Of a stretch of 56,098 nt of DNA, positions 1 through 56,098 are shown piece after piece. A model generated the notes under the pieces. The model did not search any database, was not told where the DNA came from, and saw only the letters and a program-made list of their open reading frames with translations. Position 1 is the first letter of the stretch; each line of letters starts with the position of its first letter. The DNA is from a virus, in the IMG/VR virus record IMGVR_UViG_3300048625_000523, positions 1-56,098 of that record; one strand, written 5' to 3'. Made by a program: the position numbers and the translations under genes.

Positions 1-2
1 TG

Positions 3-1361
3 GATAACCTAGCAAAGCAATACAACGTACCTTTGTCTGCAGGGGATCTGGGTTCGTCGTTCATGCGCAATCTGGAGAACCTTGCTGGTCGGCTACCTGG
101 CACTGGTCGCACGAACACGCTTACCAAGCAAGCACTTTCGTTGCGCAACATGCTAGACGAACAGCTGGCGAAGTTTAAGCCTTCTGCCTTCTCCAGCGGT
201 GTGTATGAAGACGGTGACGAAGCAATGTTGTTGGCTGATAGCCTGCTCAAAGCGTACAAAGAAAAAACTGCTGTCAACAGAACATTGTGGCAAGGGTTGG
301 AGGATACGCTTGCAACCACGCCAACGACAAAAGTGCGTCCCGCGAATTTGAGGTCTGCTCTGTTGCCACTGTTCAACAAGTACGGCAAACAGATCAACGC
401 CATGCCCAACGAAGAAGCTGTGCGCATGTTGAAGTTCATTGCAGAGGAACCGGGCTCCGTTCGCAACGGATTGACATTCCAACAGATGCGCGAAATTCAA
501 AAGGGTTTGGGTGAGCTATCTGGGCAGGCTGAGCGGCAAGCTGCAACAGGCAACACCTCCAGAGAGCTTGCAGCGTCTATCGGGGAAGCTTACAGCGCGA
601 TCATGAATGATTTGGATAGCTGGGGGCGCAATCTTCGCAATGGTAAAGCGCATGCAGCTTACAAGGCGGCCAGTGAAGACTACAAGACTTCGGTCTTGCC
701 ATATCGTAAGACACCGATGGTGAATAAGTTGGTTGCAATGACCGACACGGATCCTCTCGGGGATGGTTCAGTTCTGCAATATGGTGTAGACCCACAACAA
801 TTGATGGCGCTGCTGACTCGTCCATCCCAGGGACAGCTGTTACAGCGCATTGTGGGGTTGTCGGGCAATGATGGAAAAGAAGCCCTGCAGTACGGGTTAT
901 TGAAAACCAAATTGCACCCCACCTTCAATGAAGCTTCTGGGTCTCTGCGGCCTGCAGCATTTGGCAACAAAGCGCGACAACTAGAACCGCAGATGCGCAT
1001 TTACACCCCAGAACAATCGAAGCTTGTGGAAGACACTACTCGCATTTTGCAAGCCGGTGACAGGGCAAATGCTAATGTGTACCATCCAGCAGACACAGTT
1101 GGTAGCGTACTGCTGGGTGCTGCAGGTGTTGCACACCCACTGGGGGCTGCTGCGGTGTTGGGCTCTGGTGATGCGCTTCAACGTGGGGCGTTCAGTAAGT
1201 GGGGCAAGAACCTGCTGCTAGCCAGCCCGCAATTGGTGCCCACCGCAGTTGGAGGCAAGCTGTCTCGAGGGCTGCCTGCTGGGGCTGCTTCTGGGCAAGG
1301 TCTGCGAATGTACAATTCGCTCATAGCACCCACAGATGATAATGAATGGGAAGACAGATGA
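3..1361 (+). CDS. Virion/ejection-type structural protein, 5' end outside window
   Basis: The reading frame is open from the first bases of the window, so the gene begins to the left; about 452 residues are visible, ending at TGA 1359-1361. The visible start reads DNLAKQYNVPLSAGDLG, followed by a helical, Gln/Ala/Leu-rich protein with the short phrase LENLAGRLPG. This style is seen in internal virion proteins of podoviruses. Near the C-terminus (about residues 360-400) is a Gly/Ala-rich apolar stretch that could insert in a membrane. The next gene overlaps by ATGA. It may be the continuation of the gene cut off at the right end of the window (55625-56098), since that gene also ends in a Gly/Ala-rich segment, but the frames do not join directly. 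No catalytic motif is visible. Confidence 0.6.
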   Translation, partial: DNLAKQYNVPLSAGDLGSSFMRNLENLAGRLPGTGRTNTLTKQALSLRNMLDEQLAKFKPSAFSSGVYEDGDEAMLLADSLLKAYKEKTAVNRTLWQGLEDTLATTPTTKVRPANLRSALLPLFNKYGKQINAMPNEEAVRMLKFIAEEPGSVRNGLTFQQMREIQKGLGELSGQAERQAATGNTSRELAASIGEAYSAIMNDLDSWGRNLRNGKAHAAYKAASEDYKTSVLPYRKTPMVNKLVAMTDTDPLGDGSVLQYGVDPQQLMALLTRPSQGQLLQRIVGLSGNDGKEALQYGLLKTKLHPTFNEASGSLRPAAFGNKARQLEPQMRIYTPEQSKLVEDTTRILQAGDRANANVYHPADTVGSVLLGAAGVAHPLGAAAVLGSGDALQRGAFSKWGKNLLLASPQLVPTAVGGKLSRGLPAGAASGQGLRMYNSLIAPTDDNEWEDR

Positions 1362-2272
1362 CCGGAGTATTGTCAAAATTACCTCGGCTTGTCACCTTTG
1401 CAGCTGAGGTGGGGCGAAACAAAGGAGTCCCAACTGAAGCAATAGAGCGGCTTGGGCAGTCGTACAGAGCTGCTGCTAAAGCAACTCCAAGGTATTTCGA
1501 GAGTGGAGTGACAACTCCTGCCAGAACATGGAAAGAGGCCAACGCAAGGTATGGAACTAATACGCGCATTATCGGCGCGGGTGAGTCTAAACCGCAAGGA
1601 TTGCTAGAAGTGTCGCATGGCAAACATCCTGCTCAAATACAGCCTGTCTCGCACGCTTCTTCGCACATGCCAGACATAGATTACTTGCTTGCGCTGTCCG
1701 ACATGATGGGCAAAGATGCTTACTTGCTCAATGCAACAGACCTTGCTAAAGGCGCTGGCGCTGCAAAGCGCATATATCCTGCGGTGTTTGATGTGCAAGG
1801 CTCTGCAGGCAAGTTGAATGTCGCAGATGCGGTGAGTCTGGACAACAAGGCTCGACGCAGTTTTCAGATGGCAGATTCCAACTTAAAATTTGGCGATTCA
1901 GGACACACGCTTATCGGGCCGAAGCAACTGAGTGTGCTTGGCACCACACCAGAGCAATTTTGGGCTGCCTCTCCGGATGCACAACTTGGGTTGCTGCTCA
2001 CGGACGGTGCGCTGCAAGCTCGCAATCAGTTGCAACCTGCAGATTGGTTGTTCGAAGATGTCGCACAACAAACAGGCATCAATCCAAACTCTGCGCTTGC
2101 TGATTGGAAGCGGTATGGTCAAGCTGTGTACGACCGCACGAAGGGTTTGAACGTTTCTGCAGGAGACACCACGTTCCGCAGGCTGCACGCGATTGATCAA
2201 TTGTCACAAGGCGCACAACCCCCACTCACTTTGTTGCAGGGGTTGAATTATCGCGCTGGAGGTCTCGTATAA
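1358..2272 (+). CDS. Hypothetical late/virion protein ending in YRAGGLV
   Basis: A 304-residue protein of unknown function. The start at 1358 overlaps the previous stop as ATGA and has GGGAAG just upstream; an in-frame ATG at 1346 is the alternative. The composition is soluble and mixed alpha/beta. The extreme C-terminus reads LNYRAGGLV, a variant of the GG-(L/F/R)-V phrase that recurs in other virion-module proteins of this window (915-aa protein, 846-aa protein), which suggests a structural or ejected protein. It is the last rightward gene and its 3' end overlaps the convergent leftward gene by 47 bp. Confidence 0.65.
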   Translation: MTGVLSKLPRLVTFAAEVGRNKGVPTEAIERLGQSYRAAAKATPRYFESGVTTPARTWKEANARYGTNTRIIGAGESKPQGLLEVSHGKHPAQIQPVSHASSHMPDIDYLLALSDMMGKDAYLLNATDLAKGAGAAKRIYPAVFDVQGSAGKLNVADAVSLDNKARRSFQMADSNLKFGDSGHTLIGPKQLSVLGTTPEQFWAASPDAQLGLLLTDGALQARNQLQPADWLFEDVAQQTGINPNSALADWKRYGQAVYDRTKGLNVSAGDTTFRRLHAIDQLSQGAQPPLTLLQGLNYRAGGLV

Positions 2273-2849
2273 TCTTTGTCAGCGGGTATGGTGCGTGCTT
2301 CTTGTGAAGCATCCAACGTGTTGGGTGAGCGCACTTGATTGCTTGCGGCACCCATTGCAAAGCCCATTTGTGGGCTTCAGAACCCAGAGCCACCACTTTG
2401 TGCATTACATTGAAGATACTCCCCCCATTGGCGGGTGTTCCGTCGGCTGAAAAAGCATTGACCCAGTACAGATCCAATTCTGGTATGTCTGCAGATTCCA
2501 ACACGTTCGCGAGCCACATTGCGCTGCTCCCAGGGTAACTACTGATAAAAGGCCAATTGGGCTTGCTGCCTCGCCATGTGGGGGAAGGCCTGTCACCAAC
2601 AATGACGATGCTCTTGTGGTTGTAACACCCGATACCTGGGCCAGTGTTGGAGTACAAAGCTCCGTACACAAGTCTCAAAGCCATGCGATGCTCTGCGACG
2701 GATCCTGAGAACTTGGTTGTGTCCCACTCCAATGTGATGTTCGAACCCTTCCAAGACTTGACACAAAGTTGCAGCACGTCCCTGAATGTTGGATTCGAAA
2801 ACACTCTGTGGTCTGGGCCAGAGCCCCCGGAGACAAGTAGTATGCTCAT
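2226..2849 (-). CDS. Possible uracil-DNA-glycosylase-superfamily-like protein
   Basis: A 207-residue protein; the start at 2849 overlaps the upstream DUF3310 stop (ATGA). After an N-terminal third of unknown type, the order of elements resembles the UDG fold: IVIVGDRPSP with a following PF pair (compare motif 1 of family 4/5 UDGs), then YWVNAFSADG (strand ending in an Asn), VVALGSEAHKWAL, and a late HPTRWML (compare the catalytic HPS/HP loop). This is a by-eye match with no decisive catalytic residue, so function is uncertain. It is the last gene of the leftward operon, just behind the nucleotide genes for modified thymine, where a base- or nucleotide-handling enzyme would fit. Its 3' end overlaps the convergent + strand gene by 47 bp. 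It could instead be another nucleotide-binding Rossmann-like protein. Confidence 0.45.
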   Translation of the reverse strand: MSILLVSGGSGPDHRVFSNPTFRDVLQLCVKSWKGSNITLEWDTTKFSGSVAEHRMALRLVYGALYSNTGPGIGCYNHKSIVIVGDRPSPTWRGSKPNWPFISSYPGSSAMWLANVLESADIPELDLYWVNAFSADGTPANGGSIFNVMHKVVALGSEAHKWALQWVPQAIKCAHPTRWMLHKKHAPYPLTKIIRDLQRDNSTPATK

Positions 2850-3343
2850 CCTTGATCTACATATCTGCGTGAAGGTTCGGCTGCTGAAGTGTATTGTCTT
2901 GCAATGTCTGTGACAAGCTCCGACGCGAACTCCAAGTCTTCTACAGACTCCCATTGTGCTACTGCTGTTATTGCAAGTTCTGCTCGTATGTCTACATCGT
3001 TGGACTTGCAATAGTCTGCCAATTCTCTACAGGCTGCACCAAGCACAGACTCGTAGGTGTTGTCTCGCAACCCCAACAGACACCATTTGAAATTGTTCCA
3101 AAATGATTCTTTCGATAGGTGGGGCGGGCGCACCTCATGCTCGCGAGCCAGTTCTGTCAGCTTGCTGAGAAAGTGTTGAGCCTTTTCTACGTCTTGCAAC
3201 CCATTCTTCTTTTGGTGTCTTGTCAGGTACTTGGTGATTTGACCTTCGAAATAGCCAAGATTCAATTTCTGCACCATGTCCCAGTGCTGGTAGGAACTTT
3301 TGTAGTGGGTGCCTGCCACTTGTGTTTCGTTTGCAGAACTCAT
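2846..3343 (-). CDS. DUF3310 family protein (annotated as nucleotide kinase-like in phages)
   Basis: A 165-residue protein with an N-terminal DUF3310 domain, recognisable from VAGTHYKSSYQHWD, the segment LGYFEGQITKYLTRH and a helix LQDVEKAQHFLSKL (residues about 8-60). DUF3310 proteins are common in phage nucleotide-metabolism regions and are often labelled nucleotide kinases without proof; no P-loop is present here. The C-terminal 100 residues do not match anything I know. The start overlaps the HD gene stop by ATGA, and the next gene starts inside its own stop, so it is translationally coupled on both sides. Confidence 0.8.
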   Translation of the reverse strand: MSSANETQVAGTHYKSSYQHWDMVQKLNLGYFEGQITKYLTRHQKKNGLQDVEKAQHFLSKLTELAREHEVRPPHLSKESFWNNFKWCLLGLRDNTYESVLGAACRELADYCKSNDVDIRAELAITAVAQWESVEDLEFASELVTDIARQYTSAAEPSRRYVDQG

Positions 3344-3834
3344 AGCGGGTAGACTTTCAATGCGGTTTGGAAAGCTTCAAATTCGCTGGCAGACAATTCC
3401 ATGGTTGTGATGTAGTCTGTGTAGCGCCAATAACACACCTCAACTTCTTTGTTGCCCAATTGCCTTTCTCGGCAACAATGTACAATGCCATCCAGTTTGT
3501 CGGCCAGCGTCAAGATTCTGTGTTCTGCTGCGGACAACACAGGTTCTGACAATCCATGCTTTTGCAGAAATTCTTGCTCCAGTTTGGCGTATCCTTCGGA
3601 CACCCCCAGAGCCCTCTTCACAGGTGCTGGAGCGTCTCCCGTTGCCTGTTCTGCGGTGTCGTGCATCAACGCTGCTTTCAACAACGCTGTGGAACACTCT
3701 TCGCCCGCGAGCAACAACACCCACCAGGCCACGTTGTGAGAGTGCTCTGCAACTGTCTGCTGGACAACCGTGTCCAGCGCGTGGAACCGCTTTACCCTGC
3801 CACCCCTGTAAAATGCCAACACCTGTTCAAGCAT
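3340..3834 (-). CDS. HD-domain phosphohydrolase, YfbR-like 5'-deoxynucleotidase
   Basis: A 164-residue HD-fold protein. Metal ligands are visible in order: HSHNVAWW (first His), MHDTAEQATGD (HD pair and downstream Asp/Glu), and ILTLADKLDG (late Asp). Length and motif spacing fit YfbR/YGK1-type enzymes, which dephosphorylate deoxynucleoside monophosphates. In a phage that replaces thymidine precursors with 5-hydroxymethyl-dUMP, such an enzyme could remove competing dTMP or dUMP; that role is inference from its position directly after the thymidylate-synthase homologue, which it overlaps by 8 bp. Start ATG 3834. Confidence 0.8.
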   Translation of the reverse strand: MLEQVLAFYRGGRVKRFHALDTVVQQTVAEHSHNVAWWVLLLAGEECSTALLKAALMHDTAEQATGDAPAPVKRALGVSEGYAKLEQEFLQKHGLSEPVLSAAEHRILTLADKLDGIVHCCRERQLGNKEVEVCYWRYTDYITTMELSASEFEAFQTALKVYPL

Positions 3835-4834
3835 TTGAACTCTCCTTCAAAAGTCTGCGAGCCAACCATTCATAACACGCCTGCCGCCACGCAGGATCGA
3901 CAATATTGTTCGCAGCGTCCAACGCACGAAGATCCTTCGATTGCCAGAGCTGCCACGCCTGATACATGGGCCAGGCAGTGTCTGCGAATACAGCATTATA
4001 GCACGCACGCGATCCACGCATCTCAGAAATGTTGAACCCTTTCCTGAATGCCAATTCCAGTTCTGCGTCAAACGTGGCGGGGTTTGAAACAAGCTCAAGA
4101 TTTGCAGCGGTCTCGAGCTTATGGATGGTCGGATCTGCTTTGAGGTGTTCAATGAACTTGCGAACCCCAGGATTGTCCGGGTACAAATGGTAGTTGAACG
4201 AAGTTTGTTCATACCACCCAACATCCGCCCTCAGTTGTGCGGCCACGTATTCCTGCAGCATGGTCATGTGTACGAAATTCGCCCCATACGCACCCCAAAT
4301 AATGTCATTGGAGCGATTACATACTTGCATGTTCAAACATCCGCCACGCAGGTCGAAGTAGATGTGTGTGTTGCACGGCACATCCTTTGCACCTTCAAGC
4401 CTTTGTAAATCCCAGAATGGTGACCACATCGACAGCACTGCTCTGCGGGATGTAGGATCTCTGCGCAATTCGCTGATCAGTTGCGGCAGTTGATCGAACC
4501 CAAGTTTGTGTCTCCACCGATTGCCGTATGCACCATGCAGCGTCTTGTTGTCATCTGAGAATTCGCGCATTCGAGGATTGAATTGCGCCAAGAACTCCAC
4601 GTCACATCTGCCCGCAAGCATCCACAATCCTTCAAAGAAGTGGAAGAACGGATTTGCGTCTCGCACAGGGCACAACAACACTCTGTCTCTGGGGTCTGCA
4701 TATCGTGTGGATGCAGGCTCTTGCAGGGTGAGTGTAGTCCCGTTGCGGCTTGTGGACAACACACCCTCCGAAAGCAGCAAGCGCACTCCGGAAACCACAG
4801 CTTCACCAACAGAATAGCATTCAATTGTTTTCAT
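3827..4834 (-). CDS. Thymidylate-synthase homologue, probable dUMP hydroxymethylase
   Basis: A 335-residue thymidylate-synthase-fold enzyme. Seen: the nucleophile loop DVPCNTHIYF with Cys154, phosphate-binding Arg174-Ser175 in CNRSNDIIWG, and Asn186 in GAYGANFVHM, the position that favours uracil over cytosine; a late HLYPD segment follows. The start at 4834 overlaps the upstream stop (ATGA) with GGAGGAG in front. TS homologues of this phage type make 5-hydroxymethyl-dUMP from dUMP and methylene-tetrahydrofolate. I infer hydroxymethylase rather than methylase because the neighbours encode enzymes acting on 5-hydroxymethyluracil in DNA. A conventional thymidylate synthase cannot be excluded by eye. 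Confidence 0.85.
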   Translation of the reverse strand: MKTIECYSVGEAVVSGVRLLLSEGVLSTSRNGTTLTLQEPASTRYADPRDRVLLCPVRDANPFFHFFEGLWMLAGRCDVEFLAQFNPRMREFSDDNKTLHGAYGNRWRHKLGFDQLPQLISELRRDPTSRRAVLSMWSPFWDLQRLEGAKDVPCNTHIYFDLRGGCLNMQVCNRSNDIIWGAYGANFVHMTMLQEYVAAQLRADVGWYEQTSFNYHLYPDNPGVRKFIEHLKADPTIHKLETAANLELVSNPATFDAELELAFRKGFNISEMRGSRACYNAVFADTAWPMYQAWQLWQSKDLRALDAANNIVDPAWRQACYEWLARRLLKESSNA

Positions 4835-5748
4835 TTCAACTCCTCCGCAGGTACATACTTGGTTCGCGAATATCCTCGCGAATACTTGTAAAACTCGCAC
4901 AAACAGTTTTGCGCATCTTGAGCGTGCAACGGCTCCGAAAATAGATCTTTATGCGGGTGGGGGCCTGATTGGTCTGTGAGCAACACTCTGTTCACGTGTT
5001 TTTGCAACGCAAGCAAGCTGTCTTTCCACGCAGCTTCTTGCCATTGATGTTCCGGCTCATTGCCCATCACAACATTCAATCCTTTGCGAGAGCCTGGGCC
5101 ACTCAGTGCAAAGGTTTGCCAATCAGGTGCATCTTTGAGGTACCTTGTGTACTTCAGGTCGGCCACAACCTGTGCTGCCATGAACCCACCCCACCCATGG
5201 CCTGAGGCCAAAGCGTCTGCCACAGCTTGGCAAGTACCTTCTGTCAAAGCTTCTTGCACCCTGAATTTTTGCGCTCCGTGTACGACGCTGTGCAACACCC
5301 TGTGCGCAGTGAATGCAGGTTTGTCTCTCGGCCCGTCATAGTGGGCACCCCAATTGCAATTCAGCATGTAAGCTCCGGTGTATATCTTTTCTCCACGCCC
5401 TTGCCGCACAATCATCGCCCACCGCAGCTTGTCCAAATCCCAATTGTCCAGCTTCATATACGGCCAAGCCTTCTTGTCTTGCAACAATTCAGCCAGAGTC
5501 TCCGGATGGTTGATCTGTCTTGCCAAACAAAGCATCACCCACAAATTGGGATGGTCTGCAAAAGGTTCTCGTATGTAGTTTCGAACCCACTTTGTGACTG
5601 TGTCATCTTCACGCCGCACATTGCAAAACCGGTACGTATTGAACACGGTGTCTTGAGACCAAGGTCTTGGGGCTCCAGCATCCTTCAGCAGTCGGATCTT
5701 TTCTCGTGAGATTATAAATGTAAGAAAATCAAACAGTTTCGGGAACAT
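4831..5748 (-). CDS. Alpha-glutamyl/putrescinyl-thymine pyrophosphorylase-type protein (HMUDK-helical/aGPT family)
   Basis: A 305-residue protein with the hallmark start of this family: REKIRLLKDAGAPRPW (residues 15-30) and YRFCNVRREDD (39-49), then an all-helical glycosylase-like body with HGWGGFMAAQVVADL, the HhH-like phrase GPGSRKGLN, and a closing CEFYKYSRG near residue 285. Proteins of this family displace pyrophosphate from 5-pyrophosphoryloxymethyl-dU in DNA and attach an amine or amino acid, or act as the helical partner of the 5-hmdU DNA kinase. It overlaps the acetyltransferase gene by 20 bp and the TS homologue by ATGA. A second, divergent family member lies at 7823-8641. Family call is firm; which step it performs is inference. 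Confidence 0.85.
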   Translation of the reverse strand: MFPKLFDFLTFIISREKIRLLKDAGAPRPWSQDTVFNTYRFCNVRREDDTVTKWVRNYIREPFADHPNLWVMLCLARQINHPETLAELLQDKKAWPYMKLDNWDLDKLRWAMIVRQGRGEKIYTGAYMLNCNWGAHYDGPRDKPAFTAHRVLHSVVHGAQKFRVQEALTEGTCQAVADALASGHGWGGFMAAQVVADLKYTRYLKDAPDWQTFALSGPGSRKGLNVVMGNEPEHQWQEAAWKDSLLALQKHVNRVLLTDQSGPHPHKDLFSEPLHAQDAQNCLCEFYKYSRGYSRTKYVPAEELK

Positions 5749-6205
5749 GTTTTCTCAACTCCATTTTGATGTACGGTCTCGGACGGTTTTTGGGGCCGAC
5801 AGCTGTCAAGCCAATTCTGCTGAACCCCAGTTTGTCGTAGAAGGCGACAGCCTCTGTGTTACGCTCCTCAACTCCGAGCTGTACAACGCCATGCGGCGAA
5901 GTGTTCAAAGCCCACTCTACCAAAGCTCTACCCACCCCCTTGCCTGTGGTGTCCGGACACACCCCCAGATAGTGGATGACACTGACGGGTCTGGACTTCA
6001 AAACCAGGTGCCGCACATACACAAACCCACAGAGCTTTGATCCCGATGTTGCAACCCCTACGAAGCCTTTTAAATACAAATTTTGAATCTCTTCGCGGAT
6101 GTAATTGAGCGTAGCAAAGTCCTTTGTGTACTTGGACAGCTTAGCCACGTCACACACAGTGGGGTCTTCAGCCAGCACCGCTTTTCGCACGCGAACTTTA
6201 GCCAT
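5729..6205 (-). CDS. GNAT-family N-acetyltransferase, probably acting on modified thymine
   Basis: A 158-residue single-domain GNAT protein. Motif A is clear: HYLGVCPDTTGKGVGRALV, with the acetyl-CoA pyrophosphate loop TGKGVG; motif B is EERNTEAVAFYDKLGF with its Tyr. I prefer ATG 6205 to the upstream GTG 6217, giving an 8-bp overlap with the kinase gene. In characterised thymidine-hypermodification pathways an acetyltransferase caps aminomethyl-dU to give acetylaminomethyl-dU; position between the 5-hmdU kinase and the aGPT-type gene makes that the best guess. It could instead acetylate a host protein or toxin. Confidence 0.85.
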   Translation of the reverse strand: MAKVRVRKAVLAEDPTVCDVAKLSKYTKDFATLNYIREEIQNLYLKGFVGVATSGSKLCGFVYVRHLVLKSRPVSVIHYLGVCPDTTGKGVGRALVEWALNTSPHGVVQLGVEERNTEAVAFYDKLGFSRIGLTAVGPKNRPRPYIKMELRKHVPETV

Positions 6206-6800
6206 GTCTCGGCTCACGAGGCAAATCTACGTCGAACAGCGCCAACACCTCGCGCACAGGCCGTTTGTGGCTGACCCACACACAGTTGCCGTTGTGTTCT
6301 GAGGCAATTTTGTGGTGTGATTGCCAAGCAGCTTTGTGCTTTTGTTCTGTGTTGCGCGGATTGAGCGGTTCGAACTTGCCTTTCAACGCTCTGCGCTGTG
6401 TCACACGCTCCAAACATAGCTCGATGGGTGTGTCCAATGTGGCCCAGACAGGATTGTGCCCCATTTCGGAGAGGCTTGACATTGCGCGCCCAACTGACCC
6501 GTACCCGCCTGAAATGAGAAGACCTTCAAATAAAATGTGGCCTTGCGACGCGTAGCGCACCAACAACTCGGGCACAATGTTCTTGTAGTCTGTAATGCCG
6601 TCACAACCCCCACATTGCGTGGCGTACCCACCGAACAAGAAGAGCGGGACGTTGTGCGGCAGGTGTATTTTGTACACGCGAGGAGTGGCCCGCGAGCCTG
6701 CACACTCTACCACACTGCTGGGGAATAGTTTCAGCAGCGTGTGTGCTACAGTACTCTTGCCAGCTCCGGACGTGCCGCGCAGATTGACGATTGTGTGCAT
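6198..6800 (-). CDS. P-loop 5-hydroxymethyluracil DNA kinase (5-HMUDK type)
   Basis: A 200-residue P-loop kinase. The Walker A is RGTSGAGKST at residues 8-17; further family landmarks are FGGYATQCGGCDGI (55-68, a CxxC-like pair typical of these kinases) and GHILFEGLLISGG (86-98, Walker B region), then a DTPIELCLERVTQRR segment with a lid-like Arg pair. Kinases of this family phosphorylate 5-hydroxymethyl-dU within DNA, giving the pyrophosphorylated leaving group needed for amino acid transfer. The chosen start ATG 6800 lies one base after the upstream stop (TGACATG); a longer in-frame reading exists but begins inside that gene. Confidence 0.88.
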   Translation of the reverse strand: MHTIVNLRGTSGAGKSTVAHTLLKLFPSSVVECAGSRATPRVYKIHLPHNVPLFLFGGYATQCGGCDGITDYKNIVPELLVRYASQGHILFEGLLISGGYGSVGRAMSSLSEMGHNPVWATLDTPIELCLERVTQRRALKGKFEPLNPRNTEQKHKAAWQSHHKIASEHNGNCVWVSHKRPVREVLALFDVDLPREPRHG

Positions 6801-6801
6801 G

Positions 6802-6984
6802 TCACAAGCCTTTCTCATTGAGGGTTGTGTTATGGGTTCCATACAAGACCATCATTCGCAGACGCTCTCTGGCCTTGTGCCTGGCAATCAGTTGTCTGCA
6901 GTTTCGCAAAAGCACATATTCACGCACAGCGAACACTGCCAAAATTGTCAGTGCCAAACTGCAACATCCTGTAAAAATTGACAT
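6802..6984 (-). CDS. Small single-pass membrane protein inside the hypermodification locus
   Basis: A 60-residue protein reading MSIFTGCCSLALTILAVF with one apolar segment (about residues 5-22), then a very basic tail (LIARHKARERLRMM). The start has GAGGAGG upstream and comes directly after the FAD-enzyme stop (TAACATG); its own stop is followed at once by the kinase start, so the spacing fits a real gene. I recognise no family. A membrane protein between two DNA-modification enzymes is unexpected; it may be an unrelated moron or may tether the complex. Confidence 0.55.
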   Translation of the reverse strand: MSIFTGCCSLALTILAVFAVREYVLLRNCRQLIARHKARERLRMMVLYGTHNTTLNEKGL

Positions 6985-6985
6985 G

Positions 6986-7801
6986 TTACAGAGCCTCCTC
7001 TGCAAATTGTACCGCCTGTGCTGCAGCCAACAGCGTGCCATTCTTCGCCCCGCCTGTGGAAACCCACGTGTTCGGAGTCACCCGGCGAAAGTACCCCGCC
7101 TTGTGACCTTCGACGTATGGGCGAACACCCACTGTCAGCTTGCCCCCGACCAATCCAAACAAGTCTCGAGCTCGTTCAAGGCTCGCAGCTCCTCGGGTCT
7201 GTGTGTTCCAAGACTTCTCCACGAGAGCAGTCCCGTCTCCAAACCACACCGACCCTTTCTTGCCTCCAATGCGCAGTGCAACTGCTTGTCGATATGGGGC
7301 ATAGACATGCAACCGATCCACAGACCAATCTGGTGGGTTCTTGTACCGCACTGAAGCTCCCCACAATCCACGAATATTGGGCATATCTTCAATCAATTCT
7401 TGAGACCACACACCTGCAGCAACAAGCACCCGCCCTTTCAAAATTGTGCCTGAGGCGAGCGTAACTTTGCCGTCTGACACAGACAATACTTGCTCTTGTA
7501 CGTCTGCAGGAATTAGGATCTTGTCGGGGTTGATGTGTTGCACTGGCAATTTGACGAGCAAATTGGTTTGCAATACACGATCTTCCACGTCGTACAAATC
7601 ACGCAACAACTGGAAGCCGTTCTCCTTCTGTTCGTCTGTCAAAGACGCCAGCCAGCTGGGCTTCAACACACATCCTGAGGCTTTAGAAGCGGCATTGGGG
7701 TGTCCTGCATCCACCACGGTCACAGAGGCTCCTCGAGCCCTGCAAAGCGTCGCAGCCATGCTGCCAAACAAGCCAGCCCCTATGATGACTATCGGTTTCA
7801 T
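6986..7801 (-). CDS. FAD-dependent DAO-fold enzyme, probable glycyl-thymine lyase/oxidase
   Basis: A 271-residue flavoprotein of the D-amino-acid/glycine oxidase fold, shorter than typical DAO enzymes. The dinucleotide site is VIIGAGLFGSMAA (residues 5-17) with an acidic end at VVDAG; a second FAD contact is GRVLVAAGVWSQ; the C-terminal signature is GVRPYVEGH followed by STGGAKNGT. In phage thymidine hypermodification, a flavin-dependent lyase cleaves glycyl-thymine to leave 5-aminomethyl-dU. That role is inferred from context: the kinase, aGPT-type genes and acetyltransferase are all adjacent. A clear CAGGAGCTGAGA site precedes ATG 7801. Confidence 0.85.
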   Translation of the reverse strand: MKPIVIIGAGLFGSMAATLCRARGASVTVVDAGHPNAASKASGCVLKPSWLASLTDEQKENGFQLLRDLYDVEDRVLQTNLLVKLPVQHINPDKILIPADVQEQVLSVSDGKVTLASGTILKGRVLVAAGVWSQELIEDMPNIRGLWGASVRYKNPPDWSVDRLHVYAPYRQAVALRIGGKKGSVWFGDGTALVEKSWNTQTRGAASLERARDLFGLVGGKLTVGVRPYVEGHKAGYFRRVTPNTWVSTGGAKNGTLLAAAQAVQFAEEAL

Positions 7802-7822
7802 TCTCAGCTCCTGCAGTGAGTG

Positions 7823-8641
7823 TCAAACTTCTGGCGGCATGCATCGCAACAGTTGTTGTGCCAGGTCTCCCCAGCCCACGAGTGCATGCCGTATCTCTGA
7901 TATGTCTTTACCGACTTGGTAATGGCCTTTTACATGACTCTTGTACTTGCAAAAAATGGATTCCACCTCTTGAACATTGACCAGTCGGTCTCTGGCAGGG
8001 GGAGCCTTCATTCGCTTCGATCGAAAGTATTGGATCTCAGCTTCCACGGTTTCTCGAAGTTCGTCGTCTGTGATGCTAGTTTTCCAATCACCTGTGCGAA
8101 CAAGAGCTGCACCTTGACGCGGGTCTTTGTAAATGCCAAGATGGCAGTCGTCAAAATTCACGTCGTACCCCAGCACCCGCTCAGCCATGTCTGCTATCTT
8201 GAATGCAATCCACGGGCCGAAGCCTCTGTGTCGTTGTGCACAAGCTGCCACATTGTTGTATGTTGTCTGCTTGTCAAGCATGAAAGCAGGGTCTCCCACA
8301 ATCGCCCGAACAGCTGCGCTGGGAGTCTTGTACCGTTGCGTGAGTTCTTCCACTGCGTTGATTGCCTGATCTCCTCGGAAGTGTCTGCGCTCTGCGCCTC
8401 TGGGCCAGGGCTTGGGGTCTCCTAGATTGACAGCAGCTTCCAACATCTTCGCCCAATACTTCTTCGGATTTTTGATCTCGCCAAACTTGGCTGCCACCCC
8501 CAAGTGGTAGAAGCACCAATATGCCAGGCACGTACGATCCAGGGTCTCTGGATCCAGCGCTGCTTTGTGCAAAGCAACATAGACTGGATCCAGATCCTGC
8601 GTACGCAGCAAAGCTTCTCCAAACTCGCGTACGGAGAGCAT
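7823..8641 (-). CDS. Second aGPT-PPlase-type amino acid:DNA transferase
   Basis: A 272-residue helical protein of a different clade from the one at 4831-5748. Landmarks: DLDPVYVALHKA (17-28), YWCFYHLGVAAKF (41-53), the diagnostic RGAERRHFRG (81-90), FGPWIAFKIADMAERVLG (141-158) and an Asp pair in NFDDCHLG. This clade is linked to transfer of an amino acid to pyrophosphorylated 5-hmdU in DNA. The start at 8641 is one base after the upstream stop (TGACATG); the longer reading to 8740 runs antisense-free but lies inside the upstream gene and is not needed. It is the first gene of the modification cluster in transcription order. Confidence 0.85.
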   Translation of the reverse strand: MLSVREFGEALLRTQDLDPVYVALHKAALDPETLDRTCLAYWCFYHLGVAAKFGEIKNPKKYWAKMLEAAVNLGDPKPWPRGAERRHFRGDQAINAVEELTQRYKTPSAAVRAIVGDPAFMLDKQTTYNNVAACAQRHRGFGPWIAFKIADMAERVLGYDVNFDDCHLGIYKDPRQGAALVRTGDWKTSITDDELRETVEAEIQYFRSKRMKAPPARDRLVNVQEVESIFCKYKSHVKGHYQVGKDISEIRHALVGWGDLAQQLLRCMPPEV

Positions 8642-8642
8642 G

Positions 8643-9299
8643 TCAGTCTTTGACCAAAATGCCGTTGGAAGTGCAGAAATAGAAGTAGCGCGTGTAGCGA
8701 GCATCTTCCTGCCCCGGATGTGCGGTCTTGACAGCAGCACACAACGATTCGCGGGTGAAAGACTTCATCTTTTGGGCTACGGCAACGAAGTCCTTGATGA
8801 AGCCGCGCTTCACTGCAGACACATCACCAATCTTGTACGTCTCCGGCTTTTCCGCTTTGGCAGCGGGTGCGGCTTTGGCAGCGGGTGCGGCTTTGGCAGC
8901 GGGTGCGGCTTTGGCAGCGGGTGCGGCTTTGGCAGCGGGTGCGGCTTTGGCAGCGGGTGCGGCTTTGGCAGCGGGTGCGGCTTTGGCCGGGGTCTTGGAA
9001 GGGGTTGCAACAGCCATTTCAGATTCTCCAGATTCTGCCAACAAGGGGAAAAAGCTCAAGAGGTGTTGGCGAACCTCAGGAGCCATAAAGACACCACGAA
9101 TTTTGAAACAAAGTGCTGCCGCTCTATCTACTGCGTAGTCCAGGTAGGGCACCCATTTGTTGTCGAACTCGGCAACAGCCGACGTGGCAAGATGAAACCC
9201 AGTGCTCAACATAGGTACGAAAGTCACAGTGGTTTTTGTTCTCGCGACGACGATGCAAGTATTTGAACGGTGTTTGCAGACATATGGCAGTGCAGACAT
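8643..9299 (-). CDS. Repeat-linker protein with C-terminal winged-helix-like domain
   Basis: A 218-residue protein in three parts: an N-terminal domain of about 95 residues (no known match), a linker of seven AAPAAK repeats (about residues 106-147), and a C-terminal domain of about 60 residues. The C-terminal domain (KRGFIKDF ... TRYFYFCTSNGILVK) resembles the whole small protein at 27985-28218 (KRGFLKTL ... VRYAYYAVQHGLLT) and looks like a small winged helix. The flexible tether and nucleic-acid-type domain suggest a DNA-bound accessory factor; function is otherwise unknown. AGGAGAGCTGAA precedes ATG 9299, and a candidate promoter is just upstream. Confidence 0.75.
   Translation of the reverse strand: MSALPYVCKHRSNTCIVVARTKTTVTFVPMLSTGFHLATSAVAEFDNKWVPYLDYAVDRAAALCFKIRGVFMAPEVRQHLLSFFPLLAESGESEMAVATPSKTPAKAAPAAKAAPAAKAAPAAKAAPAAKAAPAAKAAPAAKAAPAAKAEKPETYKIGDVSAVKRGFIKDFVAVAQKMKSFTRESLCAAVKTAHPGQEDARYTRYFYFCTSNGILVKD
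8859..8984 (-). repeat. In-frame tandem repeat, 7 x 18 bp (AAPAAK linker)
   Basis: Seven copies of an 18-bp unit (on the + strand ggcagcgggtgcggcttt) lie within the gene at 8643-9299 and encode a Lys/Ala/Pro linker. The copies are essentially identical at DNA level, so expansion by slippage is recent. Confidence 0.95.
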
Positions 9300-9315
9300 T
9301 TCAGCTCTCCTGTTA

Positions 9316-9330
9316 GACGGCAGGTCAGTA
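9316..9330 (-). promoter_or_regulatory. Candidate phage promoter element (TACTGA...CCGTC)
   Basis: Read on the minus strand this reads TACTGACCTGCCGTC, about 17-31 bp upstream of ATG 9299. The same arrangement (TACTGA, short gap, CCGTC) occurs upstream of two other leftward units (27049-27064 and 25950-25965). It lies in one of the few intergenic gaps of the leftward block. Promoter role is inference from recurrence and position. Confidence 0.4.
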
Positions 9331-9346
9331 CTGATACTTTACCCCA

Positions 9347-10825
9347 TTATTCTAGAAGTGGCAAGGTCTTAGCACGACGTTTCTGAAGTGCTGTGAAAAA
9401 ATCTCGCTGCTCTCGGTCTCTTCGACGCACACACCAACGCACAGCCTCTTCCACGGTGTCCTTCGCAACAAGCATGTAGCAGTGCAAGTGCTTGGCCTCA
9501 TTGCCTTGTCGCCGCAGGCGTCGATTCAATTGGTCTGTCAGCTCAAAGTCTGGGGTCATTGTGAACCACAACAAGTGCGACGCGTGAGACTTCTGCATGT
9601 TCAACCCATGCCCTGCAGATTGTGGATGCACCCACAACCACTGCAATTCTCCTGCGTTCCACAACCGTTCCAACTCCAGAGAACGTTTGGTGCTCACCCC
9701 ACCACCAATGTAAGGCACATTGTCTTTGCCGAAGTATTCTTGTGCTCGCATTAAGTCGTGTGTGAAATTGTAAGCCACAAGCAGTTGTTGCCCTTGCAAC
9801 TCTTCGAGGAGTTCTTCAACCAATACCAGCTTCTCTTTGTGCACTTCTATGTATTCACGTGCTGTGCGCTTGCGAGCTGTTGGTAGCAAGGCTGCAACTT
9901 CGTCGTCTGCATCTGTTACAAACACTGCACCACTCGCAACTTGGCGCAATTTCATGGACTTCACACCACTGTTTGCAGCAGACACAACTTTGTCGTCTAT
10001 CTCCGCGAAAAGTTGATCTTCCAATTTGTCATAGATTCTGCGAGCCTCTGGCGGGAGTTCAAACGACAGGATGTGGTCTAGTTGTTGTGGCAAGTCCAGA
10101 TAGTCGTCTGCGTTCATGCGCAACGCAAGTGGTCGCACCCGCTCGTAAATGTGTTGTTCTGCCCCGTCTTTCAGAACCCATACATGCTCATTAATGTTGG
10201 AGAAGTACGAGAATCTGAAGTACGTTATGTACTTGCCCAAGGCCTTGCCCATGTCCAACATGTAGCATTGCCCAAACAACCCCATCAACCCATTAGCGGC
10301 AGGGGAACCTGTCAAACCCCATCGGTGTTGAAATTTTACAAGCAACGGCTTCAATAGTTTGTAACGGTCTGTGTTCGGGTGTTTGAATTTTGACAATTCG
10401 TCGATTATCAGCGTGTCAATTTTACCCTGCTTCAAAAGCCTTTGCAAATGGCCTTTAGACACCAACCACTTCAACCCCTCAGGATTTATCACATACACAT
10501 CAGCCTCTTCTTGTACTGTCGCCTCTTTGTGCGGCCCGTGCAACACCACAACTTTGATGCCATGGAAGTCTGTCCATTCTTGCTGTTCAGCAGGCCATAC
10601 GCTGCGGGCTGGGCGCAGCGGTGCGACAACCAGAGCTCCTTTGAAAGAGTCATGCTTCTTTTTCAGTGCAATGGCAGCGTAGGTGATGCTTGTCTTGCCC
10701 AACCCTGGGTCAAGGAACAGCGCGGCTTCGTCGTGCTCGAGTAGAAACTTCACAGCTCTTTTCTGGTAGGCGTGCGGTGTCCAACGCTTGCTGGATTGTT
10801 TGGATTGCCACTTCTTTGTTGTCAT
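9347..10825 (-). CDS. SNF2/DEAD-type superfamily 2 helicase
   Basis: A 492-residue SF2 ATPase. Motif I is LDPGLGKTS, motif II IIDELS (DEAH-box position), motif III LTGSPAAN, and the second RecA-like domain ends with PQSAGHGLN (motif V) and DQLNRRLRRQG (motif VI). The spacing is typical of compact phage SNF2-like helicases that follow a VRR-NUC nuclease gene, as here. Probable role in replication or recombination. Start ATG 10825 lies inside the upstream nuclease gene, giving an unusually long 116-bp overlap; no later Met precedes motif I. Confidence 0.88.
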   Translation of the reverse strand: MTTKKWQSKQSSKRWTPHAYQKRAVKFLLEHDEAALFLDPGLGKTSITYAAIALKKKHDSFKGALVVAPLRPARSVWPAEQQEWTDFHGIKVVVLHGPHKEATVQEEADVYVINPEGLKWLVSKGHLQRLLKQGKIDTLIIDELSKFKHPNTDRYKLLKPLLVKFQHRWGLTGSPAANGLMGLFGQCYMLDMGKALGKYITYFRFSYFSNINEHVWVLKDGAEQHIYERVRPLALRMNADDYLDLPQQLDHILSFELPPEARRIYDKLEDQLFAEIDDKVVSAANSGVKSMKLRQVASGAVFVTDADDEVAALLPTARKRTAREYIEVHKEKLVLVEELLEELQGQQLLVAYNFTHDLMRAQEYFGKDNVPYIGGGVSTKRSLELERLWNAGELQWLWVHPQSAGHGLNMQKSHASHLLWFTMTPDFELTDQLNRRLRRQGNEAKHLHCYMLVAKDTVEEAVRWCVRRRDREQRDFFTALQKRRAKTLPLLE

Positions 10826-11063
10826 ACACATAAACCTCATACCCAAGTTTCTGCAGTGCTCTGTGCACAAGCTTCTGGCGCTCTGTGGGCTCTCCCCCAG
10901 GCCGTTTGAATTCTATGAACACAGCCTTGCCTTGTGGCAGAAAGAATACTCTGTCCGGCCATCCAACGTTGCCCGACACGTTCAATTTTAGAGAGATTAC
11001 ACCCTGCAGCGCAGCCCACCGCACCACAGGATCTTCAACATCTCTTTTCTCTAATATTGACAT
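10710..11063 (-). CDS. VRR-NUC domain nuclease
   Basis: A 117-residue stand-alone VRR-NUC nuclease. The core reads GWPDRVFFLP (catalytic Asp) then KAVFIEFKRPGG (E-x-K) and TERQKLVHRALQKLGYEV, as in phage Holliday-junction-type VRR-NUC enzymes. The start at ATG 11063 overlaps the upstream gene by 13 bp with a GGTGG site. The basic C-terminal tail (from about residue 95) is encoded in DNA shared with the N-terminus of the helicase. Probable partner of that helicase in processing branched DNA. Confidence 0.85.
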   Translation of the reverse strand: MSILEKRDVEDPVVRWAALQGVISLKLNVSGNVGWPDRVFFLPQGKAVFIEFKRPGGEPTERQKLVHRALQKLGYEVYVYDNKEVAIQTIQQALDTARLPEKSCEVSTRARRSRAVP

Positions 11064-11767
11064 GGACCACCATTGGACTTGCGAAAGTGGCACCACCGGC
11101 ACTTGGCGTTCGGCGTAGGGTCGAACCGCGTATCTGCCAACATCTTTTTAGTCTTCTTCAACCACAGCTTCTTCAACTTATCAAGGTCTGCACGCTCATA
11201 GATGAGAGGGTCTTCGTCCACAGGGGGAAAGATTGTGCCTTCGTCCAAATATCGCAACATGGGCTTTACTCGTTGCGCTTCACGTACAAGAATGAGCCCT
11301 GCCAGCGCATACAACTGCAACTGTTCTACGTATGCAGCTTCGTCATCTGGTCGTTGCTTACCTGTCTTGTGATCCACCACAACCAACGTACCACACTCTG
11401 TGAATTCTGCGTAGTCCAATTTCACCCGCAACCAAGCCTCAGCCCAATCATTCCATTGCGTCTCTGTCCAGTCGGCTTTGAGCGTCCAACTGTCTTCCAC
11501 AAACACAGGCCACTGCTTGCTCTTATAAAGCTTAGCCTCGCGGGTGAAGTCTTCTTTGAAGGCATTCAATTCTGGGGGCAACTTCTTCAAAACACCTTTG
11601 ACAAAGTCTTCTGCCAATTTGTGTATTGCGGTGCCTCGCTCCATGGCAGCATTGGAAGGTTCCTTCAACTTGTCCACATGCTTGAACTTTGCTTTCGCAG
11701 GGCATTGAACGTAGTCTCTATACCTCGAGAATGACCAACTGGTAATTTTGACTTGTTTGTATGCCAT
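11051..11767 (-). CDS. RecB/Cas4-like PD-(D/E)XK exonuclease
   Basis: A 238-residue nuclease of the PDDEXK_1 family. It starts with SFSRYRDYVQCPAKAKF, a common N-terminal Cys motif; the catalytic core is VVVDHKTGKQ (D-x-K) followed by a QLQLYALA helix; a C-terminal cysteine group (CRWCHF ... GGPC) with the N-terminal Cys could hold an Fe-S cluster as in Cas4/AddB. It follows the DNA polymerase by one base and precedes the VRR-NUC gene, so it belongs to the replication/recombination set. Confidence 0.88.
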   Translation of the reverse strand: MAYKQVKITSWSFSRYRDYVQCPAKAKFKHVDKLKEPSNAAMERGTAIHKLAEDFVKGVLKKLPPELNAFKEDFTREAKLYKSKQWPVFVEDSWTLKADWTETQWNDWAEAWLRVKLDYAEFTECGTLVVVDHKTGKQRPDDEAAYVEQLQLYALAGLILVREAQRVKPMLRYLDEGTIFPPVDEDPLIYERADLDKLKKLWLKKTKKMLADTRFDPTPNAKCRWCHFRKSNGGPCQY

Positions 11768-11768
11768 A

Positions 11769-13667
11769 TCAACTCCACGCAGATAGATTGGGTTCCGGCT
11801 CTTTCAATTCTTCGAGCTCTGACCATCTTGCACCAACTTCGCCTTCCGACAACATTGGCACGTCAAATTCAACGGACATCATGATGTCGCGCAATCGCAA
11901 CATTTCACGCTTCAAAGCTTTTTTCGGGGCGCTGATATCAATTTCATCATGCACTGTCAGCATGAATCGGGCGTCCCCGTACCCTGCTTCATAGTACCGA
12001 CAAAGAGCTTCTTTGGTGCAGTCTGCTGCCGTACCTTGAATCAAGTAATTCAGCAACTTGTATTCAAATGTTTGGATTCCTCCGTTGTCGAGCTTGCGAG
12101 GCGGTTCGCAAAAATACTGTCTCCCACCCCATGTACGGATTGATTGTCCACTGCGACCTCTGAACTTGAGCGCATCCTCCAATGTCTTCACTCCTGGCAG
12201 CACACCTTGTTGTGCCCGCTTTATGCCGCGAGCTTCTTCCACGGTGCGTTGAATGCGTTCTGCCAGGGTGCCCAACCCCATCCCGTACAACATGCCAAAG
12301 TTGATCGTCTTCACGGATCCTCTGTCCAATGCCAAGCCCAATCCTGCTAACCGTTCTCGCACATATTGGTGTACATCCAGCCACGGGTTTTCCAAGAATG
12401 CTTGCAGCAGTGCTCCGTCTTCGAAGTGGGCCAGAATGCGGATTTCTTGTGAAGAATAGTCTCTGCGACCGATCAAGTGGGTGGGTTTGTCAGCCAGCAC
12501 ATACTTGCGTATGAGCGGCAAATGTTCAAGATTCTTTATGAACGTGGGGTGCTCCCAACCATCTTGCTTTTCCTCCATGTCTTTGGGGATGTTCTGGAAG
12601 TTCGGCGAACTTTGCAGTCGATTGCTTCGAGCCCCACCTTCGTCGGATCCAGAACTTCCGCGCATTTGTCTCCAGTGAGTGTGTATCAATCCGCCGGTGT
12701 TCTCTGCTTGTTCAAGCCAAGGCCTCATGAATGTGCGGATGAATGTAGTGAGACGTGCTCTATACCCCAAAGCCAACCACAGCTCTTGATCTGCAAACTG
12801 GTGCTTCTTTGTTGTCTTCTTGCTCAGAGACTTATTGCCCTTCTCTGTCAGAGACCAATCGCTCACAGACCCTGCGTCGTCCAGAGCTGAGACCATTTTG
12901 CGTGGGCTGTCGAAGTCAAGTTCTGCAACCCCCAACCGCTTCAACATCCACTGTTCCACACGTTGCTGCGCTGCTTCGTACTTTGGCAATTCAGCTTGCA
13001 ACAGAGGCAAATCCACTCGAATGCCTTCCGCTTCATTGCGACGCAACATCGGCAACAATCGTTGCTCGCGTCTGTAGGCCTCCCACATGCCGCGCTCTCG
13101 GATGCTTGGGGCCAGGTGCTTGAACAACTTAATTGTACGCTCCACGTCGCCATTGGCGTACGGAGCCACAATATTCCCAGGCACCTTGCTAATGAATTCC
13201 CCAACATCCTTGCGAGACCGTGGAACCACGTTATGAACCCACAACCATTCACGCATGGTGTCTCGTTCATCGGGGGGCAACCCAAGTAGTCGTTCTGCCG
13301 ACGGTTTCAGCTCTAGGCTGAAGGCATGCGGGTTATCTAGCGCAAGCAAAAACATTGTGTCGTGACACTTGTCTTCCGGCGGAGCAACAGCTCCGCAGTG
13401 CGCTTCAGCCACATCTAGGTCGAATGACCCGTGGTGACAAACCAACCCGAGAGTGCAAGCTTCTTTCAAAGCTTCACGCACATGCCGCTTACCGTCTTCT
13501 TCAGAACAGTTGTTGCCCCCCGAAGAGTGCCCCCAAGCAAAGTACTTGGGGGTTCGCCAACTTGGCATTTTGATGCTGACCCCAACAGGTTTGGGCGGGT
13601 AGTCAGGCCGCTTCCTGATAGGTTCAGTTTCAAAGTCCAAGCCGATGGGATTGTCGAGACGCGACAT
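11769..13667 (-). CDS. Family A DNA polymerase with 3'-5' exonuclease
   Basis: A 632-residue replicative polymerase. The proofreading domain shows Exo I GLDFETEP and Exo II CHHGSFDLDV. Polymerase motif A is RRDYSSQEIRILAH (Asp and Glu placed as in DYSQIELR), motif B RGSVKTINFGMLYGMG (Phe at the position controlling dideoxy discrimination), and motif C TVHDEID. A 5'-3' exonuclease domain is absent, as in T7-type phage polymerases. It would have to accept 5-hydroxymethyl-dUTP if the hypermodification model is right. Gene order puts it between a probable ssDNA-binding protein and the Cas4-like nuclease. Confidence 0.95.
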   Translation of the reverse strand: MSRLDNPIGLDFETEPIRKRPDYPPKPVGVSIKMPSWRTPKYFAWGHSSGGNNCSEEDGKRHVREALKEACTLGLVCHHGSFDLDVAEAHCGAVAPPEDKCHDTMFLLALDNPHAFSLELKPSAERLLGLPPDERDTMREWLWVHNVVPRSRKDVGEFISKVPGNIVAPYANGDVERTIKLFKHLAPSIRERGMWEAYRREQRLLPMLRRNEAEGIRVDLPLLQAELPKYEAAQQRVEQWMLKRLGVAELDFDSPRKMVSALDDAGSVSDWSLTEKGNKSLSKKTTKKHQFADQELWLALGYRARLTTFIRTFMRPWLEQAENTGGLIHTHWRQMRGSSGSDEGGARSNRLQSSPNFQNIPKDMEEKQDGWEHPTFIKNLEHLPLIRKYVLADKPTHLIGRRDYSSQEIRILAHFEDGALLQAFLENPWLDVHQYVRERLAGLGLALDRGSVKTINFGMLYGMGLGTLAERIQRTVEEARGIKRAQQGVLPGVKTLEDALKFRGRSGQSIRTWGGRQYFCEPPRKLDNGGIQTFEYKLLNYLIQGTAADCTKEALCRYYEAGYGDARFMLTVHDEIDISAPKKALKREMLRLRDIMMSVEFDVPMLSEGEVGARWSELEELKEPEPNLSAWS

Positions 13668-14518
13668 CAGAATTTGCTGCGAGCAGGCTTGGTCGGAGTG
13701 CGAACACCTGCCGGTGCAGGTTTAGCTGTTGCAGCTGCAGCCTTGCGGGACACGGGGCCGCGTACAGGCTTGACAGGAATCACTTCCTCAGGCTGTTGGT
13801 ACGGCTGTTGCAACTGCGGGGCAACTTCTGCAATCTTCTTTTTCAACCCTTCATACAACTCCTGATTCAGCTCAACCATGCCAGCAGCGGAGAACACAAT
13901 CTTGAATTGCGTGTTCGCATCCGGCAGAAGCTTGATCTTCGTGCGCACAGCCCAAGCAGGTCGCTGCAATTCTTCTGCGCATACTTGCTTGACGTACTTA
14001 GACCAGAACTTTGCGCTCGTCACAGACACCGACAACACTCGCACTTCGGCTTCCGACAAAGTTTCTGCAGATTCCACGTCATCCACCGACACAACTGCCA
14101 ACTTGCGAACATTCTTGCAAGCTTTGCCGCGACCAGTTTCCGAAGATCCCATGACATTGTTGGGGCAAGTCGCACAAGTATCACTCTGCGGATCTGATGA
14201 TTCTTCGTGCGGTACCATCGTGTCCTGCGGGTTTTCTGCTTCTGTGTCGCCAAAAGCATAGCACGCAGGAACCTGTGGCGTGTTCGGATCGTATCGACCA
14301 GTGTAGAACAGATTTTCGTGGGCCGCTACAAGCACCACACACTCCAGTTCGTTGTTCTCCAGCGGCACGTCGTCGATCGCAAGAATACCCCCTTTGGTTG
14401 AGATTTTCTTCGTCGTGTTGTAAAGCTGTTCCGTATTGGCCTGACGTTTCGCAGCTTCTGCGAGTTCTTCGTCCCAATTGACCAACGCGGTAGTTTTCGA
14501 CTTCTTTGCTGTTGCCAT
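13667..14518 (-). CDS. Probable single-stranded-DNA-binding-type replication protein
   Basis: A 283-residue protein starting MATAKKSKTTALVNWDEEL; the start at 14518 has AGGAGTAATTGAG in front, whereas the longer reading to 14638 lacks one. Residues about 95-125 carry CATCPNNVMGSS and a later Cys, a possible metal site. The last 80 residues are a Pro/Ala/Lys tail. Position immediately upstream of the polymerase and the general plan (beta-rich core plus disordered tail) suggest an ssDNA-binding protein, but the tail is basic rather than the usual acidic one. The family is not firmly recognised. Confidence 0.6.
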   Translation of the reverse strand: MATAKKSKTTALVNWDEELAEAAKRQANTEQLYNTTKKISTKGGILAIDDVPLENNELECVVLVAAHENLFYTGRYDPNTPQVPACYAFGDTEAENPQDTMVPHEESSDPQSDTCATCPNNVMGSSETGRGKACKNVRKLAVVSVDDVESAETLSEAEVRVLSVSVTSAKFWSKYVKQVCAEELQRPAWAVRTKIKLLPDANTQFKIVFSAAGMVELNQELYEGLKKKIAEVAPQLQQPYQQPEEVIPVKPVRGPVSRKAAAATAKPAPAGVRTPTKPARSKF

Positions 14519-14519
14519 C

Positions 14520-15173
14520 TCAATTACTCCTAGTTGTTGCCAACCAACTCGGGGCTGCTTGGCGGGTGTACGTCCTTTCACGGACAGGAAGGTTTTGCAA
14601 CCAATTTCTGTAACTTTGCACTGCGTCTTCGAAACCATCTACGACAACAACCTTCACCCCCAATACAGGCGGCTCTGAATGCATTTCTGCCGCAGGTGGT
14701 TTGGTGGGGGTGAGTGACAATGCCTGCATCGCGTCTCGCGTGTAATGAGGCTTTTTGAATCTGATCAAATGTTCTTCAAGCAATTGCAGCCCATGTTCTG
14801 CCAACCACTCATAGTTCGCAGCAGTTTCGCGAACCCACACAGCTGCAGGACAGTGCGGGTGCCACAACCTGTAGATCGCAGCGGAACCAAGCCGCACTGT
14901 GAAGTAGTTCAACTCGTCTGGCAGCGAATCCTTGACAGAACCCCATTCATACACCAACATGTCTTGTTGGTCGTGATCCATGACCCATGCATTGCACAAC
15001 AACCTTGTTGTCTCTACCAAAGCTTGCTGCAACATATTGTCCGGCAAAGCTTTAGCTGCAGCCACAGGACAGTGGTCCAAATACCAGACTCTGAGCGCAG
15101 GTGGGGGGTTGTTTGCAATTGACACAGCGTCTCCAGCAGCCGCAATGATTCGCATCTCTTCAAACAGGTTCAT
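14520..15173 (-). CDS. Phage protein resembling the pyrimidine-dimer-glycosylase-annotated family
   Basis: A 217-residue protein; start ATG 15173 overlaps the upstream stop (ATGA). It has the pattern VWYLDHCPVAAAKALPDNML, then QALVETTRLLCNAW, and later HPHCPAAVWVRETAANYEWL with a terminal RFKKPH. This layout (YLD-x-CP-x-AA ... ET-x-LLC ... HP-x-x-WVR-x-x-x-NY-x-WL) is known from phage proteins that databases label pyrimidine dimer DNA glycosylase on weak grounds. Activity is unproven. The C-terminal 50 residues end in a predicted helical, Arg-rich stretch. Confidence 0.6.
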   Translation of the reverse strand: MNLFEEMRIIAAAGDAVSIANNPPPALRVWYLDHCPVAAAKALPDNMLQQALVETTRLLCNAWVMDHDQQDMLVYEWGSVKDSLPDELNYFTVRLGSAAIYRLWHPHCPAAVWVRETAANYEWLAEHGLQLLEEHLIRFKKPHYTRDAMQALSLTPTKPPAAEMHSEPPVLGVKVVVVDGFEDAVQSYRNWLQNLPVRERTYTRQAAPSWLATTRSN

Positions 15174-15574
15174 GACACTTTGCGCAGAGACACTTGCGGT
15201 ATAAGCATCTTCTCTACGCCCGGCACCTTGACATTGGAAGCCCACAATGCCTTGATAGATGCGTCACCCACTCGTCGTTGCAACAAACTCCACGCACCAG
15301 GATCCTTCTTGACAGACTTGACGATGTAGTCGTACAACGCATCCCAGTCGGTCACAGACACAACTTCTTTGGTTTCGATTGTTGCATTGGCAAACTTGCC
15401 TGTGATGCCAAGTGCTTGTGACTTGGGCAGATTCTGAATCAAGTGTTCGCGCAAAGAAGATTCTCGCGCCTCAAGTTCTTGCACCTGCTTAGACAGCGCC
15501 AGTCGTTCTTGGCGTGTGGTGTACAACAAATCGGCACACACAGCCAATTGCTTGGGAATTTTGAATTCAGCCAT
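15170..15574 (-). CDS. Conserved-looking phage protein with N-terminal coiled coil
   Basis: A 134-residue protein. Residues about 15-50 form a heptad-rich helix (LALSKQVQELEARESSLRE), followed by a small domain with WDALYDYIVK and a Trp-containing VGDASIKALWA. Similar short proteins occur in phage replication modules but I assign no function. AGGAGCTGAAA precedes ATG 15574; downstream start overlaps by ATGA. Confidence 0.7.
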   Translation of the reverse strand: MAEFKIPKQLAVCADLLYTTRQERLALSKQVQELEARESSLREHLIQNLPKSQALGITGKFANATIETKEVVSVTDWDALYDYIVKSVKKDPGAWSLLQRRVGDASIKALWASNVKVPGVEKMLIPQVSLRKVS

Positions 15575-15654
15575 TTTCAGCTCCTCTTAGACACTAGATA
15601 ACAATATGCTGCCAGAACAATTATCTTACTTCTGACAGCGAGGTAAGACAAGTA

Positions 15655-16515
15655 CTACTTCTTGATCGTAAAACCTGCTGCTGCCGGGTGCCCACCACCT
15701 CCAAATTGTTCCGCAATCTTCGCGACATTCACTCCGCCACTGCGGCCTCGTAGTGAGTACTTGCGAGTGGTATTGTCTACATCATAGTAACTCACAGAGA
15801 ATGCTGACAGCGGGTACATGTCGAGCAGTGCATGACCCACTTCAGAAATTAGCTCCCCTGTGTTGCAATGCGGCACTCGATGCGCCCCCAGTTCGCACAT
15901 GTAGCTGCGCTGAAGAATGCGGTCAATCCGCATGGCGTCTTCTTTCAAGAACAAGGCCCCTGTACGTTCAAGAACCGGAGTGTCTGTCACAGCCCAATCA
16001 AAATATTCCAATGATTGTGGGGTTGCAAATAGCGCACGACACACTTCCTTTGTGAAGGGCAATTCAAACTTCCACAGGTCTCTGTCTTCGATGTGGTTGA
16101 TCAAAGCTGGCGCAGCGGTTTCGCGATGGAAGAACTTCCACGCCAACATAGCTCCTGAATGTCGAGGATCCAACTCAACCCACATTGCATCCAGAAGTTC
16201 TTGTGCTCGGGGCTCCAGCTTGCGGATTGCACTGTCGTGATGGTCTAACAATACCATCGCCCCTGCTCTTGCAGACATTGTCAGCAACGTGTCTGCGTCG
16301 AACGAAAAATCTACCACTGCAACCAAATCAGTGGGCAATATCGTCTCCAATGACGGCGCTTCTCCGTACGTGCAGGGCAACCCAACGTATTGAATATTGT
16401 TCTGCTTACACCAACGCACTGCAGCCCAGTACGCCCCGAAGCCGTCCAGACAATCTGCGTGGTAGTATATAACTGCACGAGTGATTTCACTTGTTGCCAG
16501 GCGTTGAATGCTCAT
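15655..16515 (-). CDS. DHH-family phosphoesterase (NrnA/RecJ-like)
   Basis: A 286-residue DHH phosphoesterase. Motif I is YYHADCLDGFGA, motif II VVDFSFD, motif III LLDHHDS, motif IV DPRHSGAML and a further metal Asp in IEDRDLW. The C-terminal DHHA1 substrate domain ends with FGGGGHPAAAGF. Members degrade short oligonucleotides (nanoRNA), cyclic dinucleotides or pAp. In a phage it could recycle short DNA/RNA products or act against cyclic-nucleotide defence signalling; both are inference. It overlaps its upstream neighbour by ATGA. Confidence 0.9.
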   Translation of the reverse strand: MSIQRLATSEITRAVIYYHADCLDGFGAYWAAVRWCKQNNIQYVGLPCTYGEAPSLETILPTDLVAVVDFSFDADTLLTMSARAGAMVLLDHHDSAIRKLEPRAQELLDAMWVELDPRHSGAMLAWKFFHRETAAPALINHIEDRDLWKFELPFTKEVCRALFATPQSLEYFDWAVTDTPVLERTGALFLKEDAMRIDRILQRSYMCELGAHRVPHCNTGELISEVGHALLDMYPLSAFSVSYYDVDNTTRKYSLRGRSGGVNVAKIAEQFGGGGHPAAAGFTIKK

Positions 16516-16892
16516 TTCTTAGACCCCTCAAACTTGGGTTGCTTGGATGCTGCGACCAATTCCAACAATTCTTTGGTGTACTTTTCACCCAAATTTGCAC
16601 GTTTCAAAAAATACTCCAAAGATTCCTGCAACCGAACAAGCCTGATGGCGGCAGGATGTTCCTGAGACACGCGCATGCTTTGCAAATGGGCTTCAAGTAT
16701 CTCAAGCACTTGGGCTTCCAACCCTTCCCACCATGCATCCGGCTTATCATCTATGTAACACCTCATCTGCAGTTTTCTGCTGGCCAGCGCAATCCGCCAA
16801 CTATCCCATGTCGACACATTGTCTCGCGATTCATGCTCTGTACAATACTTTGCAACGGAGAATACCAGGTTGTGAAAGTCAGTGGGTTGCAT
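16512..16892 (-). CDS. Hypothetical helical protein
   Basis: A 126-residue mostly helical protein (MQPTDFHNLVFSVAKY start). GAGGAGGTG precedes ATG 16892. No domain recognised. It overlaps the upstream gene by 14 bp and the DHH gene by ATGA, so it is part of the same translation-coupled run. Confidence 0.65.
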   Translation of the reverse strand: MQPTDFHNLVFSVAKYCTEHESRDNVSTWDSWRIALASRKLQMRCYIDDKPDAWWEGLEAQVLEILEAHLQSMRVSQEHPAAIRLVRLQESLEYFLKRANLGEKYTKELLELVAASKQPKFEGSKK

Positions 16893-17115
16893 TTTCAACA
16901 CCTCCTCGTGCTACGATGTTGGCGATCTCTGTGGTCATGAATCTCGCAACCTCTGACACAAGACTTTGAACCTCCGTTGCATCCACACGGGCCATGCTCT
17001 CTGCAGCCTTCATCGCCAACTGCACTGCAGCGCCGAACACCACAAATGCAGGAGCCCCTTCACAATTCTGTTCAAACTTCGACAACAACTCTGCGCCATC
17101 TTCGACAATGTTCAT
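16879..17115 (-). CDS. Hypothetical small protein
   Basis: A 78-residue protein starting MNIVEDGAELLSKFEQ, with a GGAGGAGCTGTGAA site before ATG 17115. It is a helical, Ala-rich protein without a known motif. It overlaps the J-domain gene upstream by 4 bp. Confidence 0.65.
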   Translation of the reverse strand: MNIVEDGAELLSKFEQNCEGAPAFVVFGAAVQLAMKAAESMARVDATEVQSLVSEVARFMTTEIANIVARGGVENATH

Positions 17116-17417
17116 TTCACAGCTCCTCCGCAAGAATCACAAGGCACTTCTACAGTTTTAAACCCTCGCTTACGCGAGAGCTTCCCCAATCCGCCACACA
17201 CAACACACACACTCTTCCACAATCCGCTGTGTGCGTCGTACAACTTACGCGCTGTCGGATCTAGCAACACGGCGCAAATTTGATTCACTTCGACCATCCT
17301 CTGCGCATCCCCATGATCTCGGTCTGGGTGTAATTGTCCTGCCAACACTTTGCGCCGTTGGCGAATCTCTTCCGAAGAGGCTGTCTCAGCCACTCCGAGT
17401 CGTTCGTAGTAATTCAT
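17112..17417 (-). CDS. J-domain (DnaJ-like) co-chaperone with Cys motifs
   Basis: A 101-residue protein with an N-terminal J domain: YYERLGVAETASSEEIRQRR, then the HPD tripeptide in QLHPDRDHG (residues about 32-40) and a closing AVLLDPTARKLYD helix. After it come two Cys pairs, VCVVCGG and VPCDSCGG, like a single DnaJ zinc-finger half. It should stimulate host DnaK, for example in replication-complex remodelling as with lambda P/DnaJ. The start overlaps the stop of a 52-residue membrane protein (ATGA). Confidence 0.85.
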   Translation of the reverse strand: MNYYERLGVAETASSEEIRQRRKVLAGQLHPDRDHGDAQRMVEVNQICAVLLDPTARKLYDAHSGLWKSVCVVCGGLGKLSRKRGFKTVEVPCDSCGGAVK

Positions 17418-17572
17418 AGCTCGCTCGCAAGAACCAACACCCACAGAGGCCACAACAACACACTGCGGACACCACCCCACAAGCTGATTCGATCTTCGAA
17501 CATAGCAGCTGCGATAAACGTCACGCAACAACCAACGTAGATGTAAATGACACTCCAAACAGGCCAAGGCAT
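17414..17572 (-). CDS. Small two-helix membrane protein
   Basis: A 52-residue ORF starting MPWPVWSVIYIYVGCC and ending VLLWPLWVLVLASEL. Two apolar segments (about residues 5-24 and 37-50) flank a short polar turn (FEDRIS). The strong GAGGAGTTGAAA site before ATG 17572 and the ATGA overlap with the J-domain gene support it. No family recognised. Being first in this translation run, directly after a candidate promoter, it may be well expressed. Confidence 0.65.
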   Translation of the reverse strand: MPWPVWSVIYIYVGCCVTFIAAAMFEDRISLWGGVRSVLLWPLWVLVLASEL

Positions 17573-17591
17573 TTTCAACTCCTCGATTTCA

Positions 17592-17608
17592 GACGGTACT
17601 TTATCTTA
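17592..17608 (-). promoter_or_regulatory. Candidate promoter element upstream of membrane/J-domain run
   Basis: On the minus strand the 59-bp gap before ATG 17572 contains ATCAGTAAAG and AGATAAAGTACCGTC. It shares the terminal CCGTC and the CAGTA element with the elements at 9316, 25950 and 27049, though less exactly. Confidence 0.3.
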
Positions 17609-17631
17609 CTCCAACTTTACTGATTTGGCAA

Positions 17632-19656
17632 CTACCATTTTGACTTTGACGCGAGCGGATGATGTTCGTCGTAGTGGTTGCACGCTTCCTTCCACGCAGC
17701 TGAGCCTCTCCAATATCCGTCATTGCGAATCGCATATACCATAATCATCGTACCATCCGCCGTGCGCAGTCGGTTCCCAGCACAAGGTGGGTTGAATCCT
17801 GCCCTCTTCAACTCGCGCGACATTGTATTGAGCGTGCAGCGCGAATTGCCCAACGGGTCGTACAGTGCCAACAATTCTTTGGGTGTGAACAGGTCTCCAG
17901 TCAGTCCAGCGCGGTGCAGCATGGAAGTGGTGTTGATGCGCAGTTCTTGCACCCATGCAGCGATATCACTCTTGTTCGCCGATTGCATGTGCATCTTGCT
18001 GATCGTCATTGGTGCGGGCTCCGTGGGGTCGAATTTGCTGGTGTCCACGGTCAGCAAGTGGTGCCACAAAGCGGATATAAATTCGTCATCATTTAGTGCT
18101 GCAACAGCTCGTTTGCGCAAAGACACAGACAACTTACCGCTCAAAACTTCGTGGATGAAGAACCTTCGGTCTTGGTCGTCCATTGTCAGTGCGTCAGGAT
18201 CGTTGGACGTGATGTAGTAGTTGATAGTGTCCAGTATGGAGTATGATGGTATGAACTTCGGATCTAGTCGTATGTACTTCTGCGTGACCATTGTCATCAA
18301 TCGCCTCATGAACCTGCGGTCTCCACGTGCTGTAATATCGTCAGCCAATGCAAACTGCTTGTTCTCAGCCCACTGGAACCGTCCATCGTCCAAGTCTTGA
18401 TCCTTCAGCTCTGTGCTGTTCTTGCCGTAAATCCGACACACCATACTTCCGATCAACGTCTTGCCTGTGCCGTGCTCCGGCCCCCACACCAACACAGCAG
18501 TGTTCAATTTGTATCCGGGGTTCTGCAGCGGATAGGCCAGCCATTGTTCGAACCAATTGCGCGATTCATCCTGCTTCAGGAACAAGTGGTCCAATAACTC
18601 GTGCCAAACTGAACAATCACCTTGTCTCGGTGCGTCTATACCCCACCCACTCCATGTATTGAGAAGCCCTTGTTGTGTGACCGTGGGTTCTCCAGGCGCG
18701 AAGGCCACGCCACGCACTTCACTGCGATGCTCCCACTTCAACCACTCCGTGGCTGCAGACTTCTTGGTCAGCGTTACTTCGCCACGCTTGTTCACAGTTT
18801 GTTCCCAGTGTGCAATGTTGGCAAAGGCGTGGTTTGTAAATGATTGTGGGGGCAGCTTTTGTTTCAGTTCATGATCCCACACGAATCCTGGGTCTCTGAC
18901 ATACACCACTCTTTGGTTGAGCGCATGCAGTGCTTGCGATGGGCTGAACTCGACAGCACCCAATAACACTGCATCCAATTCTTCCGCACCGTACAAGAGT
19001 ATGAAGTCGTCCAACCCAACCTTGCTGACTTCTTCATTTGCGGGCAACCGCGCCAACATTACTCGGGCTCCCAGCTCTAGCAGTCGTTTAGACAACACAC
19101 CTTCGGCCCGCACAATGTCGGGATTCGTGGCTGCGTCGGAGTCGAACACAATGTATACCATGCGTCCATCCCATGCAAATTGTTGCAAGGAAGGTAGCAC
19201 ATGCAACTCATTCTTTTTGGACATGAAACACCAAACCCCGCCCAATCCCAGCGTGGGGTACCCAAACTTGGTCGCGCAAGCAGCTTTCAACTCACCTTCA
19301 GTGATAATCAGTGGTACTGAAGGGTCTTGAGCGATGGCAACCCAATCAACGAATGGTGCAAAATACACTTCATTGATCGTGGCCGAAGGTTGTCCGTATC
19401 TCAGGGGCTTGGGTTGTGTGATTTTATCGAAACCTTTGCGGGTGTCTGCAAGGTACCGGTACCGATAGAACTTCGTGACTTTGCCATCCAGGGCGAAGTA
19501 TGGTATTTTGAAGCCTGCTGCGTATGCAGGCAATTTGAGAGACTTTTTGGCTTCAGCTTCTTGAAGCAGCTCCAGCTTGAGCAATTTTGCATCAGACAAA
19601 TCAAGCAGCGAACCACCCAGCTTATTCTCAAACAGCGTTTCTAAGGGTTCTGTCAT
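17632..19656 (-). CDS. Primase/helicase: TOPRIM-like (DUF3854) plus D5/VirE-type helicase
   Basis: A 674-residue multidomain replication protein. The N-terminal third has a TOPRIM/DUF3854-type segment, LIITEGELKAACATKFG followed by LGLGGVW and later VYIVFDSDAATN (metal Asp pair). A long middle leads to an SF3/D5-like ATPase: VLVWGPEHGTGKT (Walker A), FALADDITARGDRR (Walker B/sensor) and YYITSNDPDA. The C-terminus has a small winged-helix-like part. This architecture is a phage/plasmid primase-helicase. Start ATG 19656 lacks a good ribosome site; an internal start cannot be excluded. Confidence 0.88.
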   Translation of the reverse strand: MTEPLETLFENKLGGSLLDLSDAKLLKLELLQEAEAKKSLKLPAYAAGFKIPYFALDGKVTKFYRYRYLADTRKGFDKITQPKPLRYGQPSATINEVYFAPFVDWVAIAQDPSVPLIITEGELKAACATKFGYPTLGLGGVWCFMSKKNELHVLPSLQQFAWDGRMVYIVFDSDAATNPDIVRAEGVLSKRLLELGARVMLARLPANEEVSKVGLDDFILLYGAEELDAVLLGAVEFSPSQALHALNQRVVYVRDPGFVWDHELKQKLPPQSFTNHAFANIAHWEQTVNKRGEVTLTKKSAATEWLKWEHRSEVRGVAFAPGEPTVTQQGLLNTWSGWGIDAPRQGDCSVWHELLDHLFLKQDESRNWFEQWLAYPLQNPGYKLNTAVLVWGPEHGTGKTLIGSMVCRIYGKNSTELKDQDLDDGRFQWAENKQFALADDITARGDRRFMRRLMTMVTQKYIRLDPKFIPSYSILDTINYYITSNDPDALTMDDQDRRFFIHEVLSGKLSVSLRKRAVAALNDDEFISALWHHLLTVDTSKFDPTEPAPMTISKMHMQSANKSDIAAWVQELRINTTSMLHRAGLTGDLFTPKELLALYDPLGNSRCTLNTMSRELKRAGFNPPCAGNRLRTADGTMIMVYAIRNDGYWRGSAAWKEACNHYDEHHPLASKSKW

Positions 19657-19684
19657 AATTCAACGTTGTGACGGAGTTGAAGAC

Positions 19685-19790
19685 GAGGCGTCGCCTCGCG
19701 CTACATAGAGTGAGGAGGAGCTGAACCCGACTCACTCGCAGGCCGTCTCCTGGTAGCGCGAGGCGACAATGTATTGTGTCTCAGACACAA
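19685..19790. repeat. Nested inverted repeats in intergenic region
   Basis: The 147-bp gap between the primase-helicase and the secreted-protein gene holds: a 13-bp palindrome GAGGCGTCGCCTC (19685-19697); a perfect 15-bp inverted repeat GTCGCCTCGCGCTAC (19690-19704) with its complement at 19753-19767; an inner 7-bp pair GAGTGAG (19708-19714) / CTCACTC (19731-19737); and an 8-bp hairpin TTGTGTCT-C-AGACACAA (19774-19790). This could be a structured RNA leader, a terminator/attenuator or a protein-binding DNA cruciform. No T-run follows, so an ordinary terminator is unlikely. Confidence 0.75.
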
Positions 19791-19803
19791 GTAAAAGGCA
19801 ATC

Positions 19804-20265
19804 TCAAAACGCAACCCCCATGCGCAGCTGCGTTACACTCACAGTGCCGTTGCCAATGGCTGGAACCCACAACACATCCCAACGTCCTTTGCCAATTTGA
19901 CCACTCAGCACTGCACCACCAAGCATGTTGCAGGTCTTGAGTTGTGCGCACGTGTAGCCTGTAGCATATACACCCCACACCCCGGCTGAGAAGGTTCCAA
20001 GCTTCAGAGGCTTGTAAGCTCCGCCCATGTGCATGGAACCGCCTCCATAGCTGTTCGTGCCGAAGCCCACGTCGGTGGAAAGTGTTTCGTTGAAGTCGTG
20101 TTGCCAACTGATGCGGTGCGGCTGTTGCCACGGCTCACACTTCTTGGCGTACGAAGATTGACATTCGGAAGTGTGTTTTGTGTATGCGTCCAACATGATT
20201 CTATCTTCTGCAACACACACCCCACTGCTCAACAACATTGCAACACACAACCATCTTACTTGCAT
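19804..20265 (-). CDS. Secreted or outer-membrane protein with signal peptide
   Basis: A 153-residue protein. MQVRWLCVAMLLSSGVCVA is a classic Sec signal peptide with likely cleavage before EDRIML. The mature part is Gly/Ser/aromatic-rich with alternating strands and ends in MGVAF, a C-terminal Phe as seen in outer-membrane beta-barrels; it has two to four Cys that could form disulfides. AGGAGAAC precedes ATG 20265. A phage early gene for an envelope protein suggests superinfection exclusion or envelope modification; this is inference. Confidence 0.65.
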   Translation of the reverse strand: MQVRWLCVAMLLSSGVCVAEDRIMLDAYTKHTSECQSSYAKKCEPWQQPHRISWQHDFNETLSTDVGFGTNSYGGGSMHMGGAYKPLKLGTFSAGVWGVYATGYTCAQLKTCNMLGGAVLSGQIGKGRWDVLWVPAIGNGTVSVTQLRMGVAF

Positions 20266-20311
20266 TTTAGTTCTCCTGAAATAGACAGTTCGTGGGTACT
20301 GTCTCAACCCA

Positions 20312-20506
20312 TTATGTTCGCTCTTCGAACATCTCTTGCGCTGCTTCGATTGTGTACAGATCGTCGTTCGGCACAATGAGCAGTCTGCATCCGTCAAGCG
20401 TCACACGCCAACAATCTGTGCGCCCATCGCTTGTTTGAATGTACACTTCAGTGTTGGGTTGTGTGTTGTGCTTCAGCAATTCCGCGATGAGTTCTTTGAT
20501 TTGCAT
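20312..20506 (-). CDS. Hypothetical small protein
   Basis: A 64-residue protein starting MQIKELIAELLKH, then a small beta-rich part (VYIQTSDGRTDCWRVTL) and an acidic helix. It resembles many short phage proteins of the form helix plus hairpin; no function assigned. The start is preceded by AAAAGG. Confidence 0.55.
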   Translation of the reverse strand: MQIKELIAELLKHNTQPNTEVYIQTSDGRTDCWRVTLDGCRLLIVPNDDLYTIEAAQEMFEERT

Positions 20507-20517
20507 TGCCAATCCTT

Positions 20518-20739
20518 TTAAAGTGTGCTCAACCTGCTGATAGCTGCATCCAACAACATCCCAGCTGTTTGTGTTCTGCTGGCTACTGCTGATCCGCCAA
20601 GTCTGTACCGACCGCCAGACAATTCTTCTACCACTGTGAAGGCAATTGTCTCTCCTGCTTCACACCGTTGCAACAACTCCTTGGCGCATTCTACAGCCTT
20701 GAAGTCTGGGGTTGTTTGCAGCTCAACAATATTGCTCAT
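20518..20739 (-). CDS. Hypothetical small protein
   Basis: A 73-residue protein starting MSNIVELQTTPDF with an internal VVEELSGGRYRLGGSAV hairpin. Unknown function. The start overlaps the upstream stop by 4 bp (ATGA). Confidence 0.55.
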   Translation of the reverse strand: MSNIVELQTTPDFKAVECAKELLQRCEAGETIAFTVVEELSGGRYRLGGSAVASRTQTAGMLLDAAISRLSTL

Positions 20740-20933
20740 TTTGGCATCCTGTGTGCGTATGCTTCAAAGTACCGGTCGTATGCTTCTTTTGCAGAACGGC
20801 CAGTTGTCTCGGCGTATACATAGTTGCGCACAAAGAAGCTGTCTGCCAACACAAAACCGTGACACACCCAACCGCCAAGTCTGTCCAAACATAGATGGGG
20901 TTTCTTGCTGCTCAACCTATTTCTGGCAATCAT
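20736..20933 (-). CDS. Hypothetical small protein
   Basis: A 65-residue protein from ATG 20933 (MIARNRLSSKKPHLCLD), chosen because GGAGGACAACA lies directly in front; a longer reading to 21017 runs into the attC-like remnant. It ends AKEAYDRYFEAYAHRMPK. Function unknown. Confidence 0.6.
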   Translation of the reverse strand: MIARNRLSSKKPHLCLDRLGGWVCHGFVLADSFFVRNYVYAETTGRSAKEAYDRYFEAYAHRMPK

Positions 20934-20964
20934 TGTTGTCCTCCGTTGTTGTCTACACCTTGTA

Positions 20965-21026
20965 TCTAGATATGTGCTTTGGGTGTCAGCCCTTCGGTCG
21001 GCTGTCGCTGATCTCAAACGTCAGAA
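20965..21026 (+). repeat. Eroded attC-like site (right arm only)
   Basis: The right end reads CTGATCTCAAACGTCAGAA, matching the L'-spacer-R' layout of the intact attC sites further right (TCAAAC before a degenerate R' box GTCAGAA at 21020-21026). A CCTTCGG hairpin loop lies to the left, but I cannot define an R'' box. Probably a decayed cassette junction. Confidence 0.3.
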
Positions 21027-21027
21027 C

Positions 21028-21261
21028 TCATTTTCTACCATTCAGCCACTGTTTAGCCTTTGCAAGCCGCGAGTTCATTGCTTCGCTTTTGTATGGGCCT
21101 GAAGTGTGCTTAATGCTGTTTTGCAAATCAATAGTCGATGCATGCCCAAGTGGTACACCTAGTAGTCCAAAGCCTAAGCACGAATTTGATATGTTTTGCT
21201 GCTGCGCGTTGTATCGGGCGCGGGCTGCATCGCTCATTGAAAAGTATTCGTATTGGTCCAT
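21028..21261 (-). CDS. Hypothetical small protein
   Basis: A 77-residue protein starting MDQYEYFSMSDAARARYNAQ. AGGAGTTAGAA precedes ATG 21261. It lies between two decayed attC-like sites, so it may once have been a cassette. No known function. Confidence 0.55.
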   Translation of the reverse strand: MDQYEYFSMSDAARARYNAQQQNISNSCLGFGLLGVPLGHASTIDLQNSIKHTSGPYKSEAMNSRLAKAKQWLNGRK

Positions 21262-21337
21262 TTCTAACTCCTATGTGCGTTCTAGCTCTTCAATCCATGG
21301 GACTCGCTACAAGCCGCCGGGTATTTCTGCGTTATCC
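21262..21337 (+). repeat. Degenerate attC-like site
   Basis: The right end GTTATCC (21331-21337) is a proper R' box, and the upstream gene stop is formed inside it. The left box TTCTAAC (21262-21268) doubles as the ribosome site of the neighbouring gene, so its attC identity is uncertain. The 76-bp length and GC-rich middle fit. Confidence 0.35.
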
Positions 21338-21613
21338 GACACGGCCTTCTAGCATTCTGATCGTGTCATCCCACCGAATAGCACTACGGTCATTCCACTT
21401 TTTCAACTTCGACAAAATCAACTCATCACGCCCTTTATATCGGTTTGCAATTGCGACAGTCAGAGCCACCTCCATGTCCGCAGCGCGCTCCATTACATCG
21501 ATCCGAGACGCCTCTATGCCTCGCGCTACGTGGTCGCTGACATAGGCCGATACCTCTGGGTTTTCTTTTACGTAGTCTTGCACATAGTTCAAAAATGCGA
21601 TGTGGTCTTTCAT
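21332..21613 (-). CDS. Hypothetical cassette-like protein
   Basis: A 93-residue helical protein starting MKDHIAFLNYVQDYVKENPE. Its stop codon is formed in the R' box of the degenerate attC at 21331, and its start lies 20 bp from the R'' box of the next attC, the layout of a single-gene cassette. No family recognised. Confidence 0.6.
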   Translation of the reverse strand: MKDHIAFLNYVQDYVKENPEVSAYVSDHVARGIEASRIDVMERAADMEVALTVAIANRYKGRDELILSKLKKWNDRSAIRWDDTIRMLEGRVG

Positions 21614-21633
21614 GGCTTGCCCTTTCTTAGAAA

Positions 21634-21721
21634 GCCTAACACGCCAGCCAAGCTGGCTCCGGCAAGCTGCGCTTGTGATGCCCTCGTTTCACTCGGCTGC
21701 CTCTTACCTCAAACGTTCGGC
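21634..21721 (+). repeat. attC site A
   Basis: An 88-bp site with R'' GCCTAAC (21634-21640) and R' GTTCGGC (21715-21721), preceded by the TCAAAC spacer seen in the other sites. The R' box is the exact complement of the R'' box at the far end of the next cassette (22128), not of its own R'' partner. Confidence 0.7.
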
Positions 21722-21722
21722 G

Positions 21723-22106
21723 TCATGGGCGGCTATCCGCGCCGCACCTGGGGCAGCAGCCAGACCACATCTGCGCTTCGCTCATAAACACCTTGCAGCT
21801 TTCGCACCGGTATTGCTCGCGCTTCGGCTTCGGCTTTGGCTCGGGCGTCAGCACAATACCGGTTCCGGCCAGCGCCTCTTCGCGCTTGATGTACTGCATA
21901 TCAACAGCCGGGCGCGTCTTGGCGTCGATGTAATCCTTGGGCCACGGAATGTCCGTCTCGCGCATTTCGTGTTGGGCAACTGCTTCGTCTTTGGTGTAAG
22001 CGTGAGCCTTACTTAAATCAGTCGTGTAACCTTTGCCGTCCTTGGCCCACCAAAGCACATCGTTCCCGACATAGCCACGGCTGTCTTGCAGATAAAATAG
22101 TTGCAT
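21723..22106 (-). CDS. Cassette-borne protein with C-terminal zinc ribbon
   Basis: A 127-residue protein. The N-terminal part (LFYLQDSRGYVGNDVLWW ... KGYTTDLSKAHAYTKDEA) is a small beta-rich domain found in phage/accessory proteins; the C-terminus holds two Cys pairs, YRCESCKVF and GCCPRCGAD, a zinc ribbon. AAGGACTAAAC precedes ATG 22106. The gene sits between attC sites A and B whose facing R boxes (GTTCGGC and GCCGAAC) are exact complements, so this is a complete cassette. Confidence 0.7.
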   Translation of the reverse strand: MQLFYLQDSRGYVGNDVLWWAKDGKGYTTDLSKAHAYTKDEAVAQHEMRETDIPWPKDYIDAKTRPAVDMQYIKREEALAGTGIVLTPEPKPKPKREQYRCESCKVFMSEAQMWSGCCPRCGADSRP

Positions 22107-22127
22107 GTTTAGTCCTTTTAAGATGAC

Positions 22128-22199
22128 GCCGAACACTACATTCGAGGGGATTCGCTGCAAGCTGCGCTTTCCGCTCTCCCCTCACTTACTTCAGCCAGT
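22128..22199 (+). repeat. attC site B (degenerate R')
   Basis: R'' GCCGAAC (22128-22134), 5-bp spacer, L'' ATTCGAGG; right arm CCTCACT with a 6-bp spacer, then AGCCAGT where R' is expected. L'' has one extra base compared with the complement of L', giving + polarity. The left arm is nearly identical to that of site F. Confidence 0.6.
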
Positions 22200-22372
22200 A
22201 TGCACGCTGTTGCGAGTTTCGCAATCAAGCTATTGTGTGCGGCATGCCACCCTGCCCACGCATCTTGTACCGATGGCAAAACATAATCCCCCGCCTCGTT
22301 TCGGCGTTTTGTGTGCTGATTGTTTCCGAGATGTTCGAGTTCAAACGCCTTACGAATTTTGTTTTCATTCAT
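22136..22372 (-). CDS. Cassette-borne small phage accessory protein
   Basis: A 78-residue protein starting MNENKIRKAFELEHLGN with the phrase VQDAWAGWHAAH, common in small phage and prophage proteins of the form FExW ... DAWxGW. The last 15 residues are translated from attC site B itself. AAGGAGAATTAA precedes ATG 22372. Function unknown. Confidence 0.65.
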   Translation of the reverse strand: MNENKIRKAFELEHLGNNQHTKRRNEAGDYVLPSVQDAWAGWHAAHNSLIAKLATACILAEVSEGRAESAACSESPRM

Positions 22373-22393
22373 TTAATTCTCCTTGTTTAGCCA

Positions 22394-22454
22394 GCCTAAC
22401 TAATCGCTTGAGCGCGACTCCGCTTCGCTACGCGCCTCATCTCAAACGTTCGGC
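22394..22454 (+). repeat. attC site C
   Basis: A compact 61-bp site: R'' GCCTAAC (22394-22400), 5-bp spacer, L'' GCTTGAGC, a GC-rich stem with CGCTTCGCTACGCG, then TCAAAC and R' GTTCGGC (22448-22454). Its length is that of class 1 integron 59-base elements. Confidence 0.8.
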
Positions 22455-22684
22455 GTCAAAATCGCTTCAGCCAATTGCATGCCTTCTGCAACAGCCTCAT
22501 CCCGCATCACTCTGGCGGCGAGCCGGTCAATTCCCAGCACCTTGGCAAATTGCCCCTCGCTTAGATTTCCCGTCTCCCATGCCAGCAGCAATTGCGCGTT
22601 CTCCAGTTCTGTCTTCAGGCTGCATGCCGTGCCTCTGTGTTTGGCTTGGTAGAGCCTGTAGCGTCGTTGCTTTAGTTGATCCAT
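22442..22684 (-). CDS. Cassette-borne helix-turn-helix-like protein
   Basis: An 80-residue protein (from ATG 22684; AAAGGTG at proper distance). The segment LSEGQFAKVLGIDRLAARVMRDEA looks like a helix-turn-helix, so a DNA-binding role is possible. The final residues TPNV are encoded by the R' and spacer of attC C. Flanking R boxes GTTCGGC (22448) and GCCGAAC (22705) are exact complements. Confidence 0.65.
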   Translation of the reverse strand: MDQLKQRRYRLYQAKHRGTACSLKTELENAQLLLAWETGNLSEGQFAKVLGIDRLAARVMRDEAVAEGMQLAEAILTPNV

Positions 22685-22704
22685 GTTCATCACCTTTCTG
22701 TGAC

Positions 22705-22788
22705 GCCGAACAATTCCGTCGAGCGGACGGTTGCAAGCTGGGTTTCTTAACGTGGTCAGTCCGCGCCTGCTCACGTCAAACGTTAGGC
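22705..22788 (+). repeat. attC site D
   Basis: An 84-bp site: R'' GCCGAAC (22705-22711), AATTC spacer, L'' CGTCGAGC; right arm GCTCACG, TCAAAC, R' GTTAGGC (22782-22788). The complement of L' is CGTGAGC, so L'' carries one extra base (C), the asymmetry that sets attC polarity to the + strand. Confidence 0.85.
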
Positions 22789-22967
22789 GTCGAGTTTGCC
22801 CGCACTTTCTTTGCTGCGTCCTTGAGCAAAGTTGTTGCAAAACTGTCCAGCAAGTATTCGCAAGATTGGTTCGTTTTCCACAGGGCGATATTCTGTTCTG
22901 CGGCTTCTACCAACTGCATCGCAGTTGAGTTTTCAATGCTTTCTTCCGGCAAACAAAACAAGCCCAT
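22776..22967 (-). CDS. Cassette-borne small protein
   Basis: A 63-residue protein starting MGLFCLPEESIENST; CGGAGATAACT precedes ATG 22967. It ends NSTPNV, again encoded by the attC arm. Flanking R boxes GTTAGGC (22782) and GCCTAAC (22988) are exact complements. Function unknown. Confidence 0.6.
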   Translation of the reverse strand: MGLFCLPEESIENSTAMQLVEAAEQNIALWKTNQSCEYLLDSFATTLLKDAAKKVRANSTPNV

Positions 22968-22987
22968 AGTTATCTCCGTTATCGCCT

Positions 22988-23070
22988 GCCTAACCACTCC
23001 GCCGAGCAGACGGGTTGAAGCTAGGCCGTTTAATTAGTCTTGTCCGCCGCTGCTCACGTCAGCGTTATGC
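22988..23070 (+). repeat. attC site E
   Basis: An 83-bp site: R'' GCCTAAC (22988-22994), CACTC spacer, L'' CGCCGAGC; right arm GCTCACG, TCAGC-type spacer, R' GTTATGC (23064-23070). L'' again has the extra base relative to L'. The middle is long and imperfectly paired. Confidence 0.8.
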
Positions 23071-23337
23071 ATCACGATCATCAAGCGCCAAAGCTGCGTC
23101 AATCGCACTCAGCGCGCCTTCATCGTAGGTGCGGCACACAATCGCGGCCCGCGCCTCTTTCAGAGCTGACAAAAGTTGCTCGCACTTCCCTGTGCCTGTT
23201 TCGTGGTCGGCTTCAAGTTCAAGCGTTTTCACTCTCAAGCGTTCAATTTCCTTCGCCGCAGCCAGATATAGCGACGTGTTTTCATAAAGGTGATTTCTCT
23301 CTGCCACATCGCGCAGATGTTCGACTACATCGTACAT
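23065..23337 (-). CDS. Cassette-borne coiled-coil protein
   Basis: A 90-residue protein starting MYDVVEHLRDVAERN with a long heptad helix (KEIERLRVKTLELEADHE, residues about 29-60). This form is common among phage accessory proteins. The stop codon is formed inside the R' box GTTATGC of site E. Function unknown. Confidence 0.65.
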   Translation of the reverse strand: MYDVVEHLRDVAERNHLYENTSLYLAAAKEIERLRVKTLELEADHETGTGKCEQLLSALKEARAAIVCRTYDEGALSAIDAALALDDRDA

Positions 23338-23356
23338 TTCAGTCTCCCTAAGTGAC

Positions 23357-23427
23357 CCCTAACACTACATTCGAGAGGGATTCGCTCAAGCTACGCTTTT
23401 CGCTACCCCTCAATTACGACGTCAACC
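23357..23427 (+). repeat. attC site F (degenerate R')
   Basis: R'' CCCTAAC (23357-23363), ACTAC spacer, L'' ATTCGAGA; right arm CCTCAAT, TACGAC spacer, then GTCAACC (23421-23427) in place of a canonical R'. L'' ATTCGAG versus complement ATTGAG shows the extra base. The perfect partner of its R'' box, GTTAGGG, occurs at 24133. Confidence 0.6.
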
Positions 23428-23562
23428 AACACGAACATGCCGGCAGCCCGCGATATCGCAATCGCGACAAACGATCACAGCTCCGCTGTCCGGGCTTCTG
23501 ACTTTGCACTATAACTCCGCACAGCAAGTCCAGTTGCTGTTGTTTTGTCGGGTACATGAGGC

Positions 23563-23856
23563 TTACAGCATTTCGTCCAAACGCGCACGGTCTGCCTTGG
23601 ACAACTTCTTTTCTTTAGTTGCAAGATGCTGGCCCACGTACCGTTCCCCTCCCTTGATAAGCAAAGCTGTTTCATCCGGGGAAAGAAAGGTAATAACGTC
23701 GGGGTTACGTCTCAATGTGTCATGAATAAGCCCCATAATGTTCTTATATGCAGGCACGTCAGAGGCCAAGGCTGTTTCTAATTCTGCAAAATGCATCTGC
23801 AAACGGGTTGCATCTTCGGCTGAAAGCGTCGCTTCCGGTATGTCCAACATTGGCAT
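23563..23856 (-). CDS. Hypothetical protein
   Basis: A 97-residue helical protein starting MPMLDIPEATLSAEDATRL, with a Lys/Arg-rich C-terminus. AGGAGAACACC precedes ATG 23856. It lies in a two-gene block between attC site F and the GTTAGGG box at 24133. Nothing recognisable lies in the 135 bp between it and site F. Confidence 0.6.
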   Translation of the reverse strand: MPMLDIPEATLSAEDATRLQMHFAELETALASDVPAYKNIMGLIHDTLRRNPDVITFLSPDETALLIKGGERYVGQHLATKEKKLSKADRARLDEML

Positions 23857-23912
23857 ATAAGGTGTTCTCCTAGTTTGTTAAAACTTAAGTAGTTTGGCAA
23901 GTACCCCTGCTA

Positions 23913-24074
23913 TCATTTAATCCTCCGCATGATGTTACGTTTAACCCACGGCTCCGGGCGTGTAGCCAGCTTCTTTGCTGCATCATCCTTGGCCTTGGCC
24001 TGTTCATTTGCCACAGCCGCGAGCATAAACACAGCCAAAGATGCAGCGAAAAAGTATCCAAATATCTTAGCCAC
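23913..24074 (-). CDS. Small single-pass membrane protein
   Basis: A 53-residue protein from GTG 24074, chosen because TTGGAGGTATCTAACT precedes it at good spacing; a TTG at 24104 would add ten residues. Residues 2-21 (AKIFGYFFAASLAVFMLAAV) form a transmembrane helix; the rest is basic and ends RRIK. Function unknown. Confidence 0.55.
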   Translation of the reverse strand: MAKIFGYFFAASLAVFMLAAVANEQAKAKDDAAKKLATRPEPWVKRNIMRRIK

Positions 24075-24094
24075 AGTTAGATACCTCCAAGATG

Positions 24095-24139
24095 GATAAA
24101 CCAATACGGCCTCATTTTGAGGCCGACTTCACGTTAGGG
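24095..24139 (+). repeat. Possible short attC-like site with R' GTTAGGG
   Basis: A GGCCTC-ATTTT-GAGGCC hairpin is followed by R' GTTAGGG (24133-24139). The left box GATAAAC (24095-24101) is a poor R''. The R' is the exact complement of the R'' CCCTAAC of site F, 770 bp to the left. Confidence 0.35.
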
Positions 24140-24462
24140 GTCAGCGGCTCCATCGTGTAGTTGCCACGCCAAGCCATATCGCTCGGCCAGTGCGAACCGT
24201 CCTCACAATCGCAGTCCTGATCTAGTGGTGCGCTGTCGGGGCGCATGTCCTTGTCAATGCACTGCGCAGAGTGCGTGACAACGCCGCAGCAAACCTGCTC
24301 AACTTCCTCGCTCCAGCCTTCATCAAGGTATCCGGCGATGGCGTCCTCTGCTGCTGCATCGCGGTCTTCTTCTGTGCGGAAAAACATCACCCCTTCCCAC
24401 TCAGGATCGAACAACCAAAACGGGTATTCGCTGTGCGGGTGCATCTTGTAATCTTTTGCCAT
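24112..24462 (-). CDS. Cassette-borne phage accessory protein, acidic
   Basis: A 116-residue acidic protein starting MAKDYKMHPHSEYPFW. The phrases EEDRDAAAEDAIAGYLDEGW and WSEEVEQVCCGVVTHSAQ match a small protein type seen in siphovirus/podovirus accessory regions (unknown function). The C-terminal LTPNVKSASK is encoded by the attC-like right arm. Flanking boxes are GTTAGGG and CGCTAAC, one base short of perfect pairing. AAAGG precedes the start. Confidence 0.65.
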   Translation of the reverse strand: MAKDYKMHPHSEYPFWLFDPEWEGVMFFRTEEDRDAAAEDAIAGYLDEGWSEEVEQVCCGVVTHSAQCIDKDMRPDSAPLDQDCDCEDGSHWPSDMAWRGNYTMEPLTPNVKSASK

Positions 24463-24485
24463 GCTTAAACCTTTCTGGGTCGAAC

Positions 24486-24563
24486 CGCTAACAAATCAAT
24501 CAACCACGCTCCACTTCGTTCCGCTGGACTCGCTACGCTCGCCGGTTATCTCAAACGTTAGCG
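24486..24563 (+). repeat. attC site H
   Basis: A 78-bp site and the best preserved: R'' CGCTAAC (24486-24492) and R' GTTAGCG (24557-24563) are exact complements of each other. AAATC spacer, L'' AATCAACC; right arm GGTTATC then TCAAAC. The complement of L' is GATAACC, so L'' has an extra base. The stem includes CGCTGGACTCGCTACGC. Confidence 0.85.
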
Positions 24564-24570
24564 CCCATGT

Positions 24571-24804
24571 TCAAAGTGCATCTAGCGCCGCTTGTATTGC
24601 AATTCGTTCCGCTGGTATGTCTGCCACCAGCATCCATGAGCTTTCACCCTGCTCCCAATGTGTGCTGCTACATTCCACATAGGCCCGCTCTTTGGGATCA
24701 ATATAAAAACACACAGCATCTTCGTTCCCAAGAACCATATGCCCTTCCGTGCATGAAAGCTGCACAGAACCTTGCCGCAACACTGTTAGTCGAGTGTCTT
24801 TCAT
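24571..24804 (-). CDS. Hypothetical small protein next to last attC
   Basis: A 77-residue protein starting MKDTRLTVLRQGSVQLSC, a beta-rich half followed by a helical end (ERIAIQAALDAL). It ends 7 bp before the R' box of site H. No further attC lies upstream of it, so it may be the array boundary or an ordinary phage gene. Confidence 0.6.
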   Translation of the reverse strand: MKDTRLTVLRQGSVQLSCTEGHMVLGNEDAVCFYIDPKERAYVECSSTHWEQGESSWMLVADIPAERIAIQAALDAL

Positions 24805-24854
24805 TTCTTCCTCCCCTCAACCCCAAAACACCCTGTTTCCTACCAATGCACCCA

Positions 24855-25004
24855 TCAAGATTGCATCCGCTCCAACAGCCACAGCCGCACGTCGCAAGGT
24901 GCCAGGCTCACCACTTCATAGCAAATGCCGTACAGGCTCCGGAACTCCGGTCGCAACACCTCTTGCAACCTCTGCCTCACACTCTTCAAGTGCCCGCGAT
25001 TCAT
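24855..25004 (-). CDS. Small protein (49 aa)
   Basis: A 49-residue ORF starting MNRGHLKSVRQRLQEVL, basic and helical, ending RLWLLERMQS. Its start overlaps the stop of the upstream gene as ATGA, the coupling used throughout this operon, which is the main support. Function unknown. Confidence 0.55.
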   Translation of the reverse strand: MNRGHLKSVRQRLQEVLRPEFRSLYGICYEVVSLAPCDVRLWLLERMQS

Positions 25005-25294
25005 TTCTGCACCTCGCGAACCTTCAACCTGCGCTTCTGCGTCTCCGGAGCCCGCTCAGCCACAATGCGCACCCGTGTGTCAAGCAACGGCGTGGCGAGC
25101 CAGTACAAAACTCCACCCTGCTCACTCGACTCTACTGCGTGGTACTGGTGCAGCACATGCAACGCTCTGCTTACGTCTGCACGCTCTAGTCCCACAGCCT
25201 CAGCAACCTTACGCGCCGTGGCGAAGTCATCCAACTGTTCAAGGTACTCCATGCACATTGAAGTGTGTGTCGGCTGTTTCAATATCCGTGGCAT
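25001..25294 (-). CDS. Putative winged-helix DNA-binding protein
   Basis: A 97-residue protein from ATG 25294 (MPRILKQPTHTSMCMEYLEQL). The segment DFATARKVAEAVGLERADVSRALHVL, given here only as its key parts (TARKVAEAVGL then ADVSRALHVL), looks like a MarR/ArsR-type winged helix with a hydrophobic wing (GGVLYWL). The tail is very basic. It may regulate early transcription. Its start lies one base after the upstream stop (TGATATG). Confidence 0.6.
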   Translation of the reverse strand: MPRILKQPTHTSMCMEYLEQLDDFATARKVAEAVGLERADVSRALHVLHQYHAVESSEQGGVLYWLATPLLDTRVRIVAERAPETQKRRLKVREVQK

Positions 25295-25295
25295 A

Positions 25296-25568
25296 TCAAA
25301 CTCCGTAGTATTCAATCTCACGCAGCGCTGCGTTGTACGCAGCCTGCCACCAGTACTGCGCCACTGCAGCTCGCTCTGTGCTCGTGAGCGCATCGTAGTA
25401 CTTGTCCGCACCCAGAGCTTCTTCAATCCTGTGGGGCCGCCACGGGAAGTACTGCGACGTTGCACACCCCACTTCCGCGTCTGCTCGCTTCTCCGCCTCC
25501 GCGTGGAAGGTCTCCGCCTCTTCGCAAGCCCTGTGGTGCGCGTTCTCTGCCCGTTCCAGGAAGTCCAT
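25296..25568 (-). CDS. Hypothetical helical protein
   Basis: A 90-residue protein from ATG 25568 (MDFLERAENAHHRACEEAE), Ala/Glu/His-rich helices followed by YFPWRPHRIEEALGAD. The start overlaps the upstream stop as TGATG. Unknown function. Confidence 0.6.
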   Translation of the reverse strand: MDFLERAENAHHRACEEAETFHAEAEKRADAEVGCATSQYFPWRPHRIEEALGADKYYDALTSTERAAVAQYWWQAAYNAALREIEYYGV

Positions 25569-25921
25569 CACACACCCCCTTTCCGCGCCGCAGCAATCCG
25601 CTGCTCTAGGCTCTTCAACTCCTCCTCGAAGGTGTGGTCGATGCACTGTTCGTCCAACTCATTCACAGCCCGAAACGCCACATCCACCGCTGCATCCGCA
25701 ATCTGCTGCAGCTCCTCAGCAACCCCTCTTGCAGCAGCAATGCGCACTTCTAACTCCGGGGGCAGCCCTACTTGCCTGCTGCGCTCAGCGTCGCGGTACG
25801 CAAGGGCTTCCGCCTTCGTAAAAAACACGCGTGCATCCGTGGAAAACTCACTGCGGTACGGCAGGTGTGTCTCAATGTAGCCGTCAGCCGACGACACATA
25901 GATAGTGCGATATTCAACCAT
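25568..25921 (-). CDS. Hypothetical protein
   Basis: A 117-residue protein starting MVEYRTIYVSSADGYIE, a small N-terminal beta domain followed by a long Ala/Glu helix (residues about 52-112). GAGGAGCTGAGAA precedes the start and a promoter-like element lies 30 bp upstream. First gene of a coupled run of at least four. Confidence 0.65.
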   Translation of the reverse strand: MVEYRTIYVSSADGYIETHLPYRSEFSTDARVFFTKAEALAYRDAERSRQVGLPPELEVRIAAARGVAEELQQIADAAVDVAFRAVNELDEQCIDHTFEEELKSLEQRIAAARKGGV

Positions 25922-25949
25922 TTCTCAGCTCCTCATTTTGCGAGGCCTC

Positions 25950-25965
25950 GACGGAGACCTCAGTA
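25950..25965 (-). promoter_or_regulatory. Candidate phage promoter element
   Basis: On the minus strand it reads TACTGAGGTCTCCGTC, 29-44 bp before ATG 25921. It matches TACTGATATCTCCGTC at 27049-27064 in 14 of 16 positions. Both precede the first gene of a leftward run. Confidence 0.5.
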
Positions 25966-25987
25966 ACAGTCTATGCCTCAATTCCGC

Positions 25988-26019
25988 GCTGGGCAAGCTC
26001 TTTTACAAGCCCGCCCAGC
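25988..26019. terminator. Hairpin between DUF932 gene and next unit (possible terminator)
   Basis: GCTGGGC (25988-25994) pairs with GCCCAGC (26013-26019), extended by AAGC/GC pairs inside. It lies 9 bp after the DUF932 stop on the minus strand. There is no T-run on the leftward transcript, so it may be only a partial or factor-dependent terminator. Confidence 0.3.
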
Positions 26020-26027
26020 CGTTTATT

Positions 26028-27017
26028 TCACGCAGAGAGGGCCAACTGCACGGCAGCCGCTTTGCGCCCAGCTCCAGCCCCGTACCATGCTTGGTACAAG
26101 CTGTGATCCACCGTCTTGCGCGTCCTGGCGGCAGCCAAGTCATAATCAACAGTCTCCGTCACGGCGTTCAACCACCCCCAAGCCGTGCCTGCCACTCCGG
26201 CGAGCTCCGCGCCTTTGCCCGCGCCGTCGAAGAGTGTGAGGATCTTCGTGTAAGCGGGGGACGCCTCAACCTTCCGAGCTGCGTCGGTTCCACGGCCTGC
26301 ACCGGGGGCGAGCAGTTGCAGCGTCATGTCGGCAGCTGCGAGGTCGGAAACACGCTTCTTTGCAAGGTCGCGAGCTGTGGAGATGAACTCTTTGAAGTTC
26401 CCTCGAGCCACACCCAGGGAGTCCTTCACTGCTGCCGGGTTGAACGTGGAGCGGTGCCCAATCTTCACGCCTTGCAGCTGTCCAGGTTGCATCGCCATCG
26501 ACAACGTATTGTTGCACACTACACGCACCGTCGTGAAGCGTGCATCCGTGGCGGTGGATCCGTCTGCACTGGTAGAAAGCAACAAGTACCCACCCACCAC
26601 ATCTTTGGGGGAGATAATTTTGGCCGACTCATTGATGCGAGCCAAAGCCCAGAACCGCTTGCCCTGGAACAACGTGCCTGCGGTCTCGAGTGTGAAGCCA
26701 TTATCCACCACAAGGTCGCTGAAGAACTCCAGCACCTCGGCAGGTTGCACCACTTTATACATGTCGGACACAATGCCCAATCCCTCTCCGGTGTCGGAGC
26801 GGTGCAGCACGCGCTGATTGTCGAAGGTGCGCAGGCCTTCGGGGGTGCTGTATGCCACAGCGGAAGATTGGATGCTCCAATCGAACCGTGCGGCTTGGAT
26901 CCAGGTGGGGATGTCAGCACCTTCGGGCAATTGTTGGCCCAATTGGTGCCACGGTGTGGTTCCTACGTAAGCCATTTCAGCCTTGTTGTCTGCGCGGATG
27001 GTAAGTTCGTGTGCCAT
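26028..27017 (-). CDS. DUF932 family phage/plasmid-like protein
   Basis: A 329-residue protein of the DUF932 (TIGR03299-type) family, recognised from MAYVGTTPWHQLGQQLPEG near the start, GEGLGIVSDMYKVVQPAEVLEFF, and RVVCNNTLSMAM in the middle, with a helical C-terminus. The family is widespread in phages and plasmids and its biochemical role is unknown; it is often the first and highly expressed gene of an early operon, as here. GAGGAGCTGAGAACC precedes ATG 27017. Confidence 0.88.
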   Translation of the reverse strand: MAHELTIRADNKAEMAYVGTTPWHQLGQQLPEGADIPTWIQAARFDWSIQSSAVAYSTPEGLRTFDNQRVLHRSDTGEGLGIVSDMYKVVQPAEVLEFFSDLVVDNGFTLETAGTLFQGKRFWALARINESAKIISPKDVVGGYLLLSTSADGSTATDARFTTVRVVCNNTLSMAMQPGQLQGVKIGHRSTFNPAAVKDSLGVARGNFKEFISTARDLAKKRVSDLAAADMTLQLLAPGAGRGTDAARKVEASPAYTKILTLFDGAGKGAELAGVAGTAWGWLNAVTETVDYDLAAARTRKTVDHSLYQAWYGAGAGRKAAAVQLALSA

Positions 27018-27048
27018 GGTTCTCAGCTCCTCTGTTTGTACTACGATT

Positions 27049-27064
27049 GACGGAGATATCAGTA
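27049..27064 (-). promoter_or_regulatory. Candidate phage promoter element upstream of DUF932 gene
   Basis: Minus strand TACTGATATCTCCGTC, 32-47 bp before ATG 27017. It belongs to the same motif set as 25950-25965 and 9316-9330 and lies immediately downstream of the conserved 20-bp element at 27069-27088. Confidence 0.5.
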
Positions 27065-27068
27065 TGGA

Positions 27069-27088
27069 CTCAAGTTACTGACTTGGGC
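27069..27088 (-). promoter_or_regulatory. Leftward copy of 20-bp divergent element
   Basis: Minus strand GCCCAAGTCAGTAACTTGAG. It differs at one position from the rightward copy at 27907-27926. Each copy lies upstream of the first gene of its arm and points toward it, so I read them as binding sites of a common promoter or regulator. Confidence 0.55.
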
Positions 27089-27138
27089 AAAGTATTTTGA
27101 GAATATTTGTACGCTTGCCAGGCAGCCTTGAGATTCTC

Positions 27139-27440
27139 TAGACAAATAGATCTTTTGACGTTCAAAGTGGTTGCGCATCTCAGGGTCTCGGGGGCTGCGG
27201 ATGGGGTGTGGACATATCTGGGGTGGTATAAAAAGCAAGGCAAGCTTGAAAACACGGGAAAACCCTGATGAAAGTGGTGATATCCGTTTGGAATTAGAGT
27301 TTGGGGGTGAAAGTCAGTAAATCGACACGTTTTTAGCTGTTTTTATCAGTAAAACGCATGACGACAAAATAGACAAATAAGTTGGCGAAAACCTGCAATA
27401 TCCGAAACGCATACAAGGTTCGAAGACAATTTATTTGTCT
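27139..27440. repeat. Repeated AGACAAATA word, three copies
   Basis: TAGACAAATA occurs at 27139-27148 and 27370-27379, and AGACAAATAA in inverted orientation at 27431-27440 (as TTATTTGTCT). The last two make a perfect 10-bp inverted repeat 50 bp apart. Such repeats in a long non-coding region could be operator or origin-binding sites. Confidence 0.5.
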
Positions 27441-27906
27441 GTCAAAACAAGGTAGAATGAATATCTGCGCGGGTTTGCGGCTGGTTCGCGGTTAGTTCTA
27501 CCGAGGTTGCAAAAGGCGAACTAGCGGAGACGCTGTGGAGGCGCGGGTTGCTACGGTTTTTTAGATTAAAAAAAGCTTGGTTCGTCTTTTTTACGTCCAT
27601 TACTATATATATATATTACTATACTCTTACTGATATCTCTCTTCTCCTTCCTCTCTAATAATAAAAGAAAAAGAAGAACCACTACTTTTCTCTCTCCTCT
27701 CAGCCCCGAGACCCGCGATCCTACACGCTTTGCGACTGTTCTTCTTCTGCGCCCATTGGACGACGTCATTTACCCTCCAATCGCCCGCAGACCCTGGGTA
27801 CTCCGGTGTCTGCGATAGTTCGCCTTTCTTAAAAAAGACGAACTGCATCTAACTTATGCGAACGGCATATGCTTACGGGATATTGCGGATTCTCAACAAA
27901 TTTATT

Positions 27907-27926
27907 GCCCAAGTCAGTAAGTTGAG
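27907..27926 (+). promoter_or_regulatory. Rightward copy of 20-bp divergent element
   Basis: Plus strand GCCCAAGTCAGTAAGTTGAG, 59-78 bp before ATG 27985. It is 19/20 identical to the inverted copy at 27069-27088. Confidence 0.55.
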
Positions 27927-27984
27927 CCAGAGTTCGTCTTACCGACTTGCCGGATCGCAAGAACTTTCCAAATTGGAGAACACC

Positions 27985-28218
27985 ATGGCCTACACCACAA
28001 TCCGTACCCAAGTTCTGAAGCCTGCGAATGTCGAAGCTGCGAAGCGTGGCTTCCTGAAGACGTTGTGCGACTACGTTGCCAAGAATGGCGACGTACCGAC
28101 ATCGAAGCTGGTGAAGCGATTTGCAGGCAAGACCGACGGCAGCAAGGTTGTTTCGACTGAGCGTGTCGTGCGGTATGCGTACTACGCAGTTCAGCATGGC
28201 TTGCTGACTGCGCACTGA
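27985..28218 (+). CDS. Small winged-helix-like protein, first rightward gene
   Basis: A 77-residue basic protein starting MAYTTIRTQVLKPANVE; TTGGAGAACACC precedes ATG 27985. It resembles the C-terminal domain of the repeat-linker protein at 8643-9299: KRGFLKTL here, KRGFIKDF there, and VRYAYYAVQHGLLT versus TRYFYFCTSNGILV. It is the only gene between the divergent promoter and a strong terminator, so it is probably made in large amounts on its own transcript. A DNA-binding or nucleoid-type role is inference. Confidence 0.75.
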   Translation: MAYTTIRTQVLKPANVEAAKRGFLKTLCDYVAKNGDVPTSKLVKRFAGKTDGSKVVSTERVVRYAYYAVQHGLLTAH

Positions 28219-28248
28219 GCTCTCCTCGTCGCCAAGTGCGGCGCTTGA

Positions 28249-28283
28249 CCCAGCCCTGGGGCAGCCTGGGGCTGGGCTTTTTA
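28249..28283 (+). terminator. Rho-independent terminator
   Basis: CCCAGCCC (28249-28256) pairs with GGGCTGGG (28269-28276), followed by a CTTTTT run. It separates the first rightward gene from the terminase genes. Confidence 0.85.
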
Positions 28284-28286
28284 CAT

Positions 28287-28315
28287 TTGCCGGCAGCGCA
28301 GCGCTGCGGTATAAA
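28287..28315 (+). promoter_or_regulatory. Sigma70-like promoter before terminase genes
   Basis: TTGCCG (28287-28292) and TATAAA (28310-28315) are spaced by 17 bp, directly after the terminator. The predicted start of transcription is about 28322, which coincides with the ATG of the next gene. A 10-bp palindrome GCAGCGCTGC lies in the spacer. Confidence 0.45.
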
Positions 28316-28321
28316 CGCCGC

Positions 28322-28735
28322 ATGGCCTCCACACGCGCATCCAAACCGGCTCAACGCCTGACACCACTGGCGAGCACAGGCACGTTCATCACCGAACAAG
28401 GTGTGATCGTCGATGCTCGGGGTGTCGGCATCTCATTTCAACAGTTGCAATCGCAAGACGATACGTACTTTGCCGAAGTGCTGGGTAAGTCGGTCGAGAC
28501 ACCCGCTGAGCTGCTGAAAGCCGTGGCCCTGGACCCTCGGCAACCGTTGGCGCGAAGATTGGCGTGTGCCAAGGACGCCGCGCCGTACTTCGACAAGAAG
28601 ACGCCAGTGATGATCGAAACGCCTGCTGAAGACCCGACGAAACTTATGGACTTGTCGAAGCTGACGGACAAAGAGCTGGGGCAATTCCTGGTGCTTGCTG
28701 AGAAACTAGGGCTTTCACCTACGGAGAAGGGTTGA
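28322..28735 (+). CDS. terS: Probable terminase small subunit
   Basis: A 137-residue protein directly before the large terminase, with which it overlaps as TGATG. The N-terminal 30 residues are basic; a helical middle (AELLKAVALDPRQPLARRL) and a C-terminal helix pair (MDLSKLTDKELGQFLVLAEKL) fit small terminases, but no family signature is certain. The ATG has no ribosome site in front and the predicted transcript starts at or next to it, so translation may be leaderless. Confidence 0.55.
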   Translation: MASTRASKPAQRLTPLASTGTFITEQGVIVDARGVGISFQQLQSQDDTYFAEVLGKSVETPAELLKAVALDPRQPLARRLACAKDAAPYFDKKTPVMIETPAEDPTKLMDLSKLTDKELGQFLVLAEKLGLSPTEKG

Positions 28736-30393
28736 TGCGTACAGCCCGCGAGAAGCCCTCCAAGACCGTCGAAGCCCCCTCCCCCTCAGGAACCGTTGAA
28801 AAATCGCCTCTACGGGCTGAGAAGGGCCTTGCAACGGGGGTTCTGAGCCTCTCGCCTTCCGTTATCCGCGCAGCCCAGCGTGAAAAGCGTCGCCGCGACG
28901 CAGCCAAGGATCTGCGCTCCTTCACCCGAGCGTCGTGGCCCACCATCGAACCTGGGTGTCAGTTCGTGTCGGGGTGGCACTTGGACGCAATCTCAGAGCA
29001 CTTGGAAGCTGTGTTGAATCGGCAAATACGATTCTTGGTCATCAACATGCCGCCACGCCACATGAAGTCGATCAGCGCAGCAGTGCTGCTGACACCCTAC
29101 GCGTGGATTCGCAATCCGTCGCACCAATTCCTGTACTCGTCATACGCAAAAGACCTCGCAGTCCGCGACAGCGTCAAGTCGCGCAGGCTGATCCAATCGC
29201 CGTGGTTCCAAGAGCTGTGGGGCGACGTGTTCCAACTGGCGGGAGACCAGAATGCCAAGACCCGCTTCGAGAACACACACAATGGGCACAGGCTCTGTTG
29301 CTCCACGGGCTCAGCCACTACGGGCGAAGGTGGCGACACGTTGGTGATGGACGACCCCCACAACGCGATGGAAGCACAGAGTGACGTCATGCGCAAGAGC
29401 GACCTGGAATGGTATGACCAAGGATTCAGCACTCGACACAACAACCCCAAGACCGGAGCCACGGTGTGCGTGATGCAGAGGCTCCACGAGAACGACATGA
29501 CCGGACACTTGTTGGAGATGGGTGGGTGGGAGCACCTGTGCTTGCCTGCCGAGTACGACGGACGGCGCATCGTGACCAGTATAGGATGGGTGGATCCACG
29601 TAAAGAACAGGGTGAGTTGCTGTGGCCCGAGCGGTTCGACACGAAGGAGCTGGCACGGCTGAAGAAGCCTCTTGGGGACTACGGTGTCGCAGGGCAATTG
29701 CAGCAGCGACCCGATCCGGCCACGGGTGGCATCATCAACGCAGCGAAGATTCGCTTGTGGCCTGCGAAGTCTCCGTTGCCCGACTTCAGCGCCGTCATAC
29801 AGAGCTACGACACAGCGTTGGATGAGAACGAAATGAACGACTACACAGCGTGCGTCGTGCTTGGGTTGTTCGAACATAAAGGGCGCATTCGTGTGATGCT
29901 TGTGGATGCGTGGCACGAGCGGCTGGGGTACGACAAGCTGCGCCCCCGAGTCAAAAAGGACATAGAGGACAACGCATACGGAGAAGAGGAGATGGCCAAG
30001 CGTGCGGACTACGCACTCATCGAGCGCAAGGGCTCAGGCATCAGCCTCATCCAAGACCTCGCAGGCCGTGCGCGCAACCGCATTCGAGGCTATAATCCAG
30101 GCAGCTTGGACAAAGTAGCTCGTGCCCGCTTGGTGGCCCCACTCATTGACGACGAATTGGTGTTTGTGTGTGAGAGCACCAAGAACCCAGGACAATGGGC
30201 AAACTGGGCTGCGTGGCTGCACAAAGAGTTGCGGCAATTCCCAGTGGGTGAACATGACGACGGAGTAGATGCATTGGTGCAAGGTCTGCGGCACTTGCAT
30301 GTTGAAGGATTCATCACTATCTCCGACGACATTGAAGAGCCTGACGAGTTCGCAGAGGAGCGAGCCCCGAGGGTCAATCCGTACGCAGCATAA
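28735..30393 (+). CDS. terL: Terminase large subunit
   Basis: A 552-residue DNA-packaging motor. The ATPase has NMPPRHMKS (Walker A variant, about residue 104-112), a Walker B in GGDTLVMDDPHN, and a coupling motif further on; the C-terminal RNase-H-like nuclease shows QSYDTALDENEMNDY (first catalytic Asp) and ALIERKGSG, with late acidic residues near GVDALVQGL. Start ATG 28735 overlaps the previous stop. The first 55 residues are Pro/Lys-rich and probably disordered. Packs modified DNA into proheads. Confidence 0.95.
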   Translation: MRTAREKPSKTVEAPSPSGTVEKSPLRAEKGLATGVLSLSPSVIRAAQREKRRRDAAKDLRSFTRASWPTIEPGCQFVSGWHLDAISEHLEAVLNRQIRFLVINMPPRHMKSISAAVLLTPYAWIRNPSHQFLYSSYAKDLAVRDSVKSRRLIQSPWFQELWGDVFQLAGDQNAKTRFENTHNGHRLCCSTGSATTGEGGDTLVMDDPHNAMEAQSDVMRKSDLEWYDQGFSTRHNNPKTGATVCVMQRLHENDMTGHLLEMGGWEHLCLPAEYDGRRIVTSIGWVDPRKEQGELLWPERFDTKELARLKKPLGDYGVAGQLQQRPDPATGGIINAAKIRLWPAKSPLPDFSAVIQSYDTALDENEMNDYTACVVLGLFEHKGRIRVMLVDAWHERLGYDKLRPRVKKDIEDNAYGEEEMAKRADYALIERKGSGISLIQDLAGRARNRIRGYNPGSLDKVARARLVAPLIDDELVFVCESTKNPGQWANWAAWLHKELRQFPVGEHDDGVDALVQGLRHLHVEGFITISDDIEEPDEFAEERAPRVNPYAA

Positions 30394-30407
30394 CAGAGGA
30401 GTTGAGA

Positions 30408-30683
30408 ATGATCGGCATGAATTTTGGCGAAGCAATCGAAGCACTGAAAGCAGGCCGCAAAGTGGCGCGTGCTGGGTGGAATGGCAAAGGCATGTGGCTT
30501 GTGCTAGTGCCTGCAAGCCAACCCACGTTGCGCGAAGGCTCTGTGTACCACGAAGCCCTGAGCGGCGCAGGCACTTGCCACATCAATGCACATATTGACA
30601 TGTTCACCGCCACGGGCGATATGCAGCCAGGGTGGCTCGCATCACAATCAGACATGCTTGCTGAAGATTGGAGCACGGTATGA
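30408..30683 (+). CDS. DUF2829 protein, Tad2-like Thoeris anti-defence candidate
   Basis: A 91-residue protein; AGGAG lies 7 bp before ATG 30408. The fold signature of DUF2829 is clear: MNFGEAIEALKAGRKVARAG, WNGKGMWLVLVP, and the C-terminal WLASQSDMLAEDW. Tad2 proteins of this family bind and sequester the signalling nucleotide of the Thoeris defence system. Most DUF2829 members are untested, so anti-Thoeris activity is inference. It is a stand-alone small gene placed between terminase and virion genes, a common site for anti-defence insertions. Confidence 0.85.
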   Translation: MIGMNFGEAIEALKAGRKVARAGWNGKGMWLVLVPASQPTLREGSVYHEALSGAGTCHINAHIDMFTATGDMQPGWLASQSDMLAEDWSTV

Positions 30684-30931
30684 AGACACCAGTGTTCGAT
30701 CCGCAGCGCGACGGCAATCCGTTCGCATGGATTGTGAAGACAGCGCAGACCCTGAGGTCTCAGGCTCGAGAACAGCACAACCTGGATAGCCTGCTTGTCG
30801 CGCCGCTGCTTTCGAAGTATGAGGAACAGCTGCGGGAACGGATCCGCACGTTTGAGAGGCTCGATGCCAAGGTCTCCAAGCGTGCACACCCACCCAGAGG
30901 TGTGACGAGGATGGCAGACTGGAATATGTAG
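30680..30931 (+). CDS. Hypothetical small protein
   Basis: An 83-residue protein from ATG 30680 (MKTPVFDPQRDGNPFAWIV), overlapping the Tad2-like gene as ATGA. A central helix (APLLSKYEEQLRERIRTFERL) may be a coiled coil; the end is basic. Function unknown. Confidence 0.6.
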   Translation: MKTPVFDPQRDGNPFAWIVKTAQTLRSQAREQHNLDSLLVAPLLSKYEEQLRERIRTFERLDAKVSKRAHPPRGVTRMADWNM

Positions 30932-30941
30932 GAGGTGCACC

Positions 30942-33689
30942 ATGGGAGTGTTGGACAGAATTGCCAAGATTGCTACGAAGGCATCCTCGGACGCAGGAAA
31001 CCTTGCCCGCAAAGGTGCAACCTCTCTCGCTGACACAGCTGCAACTCAAATTGAGCAGGGCAAAGGCATCCTTGGGCGCATTCAGAATCCTATGCAGCTG
31101 CGCAACGCAGGGCTTGGACCAAATAAAGTTGTGCGCACGAGGTCTCAACCCATTGTGAATTGGAAGTCTACAGAACCTGGCATATTTCACAACCCTGTAG
31201 ATAGTGAATTACGCACACCAGTATTGCGCCCAGACCAGTATGGACGAGAAACAAGCCCCACTCCGCACCCAGTCAAGCAGTGGGTAGACAGTGTGTTGGG
31301 AAAGTACTACACGCGAGACATTGGGACTGCAGAAGACCCCATTTTGCAGCTGCTACGTGCGGGCGAACCAATTCACAAAGAAATGACAGGGTGGGCTCCT
31401 GTACACAGGCTGCCAAGCATAGAAACTGAACCCAATGGCTTGGCTGCTGAGTGGGCTGCGGAGTCAGACAACATGCTCACGCGCAGATCACCTCGAGAAT
31501 TGAAGAGACTGTTCGCGAATCGCGGGCGACACATTCCCAAGTGGTTGGCATTTGCGGAAGACAAGCCAATGCTGGTGCTAGATGAAGGCGACAACACAGA
31601 CCTTGGCTTCCAACACATTGTGGACTACTTGAACAATCAACTCAACACAGGACAATTGCGTCCTGAGCAGCTGAGCAAGGTCAGTCTCAAACAAGCAGTG
31701 CAAGGCACAGCCAAGTGGAACAAGCAATTGGCGAAACAGAAGGAAGTTGAGGGTTTGAAAGCCATCCGAGGTGTGTACAAGGAGTACCCCGAAGGATACA
31801 AGTGGGTTGAGGTTGCTCCGGAAGGTCTGGCAGCTGAGGGTGCTGCTATGAAGCACTGCGTGGGCGGCTACTGCGACGACGTGGAGAGCGGATACACGAA
31901 GATTTACTCGCTGAGGGATCCCAGTGGGAAGCCGGTGACGACGGTGGAGATAGACACACGACCAGGGTTCTCGGGTGATGTGCTTATGCGGGACGACGAT
32001 TTGAATTCCACAGGGTACGATGCATGGCGAGGGTTTTTAGACAGAGAAGATCGAAATTTGGCGCTTCCAGAATACTTGAAGAAGCACCATCCTAAAGTTT
32101 ACGAACGACACGCAGCACCTAAAATTCTGCAAATCAAAAGCCCAGCCAATGGTGCTCCGAAACCTGAGTATCTGAAATACGTACAAGACTTCGTACGCAG
32201 TGGCAAGTGGGGTAGCGTGGAAGATCTGAAAAATGCAGGCATGTACAATGCACCAGGAAAATTCTGGGATGCTTCACAAGCTAATCGCAGCAAGGTTGTG
32301 CCGTACAATGTAGGCGCGAATGGACAACCGCTGCCGATGATACCTGAAGGGTACTACACTGAAGAAGATTTAGCCAACATGTTCACCCCCAAGCAAAACA
32401 TTCCTTCGCGCGACACAGGGCCTGAGGAGTTTGCAGAAGGTGGCTTCGTGCGCACAAATGCAGGGAACCCGAGACAAGTGCGAAACGCAGAGGTGGTTGA
32501 ACCGCTGACACAGCTGCCGAAGATGTTCGCGGGAGCTGCCCGAGGTGCTGTAAAGACAGCTGTGACGTGGCCAGGAGAGTTGGAGCGTATTGCGCTAGAT
32601 TTGGCGTATAAACGCGACAATGACACGCCTGTGGAGAATACTGAGTTGCACGAGGTACAAGGCCCACTACGTATCCGAGCCCCGAGTACCGGAGTATTGT
32701 CGAAGAATGTACTGTCGGACGACGTTATCAACGCGTACGGGAACATTCCCAATTCCACGGAGCGGTGGCGGAGCGGGCACGGCAGCACGAAGACATGGTT
32801 GCCCACTGGCGAAGATTTTGACCGCGTGTTACCCGCAACGCCAAAGATTCAGAACACTGGGTATGGCGCAGCTGTGAATCCGTACGAACAAATTGGTGAA
32901 GCCTTCATGCTCTCACCACAACAAGTTGGCAGAGGAGCCAAGACGCTACTGGACGCGACACGGATGGAACTGGGCAAGGTGCTGCCACAGCGCACAGTGG
33001 CGACGACAGCTTTGGCGCACAGAGCTGCACCTATAGCCCGCCCAAGCACAAGAGCCGTCGGGGTAGACACATCAACCACAGCGCACACAGTCATGCCTGT
33101 AGTCGGTCTGCCGTTCGTATCCGAAGGTGCCACACAAAAGTTTGCTAAGGGTGGTCTGGTGGTGCCACAAGACCTGACAGCCAAGCTCGAAGATATGTAC
33201 AAACTACCCACAGGGTTGCTTGCAGCAGTGGCGAAGGTGGAGTCCAACAATGATCCCGAAGCAGTGTCGCCCAAAGGTGCGCAAGGGTTGATGCAGCTTA
33301 TGCCGCAGACAGCTAAGATGCTTGAGGTGGATCCAACCAACCCGGTGGAAGCATTGCATGGCGGGGCGAAGTATTTGGCGATGCTGCAACACAGGTTCGG
33401 CGACTTGCCCACAGCCTTGGCTGCGTGGAACTGGGGGCCTGGCAACGTGGCGAAGCACGGAGTGGAAGCGCTGCCACAAGAAACAATGCAGTTTGTGCAC
33501 AAAGTGATGCAGAAGTTGCGCAAAGAAGAACCTGCGCAGCCGAAACAACAACCGTTTGAACCAATCTCATTGGGCGAGCACGGCAGCATTGAGGACGAGG
33601 ATGAAATGTCCGAGGTGTTGCTTGCACTACTAGACGAACAAGACGAACCACAGCAAGAAGACGAGGAAAATTATGCCGACGCAGCCTGA
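30942..33689 (+). CDS. Large virion protein with PcfJ-like and lytic transglycosylase domains
   Basis: A 915-residue protein, AGGAGGTGCACC before ATG 30942. Around residues 285-345 is a PcfJ-like segment: KWVEVAPEGLAAEGAAMKHC then VGGYCDDVESG and IYSLRDPSG. Around residues 745-865 is an SLT/lytic transglycosylase domain: LLAAVAKVESNNDPEAVSPK (catalytic Glu in VES), AQGLMQLMPQTA, and LAAWNWGPGNV. Two FA-(E/K)-GG phrases (FAEGGFV, FAKGGLV) occur between. The C-terminus is acidic. It probably opens the cell wall at DNA entry. Position before the portal is typical of ejected proteins in this phage type. Confidence 0.8.
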   Translation: MGVLDRIAKIATKASSDAGNLARKGATSLADTAATQIEQGKGILGRIQNPMQLRNAGLGPNKVVRTRSQPIVNWKSTEPGIFHNPVDSELRTPVLRPDQYGRETSPTPHPVKQWVDSVLGKYYTRDIGTAEDPILQLLRAGEPIHKEMTGWAPVHRLPSIETEPNGLAAEWAAESDNMLTRRSPRELKRLFANRGRHIPKWLAFAEDKPMLVLDEGDNTDLGFQHIVDYLNNQLNTGQLRPEQLSKVSLKQAVQGTAKWNKQLAKQKEVEGLKAIRGVYKEYPEGYKWVEVAPEGLAAEGAAMKHCVGGYCDDVESGYTKIYSLRDPSGKPVTTVEIDTRPGFSGDVLMRDDDLNSTGYDAWRGFLDREDRNLALPEYLKKHHPKVYERHAAPKILQIKSPANGAPKPEYLKYVQDFVRSGKWGSVEDLKNAGMYNAPGKFWDASQANRSKVVPYNVGANGQPLPMIPEGYYTEEDLANMFTPKQNIPSRDTGPEEFAEGGFVRTNAGNPRQVRNAEVVEPLTQLPKMFAGAARGAVKTAVTWPGELERIALDLAYKRDNDTPVENTELHEVQGPLRIRAPSTGVLSKNVLSDDVINAYGNIPNSTERWRSGHGSTKTWLPTGEDFDRVLPATPKIQNTGYGAAVNPYEQIGEAFMLSPQQVGRGAKTLLDATRMELGKVLPQRTVATTALAHRAAPIARPSTRAVGVDTSTTAHTVMPVVGLPFVSEGATQKFAKGGLVVPQDLTAKLEDMYKLPTGLLAAVAKVESNNDPEAVSPKGAQGLMQLMPQTAKMLEVDPTNPVEALHGGAKYLAMLQHRFGDLPTALAAWNWGPGNVAKHGVEALPQETMQFVHKVMQKLRKEEPAQPKQQPFEPISLGEHGSIEDEDEMSEVLLALLDEQDEPQQEDEENYADAA

Positions 33690-36192
33690 AAAGAACCACT
33701 CCTACGGCAGCACAGTGCCGGCACCTGCTGAAGAATTGGCAGAATTGGCGGACGAAGCACGCGAGGATTCGGACGGCAGCTACTTGGCGGAGATTGAAGA
33801 CGCAGAGGGCGAAGAAGGCGACATTGTAGAGATGGAAGACGGTTCAGCCATCGTAGTTGTCAAGGATAAAGAAGATCCCGAGGACGGAGAATTTTTGACG
33901 AACTTGGCTTCGAAGATTTCAGCTACTGCAAGACACCGTATTGGCAGCATGTTGGCAGAACTGCTTGAACACGATGTGGAAGCTCGCAAAGAGCGCGACA
34001 AGCAGTATGCCGAAGGCATTATGCGCATGGGCATCCAAGGCGAGACCAAGGGTGGGGCTCAGTTCGAGGGGGCCAGCCGCGCAGCGCACCCGGTGTTGAT
34101 GGAAGGGTGCATTGATTTTATGTCGCGCACAATGAAGGAAACATTCCCATCCAAAGGGCCTGTACGCGCACATATCGTGGGGAGTTCAGACGAAAAGAAA
34201 ATTCTGCGCGCACGCAAGAAGCAGCAGTTGCTGAACTACCAACTGACACAACAAGTATCTGAATACCCATTCGAGCAAGAACAGTTGTTGATGCAACTGC
34301 CACTCGCAGGGTCTCAGTACAAACGATGGAGGTGGGAACCCTCGCTGAACCGACCTTGTTGTGAGTTCGTACCCCAAGACAAAGTAGTCATCCCAGCCAC
34401 GGCATCAAATATCTACACTGCCAATCGATTCGCAATTGTGTTGTCGGTCACAGCAGAAGATTTCGAAGAGCGGATGGACACAGGGTTCTATTGGCGGCCT
34501 GATGGCAAAGTACCGTCAGACGTGCCCGAGCCCGAGCGCACGGCGACGGAAGATGCTTCGAACCGTGTGGCAGGGCTCACAGACACAGCGTACAACGACG
34601 ACGGCGAACGTAAGATGTACGAAGTGTACACGTGGCTGGAGATTGAAGAAGACGCAGAGAGCGGAGGCGAAAGGGCTCCATACATCGTACATTTGGATGA
34701 TGCAAATGACGAAGTTGTTGGGGTGTATCGCAATTGGAAGGAATCCGACGAACTGCGGCGCAAGCTGGACTGGGTGGTGGAATACACATTCATACCTTGG
34801 CGTGGGCCGCTGGGGTTGGGGTTGTACCACGTGGTGGGCTCCCTCAGTATTGCAGCCACAGGTGCCCTGCGTGCGATTCTAGATTCTGCACTGCTCAACA
34901 CCATGCCAGGTGGTGTCAAGGTCAAGGGGGGTGGCAATGCACAAACCATCGAACTGAGACCGTTGGAGTTTGCAGAAGTTGATATTGGTGGGGTGGATGA
35001 CATTCGCAAAGCCATCATGCAACTATCACTACCCCCCACGTCTCCTGTGCTGTTCCAGGTTTTGCAATGGCTGACAGATCAAGCGAAAGGTGTTGTCAGC
35101 ACTGCGGAAGAAACTATTGCCAACGCTTCGAACAACATGCCTGTTGGCACCGCGCTGGCACTAATTGAACAAGGCAGCCAGGTTTTCAGCGCATTGCATG
35201 CACGCATCCACCGGTCACAAGCCAAAGAACTTGAAATTCTGTGTCGGCTGAATGGACAATACCTGACCGACGAAATGCAGCAAGACACGATAGGCGAAGT
35301 GCTTTGTTCGCGCGAAGACTTTGAAACCGCAGACGGCGTGCAGCCTGTGTCAGACCCCAACATCTTCAGCGATTCACAACGCTACGCACAATTGCAAGCA
35401 GTTATGCAATTGGCAGAACAACACCCAGAATTGTACGATATTGCGGCGCTGCATCGCAGAGCCTTGACCCTGTTGAACTACCAAGACAGTGAAGAAATTC
35501 TCAAGGTTCAACCAGCACCATTCCACGCCAACGCAGTTGCTGAGAATGTGGCAGTGTCGCAAGGTGCGGTGCTTGTTGCAGCCCCCACAGACGACCCACT
35601 CGCACACTTAGTGGGGCATCTGCAATACATGCTGGATCCATTGCTGAGCATGACGCTCAACCCACAAGCGTACAATGGGTTGTGGCAACATTGTCTGCAA
35701 CACATTTCGTTCTACTATGCAACACAAATGCAGCAAGCTGCGAATGAAGCAGTTGGAGAGGATTTGGAAGAAATGGCAGGCAGTTCGGAAGGCCACGCAT
35801 TGGTGGATTCAACATTGGCAGCACAAGTAGAGTTGGTGCAAGAGCAAATCAAAGGTGCTTTGCAGCCACTGACACCACTGCTGCAAGCAGCGATGCAGAA
35901 ATTGCAAGCAATGCAACCCCCACAACCACCAGTGCCGATGGATCCGGTCATTGCAGCGCTGCAAGAGACCAAGCGTCGTGCAGACAAAGATGCTGTGGAC
36001 GCGCAGCAAGCTATGCAGAAATTGATTGTCGAAATGCGCATGGGCATGGAAGCATTGCAACGACAACGAGACAAAGATGCAAAAGATTTTCAAGCTGCAC
36101 TACTGAACGTAGTTGCAAAGGTGTCCCCCGATTCAGCTGCCGTTGGGGTGTCTGCCGCATTGTCCACAGGTGGCGCAGGAGTACAGCAATGA
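33673..36192 (+). CDS. Portal protein (P22-type, long form)
   Basis: An 839-residue portal. An acidic N-terminus is followed by a core with ARHRIGSMLAELLEHDVEA, HPVLMEGCIDFMSRTMKE and PKGPVRAHIVG-like segments, a wing with the FVPQDKVVIP element, and GPLGLGLYHVVGSLSIAATG; the C-terminal third is a long coiled-coil/barrel helix rich in Gln (LQPLTPLLQAAMQKLQAMQ). Length and order match P22-like portals of podoviruses. It overlaps the previous gene by 17 bp. Confidence 0.88.
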   Translation: MPTQPEKNHSYGSTVPAPAEELAELADEAREDSDGSYLAEIEDAEGEEGDIVEMEDGSAIVVVKDKEDPEDGEFLTNLASKISATARHRIGSMLAELLEHDVEARKERDKQYAEGIMRMGIQGETKGGAQFEGASRAAHPVLMEGCIDFMSRTMKETFPSKGPVRAHIVGSSDEKKILRARKKQQLLNYQLTQQVSEYPFEQEQLLMQLPLAGSQYKRWRWEPSLNRPCCEFVPQDKVVIPATASNIYTANRFAIVLSVTAEDFEERMDTGFYWRPDGKVPSDVPEPERTATEDASNRVAGLTDTAYNDDGERKMYEVYTWLEIEEDAESGGERAPYIVHLDDANDEVVGVYRNWKESDELRRKLDWVVEYTFIPWRGPLGLGLYHVVGSLSIAATGALRAILDSALLNTMPGGVKVKGGGNAQTIELRPLEFAEVDIGGVDDIRKAIMQLSLPPTSPVLFQVLQWLTDQAKGVVSTAEETIANASNNMPVGTALALIEQGSQVFSALHARIHRSQAKELEILCRLNGQYLTDEMQQDTIGEVLCSREDFETADGVQPVSDPNIFSDSQRYAQLQAVMQLAEQHPELYDIAALHRRALTLLNYQDSEEILKVQPAPFHANAVAENVAVSQGAVLVAAPTDDPLAHLVGHLQYMLDPLLSMTLNPQAYNGLWQHCLQHISFYYATQMQQAANEAVGEDLEEMAGSSEGHALVDSTLAAQVELVQEQIKGALQPLTPLLQAAMQKLQAMQPPQPPVPMDPVIAALQETKRRADKDAVDAQQAMQKLIVEMRMGMEALQRQRDKDAKDFQAALLNVVAKVSPDSAAVGVSAALSTGGAGVQQ

Positions 36193-36416
36193 GCGGAGCA
36201 AATGGTGACAAGCCACTGCGCAAGCGGTTGGCGAGCGGTGAGAAGGTGTCGGTGACGAAGCTTGCAAATGGCGGTATGTGTGGCATGAACATGACTCCGA
36301 CCATCCCCAGTGGCAAGAAGAAGGTGTTTGCGCCCAACCCGATTACAGCAGCGAAGCGCAACAACGGCGTGCCAGGCTTCAAGAAGGGTGGCAAAGCCAA
36401 AGGGGGTTCAAAATGA
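36189..36416 (+). CDS. Small basic hypothetical protein
   Basis: A 75-residue Lys/Gly-rich protein starting MSGANGDKPLRKRLASGEK, ending KKGGKAKGGSK. It overlaps the portal gene (ATGA) and the next gene (ATGA). Possibly disordered, nucleic-acid- or capsid-interacting. Confidence 0.6.
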   Translation: MSGANGDKPLRKRLASGEKVSVTKLANGGMCGMNMTPTIPSGKKKVFAPNPITAAKRNNGVPGFKKGGKAKGGSK

Positions 36417-36751
36417 ACACTTTTGAACTTCGATATTCTTCCGGGGCAACTGAAAAGCTTTGCACAGAACTGAAGACGGTTGCACAGGTTGCGAACCAAG
36501 TGTTCGGCATGTCGCTGGAAGAAGTGCGTGACTTTGGTGCGGATGTAGTTGCCGTGTCGACCACAGAAGCTCCTGCAGAGGTCGTAGAAGCTCCTGCAGA
36601 GGTCGTAGAAGCTCCTGCAGAGGTCGTAGAAGCTACTGCAGAGGTCGTAGAAGCTCCTGCAGAGGTCGTAGAAGCTCCTGCAGAGGTCGTAGAAGCTCCT
36701 GCAGAGGTCGTAGAAGCTCCTGCAGCAAAGAAAGCAGGCAAAGCCAAGTGA
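36413..36751 (+). CDS. Repeat-tail small protein
   Basis: A 112-residue protein: about 45 residues of ordinary sequence (MNTFELRYSSGATEKLC start) followed by seven EAPAEVV repeats and a basic end KKAGKAK. The repeat makes an acidic, extended tail. Unknown function; a head-module partner is likely from position. Confidence 0.65.
   Translation: MNTFELRYSSGATEKLCTELKTVAQVANQVFGMSLEEVRDFGADVVAVSTTEAPAEVVEAPAEVVEAPAEVVEATAEVVEAPAEVVEAPAEVVEAPAEVVEAPAAKKAGKAK
36566..36726 (+). repeat. In-frame tandem repeat, 21-bp unit (EAPAEVV)
   Basis: Seven full copies plus a partial copy of gaagctcctgcagaggtcgta; one copy has Thr for Pro. Nearly identical DNA copies mean recent expansion. Confidence 0.95.
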
Positions 36752-36936
36752 GCGGGTATTTAACGGTTCGAGAGGCTTGTACGAAGCTGGAAGCAGAGCG
36801 GGACAGGTTGGTATCCACTCTTGCAACGCAGCCAGCTTCGTCTTTGGAAGAGTATAAACACCGAGTTGGTGTTTGTGAGGGGCTTGTGAGAGCACAAGCA
36901 ATATTGAAGTCAATTTCAGAGGAGGAAGATGCATGA
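36748..36936 (+). CDS. Small coiled-coil protein
   Basis: A 62-residue protein from GTG 36748, overlapping the previous stop as GTGA. Mostly one helix (CTKLEAERDRLVSTLATQP) with an acidic end EEEDA. Unknown function. Confidence 0.55.
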   Translation: MSGYLTVREACTKLEAERDRLVSTLATQPASSLEEYKHRVGVCEGLVRAQAILKSISEEEDA

Positions 36937-37376
36937 CGAAGATTCATGAATTGTTGCGAGAACAATTCCCGGATTTGTCGGAAGAGCAAGTTGAAGATCT
37001 ATTTCCGTCAGTGGATCCAGGTGTTGAACCCCTAGGGGCTCGTGTATTGGTGCAAATTCGCACCGCAAAGTCAGTCAGCAAAGGTGGCATTGTGTTGGCT
37101 GAAGAAACCCGCAAAGACGAGCAGTGGCAGACACAGGTTGCGCTTGTACTCAAACTCGGCCCATATGCTTTCCGCGATCGCGACGGAGAGCAGAATCTTG
37201 AAGTGTGGGCTCAACCAGGCAAGTTGGTACGGGTGCCACGATGGGGTGGAGACAGGCTAAATGTCGCAATCCCAGGCCGCCCACATGAAAAAGCCCTGTT
37301 TTGCATGTTCAAAGATCACGAATTGAGCGGGGTTGTCACAATCAACCCAATTCTCGTGGACAACTACTACATCTAG
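36933..37376 (+). CDS. GroES-like co-chaperonin (Cpn10 fold)
   Basis: A 147-residue protein. After an N-terminal helix, residues about 35-65 have the Cpn10 start PLGARVLVQIRTAKSVSKGG and GIVLAEETRKDEQWQ, which aligns with the GroES phrase on the mobile loop and GG-I-V-L. Phages encode such GroES replacements for capsid folding (T4 gp31 type). Placement directly before scaffold and capsid genes fits. The C-terminus (VVTINPILVDNYYI) is longer than in GroES. Confidence 0.75.
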   Translation: MTKIHELLREQFPDLSEEQVEDLFPSVDPGVEPLGARVLVQIRTAKSVSKGGIVLAEETRKDEQWQTQVALVLKLGPYAFRDRDGEQNLEVWAQPGKLVRVPRWGGDRLNVAIPGRPHEKALFCMFKDHELSGVVTINPILVDNYYI

Positions 37377-37390
37377 AAAGGATTGCTGAC

Positions 37391-38407
37391 ATGAGCAATG
37401 AAGTATTTGAACTGAACACCCCCGCTACGGCTGAGCACGACATGCTTATTGACGAAGACGGTGGCTTGGTGGAGTCTTCCAACTTGTTGCAAGATTCTTC
37501 GGAGGAAGATATCGAAGAAGAGCACGGCGAAGAAGACAATGAGTCCGACGGTGCAAGCAGCACAGACGCTGATAGCGAAGACCCGCAAGAGCAGCGACGC
37601 ATCGAGCGCAGGGCCGAGCGCAAACGACGCGCACAAGCTCGACGAGCCCGCGAAGAAGGTACGGCACAATTATTGGCACAACTCAAGCAACAGAATGACC
37701 ACTTGGCAACGCAATTGGCTGCGGTGCAGCGCAATAGCGTGACCTCACAACTGGCACAGGTGGATGCGCGGATCAACGATTTGTCATTGCAAGAGCAAGC
37801 GCTGCTTGAACAACACGCACAGGCAGTGACGATGGCAGACGGCATTGCAGCATCTTCGGCCATGGACGGATTGGCGCAAACCCGTGCTACGCGGCAGGCA
37901 CTGGAAGCGGCCAAGGCCAATGCAGTGCGTGCGATGCAACAGCAAAACACTCGCAGGCCTGCGCCACAACAAATGCAACAGCCTGAAGAGTTGCCCCCGA
38001 TTGTGCAACGTCGAGCACAAGCTTTTATGGCGAAGGTGCCTTGGTATGATATCAACGGAGGTGACGAAAAGTCGGCGATGGTCATTGCGCTAGATGCATC
38101 TGTCACAAAGGATGGGTTTGACCCAGCTACAAAGGCGTATTGGGATGAGTTGGAGGCTCGCGTGAACAAATACTTGCCCAGCGCAAACGGTCGCAGCTAT
38201 AATCGCGAAGAGAATTCTGGTTCTGCACGCAGCCCGGTAGTTGGCAGTGTGCGGTCTGGGAAGACTGCAGACGGGAAGCAGGTGTTTCGGATCTCAGCTG
38301 AGCGAGTTCAGGCGATGAAAGACGCAGGCATGTGGGAAGACCCTGTTAAGCGCAAGAAGATGTTTGCGCGTTACCAAGAAGCAGACAAGAAAGGTGGTGC
38401 AGCATGA
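37391..38407 (+). CDS. Probable scaffolding protein
   Basis: A 338-residue protein from ATG 37391 with AAAGGA upstream. The first 75 residues are very acidic, followed by a basic Arg stretch (RRIERRAERKRRAQARRARE), a long coiled coil (residues about 95-180), then a Gln/Pro linker and a C-terminal domain with ending KKMFARYQEADKKGG. Charge pattern, helix content and position between portal and capsid fit a head scaffold. No sequence family was recognised. Confidence 0.7.
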   Translation: MSNEVFELNTPATAEHDMLIDEDGGLVESSNLLQDSSEEDIEEEHGEEDNESDGASSTDADSEDPQEQRRIERRAERKRRAQARRAREEGTAQLLAQLKQQNDHLATQLAAVQRNSVTSQLAQVDARINDLSLQEQALLEQHAQAVTMADGIAASSAMDGLAQTRATRQALEAAKANAVRAMQQQNTRRPAPQQMQQPEELPPIVQRRAQAFMAKVPWYDINGGDEKSAMVIALDASVTKDGFDPATKAYWDELEARVNKYLPSANGRSYNREENSGSARSPVVGSVRSGKTADGKQVFRISAERVQAMKDAGMWEDPVKRKKMFARYQEADKKGGAA

Positions 38408-38949
38408 GCAAGAACAATTCTCGCAATCGTGGTTCGCTGAACAGCGAAGACGACACACTGCTCAATGGTGTTGAAGACGACACAACATTGGTAAGTGAAG
38501 AAGACTTGATGCTCGAACTGCAGGCTGAAGGCATGCAAACAGCATTGCCGACAATCAAGCCTCCACCTGGATGGCACTACTGTTGGTTGTCCACAACCAA
38601 TCAGTACGACCATTTGGCACGCCGCACGCGCATGGGGTACCAACCCGTGCCGGCAGCAGAGGTACCTGGTGCAGAGTACCTTGTAGCCAAAGACGGGCAA
38701 TTTGAGGGTTGCATTACGTGCAACGAAATGGTTTTGTTCAAGATTCCAGATCGTCTGTATCAAATGATTATGACCCACAATCACCTGACTGCACCGCGTC
38801 AAGAGCAAGATAAACTCAGTGTTTCTATCAAGCAAAATTTCCGAGACTCGAAATACGGAGATTTGGCTAAAGAAATTGGGGATGGGTTTGTGGCTACGGA
38901 CGAAGACGCTCGACCTGTCCATGTGGGCCGGTCTCCTATCTTCACATAA
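38404..38949 (+). CDS. Hypothetical head-module protein
   Basis: A 181-residue protein that overlaps the scaffold gene (ATGA). An acidic N-terminus precedes PPPGWHYCWLSTTNQYDHLA and a C-terminal half with RPVHVGRSPIF. Proteins of this form sit next to scaffolds in podovirus head modules; function unknown. Confidence 0.6.
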   Translation: MSKNNSRNRGSLNSEDDTLLNGVEDDTTLVSEEDLMLELQAEGMQTALPTIKPPPGWHYCWLSTTNQYDHLARRTRMGYQPVPAAEVPGAEYLVAKDGQFEGCITCNEMVLFKIPDRLYQMIMTHNHLTAPRQEQDKLSVSIKQNFRDSKYGDLAKEIGDGFVATDEDARPVHVGRSPIFT

Positions 38950-38960
38950 AGGAGTGTACC

Positions 38961-39545
38961 ATGAGTTCATCTCTCGCTCCGTTCGGGCTGAAACCAATCT
39001 TCCACCCGAGCGGTCAGATTCGCGCCAATGAGCGCAAGAGCGGCATCGCTTCTGGCTACGCCACGGCAATCTACAAAGGTTCCCCCGTCGCGTTGAACAC
39101 CAGTGGTGTCTACATTATTGCAGCAGGCGGCTCCAGCTTCGTGGGAGCTTTCGCAGGGTGTGCATACACCACTTCCAGTGGTCAGCGTGTGGTGTCGTCG
39201 CAATGGACAGCCAGCGCTACCTACGCAAGTGACATGGTTGCGTACGCCTATGAGGATCCGGACATTGTGTACGCAATCCAGGCCGACGGAGCAGTTCCGC
39301 AGACTGGGGTTGGTGCGCACATGGATTTCTCGGGCGATTCAGGCTATGCGATTGGAGACGGCAACACCACTACAGGGCTGAGCACTGCAGCAGGTGAGAG
39401 CACACTGATTGCAGCAGCTTCGCAAGGCATGTTGCGGGTACTTGGGTTGCATGAAGTTCCGGGCAATGCTTGGAACGATACTTACACGCAAGTGCAAGTT
39501 CAAGTGGCTCGTCATCAATTCGTCGCCAACATTGTCGGCATCTAA
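38961..39545 (+). CDS. Probable capsid decoration/head-associated protein
   Basis: A 194-residue Gly/Ser/Thr-rich, beta-type protein starting MSSSLAPFGLKPIFHPSGQI. SSLAPFGLKP is a common start of proteins that precede capsid genes in phages with P22-like portals. No transmembrane or catalytic feature. A decoration or capsid-stabilising role is inferred from place and composition. Confidence 0.6.
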   Translation: MSSSLAPFGLKPIFHPSGQIRANERKSGIASGYATAIYKGSPVALNTSGVYIIAAGGSSFVGAFAGCAYTTSSGQRVVSSQWTASATYASDMVAYAYEDPDIVYAIQADGAVPQTGVGAHMDFSGDSGYAIGDGNTTTGLSTAAGESTLIAAASQGMLRVLGLHEVPGNAWNDTYTQVQVQVARHQFVANIVGI

Positions 39546-39560
39546 CAAGGGAGCATTATC

Positions 39561-40478
39561 ATGGTCATGCGATCTACTGACTTTCGCTCCATTGTGGAGC
39601 CCATTCTCAACGAAGTGTTTGATGGTGTTTATGATCAACGCGCCGATGAGTTCAAAGACGTGTTCCAAGTGGTCGACGGCACTCCGCGTCAATACCACGA
39701 AGAGCCTGTGCTGTACGGGTTCAATGCAGCTCCGGAACTCCCGGACGGCAAACCTGTGTCGTACGACGAAGGTGGTGTGTTGTTCATCAAGCGGTACATC
39801 TACAAGGTGTTCGGCTTGGCATACTCGATGACCCGCACGGTCATGGAAGACGGCGACCACATCCGACTCGGCAGCATCTACGCCAAGCATTTGGCACAAT
39901 CGCTCATCGAGACCAAAGAAACTCGTTGCGCGAACGTGCTGAACTACGCCTTCACTTCTGGGTACACTGGTGGGGATGGCATCATCCTGAACTCGGCATC
40001 ACACCCGATTCAAGGTGGTACGTTCAGCAACCTGCTTGGCACTGCAGCAACCCTGTCGCAAACATCTGTAGAACAGATGTGCATCCAGATTCGCGGCGCA
40101 GTGGACAATAATGGCAAGAAGATCCGACTCAAGCCTCTCAAGCTTGTTGTCAGCCCTTCGCAAGAGCTGCAAGCCGAAGTTGTTCGCAAGTCTGCGCTGC
40201 GCACTGGTTCGGGGTACGCCACGTACAACGATATCAATCCGATCAACTCCAAAGGCATGTTGGCAGAGGACACAGCCGTGTTGTCGCGTCTGACGTCCAC
40301 AACTGCTTGGTGGATCAAGACGGATGCTCCGGAAGGTCTGAAACTGATGATGCGTACTGCGCTCAAGAAGTCCATGGAAGGTGATTTCGAAACCGACTCC
40401 ATGCGCTACAAGGCTACGGAACGTTACATCGAAGGTTGGACTGACCCGCGTGGCGTGTTTGGCACTCCTGGCGTGTAA
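39561..40478 (+). CDS. Major capsid protein
   Basis: A 305-residue protein of probable HK97 fold, with AAGGGAG before ATG 39561. An N-terminal arm and E-loop region (VLYGFNAAPELPDGKPVSYD, YKVFGLAYSMTRTVMED) precede a spine-helix segment and a C-terminal part with LKLVVSPSQELQAE and GSGYATYNDINPINSKG, the strand-and-loop pattern of phage capsid proteins. It is followed by a strong terminator, as expected for the most abundant protein. Confidence 0.85.
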   Translation: MVMRSTDFRSIVEPILNEVFDGVYDQRADEFKDVFQVVDGTPRQYHEEPVLYGFNAAPELPDGKPVSYDEGGVLFIKRYIYKVFGLAYSMTRTVMEDGDHIRLGSIYAKHLAQSLIETKETRCANVLNYAFTSGYTGGDGIILNSASHPIQGGTFSNLLGTAATLSQTSVEQMCIQIRGAVDNNGKKIRLKPLKLVVSPSQELQAEVVRKSALRTGSGYATYNDINPINSKGMLAEDTAVLSRLTSTTAWWIKTDAPEGLKLMMRTALKKSMEGDFETDSMRYKATERYIEGWTDPRGVFGTPGV

Positions 40479-40488
40479 TTGAAGCACT

Positions 40489-40520
40489 GAGAGACCCACT
40501 GTAGAGTGGGTCTCTTTGTT
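40489..40520 (+). terminator. Rho-independent terminator after capsid gene
   Basis: GAGACCCACT (40491-40500) pairs perfectly with AGTGGGTCTC (40505-40514) around a GTAG loop, followed by TTTGTT. Confidence 0.9.
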
Positions 40521-40569
40521 CAAATAGTAGCAGGCTGCTGAAGAGTAGCGTCTCATTGAAGGGTCAATC

Positions 40570-41553
40570 GTGAGCACTACTTCAGGCATGCTTGGCAACA
40601 CACAGATGACGGCCATACAGCTGATTGAATTAGCTGCTCGTCGTGCCAAGCTCAACCCCGAAACACTGACCGGCGAACAGCTTGAAGTTGCTGCGCTGGA
40701 TCTGTACCTGACAGTCACGCAATTGTCCACAGTTGGACTTCAATTGTGGGTGGTGGAAGGGGTCACCATATCACTGGAAGAAGGTCGCGGCACGTATCTT
40801 TTGTCTGTACCAGGATATGTAGAGGAACTCAAAGAAGTTGTTCTCCGCAGACTCACAGACACAGACACATTATCTGCCGACGCAGTAACGACCACACTCA
40901 CTTCCGCGCTGTATGACGCAGCACAGATGCAAAGTGTTGGGGTTGAATTTACAGCTACTCCCGCAGGGGTGGCACACTTGGAGCTGTTTGACGGAACTGC
41001 TTGGCAATCGGTCTCCGACGATACACGAATGTCCGATACGGTGCAGTGGTTTGTACCCCACAAGTTGTTTTCATCCACAAGAGCTCGTATTGTGTGGACA
41101 ACAGGCACTGCAGCAGCAGGCGACATTGTAGTTTCTACAAGCGTGAATGACAGACCATTGCAAGCCATGTCGCGAGACGAGTGGGCGCAACAACCGCGCA
41201 AGTTGCAAACAGGTGGGCAACCCACGCTGTGGTACTTGGAGCGACACACACAACCCAAGTTGAATCTGTTCCCAGCGCCGCAATCAGACACAGACCATTT
41301 GTTAGTGTGGTGGCGACGCAGGATGGAGGATGTAGGAGCACTGAGCAATTTGCTGGAAATACCGCCACGATGGTATGACCCCATTGTCACAGAATTGTCT
41401 GTGAGGCTTGGCACAGACATATCGGGTGCGGATGAAGTTCGCTTACAGACCAATGTTGCTGCAGCTGGAGCACGAACCACGATGGCAGCAGGGGCAGAAA
41501 CAGACAGTGGCTGTGTGCGGCTTAATTACGCTTTGTCGGGGTATACACGATGA
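40570..41553 (+). CDS. Head-to-tail adaptor/tail tubular-type protein
   Basis: A 327-residue protein from GTG 40570 with GAAGGG upstream. Landmarks: DLYLTVTQLSTVGLQLW, a strand-rich middle, and MSRDEWAQQPRKLQTGGQPT then WYLERHTQPKLNLFPAPQ with LLVWWRRRMEDV. The phrase (R-x-E-W ... P-x-x-W/Y-Y ... P-x-L-x-L-x-P-x-P) occurs in podovirus neck and tail-tube proteins. It is the first gene after the capsid terminator. Confidence 0.7.
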   Translation: MSTTSGMLGNTQMTAIQLIELAARRAKLNPETLTGEQLEVAALDLYLTVTQLSTVGLQLWVVEGVTISLEEGRGTYLLSVPGYVEELKEVVLRRLTDTDTLSADAVTTTLTSALYDAAQMQSVGVEFTATPAGVAHLELFDGTAWQSVSDDTRMSDTVQWFVPHKLFSSTRARIVWTTGTAAAGDIVVSTSVNDRPLQAMSRDEWAQQPRKLQTGGQPTLWYLERHTQPKLNLFPAPQSDTDHLLVWWRRRMEDVGALSNLLEIPPRWYDPIVTELSVRLGTDISGADEVRLQTNVAAAGARTTMAAGAETDSGCVRLNYALSGYTR

Positions 41554-41786
41554 GCAAATTTCTTTCTCCAATGATTTCAGGAGTTTGTCAAGCAATCGGC
41601 GTTTGCGATCGATGCAAGATGAAAGCACATCTTGTAGATTTGATAGCAGACCACGATAATCCTGGGTTGCGGGTGCATGAAGCTTGCGCAGATGTGCGAG
41701 ACCCATATAAATTGGCTCCTCGTCTGACTGAACGAATTGTTGTCAGAAACCCCCGTAGGGATGACGATGAGGCTGTGAGAACATGA
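41550..41786 (+). CDS. Small protein with Cys pair
   Basis: A 78-residue protein starting MSKFLSPMISGVCQAIGVCD, with CDRCK and a later His-Glu-Ala-Cys, a possible zinc site (Cys4/Cys3His). ATGA overlaps on both sides. Unknown role in the neck module. Confidence 0.65.
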   Translation: MSKFLSPMISGVCQAIGVCDRCKMKAHLVDLIADHDNPGLRVHEACADVRDPYKLAPRLTERIVVRNPRRDDDEAVRT

Positions 41787-42418
41787 GCGCCGAAACAATG
41801 ACCTTCGCCACGTTGCAGACGGATGCGCTGAACTATGTGGAGCGTACGTCGGATGAAGAATTGACGACACAATTGCCACGATTGGTGATGTTGGCCGAAG
41901 ATTGGTTGTCCCGCAACATTCGCGGTCTGGGCAAGCAAAATATCATCCGAGGCGAACTGACCCAAAGTGACAACGTGTTGGTGAAGCCTGCACGGTGGCG
42001 AGAAACCAACTACATTCGAGTGTTGGTGGCAGGCCAGTGGCAAATTCTTCGCAAACGCACACTCACATTTTGCCAACAGTATTGGCAAACTTTGTCTGTC
42101 GAATCAGTGCCAATGTATTACGCAGACTACGACTATGACCGTTGGTTTGTGGCAGCCACACCGGACGATAATTACACAATAGAAGTTGGCTTCTATGAGA
42201 AGCCCGCCCCATTGTCTTCGGAAGCCCAAGAAAATTGGACCACACAGAACGCACCTGCATTGTTATTGAATGCCACATTGGCAGAAGTGCACGGGTTTCT
42301 AAAGAATTATGAAGCGGAAGGGCGTTACCGCCAAATGGCTTCCGCAGGTGCTGCAGATATTCTGCAAGAAGCTTCTCGTCGATTGTCCGATGCTTCAGCT
42401 AACAGAGTAGAGGGTTGA
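41783..42418 (+). CDS. Head-tail connector/adaptor protein
   Basis: A 211-residue protein starting MSAETMTFATLQTDALNYVE. Pattern LPRLVMLAEDWLSRNIRGLG, then VPMYYADYDYDRWFVAATPD and IEVGFYEKPAPLS, and a C-terminal helix ALLLNATLAEVHGFLKNYE, matches SU10-type phage adaptor proteins that sit on the portal. It overlaps neighbours on both sides. Confidence 0.75.
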   Translation: MSAETMTFATLQTDALNYVERTSDEELTTQLPRLVMLAEDWLSRNIRGLGKQNIIRGELTQSDNVLVKPARWRETNYIRVLVAGQWQILRKRTLTFCQQYWQTLSVESVPMYYADYDYDRWFVAATPDDNYTIEVGFYEKPAPLSSEAQENWTTQNAPALLLNATLAEVHGFLKNYEAEGRYRQMASAGAADILQEASRRLSDASANRVEG

Positions 42419-42419
42419 T

Positions 42420-44558
42420 ATGTCCTGGACTTCCAGATTTTCTTCTGACGCCGTTTCTTCTGCTTCAAACTCGTTTGCGAGCTATGAGATGTCGGAAAGC
42501 TTTTCGCTTGTGTGGGAGCAACAAGCTGCCGAAGGCACCACCACAATCTCAGACCTCATAGAACTTTACACAGACACGACAAGCTTGTCAGTGACGTTGC
42601 CAGAAGCCAATGCCGCAAGTGTAGGTTCCGGCAGCGTATTCACCAACACAGGTTCCGTTGCAGTGACGTTGCTAGACGCTGCAGCAGGCACAGTGTGTGT
42701 GTTGCAAGCAGGACAAGCGAGAGTTGTGTACATCACGGACAACAGCACAACAGCTGGCGTGTGGTCGAACATTCTACTGGGCACAACCACTTCTGCAGTG
42801 GACGCAGCCAGCATCGCAGGCAAGGGCTTGTATGCAAATGGAGATAGATTGGACGTGTCTTCTCTGGTAGTTGAGACGACAAGCAACAGAACCATTTCAA
42901 ATACAGACAAGGGCAAGGTGCTCACGCTGACGTCAGGCTCTGCGACCTTTACACTGCCTGCGCTCGTCGCGTCTACAACAGAAGGATTTCCTGTTTGCGT
43001 ACACAATGCAGGGCTTGGCACACTGACAATTGCAACGTCTGGAGGGGCTACAATTGACGGTGAGAGCTCTTTGAGCGTAGCTCCGGACGAATCGACTTGG
43101 CTCGTTGCAGGCACTGTAGGATGGTACAAAGTTGGGTATGGTCGCACTGTGGCATTCGCCATCACACAGTTGGTGTTGGATGTTACAGCAGGTGGCACAT
43201 TCACCCTGACTTCTGCACAAGCAGCAAACAAAATGCTGCAATTGACCGGGACTTCAGGATATCCCACTGTGGCAACCACGATCATTGTTCCTGGTACAGC
43301 TAGCATCTATTTTGTACAAGCAGCCTACAATGGCAGTGCCACAACCACAGTCAAGACTGCAGGCGCAGGTTCCACGGTGAATCTGTCTGCGGGTCAGAAG
43401 GCAGTATTGTATTGTGATGGTGTGAATGTCACACTTGGCCAATCCACCACTGTGGGCACTACAATCGGCATTCTGGACGGCACTGTGTCCAATCCGGCGC
43501 TGTATTTCTCTTCGGAAGCAGGCACTGGGGTATACCGAGCAAGCGCAGGAGTGTTGGGGTTGGCGGTGCTTGGGGTTCTTCGGTTTTCGCTGTCAGCAAC
43601 AGGTGCTACTGTGGTAGGCACGCTAACCGTGGATGGGCTTTTGAACGAGAAGCACGGAGCAGACATTGCTTCCGCAAACACCATCAATCTTACAACAGCC
43701 ACAGGCAATTTGGTGGACGTGACAGGCACGACAACAATCACAACCATCACGTTGGTGGAAGGTGCAGAACGCACGGTGCGATTCACAGGTGCTTTGACGC
43801 TGACGAATGGAGCATCATTGGTGTTGCCTGGAGGCATAAACATCAAGACTGTTGCAGGTGATTGTGCAACGTTCAGAGGATATGCAGCAGGAGTTGTGAG
43901 GTGTGTCAACTATTCGCGCATGCCGGCAGCAGCCAATTTGACACTAGAACAAATAACCACGACTGGGTCTGGCAATACCTTTGTAGCAACTCCCACAGTG
44001 CCCTGGACTGCATACACGCCTGGCCAACAGATAATTGTTGAGCTGCATCACGCAGCTGTATACAGCTCAATTGTCACTGTGAATGTCAGTGGGTTGGGGG
44101 CCTTGGAACTCATAGACTACTCTACAGGCGGTAGTTTTGGATGGCAGTTCTTGCCAGCATTCAAACCAATATTGCTGCGCGTAAGTTCGGATGGAGCTAC
44201 TTTCGAGGTTATGCACATCTATCGAGGTGCTCTGACTCTGCAAAGCGTCAGCAGCACAGTCTCTTCATACGACATTGAGAATATTGAACACAGATTCTTT
44301 GTGGTAGAGACCGTTGGCGCTTTTGCAGGAGTTAGGTTGCTGTACAAAGCTGGGCCTGGAGAAGTGTGGTCTGGAGGGCTGACAATTTTTGACAAATACT
44401 TGACCAATTTTGCGAGCGGGTCTGCTATTTTTGTCGTGGGGGTGTATGAGGCTGCAACCAATTTGATAACAGTTGGATATTACACAGTCAATGTGTCCAC
44501 TGGGGCTGCCTCAACCACAACATACACAACCTTCAAAGTATATCCGGTGGCAGGATGA
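42420..44558 (+). CDS. Tail fibre/appendage protein
   Basis: A 712-residue Thr/Ser/Ala/Gly-rich beta protein (MSWTSRFSSDAVSSASNSF start). Repeated beta-sheet segments such as GSATFTLPAL and TAGGTFTLTSAQAANKM, each about 80-90 residues apart, suggest tandem beta-domains; the C-terminal 200 residues differ and may be the receptor-binding tip. No enzymatic motif is visible. Confidence 0.7.
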   Translation: MSWTSRFSSDAVSSASNSFASYEMSESFSLVWEQQAAEGTTTISDLIELYTDTTSLSVTLPEANAASVGSGSVFTNTGSVAVTLLDAAAGTVCVLQAGQARVVYITDNSTTAGVWSNILLGTTTSAVDAASIAGKGLYANGDRLDVSSLVVETTSNRTISNTDKGKVLTLTSGSATFTLPALVASTTEGFPVCVHNAGLGTLTIATSGGATIDGESSLSVAPDESTWLVAGTVGWYKVGYGRTVAFAITQLVLDVTAGGTFTLTSAQAANKMLQLTGTSGYPTVATTIIVPGTASIYFVQAAYNGSATTTVKTAGAGSTVNLSAGQKAVLYCDGVNVTLGQSTTVGTTIGILDGTVSNPALYFSSEAGTGVYRASAGVLGLAVLGVLRFSLSATGATVVGTLTVDGLLNEKHGADIASANTINLTTATGNLVDVTGTTTITTITLVEGAERTVRFTGALTLTNGASLVLPGGINIKTVAGDCATFRGYAAGVVRCVNYSRMPAAANLTLEQITTTGSGNTFVATPTVPWTAYTPGQQIIVELHHAAVYSSIVTVNVSGLGALELIDYSTGGSFGWQFLPAFKPILLRVSSDGATFEVMHIYRGALTLQSVSSTVSSYDIENIEHRFFVVETVGAFAGVRLLYKAGPGEVWSGGLTIFDKYLTNFASGSAIFVVGVYEAATNLITVGYYTVNVSTGAASTTTYTTFKVYPVAG

Positions 44559-44842
44559 TAAAAGCATTTTCGCGGGGAGGAGTATTTGGGATGGAAGATC
44601 GATTTCTGGGTGCAAGCAAGCTTGGACTGTACACAAGCAGCGCAGTCGGATTTTTCGGAGCATTCACGCTCACGCAATGGGCGACGCTTCTTGGAATTTG
44701 TGGTACGATTGTGGGGATCGTGTGCACAATATTTTTGACTGTGGTTCGCAATAGGCGCGAGCGTGAAGAGCATGATGCACGCATGTTGAGTTTTAGGTTG
44801 CACCCGCGCACAGCAGACCGAAGGAAGAAACGCGATGAATGA
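44555..44842 (+). CDS. Holin (HP1-like, one or two membrane segments)
   Basis: A 95-residue membrane protein. A short apolar segment (GLYTSSAVGFFGAF) is followed by TLTQWATLLGICGTIVGIVC and a strongly basic tail (RNRREREEHDAR). The order Thr-x-x-x-W-A-x-x-x-G-I-x-G-T then Arg-rich end is characteristic of HP1-family class II holins. It overlaps the fibre gene by 4 bp. The endolysin lies 3.8 kb downstream rather than next to it. Confidence 0.75.
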   Translation: MIKAFSRGGVFGMEDRFLGASKLGLYTSSAVGFFGAFTLTQWATLLGICGTIVGIVCTIFLTVVRNRREREEHDARMLSFRLHPRTADRRKKRDE

Positions 44843-45143
44843 AGTTTCACACGACTTATTGCGCAGATTGCAAGAGTTGGAGAAGGTGGTTGCTCCGACA
44901 GCGAACTATGTTGCGGACGGTTCTGAGGATGTAATATTCTTCAACACCGGAGGTTCAGCCTTGACATGCAGTTTAAGAGCTCAGCGAGGGTTGAGGACGA
45001 GCGTGGTGAAAGTAGGTGGTGGCAGTGTTGTGGTTTCAGTACAAGGTGGTGGCACTGTCAATGGTGCTGCGAGTAAGACGATATCAACCGATTATGCTCC
45101 GCTGAGGCTAAAGGCTGTTGCGGGCAACATGTTGGAGGTGTGA
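44835..45143 (+). CDS. Small structural-type protein
   Basis: A 102-residue protein: a short N-terminal helix (LLRRLQELEKVV) and then a beta-rich part with VVSVQGGGTVNG. Likely a tail or fibre accessory by composition and place. No family recognised. Confidence 0.55.
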   Translation: MNEVSHDLLRRLQELEKVVAPTANYVADGSEDVIFFNTGGSALTCSLRAQRGLRTSVVKVGGGSVVVSVQGGGTVNGAASKTISTDYAPLRLKAVAGNMLEV

Positions 45144-45144
45144 G

Positions 45145-45465
45145 ATGGGTACTCCGGTACGAGCAATTAAGACACAAACAGGTTCAGGCACTTCGGGTTG
45201 GGTTCCATTGGATCCAGCACAGACGCCTTTTTGTGTTGGGTTCGGTGCAGTGGTTTCTGGAACCGTTGCATATTCAATCGAACATACTTTCGACAACATT
45301 TTCGACAGCAGTATCACTCCAACAGCATTCACAAATGCTTTGGGCACCGGGTTGTCGACAAATCAGGACGGCAATTACATCGCCCCGGTAGCAGCAGTGC
45401 GCATCAATGTTGCAAGTGGTTCAGGGTCTGTCACACTGACAGTGCTTCAAGGTCGCGGCAACTGA
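45145..45465 (+). CDS. Small beta-type structural protein
   Basis: A 106-residue protein from ATG 45145 (MGTPVRAIKTQTGSGTSGWV) with IEHTFDNIFDSSITPTAF. The layout (WVPLDP ... Y-x-IEHTFD ... V-x-IN-x-ASG) is seen in small phage virion proteins of unknown function. GGAGGTGTGAG precedes the start. Confidence 0.6.
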   Translation: MGTPVRAIKTQTGSGTSGWVPLDPAQTPFCVGFGAVVSGTVAYSIEHTFDNIFDSSITPTAFTNALGTGLSTNQDGNYIAPVAAVRINVASGSGSVTLTVLQGRGN

Positions 45466-45475
45466 GGAGAACATC

Positions 45476-46708
45476 ATGGCAGTCTCTAGCAGCAATGTAT
45501 CCTATGTCAATGTCACCAACGCAAATGGAGACATTGAAGCCTCAGTCCAACCCCGCTCCGGCACACTATCTTTCCTTCACTCGCTCGCTGGCCTTACGGG
45601 TGAGCTTGCTTATCCCACAGACGCACCGGGTATCGTGCAGCTTACCGGAACGGCTGGGGCTGAGCGGCTTTATGCTCCCGTGCAAAATGGGCAGACGCTT
45701 ACGTATAACGCGCTGGACGACGATATTCTGGACTTGACGGACTATCCGCTGCTAACTTCGGTATTTATTACTGGCGTAGCAGGCACGGCGCAACTGGCAT
45801 ACACAGATTCCGCACAGGCAGGTACAACGGGGCAGGTTACGTTTTACAACCAAAGCGGCTCTACAGTCACGCTCTTGGCCACCGACCAAGCTTTAAGTCA
45901 GCGTCTGCCGGCCATCACAATTCTGGTTATGGCCCGCACCCCAACAGATACACTGAACACAGGCAGCACCCTTGTGCCTATTGCTTTTCTGCCAATGGGT
46001 GGCGGCGACAAGTTATATCGTGGACAAGACTCTCGCCACATTCTGCCCAAGGTAAATACAAGCAGCATTCTATTTGGCTGTACCGGGGCAACCTATGGGC
46101 GCGGCGGGACTTTGGTAACCGTTACAAGTGCTGCCCACGGCTTGACGAACGCCAAAAACGGCAGCCGCATCTATCTCAACGTCAGCACCGGCGGCATGAG
46201 TTCGGGGTGGAAAACAGGCTTCACTTATATAGATGCAAACAGCTTCACTTGCTATGACACGGTTGCCGGCACTATCTCTGCTGGTTCATTGCTTGCCGCC
46301 AATACAGCACTTACTACGCTGGCGTCTGTGACGGTACCTGCTAACTACATGGGTGTCAACGGGGAGTGTGATTTCTCAGCAACCTTTGGGCTGAAGAGCG
46401 GACTTAGCAGTACAACGTGCAGCATCAACTTTGGTGCGCTCAATGTATGGGTGAATAGCCTGAGTGGTGTCTCAAATCAGCATACGTGCATTGGCAAAGT
46501 GATTAACGAGAACACCACCGCCATTCAGCGTATCAACTGCACACCTTATGGTGGCGGCACCGGTAGTACAGCCGTGGTTCCAGCAAAGGGTTCTGTTGAT
46601 ACCGCTATTGATGTAACGCTTGCAGTGACGGCTCAACTATCAACAGGGGCGGATTGGGTGAGCTTGGAAACGTGGAGCGCAGGCGTAACATATTCTTCGG
46701 GCACGTAA
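45476..46708 (+). CDS. Tail fibre-like protein
   Basis: A 410-residue Ser/Thr/Gly-rich beta protein (MAVSSSNVSYVNVTNANGDI), GAGGAGAACATC before ATG 45476. The C-terminal half contains GGMSSGWKTGFTYIDANSF and cysteine-containing strands. By eye its codon use (more GGC, GCC and ACG, fewer GCA/ACA) differs from the flanking virion genes, which suggests exchange. Likely a host-range or appendage protein. Confidence 0.6.
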   Translation: MAVSSSNVSYVNVTNANGDIEASVQPRSGTLSFLHSLAGLTGELAYPTDAPGIVQLTGTAGAERLYAPVQNGQTLTYNALDDDILDLTDYPLLTSVFITGVAGTAQLAYTDSAQAGTTGQVTFYNQSGSTVTLLATDQALSQRLPAITILVMARTPTDTLNTGSTLVPIAFLPMGGGDKLYRGQDSRHILPKVNTSSILFGCTGATYGRGGTLVTVTSAAHGLTNAKNGSRIYLNVSTGGMSSGWKTGFTYIDANSFTCYDTVAGTISAGSLLAANTALTTLASVTVPANYMGVNGECDFSATFGLKSGLSSTTCSINFGALNVWVNSLSGVSNQHTCIGKVINENTTAIQRINCTPYGGGTGSTAVVPAKGSVDTAIDVTLAVTAQLSTGADWVSLETWSAGVTYSSGT

Positions 46709-46711
46709 GCT

Positions 46712-47989
46712 ATGAACATCATCTGGTCAGCGGATCGTGTTATTCGTGGGATCGACGTAACCAATGATTTCACAGTAAGCACGACGTATAACTATACCCA
46801 GCATGGCGGTACAACTGGCCCTGTTACGGACAAGGACGTATCCGCCACACAAGCAACGGGCACCACTACAGATATCGGTTTCTCGGTATCCGTAACAAAT
46901 CCGCTTGGCACGGGCTACAGCATCACGAACAACTCGCCAGCTGTTGCAAGTCTAAGTGGAACAACATTTACGCCTCTGGCAAATGGCACTGTGAATTACA
47001 CGGTAACAGTTCCGGGAAATGGCACAAGGGCTTACAGCGGAACAAGTGCTTTGGGCGGCTCGCCCATGACAACCTACGAAGTGAGTGGCTACACAAGCGG
47101 CTCGCTGGCAAGGCATGTCAAAGATGCAATTGTCGCTAGGCTGGCGACTACATTGCCCAGTATTACAAGCCGCACACCTTGGCTCCGTTATAGCGGCGGG
47201 ACGGAATACATTGATAGCGTAGCTTCCCCAAGCAACACGAAGAATGCTTCTTGCTGGGCGAGTAACTGGGATTTCTCCGGGATTTCCTACAATCGCCATG
47301 TGCTGAGCGGTGGAGTGCAGCAAGAACGCTGGACGCTTCCGGTAACGCTGATCCACACAGGCAGCGATACGACTACACGCTTCGGCTTGGTGGCGAATCA
47401 CACGCCGATCTTGCCGGGGTACAAAGTCAATTGGATGAAGCAAGACGGCAGCTTTGTGCAAGGCACTGTGCAGAGCGTGGTCAATATTGGTGGCGACCTT
47501 GATCTGGTCTATTTCACATCGAACATTGTCGGGCCTCTCCCACTGAAAACACTGGGCTCAGGCTGGGAAGCCAAGCTTCCTTGTGCCGGTGGCGGATTGA
47601 GCAATGCAGGCGGCAATGCGAATTCGACTTGCCTCTTTGTCGGTGGACTGATGTGGGACAACTCAGGCTATTCTCATGTGCGCGTAGGCAAGCTTGGAGG
47701 GCTGAACTCTTCCGGCGCGGGGATGAACACAACCTTCAATGCTGTGAATGATCCCTATCTTTACACGCTCTTTGGCAGTTATTCGTGGCCTATCTGGATT
47801 GGCGATAGTAGCGGGCCGGGGGTTCTGCCGATCAATGGTGTGCCCACACTGATAACTACGCAACACACTATAGGGGGTGGCCCCAGCATTCCTTACTACC
47901 GCACAGCCATTGACGCTGCCATGACAACACTGGCGGGCGCGAGCACAACCTTTTCAACGGTGGATCTGAGCGGATTCACGACTTTCTGA
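46712..47989 (+). CDS. Tail-associated protein with trypsin-like fold, possibly inactive
   Basis: A 425-residue protein. Residues about 55-110 form a bacterial-Ig-like (BACON/Big) domain ending NYTVTVPGNGTRAYSG. Residues about 175-425 follow the plan of phage/bacterial trypsin-like tail proteins: ISYNRHVLSGG (191-201, normally followed by AAH), GDLDLVYF (261-268, catalytic Asp region), and WIGDSSGPGVL (362-372, Ser366 in place of GDSGGP), ending with TTLAGASTTF and VDLSGF. The usual catalytic His position appears to read GGV, so activity is doubtful unless another His serves. It may act as a binding module. Confidence 0.5.
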   Translation: MNIIWSADRVIRGIDVTNDFTVSTTYNYTQHGGTTGPVTDKDVSATQATGTTTDIGFSVSVTNPLGTGYSITNNSPAVASLSGTTFTPLANGTVNYTVTVPGNGTRAYSGTSALGGSPMTTYEVSGYTSGSLARHVKDAIVARLATTLPSITSRTPWLRYSGGTEYIDSVASPSNTKNASCWASNWDFSGISYNRHVLSGGVQQERWTLPVTLIHTGSDTTTRFGLVANHTPILPGYKVNWMKQDGSFVQGTVQSVVNIGGDLDLVYFTSNIVGPLPLKTLGSGWEAKLPCAGGGLSNAGGNANSTCLFVGGLMWDNSGYSHVRVGKLGGLNSSGAGMNTTFNAVNDPYLYTLFGSYSWPIWIGDSSGPGVLPINGVPTLITTQHTIGGGPSIPYYRTAIDAAMTTLAGASTTFSTVDLSGFTTF

Positions 47990-47996
47990 GGATGAC

Positions 47997-48359
47997 ATGG
48001 CGATGGATCAAGTTCAAACGACATCACTACCAACTGTTGGTGAAATTTCTGCCGCAACAGATCTTGCTTCCGTTCAAAAGCTTTTGGTTCGTGTTGAAAC
48101 ATTCAAGGCACAGCAATCGGCGCTTGAAGCAGAACATATGGGTAAGGCGGCAGAGAGCACAAATCATCTTGCGCAGACAGAATCCAAGAATTGGGATCGC
48201 AATTCGATGTGCACCCTGCTTGCGGCCTGCATCGCTGCACGCAAGCAGAACATGACGACCGTGACAAAAGAGCCAACTTTGAACGACGTGATTGACGATT
48301 CGCTTTACATGCTAGACAGAGCATTGGCGGGGATTGATTCACGGATGTCGAAGCGATGA
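47997..48359 (+). CDS. Hypothetical small virion-module protein
   Basis: A 120-residue helical protein (MAMDQVQTTSLPTVGEIS start), with a coiled coil LLVRVETFKAQQSALEAEHM and basic C-terminus. Unknown function; the next gene overlaps by ATGA. Confidence 0.55.
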   Translation: MAMDQVQTTSLPTVGEISAATDLASVQKLLVRVETFKAQQSALEAEHMGKAAESTNHLAQTESKNWDRNSMCTLLAACIAARKQNMTTVTKEPTLNDVIDDSLYMLDRALAGIDSRMSKR

Positions 48360-48613
48360 TAGTAGGATTCTCCACCGCTCTCATGGTTGCAGAAGCCGGA
48401 GAAGAGGCCTACTTCGAGGATTTCGTGCTGACTGAAAAAGGCATTTTCAAGAACGGCGAAAAGCTGGACTCGATCAGCTGGGATTTGATCGGCGCACCGT
48501 GGGATGTGGAAGATTTTGAGGCGGTTCGGCTGCATCAATTGATGCGTGGCCGAAAGCGAGACCTTGCAAGAGCTGCAAAGGTTGTAAAGTTCATCAACTT
48601 CATAGGGCGATAA
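48356..48613 (+). CDS. Hypothetical small protein
   Basis: An 85-residue protein starting MIVGFSTALMVAEAGEEAYF, slightly apolar at the N-terminus and basic at the end (KFINFIGR). Could be a lysis accessory given the next gene, but nothing specific supports that. Confidence 0.5.
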   Translation: MIVGFSTALMVAEAGEEAYFEDFVLTEKGIFKNGEKLDSISWDLIGAPWDVEDFEAVRLHQLMRGRKRDLARAAKVVKFINFIGR

Positions 48614-48614
48614 C

Positions 48615-49028
48615 ATGTCCAGCAGAGATTTGAATGCTTTGAATGCAGACACCAAGCGGCTTGCTGAAGCTTTCACAGCTTCTTGTCGCAAAGCAGGTAT
48701 CGACGTGCTCATCTACAACACTCTGCGCACAACAGAAGAGCAGGATATCTTGTACGCACAAGGTCGCACACAACCAGGCAACATTGTGACCAATGCGCGG
48801 GGTGGAGATAGTTGGCACAACTACGGAGCAGCATTTGACTTCGTGCCGATGCTTGTCGGAAAGCCTCAATGGAAGAATGATTCACTTTACACGAAGTGTG
48901 GAATCATCGCCGAGAGCGTCGGGCTGGAGTGGGGTGGACGCTGGCGCGGAAAGTTGCACGACAAACCGCATTGTCAATTCCGCAATGGCAAGTCTCTCGA
49001 AGATATGAAGAAAGGCGCTGGTAAGTAG
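48615..49028 (+). CDS. Endolysin, M15-type peptidase
   Basis: A 137-residue M15 (VanY/L-alanyl-D-glutamate peptidase) endolysin. Zinc and catalytic residues are visible: SWHNYGAAFDFVP (SxHxxGxAxDF, His and Asp ligands) and KPHCQF (second His). The N-terminal helix and STRKAG-type start are typical of single-domain T5/HY133-like endolysins. No signal peptide, so it needs the holin at 44555-44842. Cuts peptidoglycan cross-links at lysis. Confidence 0.9.
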   Translation: MSSRDLNALNADTKRLAEAFTASCRKAGIDVLIYNTLRTTEEQDILYAQGRTQPGNIVTNARGGDSWHNYGAAFDFVPMLVGKPQWKNDSLYTKCGIIAESVGLEWGGRWRGKLHDKPHCQFRNGKSLEDMKKGAGK

Positions 49029-49029
49029 C

Positions 49030-50544
49030 ATGCCCACACCCCCCGCGATACCACTCAATTTGAAGCCCGGTGTGCAGCGAGACGGCACGGAACTGGATTG
49101 CGACGCGTACACAGCGGCCCAGTGGGTTCGCTTTATCCGTGGAGGCAGGCCTCGCAAGATTGGCGGTTGGCGAATAATCACAGGCGATCTTCAAGGCCCA
49201 AGTTCTAGTTGTCAATTGTGGTCTCAAGGCGTGTTGAACAGCTTTACCTCATTCCACCCAGCAGGGGTAGAATCTTTGTTGCTCACCAAGGACGGAGTGG
49301 GTAACGACATTATCGACAGAACCCCCAGTGGCTTTACAGCTTCCGACGACATCTGCTGGAGCTCCGACATTATGTATGATGCAGCCGCAGGCTCCGAAGC
49401 AGCGCTGATAATCGCCACCCCAACGACTTCTCTCTCCACAATTGAAAGCGAAGACGAAACCCCTATCTACTACGGTTCCGCAGTAGGTACAGACCAATTT
49501 CAAGCAATTTCTGGGATCACAACTTCGGGCTTTGTGTTGGCAGTACACCCATTCTTGTTTGTGGGGGGCTCCAATGGACTCTTACAATGGAGCAATGAAA
49601 ACGAGCCTCGCAATTTTACAAGTGGTGACGCTTCGTTGGGGGGTGTTCGTATCGCAGCCAATAAGCTTGTGGCAGGCATCCGCACATTGTCTTCCAATGG
49701 GCCGGGAGCATTGATCTGGGCTCTGGATGCTTTGGTGCAAGTAAGCTACGTCGGTGGTGCTGCAATTTTCAGAGCAACCACAATTTCTACATCTACAAAC
49801 ATTTTGTCGTCTCGCAGTGTTGTGGAAATGGACAATGTGTACTATTGGGCTGGGGTGGACAAGTTCTGGGTGAGTGATGGCACTTCAGCAAAAGAGCTGC
49901 CCAACACCCAAAATTTGAATTGGTTCTTCGACAATTTGGATTTTACACAACGACAAAAAGTTTGGGCGACCAAGGTTCCTCGTTGGGGTGAAATTTGGTG
50001 GCACTTTCCTTCCGTTGATGGCACAGGGGAGTGTGACAAGTGTGTCATCTACAACACCCGACTCAATGTCTGGTACGACTCCGAAAGCAGCCGTGCAGCA
50101 GGCACCCCTGCGCGATTGGTGAACTACCCATTGTGGACAGCTTCCGAAGCTGTGGACGACTCATATGCTTTGTATGCGCATGAATCACAATGGGATGCGG
50201 TGGAGCGCAACGGTGTCGTCAGTGCGATCACAGCTACAGCAACAACTTCAGACATTGCAGCTCTGGGTTCAACCAGTCGAGATTCCACGCGGCTGAATCG
50301 CATAGAGCCAGACTATATTGGAGCAGGTACTTTGCGAATAGAGGTTGTGGGTCGGAAATACCCTCAAAGCACCACAACAGTATTGGCTGCCAAAGACACC
50401 ACAATAGACACAGAAGTGGTTGATGTGCGCACACAAGCGAGGCATTTACAACTGAAGCTCACCAGTGCAGAACAAGGTTCTTGGTTTGAACTGGGTAAAT
50501 TCAATCTTTATGAGGAGCCCGGCGACGTACGCCCGGCTGGCTAA
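49030..50544 (+). CDS. Tail hub/nozzle protein, P22 gp10-like
   Basis: A 504-residue beta-propeller-like protein starting with IPLNLKPGVQRDGTELDCDA and WVRFIRGGRPRKIGGWR, the standard start of podovirus tail-hub (stabilisation) proteins. Middle parts include FLFVGGSNGLLQWSNENEP and VVEMDNVYYWAGVDKFW. It should join the adaptor complex to the tail needle and close the head. Overlap/adjacency with endolysin and next virion gene is tight. Confidence 0.8.
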   Translation: MPTPPAIPLNLKPGVQRDGTELDCDAYTAAQWVRFIRGGRPRKIGGWRIITGDLQGPSSSCQLWSQGVLNSFTSFHPAGVESLLLTKDGVGNDIIDRTPSGFTASDDICWSSDIMYDAAAGSEAALIIATPTTSLSTIESEDETPIYYGSAVGTDQFQAISGITTSGFVLAVHPFLFVGGSNGLLQWSNENEPRNFTSGDASLGGVRIAANKLVAGIRTLSSNGPGALIWALDALVQVSYVGGAAIFRATTISTSTNILSSRSVVEMDNVYYWAGVDKFWVSDGTSAKELPNTQNLNWFFDNLDFTQRQKVWATKVPRWGEIWWHFPSVDGTGECDKCVIYNTRLNVWYDSESSRAAGTPARLVNYPLWTASEAVDDSYALYAHESQWDAVERNGVVSAITATATTSDIAALGSTSRDSTRLNRIEPDYIGAGTLRIEVVGRKYPQSTTTVLAAKDTTIDTEVVDVRTQARHLQLKLTSAEQGSWFELGKFNLYEEPGDVRPAG

Positions 50545-50546
50545 AT

Positions 50547-53087
50547 ATGAAATACACAGACTTGCACAGAATCGGAGCACACAATTCGGGTGGAGAAGAT
50601 ACCGAACTGGCCTGGCTCACCCCACAAGACAGAGCTTTGTTGCATGCGCTGGGGGGTTCTGGTAGCGTGGATCCAGACACTGGGCTGCAGCACTTCAACA
50701 CGGATGACAACACAGGAGATGCGCCATCAGGCCCCAGTGAAGGTGGGTGGTCAGACACTGATTTCGAAGACCAATCACACATGAACGACTACAGCACAGG
50801 TCGTAATGCTGAGCGGTCGGACAATGACCCATTCGGCAGTACTCTTGACTGGGGTAAGAATGATTACCAAGGTGTTGTACAAGACGGTCGCGGCAATGCT
50901 GTGTTGGACAGCTTCGGGAACCCTGTTGGGTATGGTGGGTACTATTCTGGTTCCGACGCGTACGGGAATAATGGCAGGGGTTACGACGCGCTGGCACAGG
51001 GCAATATGTGGAGCACAACCAACAACGGTTGGATGTCCAGAGACGAAGTAAATCAGGCAATCTTCAATGACATTAATGCAGCACTTGGTACCAACTACAA
51101 CATCAACACACACTTTTTGAACAATGATTTCACAGTCTCTGCGTTCAACCCACACGGAGTTGCCAACACAACGTTCGATGAAAATGATGCAGCCACTACA
51201 GGCGGAGTTGCCAACAATGTGGGTCGTACGGATGCACTGGGCAATACGGTTTCTCGCGGCGACATGCCAGGCATTCTTTCGCAAGATATTGCGCAGTGGC
51301 AAAATGACAACCCAGGTACGAACGCATTAATGATGTTGGGGTTGTTCGCAGCTGACCCGCTTGCGGCACTGGCGTATTCTACAGCATCCAATTTGAACTC
51401 TGGGAATGTTGTGGGGGCTTTGTCTTCAGCTGCAGGTGCAGGATTCGGCACGCCTGCAGGGGCTGTGGTGGGGGCTCTCGGCAATTTAGCAAGTGGTCGC
51501 GAACAATCAGCTGCCAACAGTGTCATAAATGGCACACTCAACAGCACAGGCAATGGGTTGGGGTCTTGGATGGCTGGACAGTTGGATGCAACACCTTTCG
51601 AACAGGCTACAGCCAGCATGTTTGGCAGTGGGTTGCAAGGTGGGCTTGTGAACTCTGCGACAGGGGTTGCAGGCTTGAGCAATACAGGCTCCACAGCGCT
51701 GTCTGGCGGAAACAGTTTCTACGTGTCTGGGGATGGTGAAACACCTTCTACCCACAACACTACGCCTGCAGAAACAACGGTCGCTGAAGCAATTTTGAAC
51801 CCCCAAACCCTTGCGGTTTCAACACCAAACCCATATAATGGAGGTTGGAACCCTCGTGAACCGCGCACATTTACCGGTGTTGCCGACGCAGCACATTACG
51901 GTGAGCGTAGAGGCGGGCAGTCAATGTATAGTTCGATCAATCCGGTGCGCAAGGCACAAGGTGGTCGAGTTGATTACCCGGAGCAAAATATGCACAACCC
52001 CTTGGAACGAATCCGCCAAATCGGTGCAGCACAATCCGTAGATGGTCAAGACACGGAACTCGCACACATCAACCCTGAAGAAGCTGCACTGCTGGAATAT
52101 CTCGGCGGCAGTGGGCGCATGGATCCGATTACTGGGTTGCGACACTTTGATGATGGTTTCGGGATAGATGACACCACAGCAAACATTCAAGCCCTGTTGT
52201 CAGGATCTACCCCGACACCTACAAACCCCAGCTTCGTATTTGACATGCCGACTGACTATGTCAATAATGAATCTGACGACGCACAACAATTTACTTCGAT
52301 GTTGCCGCAATCAGTGGCAGCCACGAATCGATTCTTACAAAACCCCGGCGAGTGGAATCGTACACATGATGGCGACATGGGTGGTCTGGACTATATCAAT
52401 GCTCGTGAGATGGTTCGAGACATGGAGCGTCAAAATGCCCCTGCAGAAAGTTCCAAGTCTGCTTGGGACTATGTGACGGATGCTGCAGGCGGAGTGGGGG
52501 CCGGGTTGGCCAAGGCGCTTGGCAGCGCAGCGGCTGGGGTGGTTGCCAACCCTGTCGGCCTGTTGGCTGCCTACGGTCAATACAAGGCAAGCAAGGGTGC
52601 TCAGCGCGAAGCTCGAGACGCTCGCGACTTTGCAAGACAACAAGCAGACCCGAACTACCAAAAATCTCTTTTGCGACAAGATCCTCTGTATCGCAACTTT
52701 ACAATCAATCGAACACCTCGCACGCAAAGCAATACTATCGATCCTCGCACCTATGGTGAGCGTGGCGGGCAACAACAATTCAATTCTGTTAATCCGACAG
52801 TAACACGAACTCCGGTCGCATTGGCGGGCGGGGGCTCTCCGTTGCAACGCATGGTGCAAGGCCCTGGCGGTGGGCAAGACGACTTGGTGCCTGCGCAACT
52901 CAGCCCCAATGAATATGTGATGGACTCAGATGTTGTAGCAGCCCTGGGCGACGGCAACCCAGAAGAAGGAGCTCGCAGGTTGGACAAAATGCGTGAGAAT
53001 GTGCGCAAACATAAGCGCGGTACTTCTGCAAAGAAGATCCCGCCAAAGGCTCTTCCCCCTGAACAATATTTGAAGAGAGGTAAGTAA
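50547..53087 (+). CDS. Large virion protein with duplicated modules
   Basis: An 846-residue protein. Two modules occur twice in alternating order: A (DTELA-x-x-x-P ... ALL-x-x-LGGSG ... DP-x-TGL-x-HF) near residues 16-50 and 500-535, and B (YGER-GGQ ... S-x-NP ... GG) near residues 450-473 and 732-757. A Gly/Ala-rich apolar middle (GALSSAAGAGFGTPAGAVVG) may contact membrane. The C-terminus carries GPGGGQDDLVPAQLSPNEYV and a helix ARRLDKMRENVRKHK, a motif common at the end of ejection proteins. Probably part of the injected internal complex. Confidence 0.7.
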   Translation: MKYTDLHRIGAHNSGGEDTELAWLTPQDRALLHALGGSGSVDPDTGLQHFNTDDNTGDAPSGPSEGGWSDTDFEDQSHMNDYSTGRNAERSDNDPFGSTLDWGKNDYQGVVQDGRGNAVLDSFGNPVGYGGYYSGSDAYGNNGRGYDALAQGNMWSTTNNGWMSRDEVNQAIFNDINAALGTNYNINTHFLNNDFTVSAFNPHGVANTTFDENDAATTGGVANNVGRTDALGNTVSRGDMPGILSQDIAQWQNDNPGTNALMMLGLFAADPLAALAYSTASNLNSGNVVGALSSAAGAGFGTPAGAVVGALGNLASGREQSAANSVINGTLNSTGNGLGSWMAGQLDATPFEQATASMFGSGLQGGLVNSATGVAGLSNTGSTALSGGNSFYVSGDGETPSTHNTTPAETTVAEAILNPQTLAVSTPNPYNGGWNPREPRTFTGVADAAHYGERRGGQSMYSSINPVRKAQGGRVDYPEQNMHNPLERIRQIGAAQSVDGQDTELAHINPEEAALLEYLGGSGRMDPITGLRHFDDGFGIDDTTANIQALLSGSTPTPTNPSFVFDMPTDYVNNESDDAQQFTSMLPQSVAATNRFLQNPGEWNRTHDGDMGGLDYINAREMVRDMERQNAPAESSKSAWDYVTDAAGGVGAGLAKALGSAAAGVVANPVGLLAAYGQYKASKGAQREARDARDFARQQADPNYQKSLLRQDPLYRNFTINRTPRTQSNTIDPRTYGERGGQQQFNSVNPTVTRTPVALAGGGSPLQRMVQGPGGGQDDLVPAQLSPNEYVMDSDVVAALGDGNPEEGARRLDKMRENVRKHKRGTSAKKIPPKALPPEQYLKRGK

Positions 53088-53088
53088 G

Positions 53089-54054
53089 ATGGCAGACGTG
53101 TGGTCATATCTTTACAACCCCTCTGCAGCTTCTTCAAGCGGAACTACAGGCGGGGCTTCTGCAAGTGCGATGCCGGATTGGTATGTGAATTACACCCAGA
53201 ACCTGCTCGCACAAGCGCAGTCTGCTGCTGAAGAACCATTCCAAGTCTACAATGGTCAGCGTGTTGCAGAATTGCAACCGCTACAGCAACAAGCTATTGA
53301 CAAGACTGTAGCCAACCAAGGTTCTTGGAATCCTGCGCTGACACAAGGTCAAGCCCTGACAACACAAGGTGCTACAACCAATACGTTGAATGGCGTACCC
53401 ACATTTGGCACGGGCATCAATGCATACATGAACCCCTACACGCAGAATGTCACAGACACTTTGGCGCGATTGGGCACTCGTAACTTGACCGAGAATTTGC
53501 TGCCAGCAGTTAATTCTACTTTTGTCGGTGCAGGCCAATTTGGGTCTGGTCGCAACGCAGAATTCACCAACAGAGCCCTGAGGGATGTGGGTGAAAGTAC
53601 TTTGAATGCTCAATCACAAGCATTGAATACAGGGTATCAACAAGCTGCGCAAAACATGTTGGGGGATCAACAAATGCGCATCGGAGCTGCTGCGGCAGAC
53701 GCTGGGCGTAATTTGCAAGGTGGCGCGCAACTAGGAGCTCTTGGTCAGTTGAGGCAACAACTCTCTGCTACTGATACGGGGGCATTGTCAGCAGCAGGAC
53801 AACAACAACAAAATCAGCTGCAATCCAACTTGTCAACAGCCTACAATGACTTCCTGGAGCAGCGCAATTACCCGATGAACGCGGTGTCATTCATGAACAG
53901 CGCCCTGAATGGTGTGCCGACAGGAGCCTCTCAACTCTTCTCCAACACTGAAGCATCTACCAAAGTACCTGCCTCTACCACTTCTCCGCTGGCCAGCATG
54001 GTTCAAGCAGGTGGTAGTGCAGGCATCCTCAGCAAACTTTTGTCGGGGTCATAA
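53089..54054 (+). CDS. Virion/ejection-type protein
   Basis: A 321-residue Gln/Ala/Asn-rich helical protein. Phrases PDWYVNYTQNLLAQAQSAA and AYMNPYTQNVTDTLARLG recur in a family of podovirus internal proteins. Overlaps the next gene by one base. No enzymatic motif. Confidence 0.65.
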   Translation: MADVWSYLYNPSAASSSGTTGGASASAMPDWYVNYTQNLLAQAQSAAEEPFQVYNGQRVAELQPLQQQAIDKTVANQGSWNPALTQGQALTTQGATTNTLNGVPTFGTGINAYMNPYTQNVTDTLARLGTRNLTENLLPAVNSTFVGAGQFGSGRNAEFTNRALRDVGESTLNAQSQALNTGYQQAAQNMLGDQQMRIGAAAADAGRNLQGGAQLGALGQLRQQLSATDTGALSAAGQQQQNQLQSNLSTAYNDFLEQRNYPMNAVSFMNSALNGVPTGASQLFSNTEASTKVPASTTSPLASMVQAGGSAGILSKLLSGS

Positions 54055-55628
54055 TGCCTTCTCCGCTCGAATCGTTGTCAAACACACCAATCAAGCCTGG
54101 GCAATCTGGGCAAGAGTGGTTGCAAACCATGTTGTCAGACAGAATTGCTTCTCAGCAATCTCGTCTTCGAGATGTGCGTGCTCGCAACGCAGATACTTCA
54201 GCTGGATTGTACACCCCACCATCCGAAGAAGAGACCGCAGGCTTTGAACAAGCTGCTCGTGCAGCTGCTCTTGCTGCAATGTCGGGACAAGGCACTTTTG
54301 GATCTTCTTTGGCAGCAGCCAATTCAACATATCTTGGGTTGAAAAAGGCTGAGCAAGATGCGCAACGACTTGCCAAAGAGAAGTCTGCACAAGTAATGTA
54401 CCCAGCACAACTTCGAGAAGAAGCCTCTGTAGAAGGTTCTTTGAACGCAGCTCTGGCAGCGGCTGCCAGGTTGCGCACGGGTGCAAATGCACAACAGGCT
54501 TCTAGGTTCAAGGTTGTGCCCAACAGGGGGCTTGTAGACACCCAGGCCGAAGGCGGCCCTCAAGTAGTGTTGGAAACAAACAATTTGCCAGCGCTGACAG
54601 TGCAACTGCAACGCACAATTTCTCAGCGAGCCAATGGATTGAATTTCAACACGGCAGAAGAGAAAGAAGCTTGGATTCGACAACAGCTTTCTACAGCGCT
54701 CGCCAAGCTCAAAGGTCTCATGCCAGGGTTGCCTCAAGACGAAGCAGATTCCGCACCTCAGGGCTCCGCACCTCAGGGCTCCGCACCTCAGGGCTCCGCA
54801 CCTCAGGGCTCCGCACCTCAGGGCTCCGCACCTCAGGGCTCCGCACCTCAGGGCTCCGCACCTCAGGGTTCTTACACTCCGATAGAGCCTGTAGGAGTGT
54901 CCAAGTTTGGCGAATTCATTCAGCCGGTGCAGACAGCCACAGCTCAAAATGCTGTCGGTTCTGTAAAAAATGCGGGGCAAGATAAAGTGCGTACGCAATC
55001 AATGATTGAAGCCAATAAGCAAGCCGCTAAAGCTTTTGAAGACAAAGTATCTCCGTTGCAAACGTCGGGCGAAGCGATGTTGCAACAGCTGAACATGTTG
55101 CAACGCATGCCGGTGCCTTGGGGTGCTGCCAAGAGCATTGCGGTACAGACGCTCGGCCCGGTATCAGACGCCTTGAAGGCCATGGGTGTTGGGGATGGGG
55201 GTGAGTTGTTGAAGCGGTCTGTGGAGTTGAATTCTGCAAAGCCTATTCTTGAAGGTATGGCCAACGCTTTGCTGCTGCAAGCCAAAGGTGTGCAAACTGA
55301 GGGTGATTATCAACGCGCCAAGAACCAAGGCCCGTCACTCACGCAGCCAAAAGAAGCGGCAGAATATACTATTCGCATGGGCAAGGCAATTGCAAGCCGT
55401 TCGCTGGATAAAGCGCAATTCTATTCTTTGTATGCACAAGGCAATGAGGGTAGTTACCTGGGGGCTGACACCAGGTGGACAGATCTTGTAAAGACGACAC
55501 CACTGTTCGCCAAGAATAGTCGTGGTCAAGTAGTGTTTGAAAATGAGTTCTTGGGCAAGTATAAAGAATTGCACCCGAAAGCCTCTGAAGCAGAAGCGCG
55601 GGCAGCGTGGCGCGAGGCTGCAAAATGA
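54054..55628 (+). CDS. Virion/ejection-type protein with repeat linker
   Basis: A 524-residue helical protein. Residues about 1-230 and 290-524 are two Ala/Gln/Lys-rich helical parts joined by eight SAPQG repeats. The N-terminal part has PPSEEETAGFEQAARAAALA; the C-terminal part includes a YAQGNEGSYLGADTRW segment. It lies between two other internal-virion-type genes and has no catalytic signature. Confidence 0.65.
   Translation: MPSPLESLSNTPIKPGQSGQEWLQTMLSDRIASQQSRLRDVRARNADTSAGLYTPPSEEETAGFEQAARAAALAAMSGQGTFGSSLAAANSTYLGLKKAEQDAQRLAKEKSAQVMYPAQLREEASVEGSLNAALAAAARLRTGANAQQASRFKVVPNRGLVDTQAEGGPQVVLETNNLPALTVQLQRTISQRANGLNFNTAEEKEAWIRQQLSTALAKLKGLMPGLPQDEADSAPQGSAPQGSAPQGSAPQGSAPQGSAPQGSAPQGSAPQGSYTPIEPVGVSKFGEFIQPVQTATAQNAVGSVKNAGQDKVRTQSMIEANKQAAKAFEDKVSPLQTSGEAMLQQLNMLQRMPVPWGAAKSIAVQTLGPVSDALKAMGVGDGGELLKRSVELNSAKPILEGMANALLLQAKGVQTEGDYQRAKNQGPSLTQPKEAAEYTIRMGKAIASRSLDKAQFYSLYAQGNEGSYLGADTRWTDLVKTTPLFAKNSRGQVVFENEFLGKYKELHPKASEAEARAAWREAAK
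54751..54870 (+). repeat. In-frame tandem repeat, 8 x 15 bp (SAPQG)
   Basis: Eight copies of ccgcacctcagggct, the last with one change, within the gene at 54054-55628. They encode a flexible Ser/Ala/Pro/Gln/Gly tether. Confidence 0.95.
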
Positions 55629-56098
55629 GCAAGAGTATTCTAGACCTTGTGGACACCACAACGCCGGGGTTTGATACTGGGCGTGCTCGCGAACTCAAGA
55701 AGTTCAACAAGGCTGTGGATGTTCTGGAATCCACACTCCCACAGGATACCCCTGAAAAAGACACCACGGAAGGCATGTCTACTTCGCAGAAAGTGTTGGC
55801 AGGAGCTGGTAAAGCTCTGTCAGACACAGCACTCGGGGTTCGTCAATTGCTGACACGAGACCCTGCTAAAAGTGCTGCTTTGTTGCAAGAGATTCGCGAT
55901 CGTAAAGTGCGAGACAAATCGTTGATGTCTTCCGGGGCTGGTATGGTGGGGGCTGTCATCCCACAAGCAGCTGCAACAGCTGTATTGGGGGGTGTAAAGG
56001 TGTTGCCAGACATTGCGCTGAATGCTGCCATTGGCGCTGTGCAGCCTGCCGAAGATTCGACAGACCGCACAATGAACACAGTTGCGGGGGGTGTCGGG
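55625..56098 (+). CDS. Virion/ejection-type protein, 3' end outside window
   Basis: 158 residues of a gene that runs past the right edge; start ATG 55625 overlaps the previous stop (ATGA). After a polar N-terminus (MSKSILDLVDTTTPGFDTG) comes an apolar Gly/Ala region (GAGMVGAVIPQAAATAVLGG) leading to NAAIGAVQPAEDSTDRTMNT. This plan precedes segments like LSAGDLG in related internal virion proteins, and that phrase begins the partial gene at position 3 of this window. Confidence 0.7.
   Translation, partial: MSKSILDLVDTTTPGFDTGRARELKKFNKAVDVLESTLPQDTPEKDTTEGMSTSQKVLAGAGKALSDTALGVRQLLTRDPAKSAALLQEIRDRKVRDKSLMSSGAGMVGAVIPQAAATAVLGGVKVLPDIALNAAIGAVQPAEDSTDRTMNTVAGGVG

Follow-up and report, generated by a model that had tools for sequence, protein, structure and literature searches.

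The window analysed here is a tailed-phage genome; it spans the whole of a virus contig of 56,098 bp, whose ends carry no repeats. It encodes TerL at 28.7-30.4 kb and also a portal, a major capsid protein, a primase, PolA, a helicase and ThyX. Early genes lie on the minus strand, left of ~27 kb, and late genes on the plus strand to the right; GC skew tracks the coding strand (-0.11 on the left, +0.07 on the right). PolA and the primase are ~42-44% identical to their counterparts in Stenotrophomonas, Pseudoxanthomonas and Manatee Spring phages, and the portal shows 42% identity to that of a Manatee Spring phage and 41% to that of Caulobacter phage RW. A nucleotide search with the window found no related isolated phages, and scanning viral contigs with the primase as a single query returned no match. 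Since no close relative was found, arrays of other viruses were used to follow cassette turnover.

Seven attC sites lie at 21634-24563 in the early region. They are flanked by the phage primase gene (17632-19656, minus strand; phrog_1156, E 2e-32) and by the gene for a conserved phage protein (26028-27017, minus strand; phrog_1221, E 1e-56; 42% to phage DSL-LC04). The sites were scored with a covariance model (R1), which was built from an alignment (A2) of 27 attC sites from intI-bearing bacterial loci, none of them from the window. The training set came from 80 bacterial loci retrieved with an integron-integrase alignment, and R1 reflects proteobacterial attC types. The model recovered all seven of the sites named in the earlier note, on the plus strand only, at 45.5 to 17.9 bits, and its next-best match in the 56-kb window had an E value of 0.6. 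An independent two-ended weight matrix placed six sites on the plus strand at 19-41 bits and none on the minus strand; Markov shuffles of the window gave 0.2 weight-matrix matches per window.

The fourth site is the best (22705-22788; R' GTTAGGC; 45.5 bits, E 2e-10). The first (21634-21721; R'' GCCTAAC, R' GTTCGGC) scored 24.5 bits (E 1e-4) with R1 and 35.5 with the weight matrix, and R1 gave 36.5 bits to the third (22394-22454; R' GTTCGGC), 23.9 bits to the fifth (22988-23070; R' GTTATGC) and 27.5 bits to the seventh (24486-24563, scored over 24487-24561; R' GTTAGCG). The R' box has been lost from the second site (22128-22195; 17.9 bits, E 0.0075) and from the sixth (23357-23427; 23.2 bits for 23362-23422). 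Boxes had been described at every site in the earlier note; R' is recognisable in five of the seven, and an intact R' (GTTRRRY) is absent at 22128 and 23357, so that part of the array has decayed. Searching the window against Rfam with the curated thresholds returned nothing, and DNA folding of single attC sites did no better than shuffles. Candidate decayed remnants, also on the plus strand, were seen within 20940-21336 (~20.94-21.03 and 21.26-21.34 kb; repeat families D1, D4 and D6; 3-6 bits only, not significant) and at 24090-24140 (~24.09-24.14 kb; CACGTTAGGGG, read from the sequence, not significant). Such attC-like remnants probably carry the array out to ~20.94 kb, with others at ~24.09-24.14 kb, and suggest that it was once longer.

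The tyrosine recombinase domain PF00589 was not matched anywhere in the 56-kb record, in agreement with the earlier note, which had found no integron integrase. With no integrase domain in the record, the locus is not a complete integron (intI, attI and Pc). A CALIN, an attC cluster without an integrase, has two or more successive attC sites, in one orientation and within a few kb; here all seven lie on the plus strand within 3 kb. Given these attC sites and the lack of a tyrosine-recombinase match in a tailed-phage genome, the window holds a CALIN in a phage. Its phage-borne setting is seen in the two flanking genes and in the TerL, portal and major capsid protein genes on the same contig.

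One small ORF occupies each of five of the six intervals between attC sites, as the earlier note had described for all of them; the interval 23427-24486 contains two or three. In five of six intervals the SD sequence and ATG lie 19-21 nt from R'' and the stop falls at or just beyond the neighbouring R', with the exception of ORF 2, which stops within decayed site 2. The remaining interval is longer and lacks a single ORF of this kind. ORF 1 (21723-22106, 127 aa; phrog_2457, E 5e-25) has its SD and ATG 21 nt from R'' of site 2 and its stop at R' of site 1, ORF 2 (22136-22372, 78 aa; phrog_343, E 1e-5) also starts with SD and ATG, and ORF 5 (23065-23337, 90 aa) has SD and ATG 19 nt from R'' of site 6. 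ORF 3 (22442-22690, 80-82 aa) and ORF 4 (22776-22967, 63 aa) each end in a TPNV that comes from attC, this motif being found at or near the C-terminus of three window proteins and encoded by the attC end. The long interval, in which no single cassette ORF is callable, holds ORF 6 (23563-23856, 97 aa, with SD and ATG) and ORF 7 (24112-24462, 116 aa; phrog_35663, E 9e-6). ORF 8 (24571-24804, 77 aa) has its stop beside R' of site 7. All array ORFs are on the minus strand and the canonical attC top strand is the plus strand, an arrangement overlooked in the earlier note. The callable cassette ORFs are thus five antiparallel to attC and none parallel, with one interval not callable, and the window is not a bacterial-type array, in which ORFs run parallel to the attC top strand.

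We then measured this polarity in bacterial and viral arrays with a single script. In bacteria, ORF and attC top strand are co-oriented because the bottom-strand selectivity of IntI sets the cassette for expression from Pc (PMC11023631). Bacterial intI-linked loci gave 59 parallel and 4 antiparallel cassettes, and bacterial genome regions retrieved by a pattern wholly inside attC gave 71 and 1, in sum 130 parallel to 5 antiparallel (5/135). IMG/VR arrays retrieved by attC patterns, in contrast, gave 283 antiparallel to 22 parallel (283/305). The viral pattern used first, TCAAACGTTNGGCGTCA, has a reverse stop codon in it and favours antiparallel cassettes (3 parallel vs 44 antiparallel). The search was therefore repeated with two patterns inside attC, which gave 4 parallel vs 95 antiparallel and 15 parallel vs 143 antiparallel; one of these was also run on bacterial genomes as a control. 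A further pattern, YAACACTACATTCGAG, was dropped because its matches were mostly due to chance. Related viral contigs are not independent, and counts were also made on contigs clustered by relatedness: 82 clusters were antiparallel, 6 parallel and 4 tied, and among those with at least three decisive cassettes 42 were antiparallel and 1 parallel. Compared with bacterial loci (0 antiparallel, 38 parallel), the difference of the viral clusters was highly significant (Fisher 3e-26). IMG/VR contigs are identified computationally, and trimming of host-like arrays could deplete parallel arrays but would not create antiparallel ones.

The terminase domain PF03237 was above cut-off in 15 of 50 records searched and the TerL family of the window was matched in 13 of 46, the window included, so that many array-bearing contigs are tailed phages. 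PF00589 was not found in 38 of 45 array-bearing viral records (39 of 46 counting the window). Independent confirmation of the antiparallel arrangement is provided by MW202573, a complete circular phage with four strong attC sites on the minus strand and depositor-annotated genes on the plus strand. The array of phage TJE1 is parallel, and the antiparallel class therefore does not cover every phage CALIN. R1 found no sites in the fetched stretches of P12002L and PH101 (PH101 minus its last 32 kb), which means that the scan under-counts other attC types. Antiparallel order is the rule in viral arrays and is rare in bacterial arrays; within the open-licence PMC literature searched this polarity and its scale appear to be new, and the polarity may have been described elsewhere.

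Viral arrays carry phage-like cargo. Products of viral cassettes include N6/N4 and C5 DNA methylases, a D12 methylase, DUF5131 and RNA ligase, and genes of two arrays (L108 and L156) are related to genes of isolated phages that infect many hosts and are annotated there as RyR-domain proteins, HNH nucleases or FAD-synthetase-related proteins. For two genes of the window, relatives lie within other viral arrays: ORF 8 in L185 (51% over 53 aa, E 1e-12) and, weakly, ORF 7 in L118 (39% over 59 aa, E 7e-4). None of the window's cassettes turned up in the bacterial arrays that were retrieved. One viral contig (L100) carries a class 1 integron segment; otherwise an attC sequence was all that matched between the viral arrays and the bacterial ones.

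Whole-cassette change at R' was seen among other viral arrays, the window locus having no close relative for comparison. Segments shared inside viral arrays had 175 ends, of which 32 fell at R', 10 at R'' and 51 inside attC; the windows around one box type make up ~4% of array length. Several of the 32 R' ends come from related contig pairs and about a dozen look independent. Ten of the 22 left R' ends begin exactly one base before the G of R', and the R'-coincident ends adjoin non-homologous attC bodies. One 394-bp unit, bounded by R' on both sides, is common to L148/L158 and L167/L244 at 99.5% identity, in a different context of upstream attC sites and downstream cassettes. Similarly, L163 and L200 have a 428-bp unit in common (100% identity), bounded at R'. 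Segment ends at R' of different upstream attC sites are the mark of IntI recombination. The contigs L219 and L244 are 99.9% identical and differ by one cassette, with breakpoints in a 20-bp repeat at R'' and not at R'; this indel may have arisen by homologous recombination or slippage. The same pair raised the idea that the crossover is generally reversed too (at R''), which was rejected because R' ends exceed R'' ends 32 to 10. Site-specific exchange at R' is a main route, and other routes exist.

The reading that we find probable is that the window carries a CALIN in the phage early region, one of a viral class with antiparallel cassettes that is recombined in trans by host IntI and whose pool lies mainly among phages. 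The cassette genes sit on the strand transcribed by the phage and would presumably be transcribed by it. When the phage infects an integron-bearing host, IntI would be supplied in trans and would act on attC bottom strands in their folded form, with crossover at G|TT of R', the moving unit being an ORF with the attC that adjoins its start codon. Whole units could thus be gained, lost and exchanged, mainly with other phages, and co-infection or host arrays may serve as the meeting place.

The earlier note had put forward that phages acquire genes through the integron of the host, and the movement of R'-bounded units in other viral genomes upholds this in part. Ordinary host cassettes, captured via a host integron as a fragment of a bacterial array that is now phage-borne, are another matter. 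Such an origin would fit the proteobacterial type of the site sequences and the known acceptance of phage attC sites by IntI1 (PMC9892861), but polarity (130:5 parallel in bacteria vs 0:5 in the window) and the phage-like cargo of viral arrays contradict it, as does the finding that, L100 aside, only an attC sequence matched between viral and bacterial arrays. We regard this origin as quite unlikely. That the array is an artefact, either of faulty assembly of the metagenomic contig, which lacks end repeats, or of hairpins lined up by chance, deserves hardly any credence, given attC E values down to 2e-10, phage genes on both sides of the array and the same arrangement in a complete circular phage record. 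Had a bacterial array been joined on as a chimera, it would, moreover, be parallel.

The agent of exchange raises two further alternatives. The attC sites of phages could be passive short repeats, with units moving by homologous recombination or slippage from one similar attC sequence to another and no integrase at all. The indel between L219 and L244 and the 51 of 175 segment ends inside attC are in line with this, and homologous recombination between passive repeats is partly true; it is insufficient, however, for the 32 ends at R', with 10 of 22 left ends exactly at the base before G and beside non-homologous attC bodies, and for the conservation of R box pairs. As a full account it seems to us unlikely. 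A viral or other recombinase outside PF00589, acting on the arrays in place of the host integron integrase and favouring the reversed order, could account for the polarity and for the 39 of 46 records without a PF00589 match. Nevertheless, no candidate gene is shared with the arrays and the breakpoints have canonical polarity, at R' of a sequence-defined attC, as with IntI, and we consider such an enzyme very unlikely.

With ORFs antiparallel to attC, the attC bottom strand recognised by IntI is the sense strand of the gene. Reversal may serve to place this strand on the lagging-strand template. In the window the coding strand sets the sign of the GC skew, and if early genes are co-directional with replication, the recombinogenic strand would lie there. 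A broader proposition, to which we give slightly less than even credence, is that phages have their own cassette pool, apart from the bacterial one, made up of phage genes reversed relative to attC and moved by host integrases in trans, the reversal being favoured by selection because genes then run in the direction of phage transcription and replication while the recombinogenic attC strand lies on the lagging template. Antiparallel arrays in the window and in ~80 other virus lineages suggest a separate cassette pool that phages maintain and exchange among themselves. If this is true, integrons, so far studied as a bacterial adaptive device, act for phages as a gene-swapping service, and phages make use of the integron integrases of their hosts to shuffle accessory genes, methyltransferases for example. 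The orientation of ORF relative to attC is a simple sequence rule that separates viral from bacterial cassettes, and it opens two testable questions, the origin of the cassettes and the coupling of attC strand choice to gene direction.

The presence of attC sites in phages is in itself already known. The earlier note had taken an attC array in a virulent phage to be a novelty, which it is not, CALINs in virulent phages having been published by Qi et al. 2023 (PMC9892861) for Tetrasphaera TJE1, Polaribacter P12002L, Pseudoalteromonas PH101 and Myoviridae MW202573, with IntI1 recombining five of the six phage attC sites tested. The text of PMC9892861 that was read makes no mention of antiparallel polarity. 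Like those CALINs, the window is an attC cluster without integrase within a phage genome; MW202573 is antiparallel as the window is, whereas TJE1 is parallel. The window has 7 sites, most of the phages of Qi et al. 2023 have 2-3, and the present survey shows the class to occur widely in IMG/VR. With the sedentary chromosomal and class 1 integrons of Proteobacteria the window has the attC sequence type and the R' crossover point in common, but unlike them it has no intI and presumably no attI, and its ORFs are reversed relative to attC. In bacteria, an attC bottom strand on the lagging-strand template leads to more cassette excision (PMC5371416, PMC11023631). The reversal in viral arrays would likewise put the attC bottom strand there, as in arrays on the lagging template (PMC5371416) and in the inverted Vibrio cholerae superintegron (PMC11023631). 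Inversion of the superintegron, however, flips the whole array with its ORFs, whereas phages reverse only the relation of ORF to attC.

Three cassette proteins of the window (22442-22690, 22776-22967 and 24112-24462) have PNV or TPNV tails that are encoded by the attC site, and cassette proteins of the array-bearing sequences L301, L307 and L340 likewise carry such attC-derived tails. Stop codons in all three frames come from the reversed R' region. Tandem peptide repeats were also observed inside methylases carried on cassettes, of the QLPHLGDAGQGVNRK type in L295 (3086-4228) and L274 (5713-6813) and of the YEDLRRE type in L293 (2495-3550). The near-identical contigs L274 and L295 differ in the copy number of their methylase repeat. 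Another near-identical pair, L219 (4796-4815) and L244 (9999-10372), originate from separate samples and are distinguished by one entire cassette, whose breakpoints lie at R'' and not at R'.

L100, an 85-kb IMG/VR contig, contains a segment 99% identical to cassettes from class 1 integrons in the bacterial loci L013, L019 and L020; this contig is probably either a phage-plasmid or a plasmid that was misclassified. L035, from a MAG labelled Chloroflexi, encodes an integron integrase ~68% identical to IntI1, and its attC sites resemble those of Hydrogenophaga and Accumulibacter loci. It probably represents a mis-binned contig or horizontal transfer.

In the published phage MW202573, the annotated genes of the CALIN (2069-3738) are antiparallel to the attC sites, an arrangement not mentioned in the text of the 2023 paper (Qi et al. 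2023, PMC9892861). The viral contig L108 (IMGVR_UViG_3300025451_000030) has at least 17 attC sites across 3684-13648, its callable cassettes being antiparallel in 11 cases and parallel in one. The phage CALINs of PMC9892861 are far smaller than this array.
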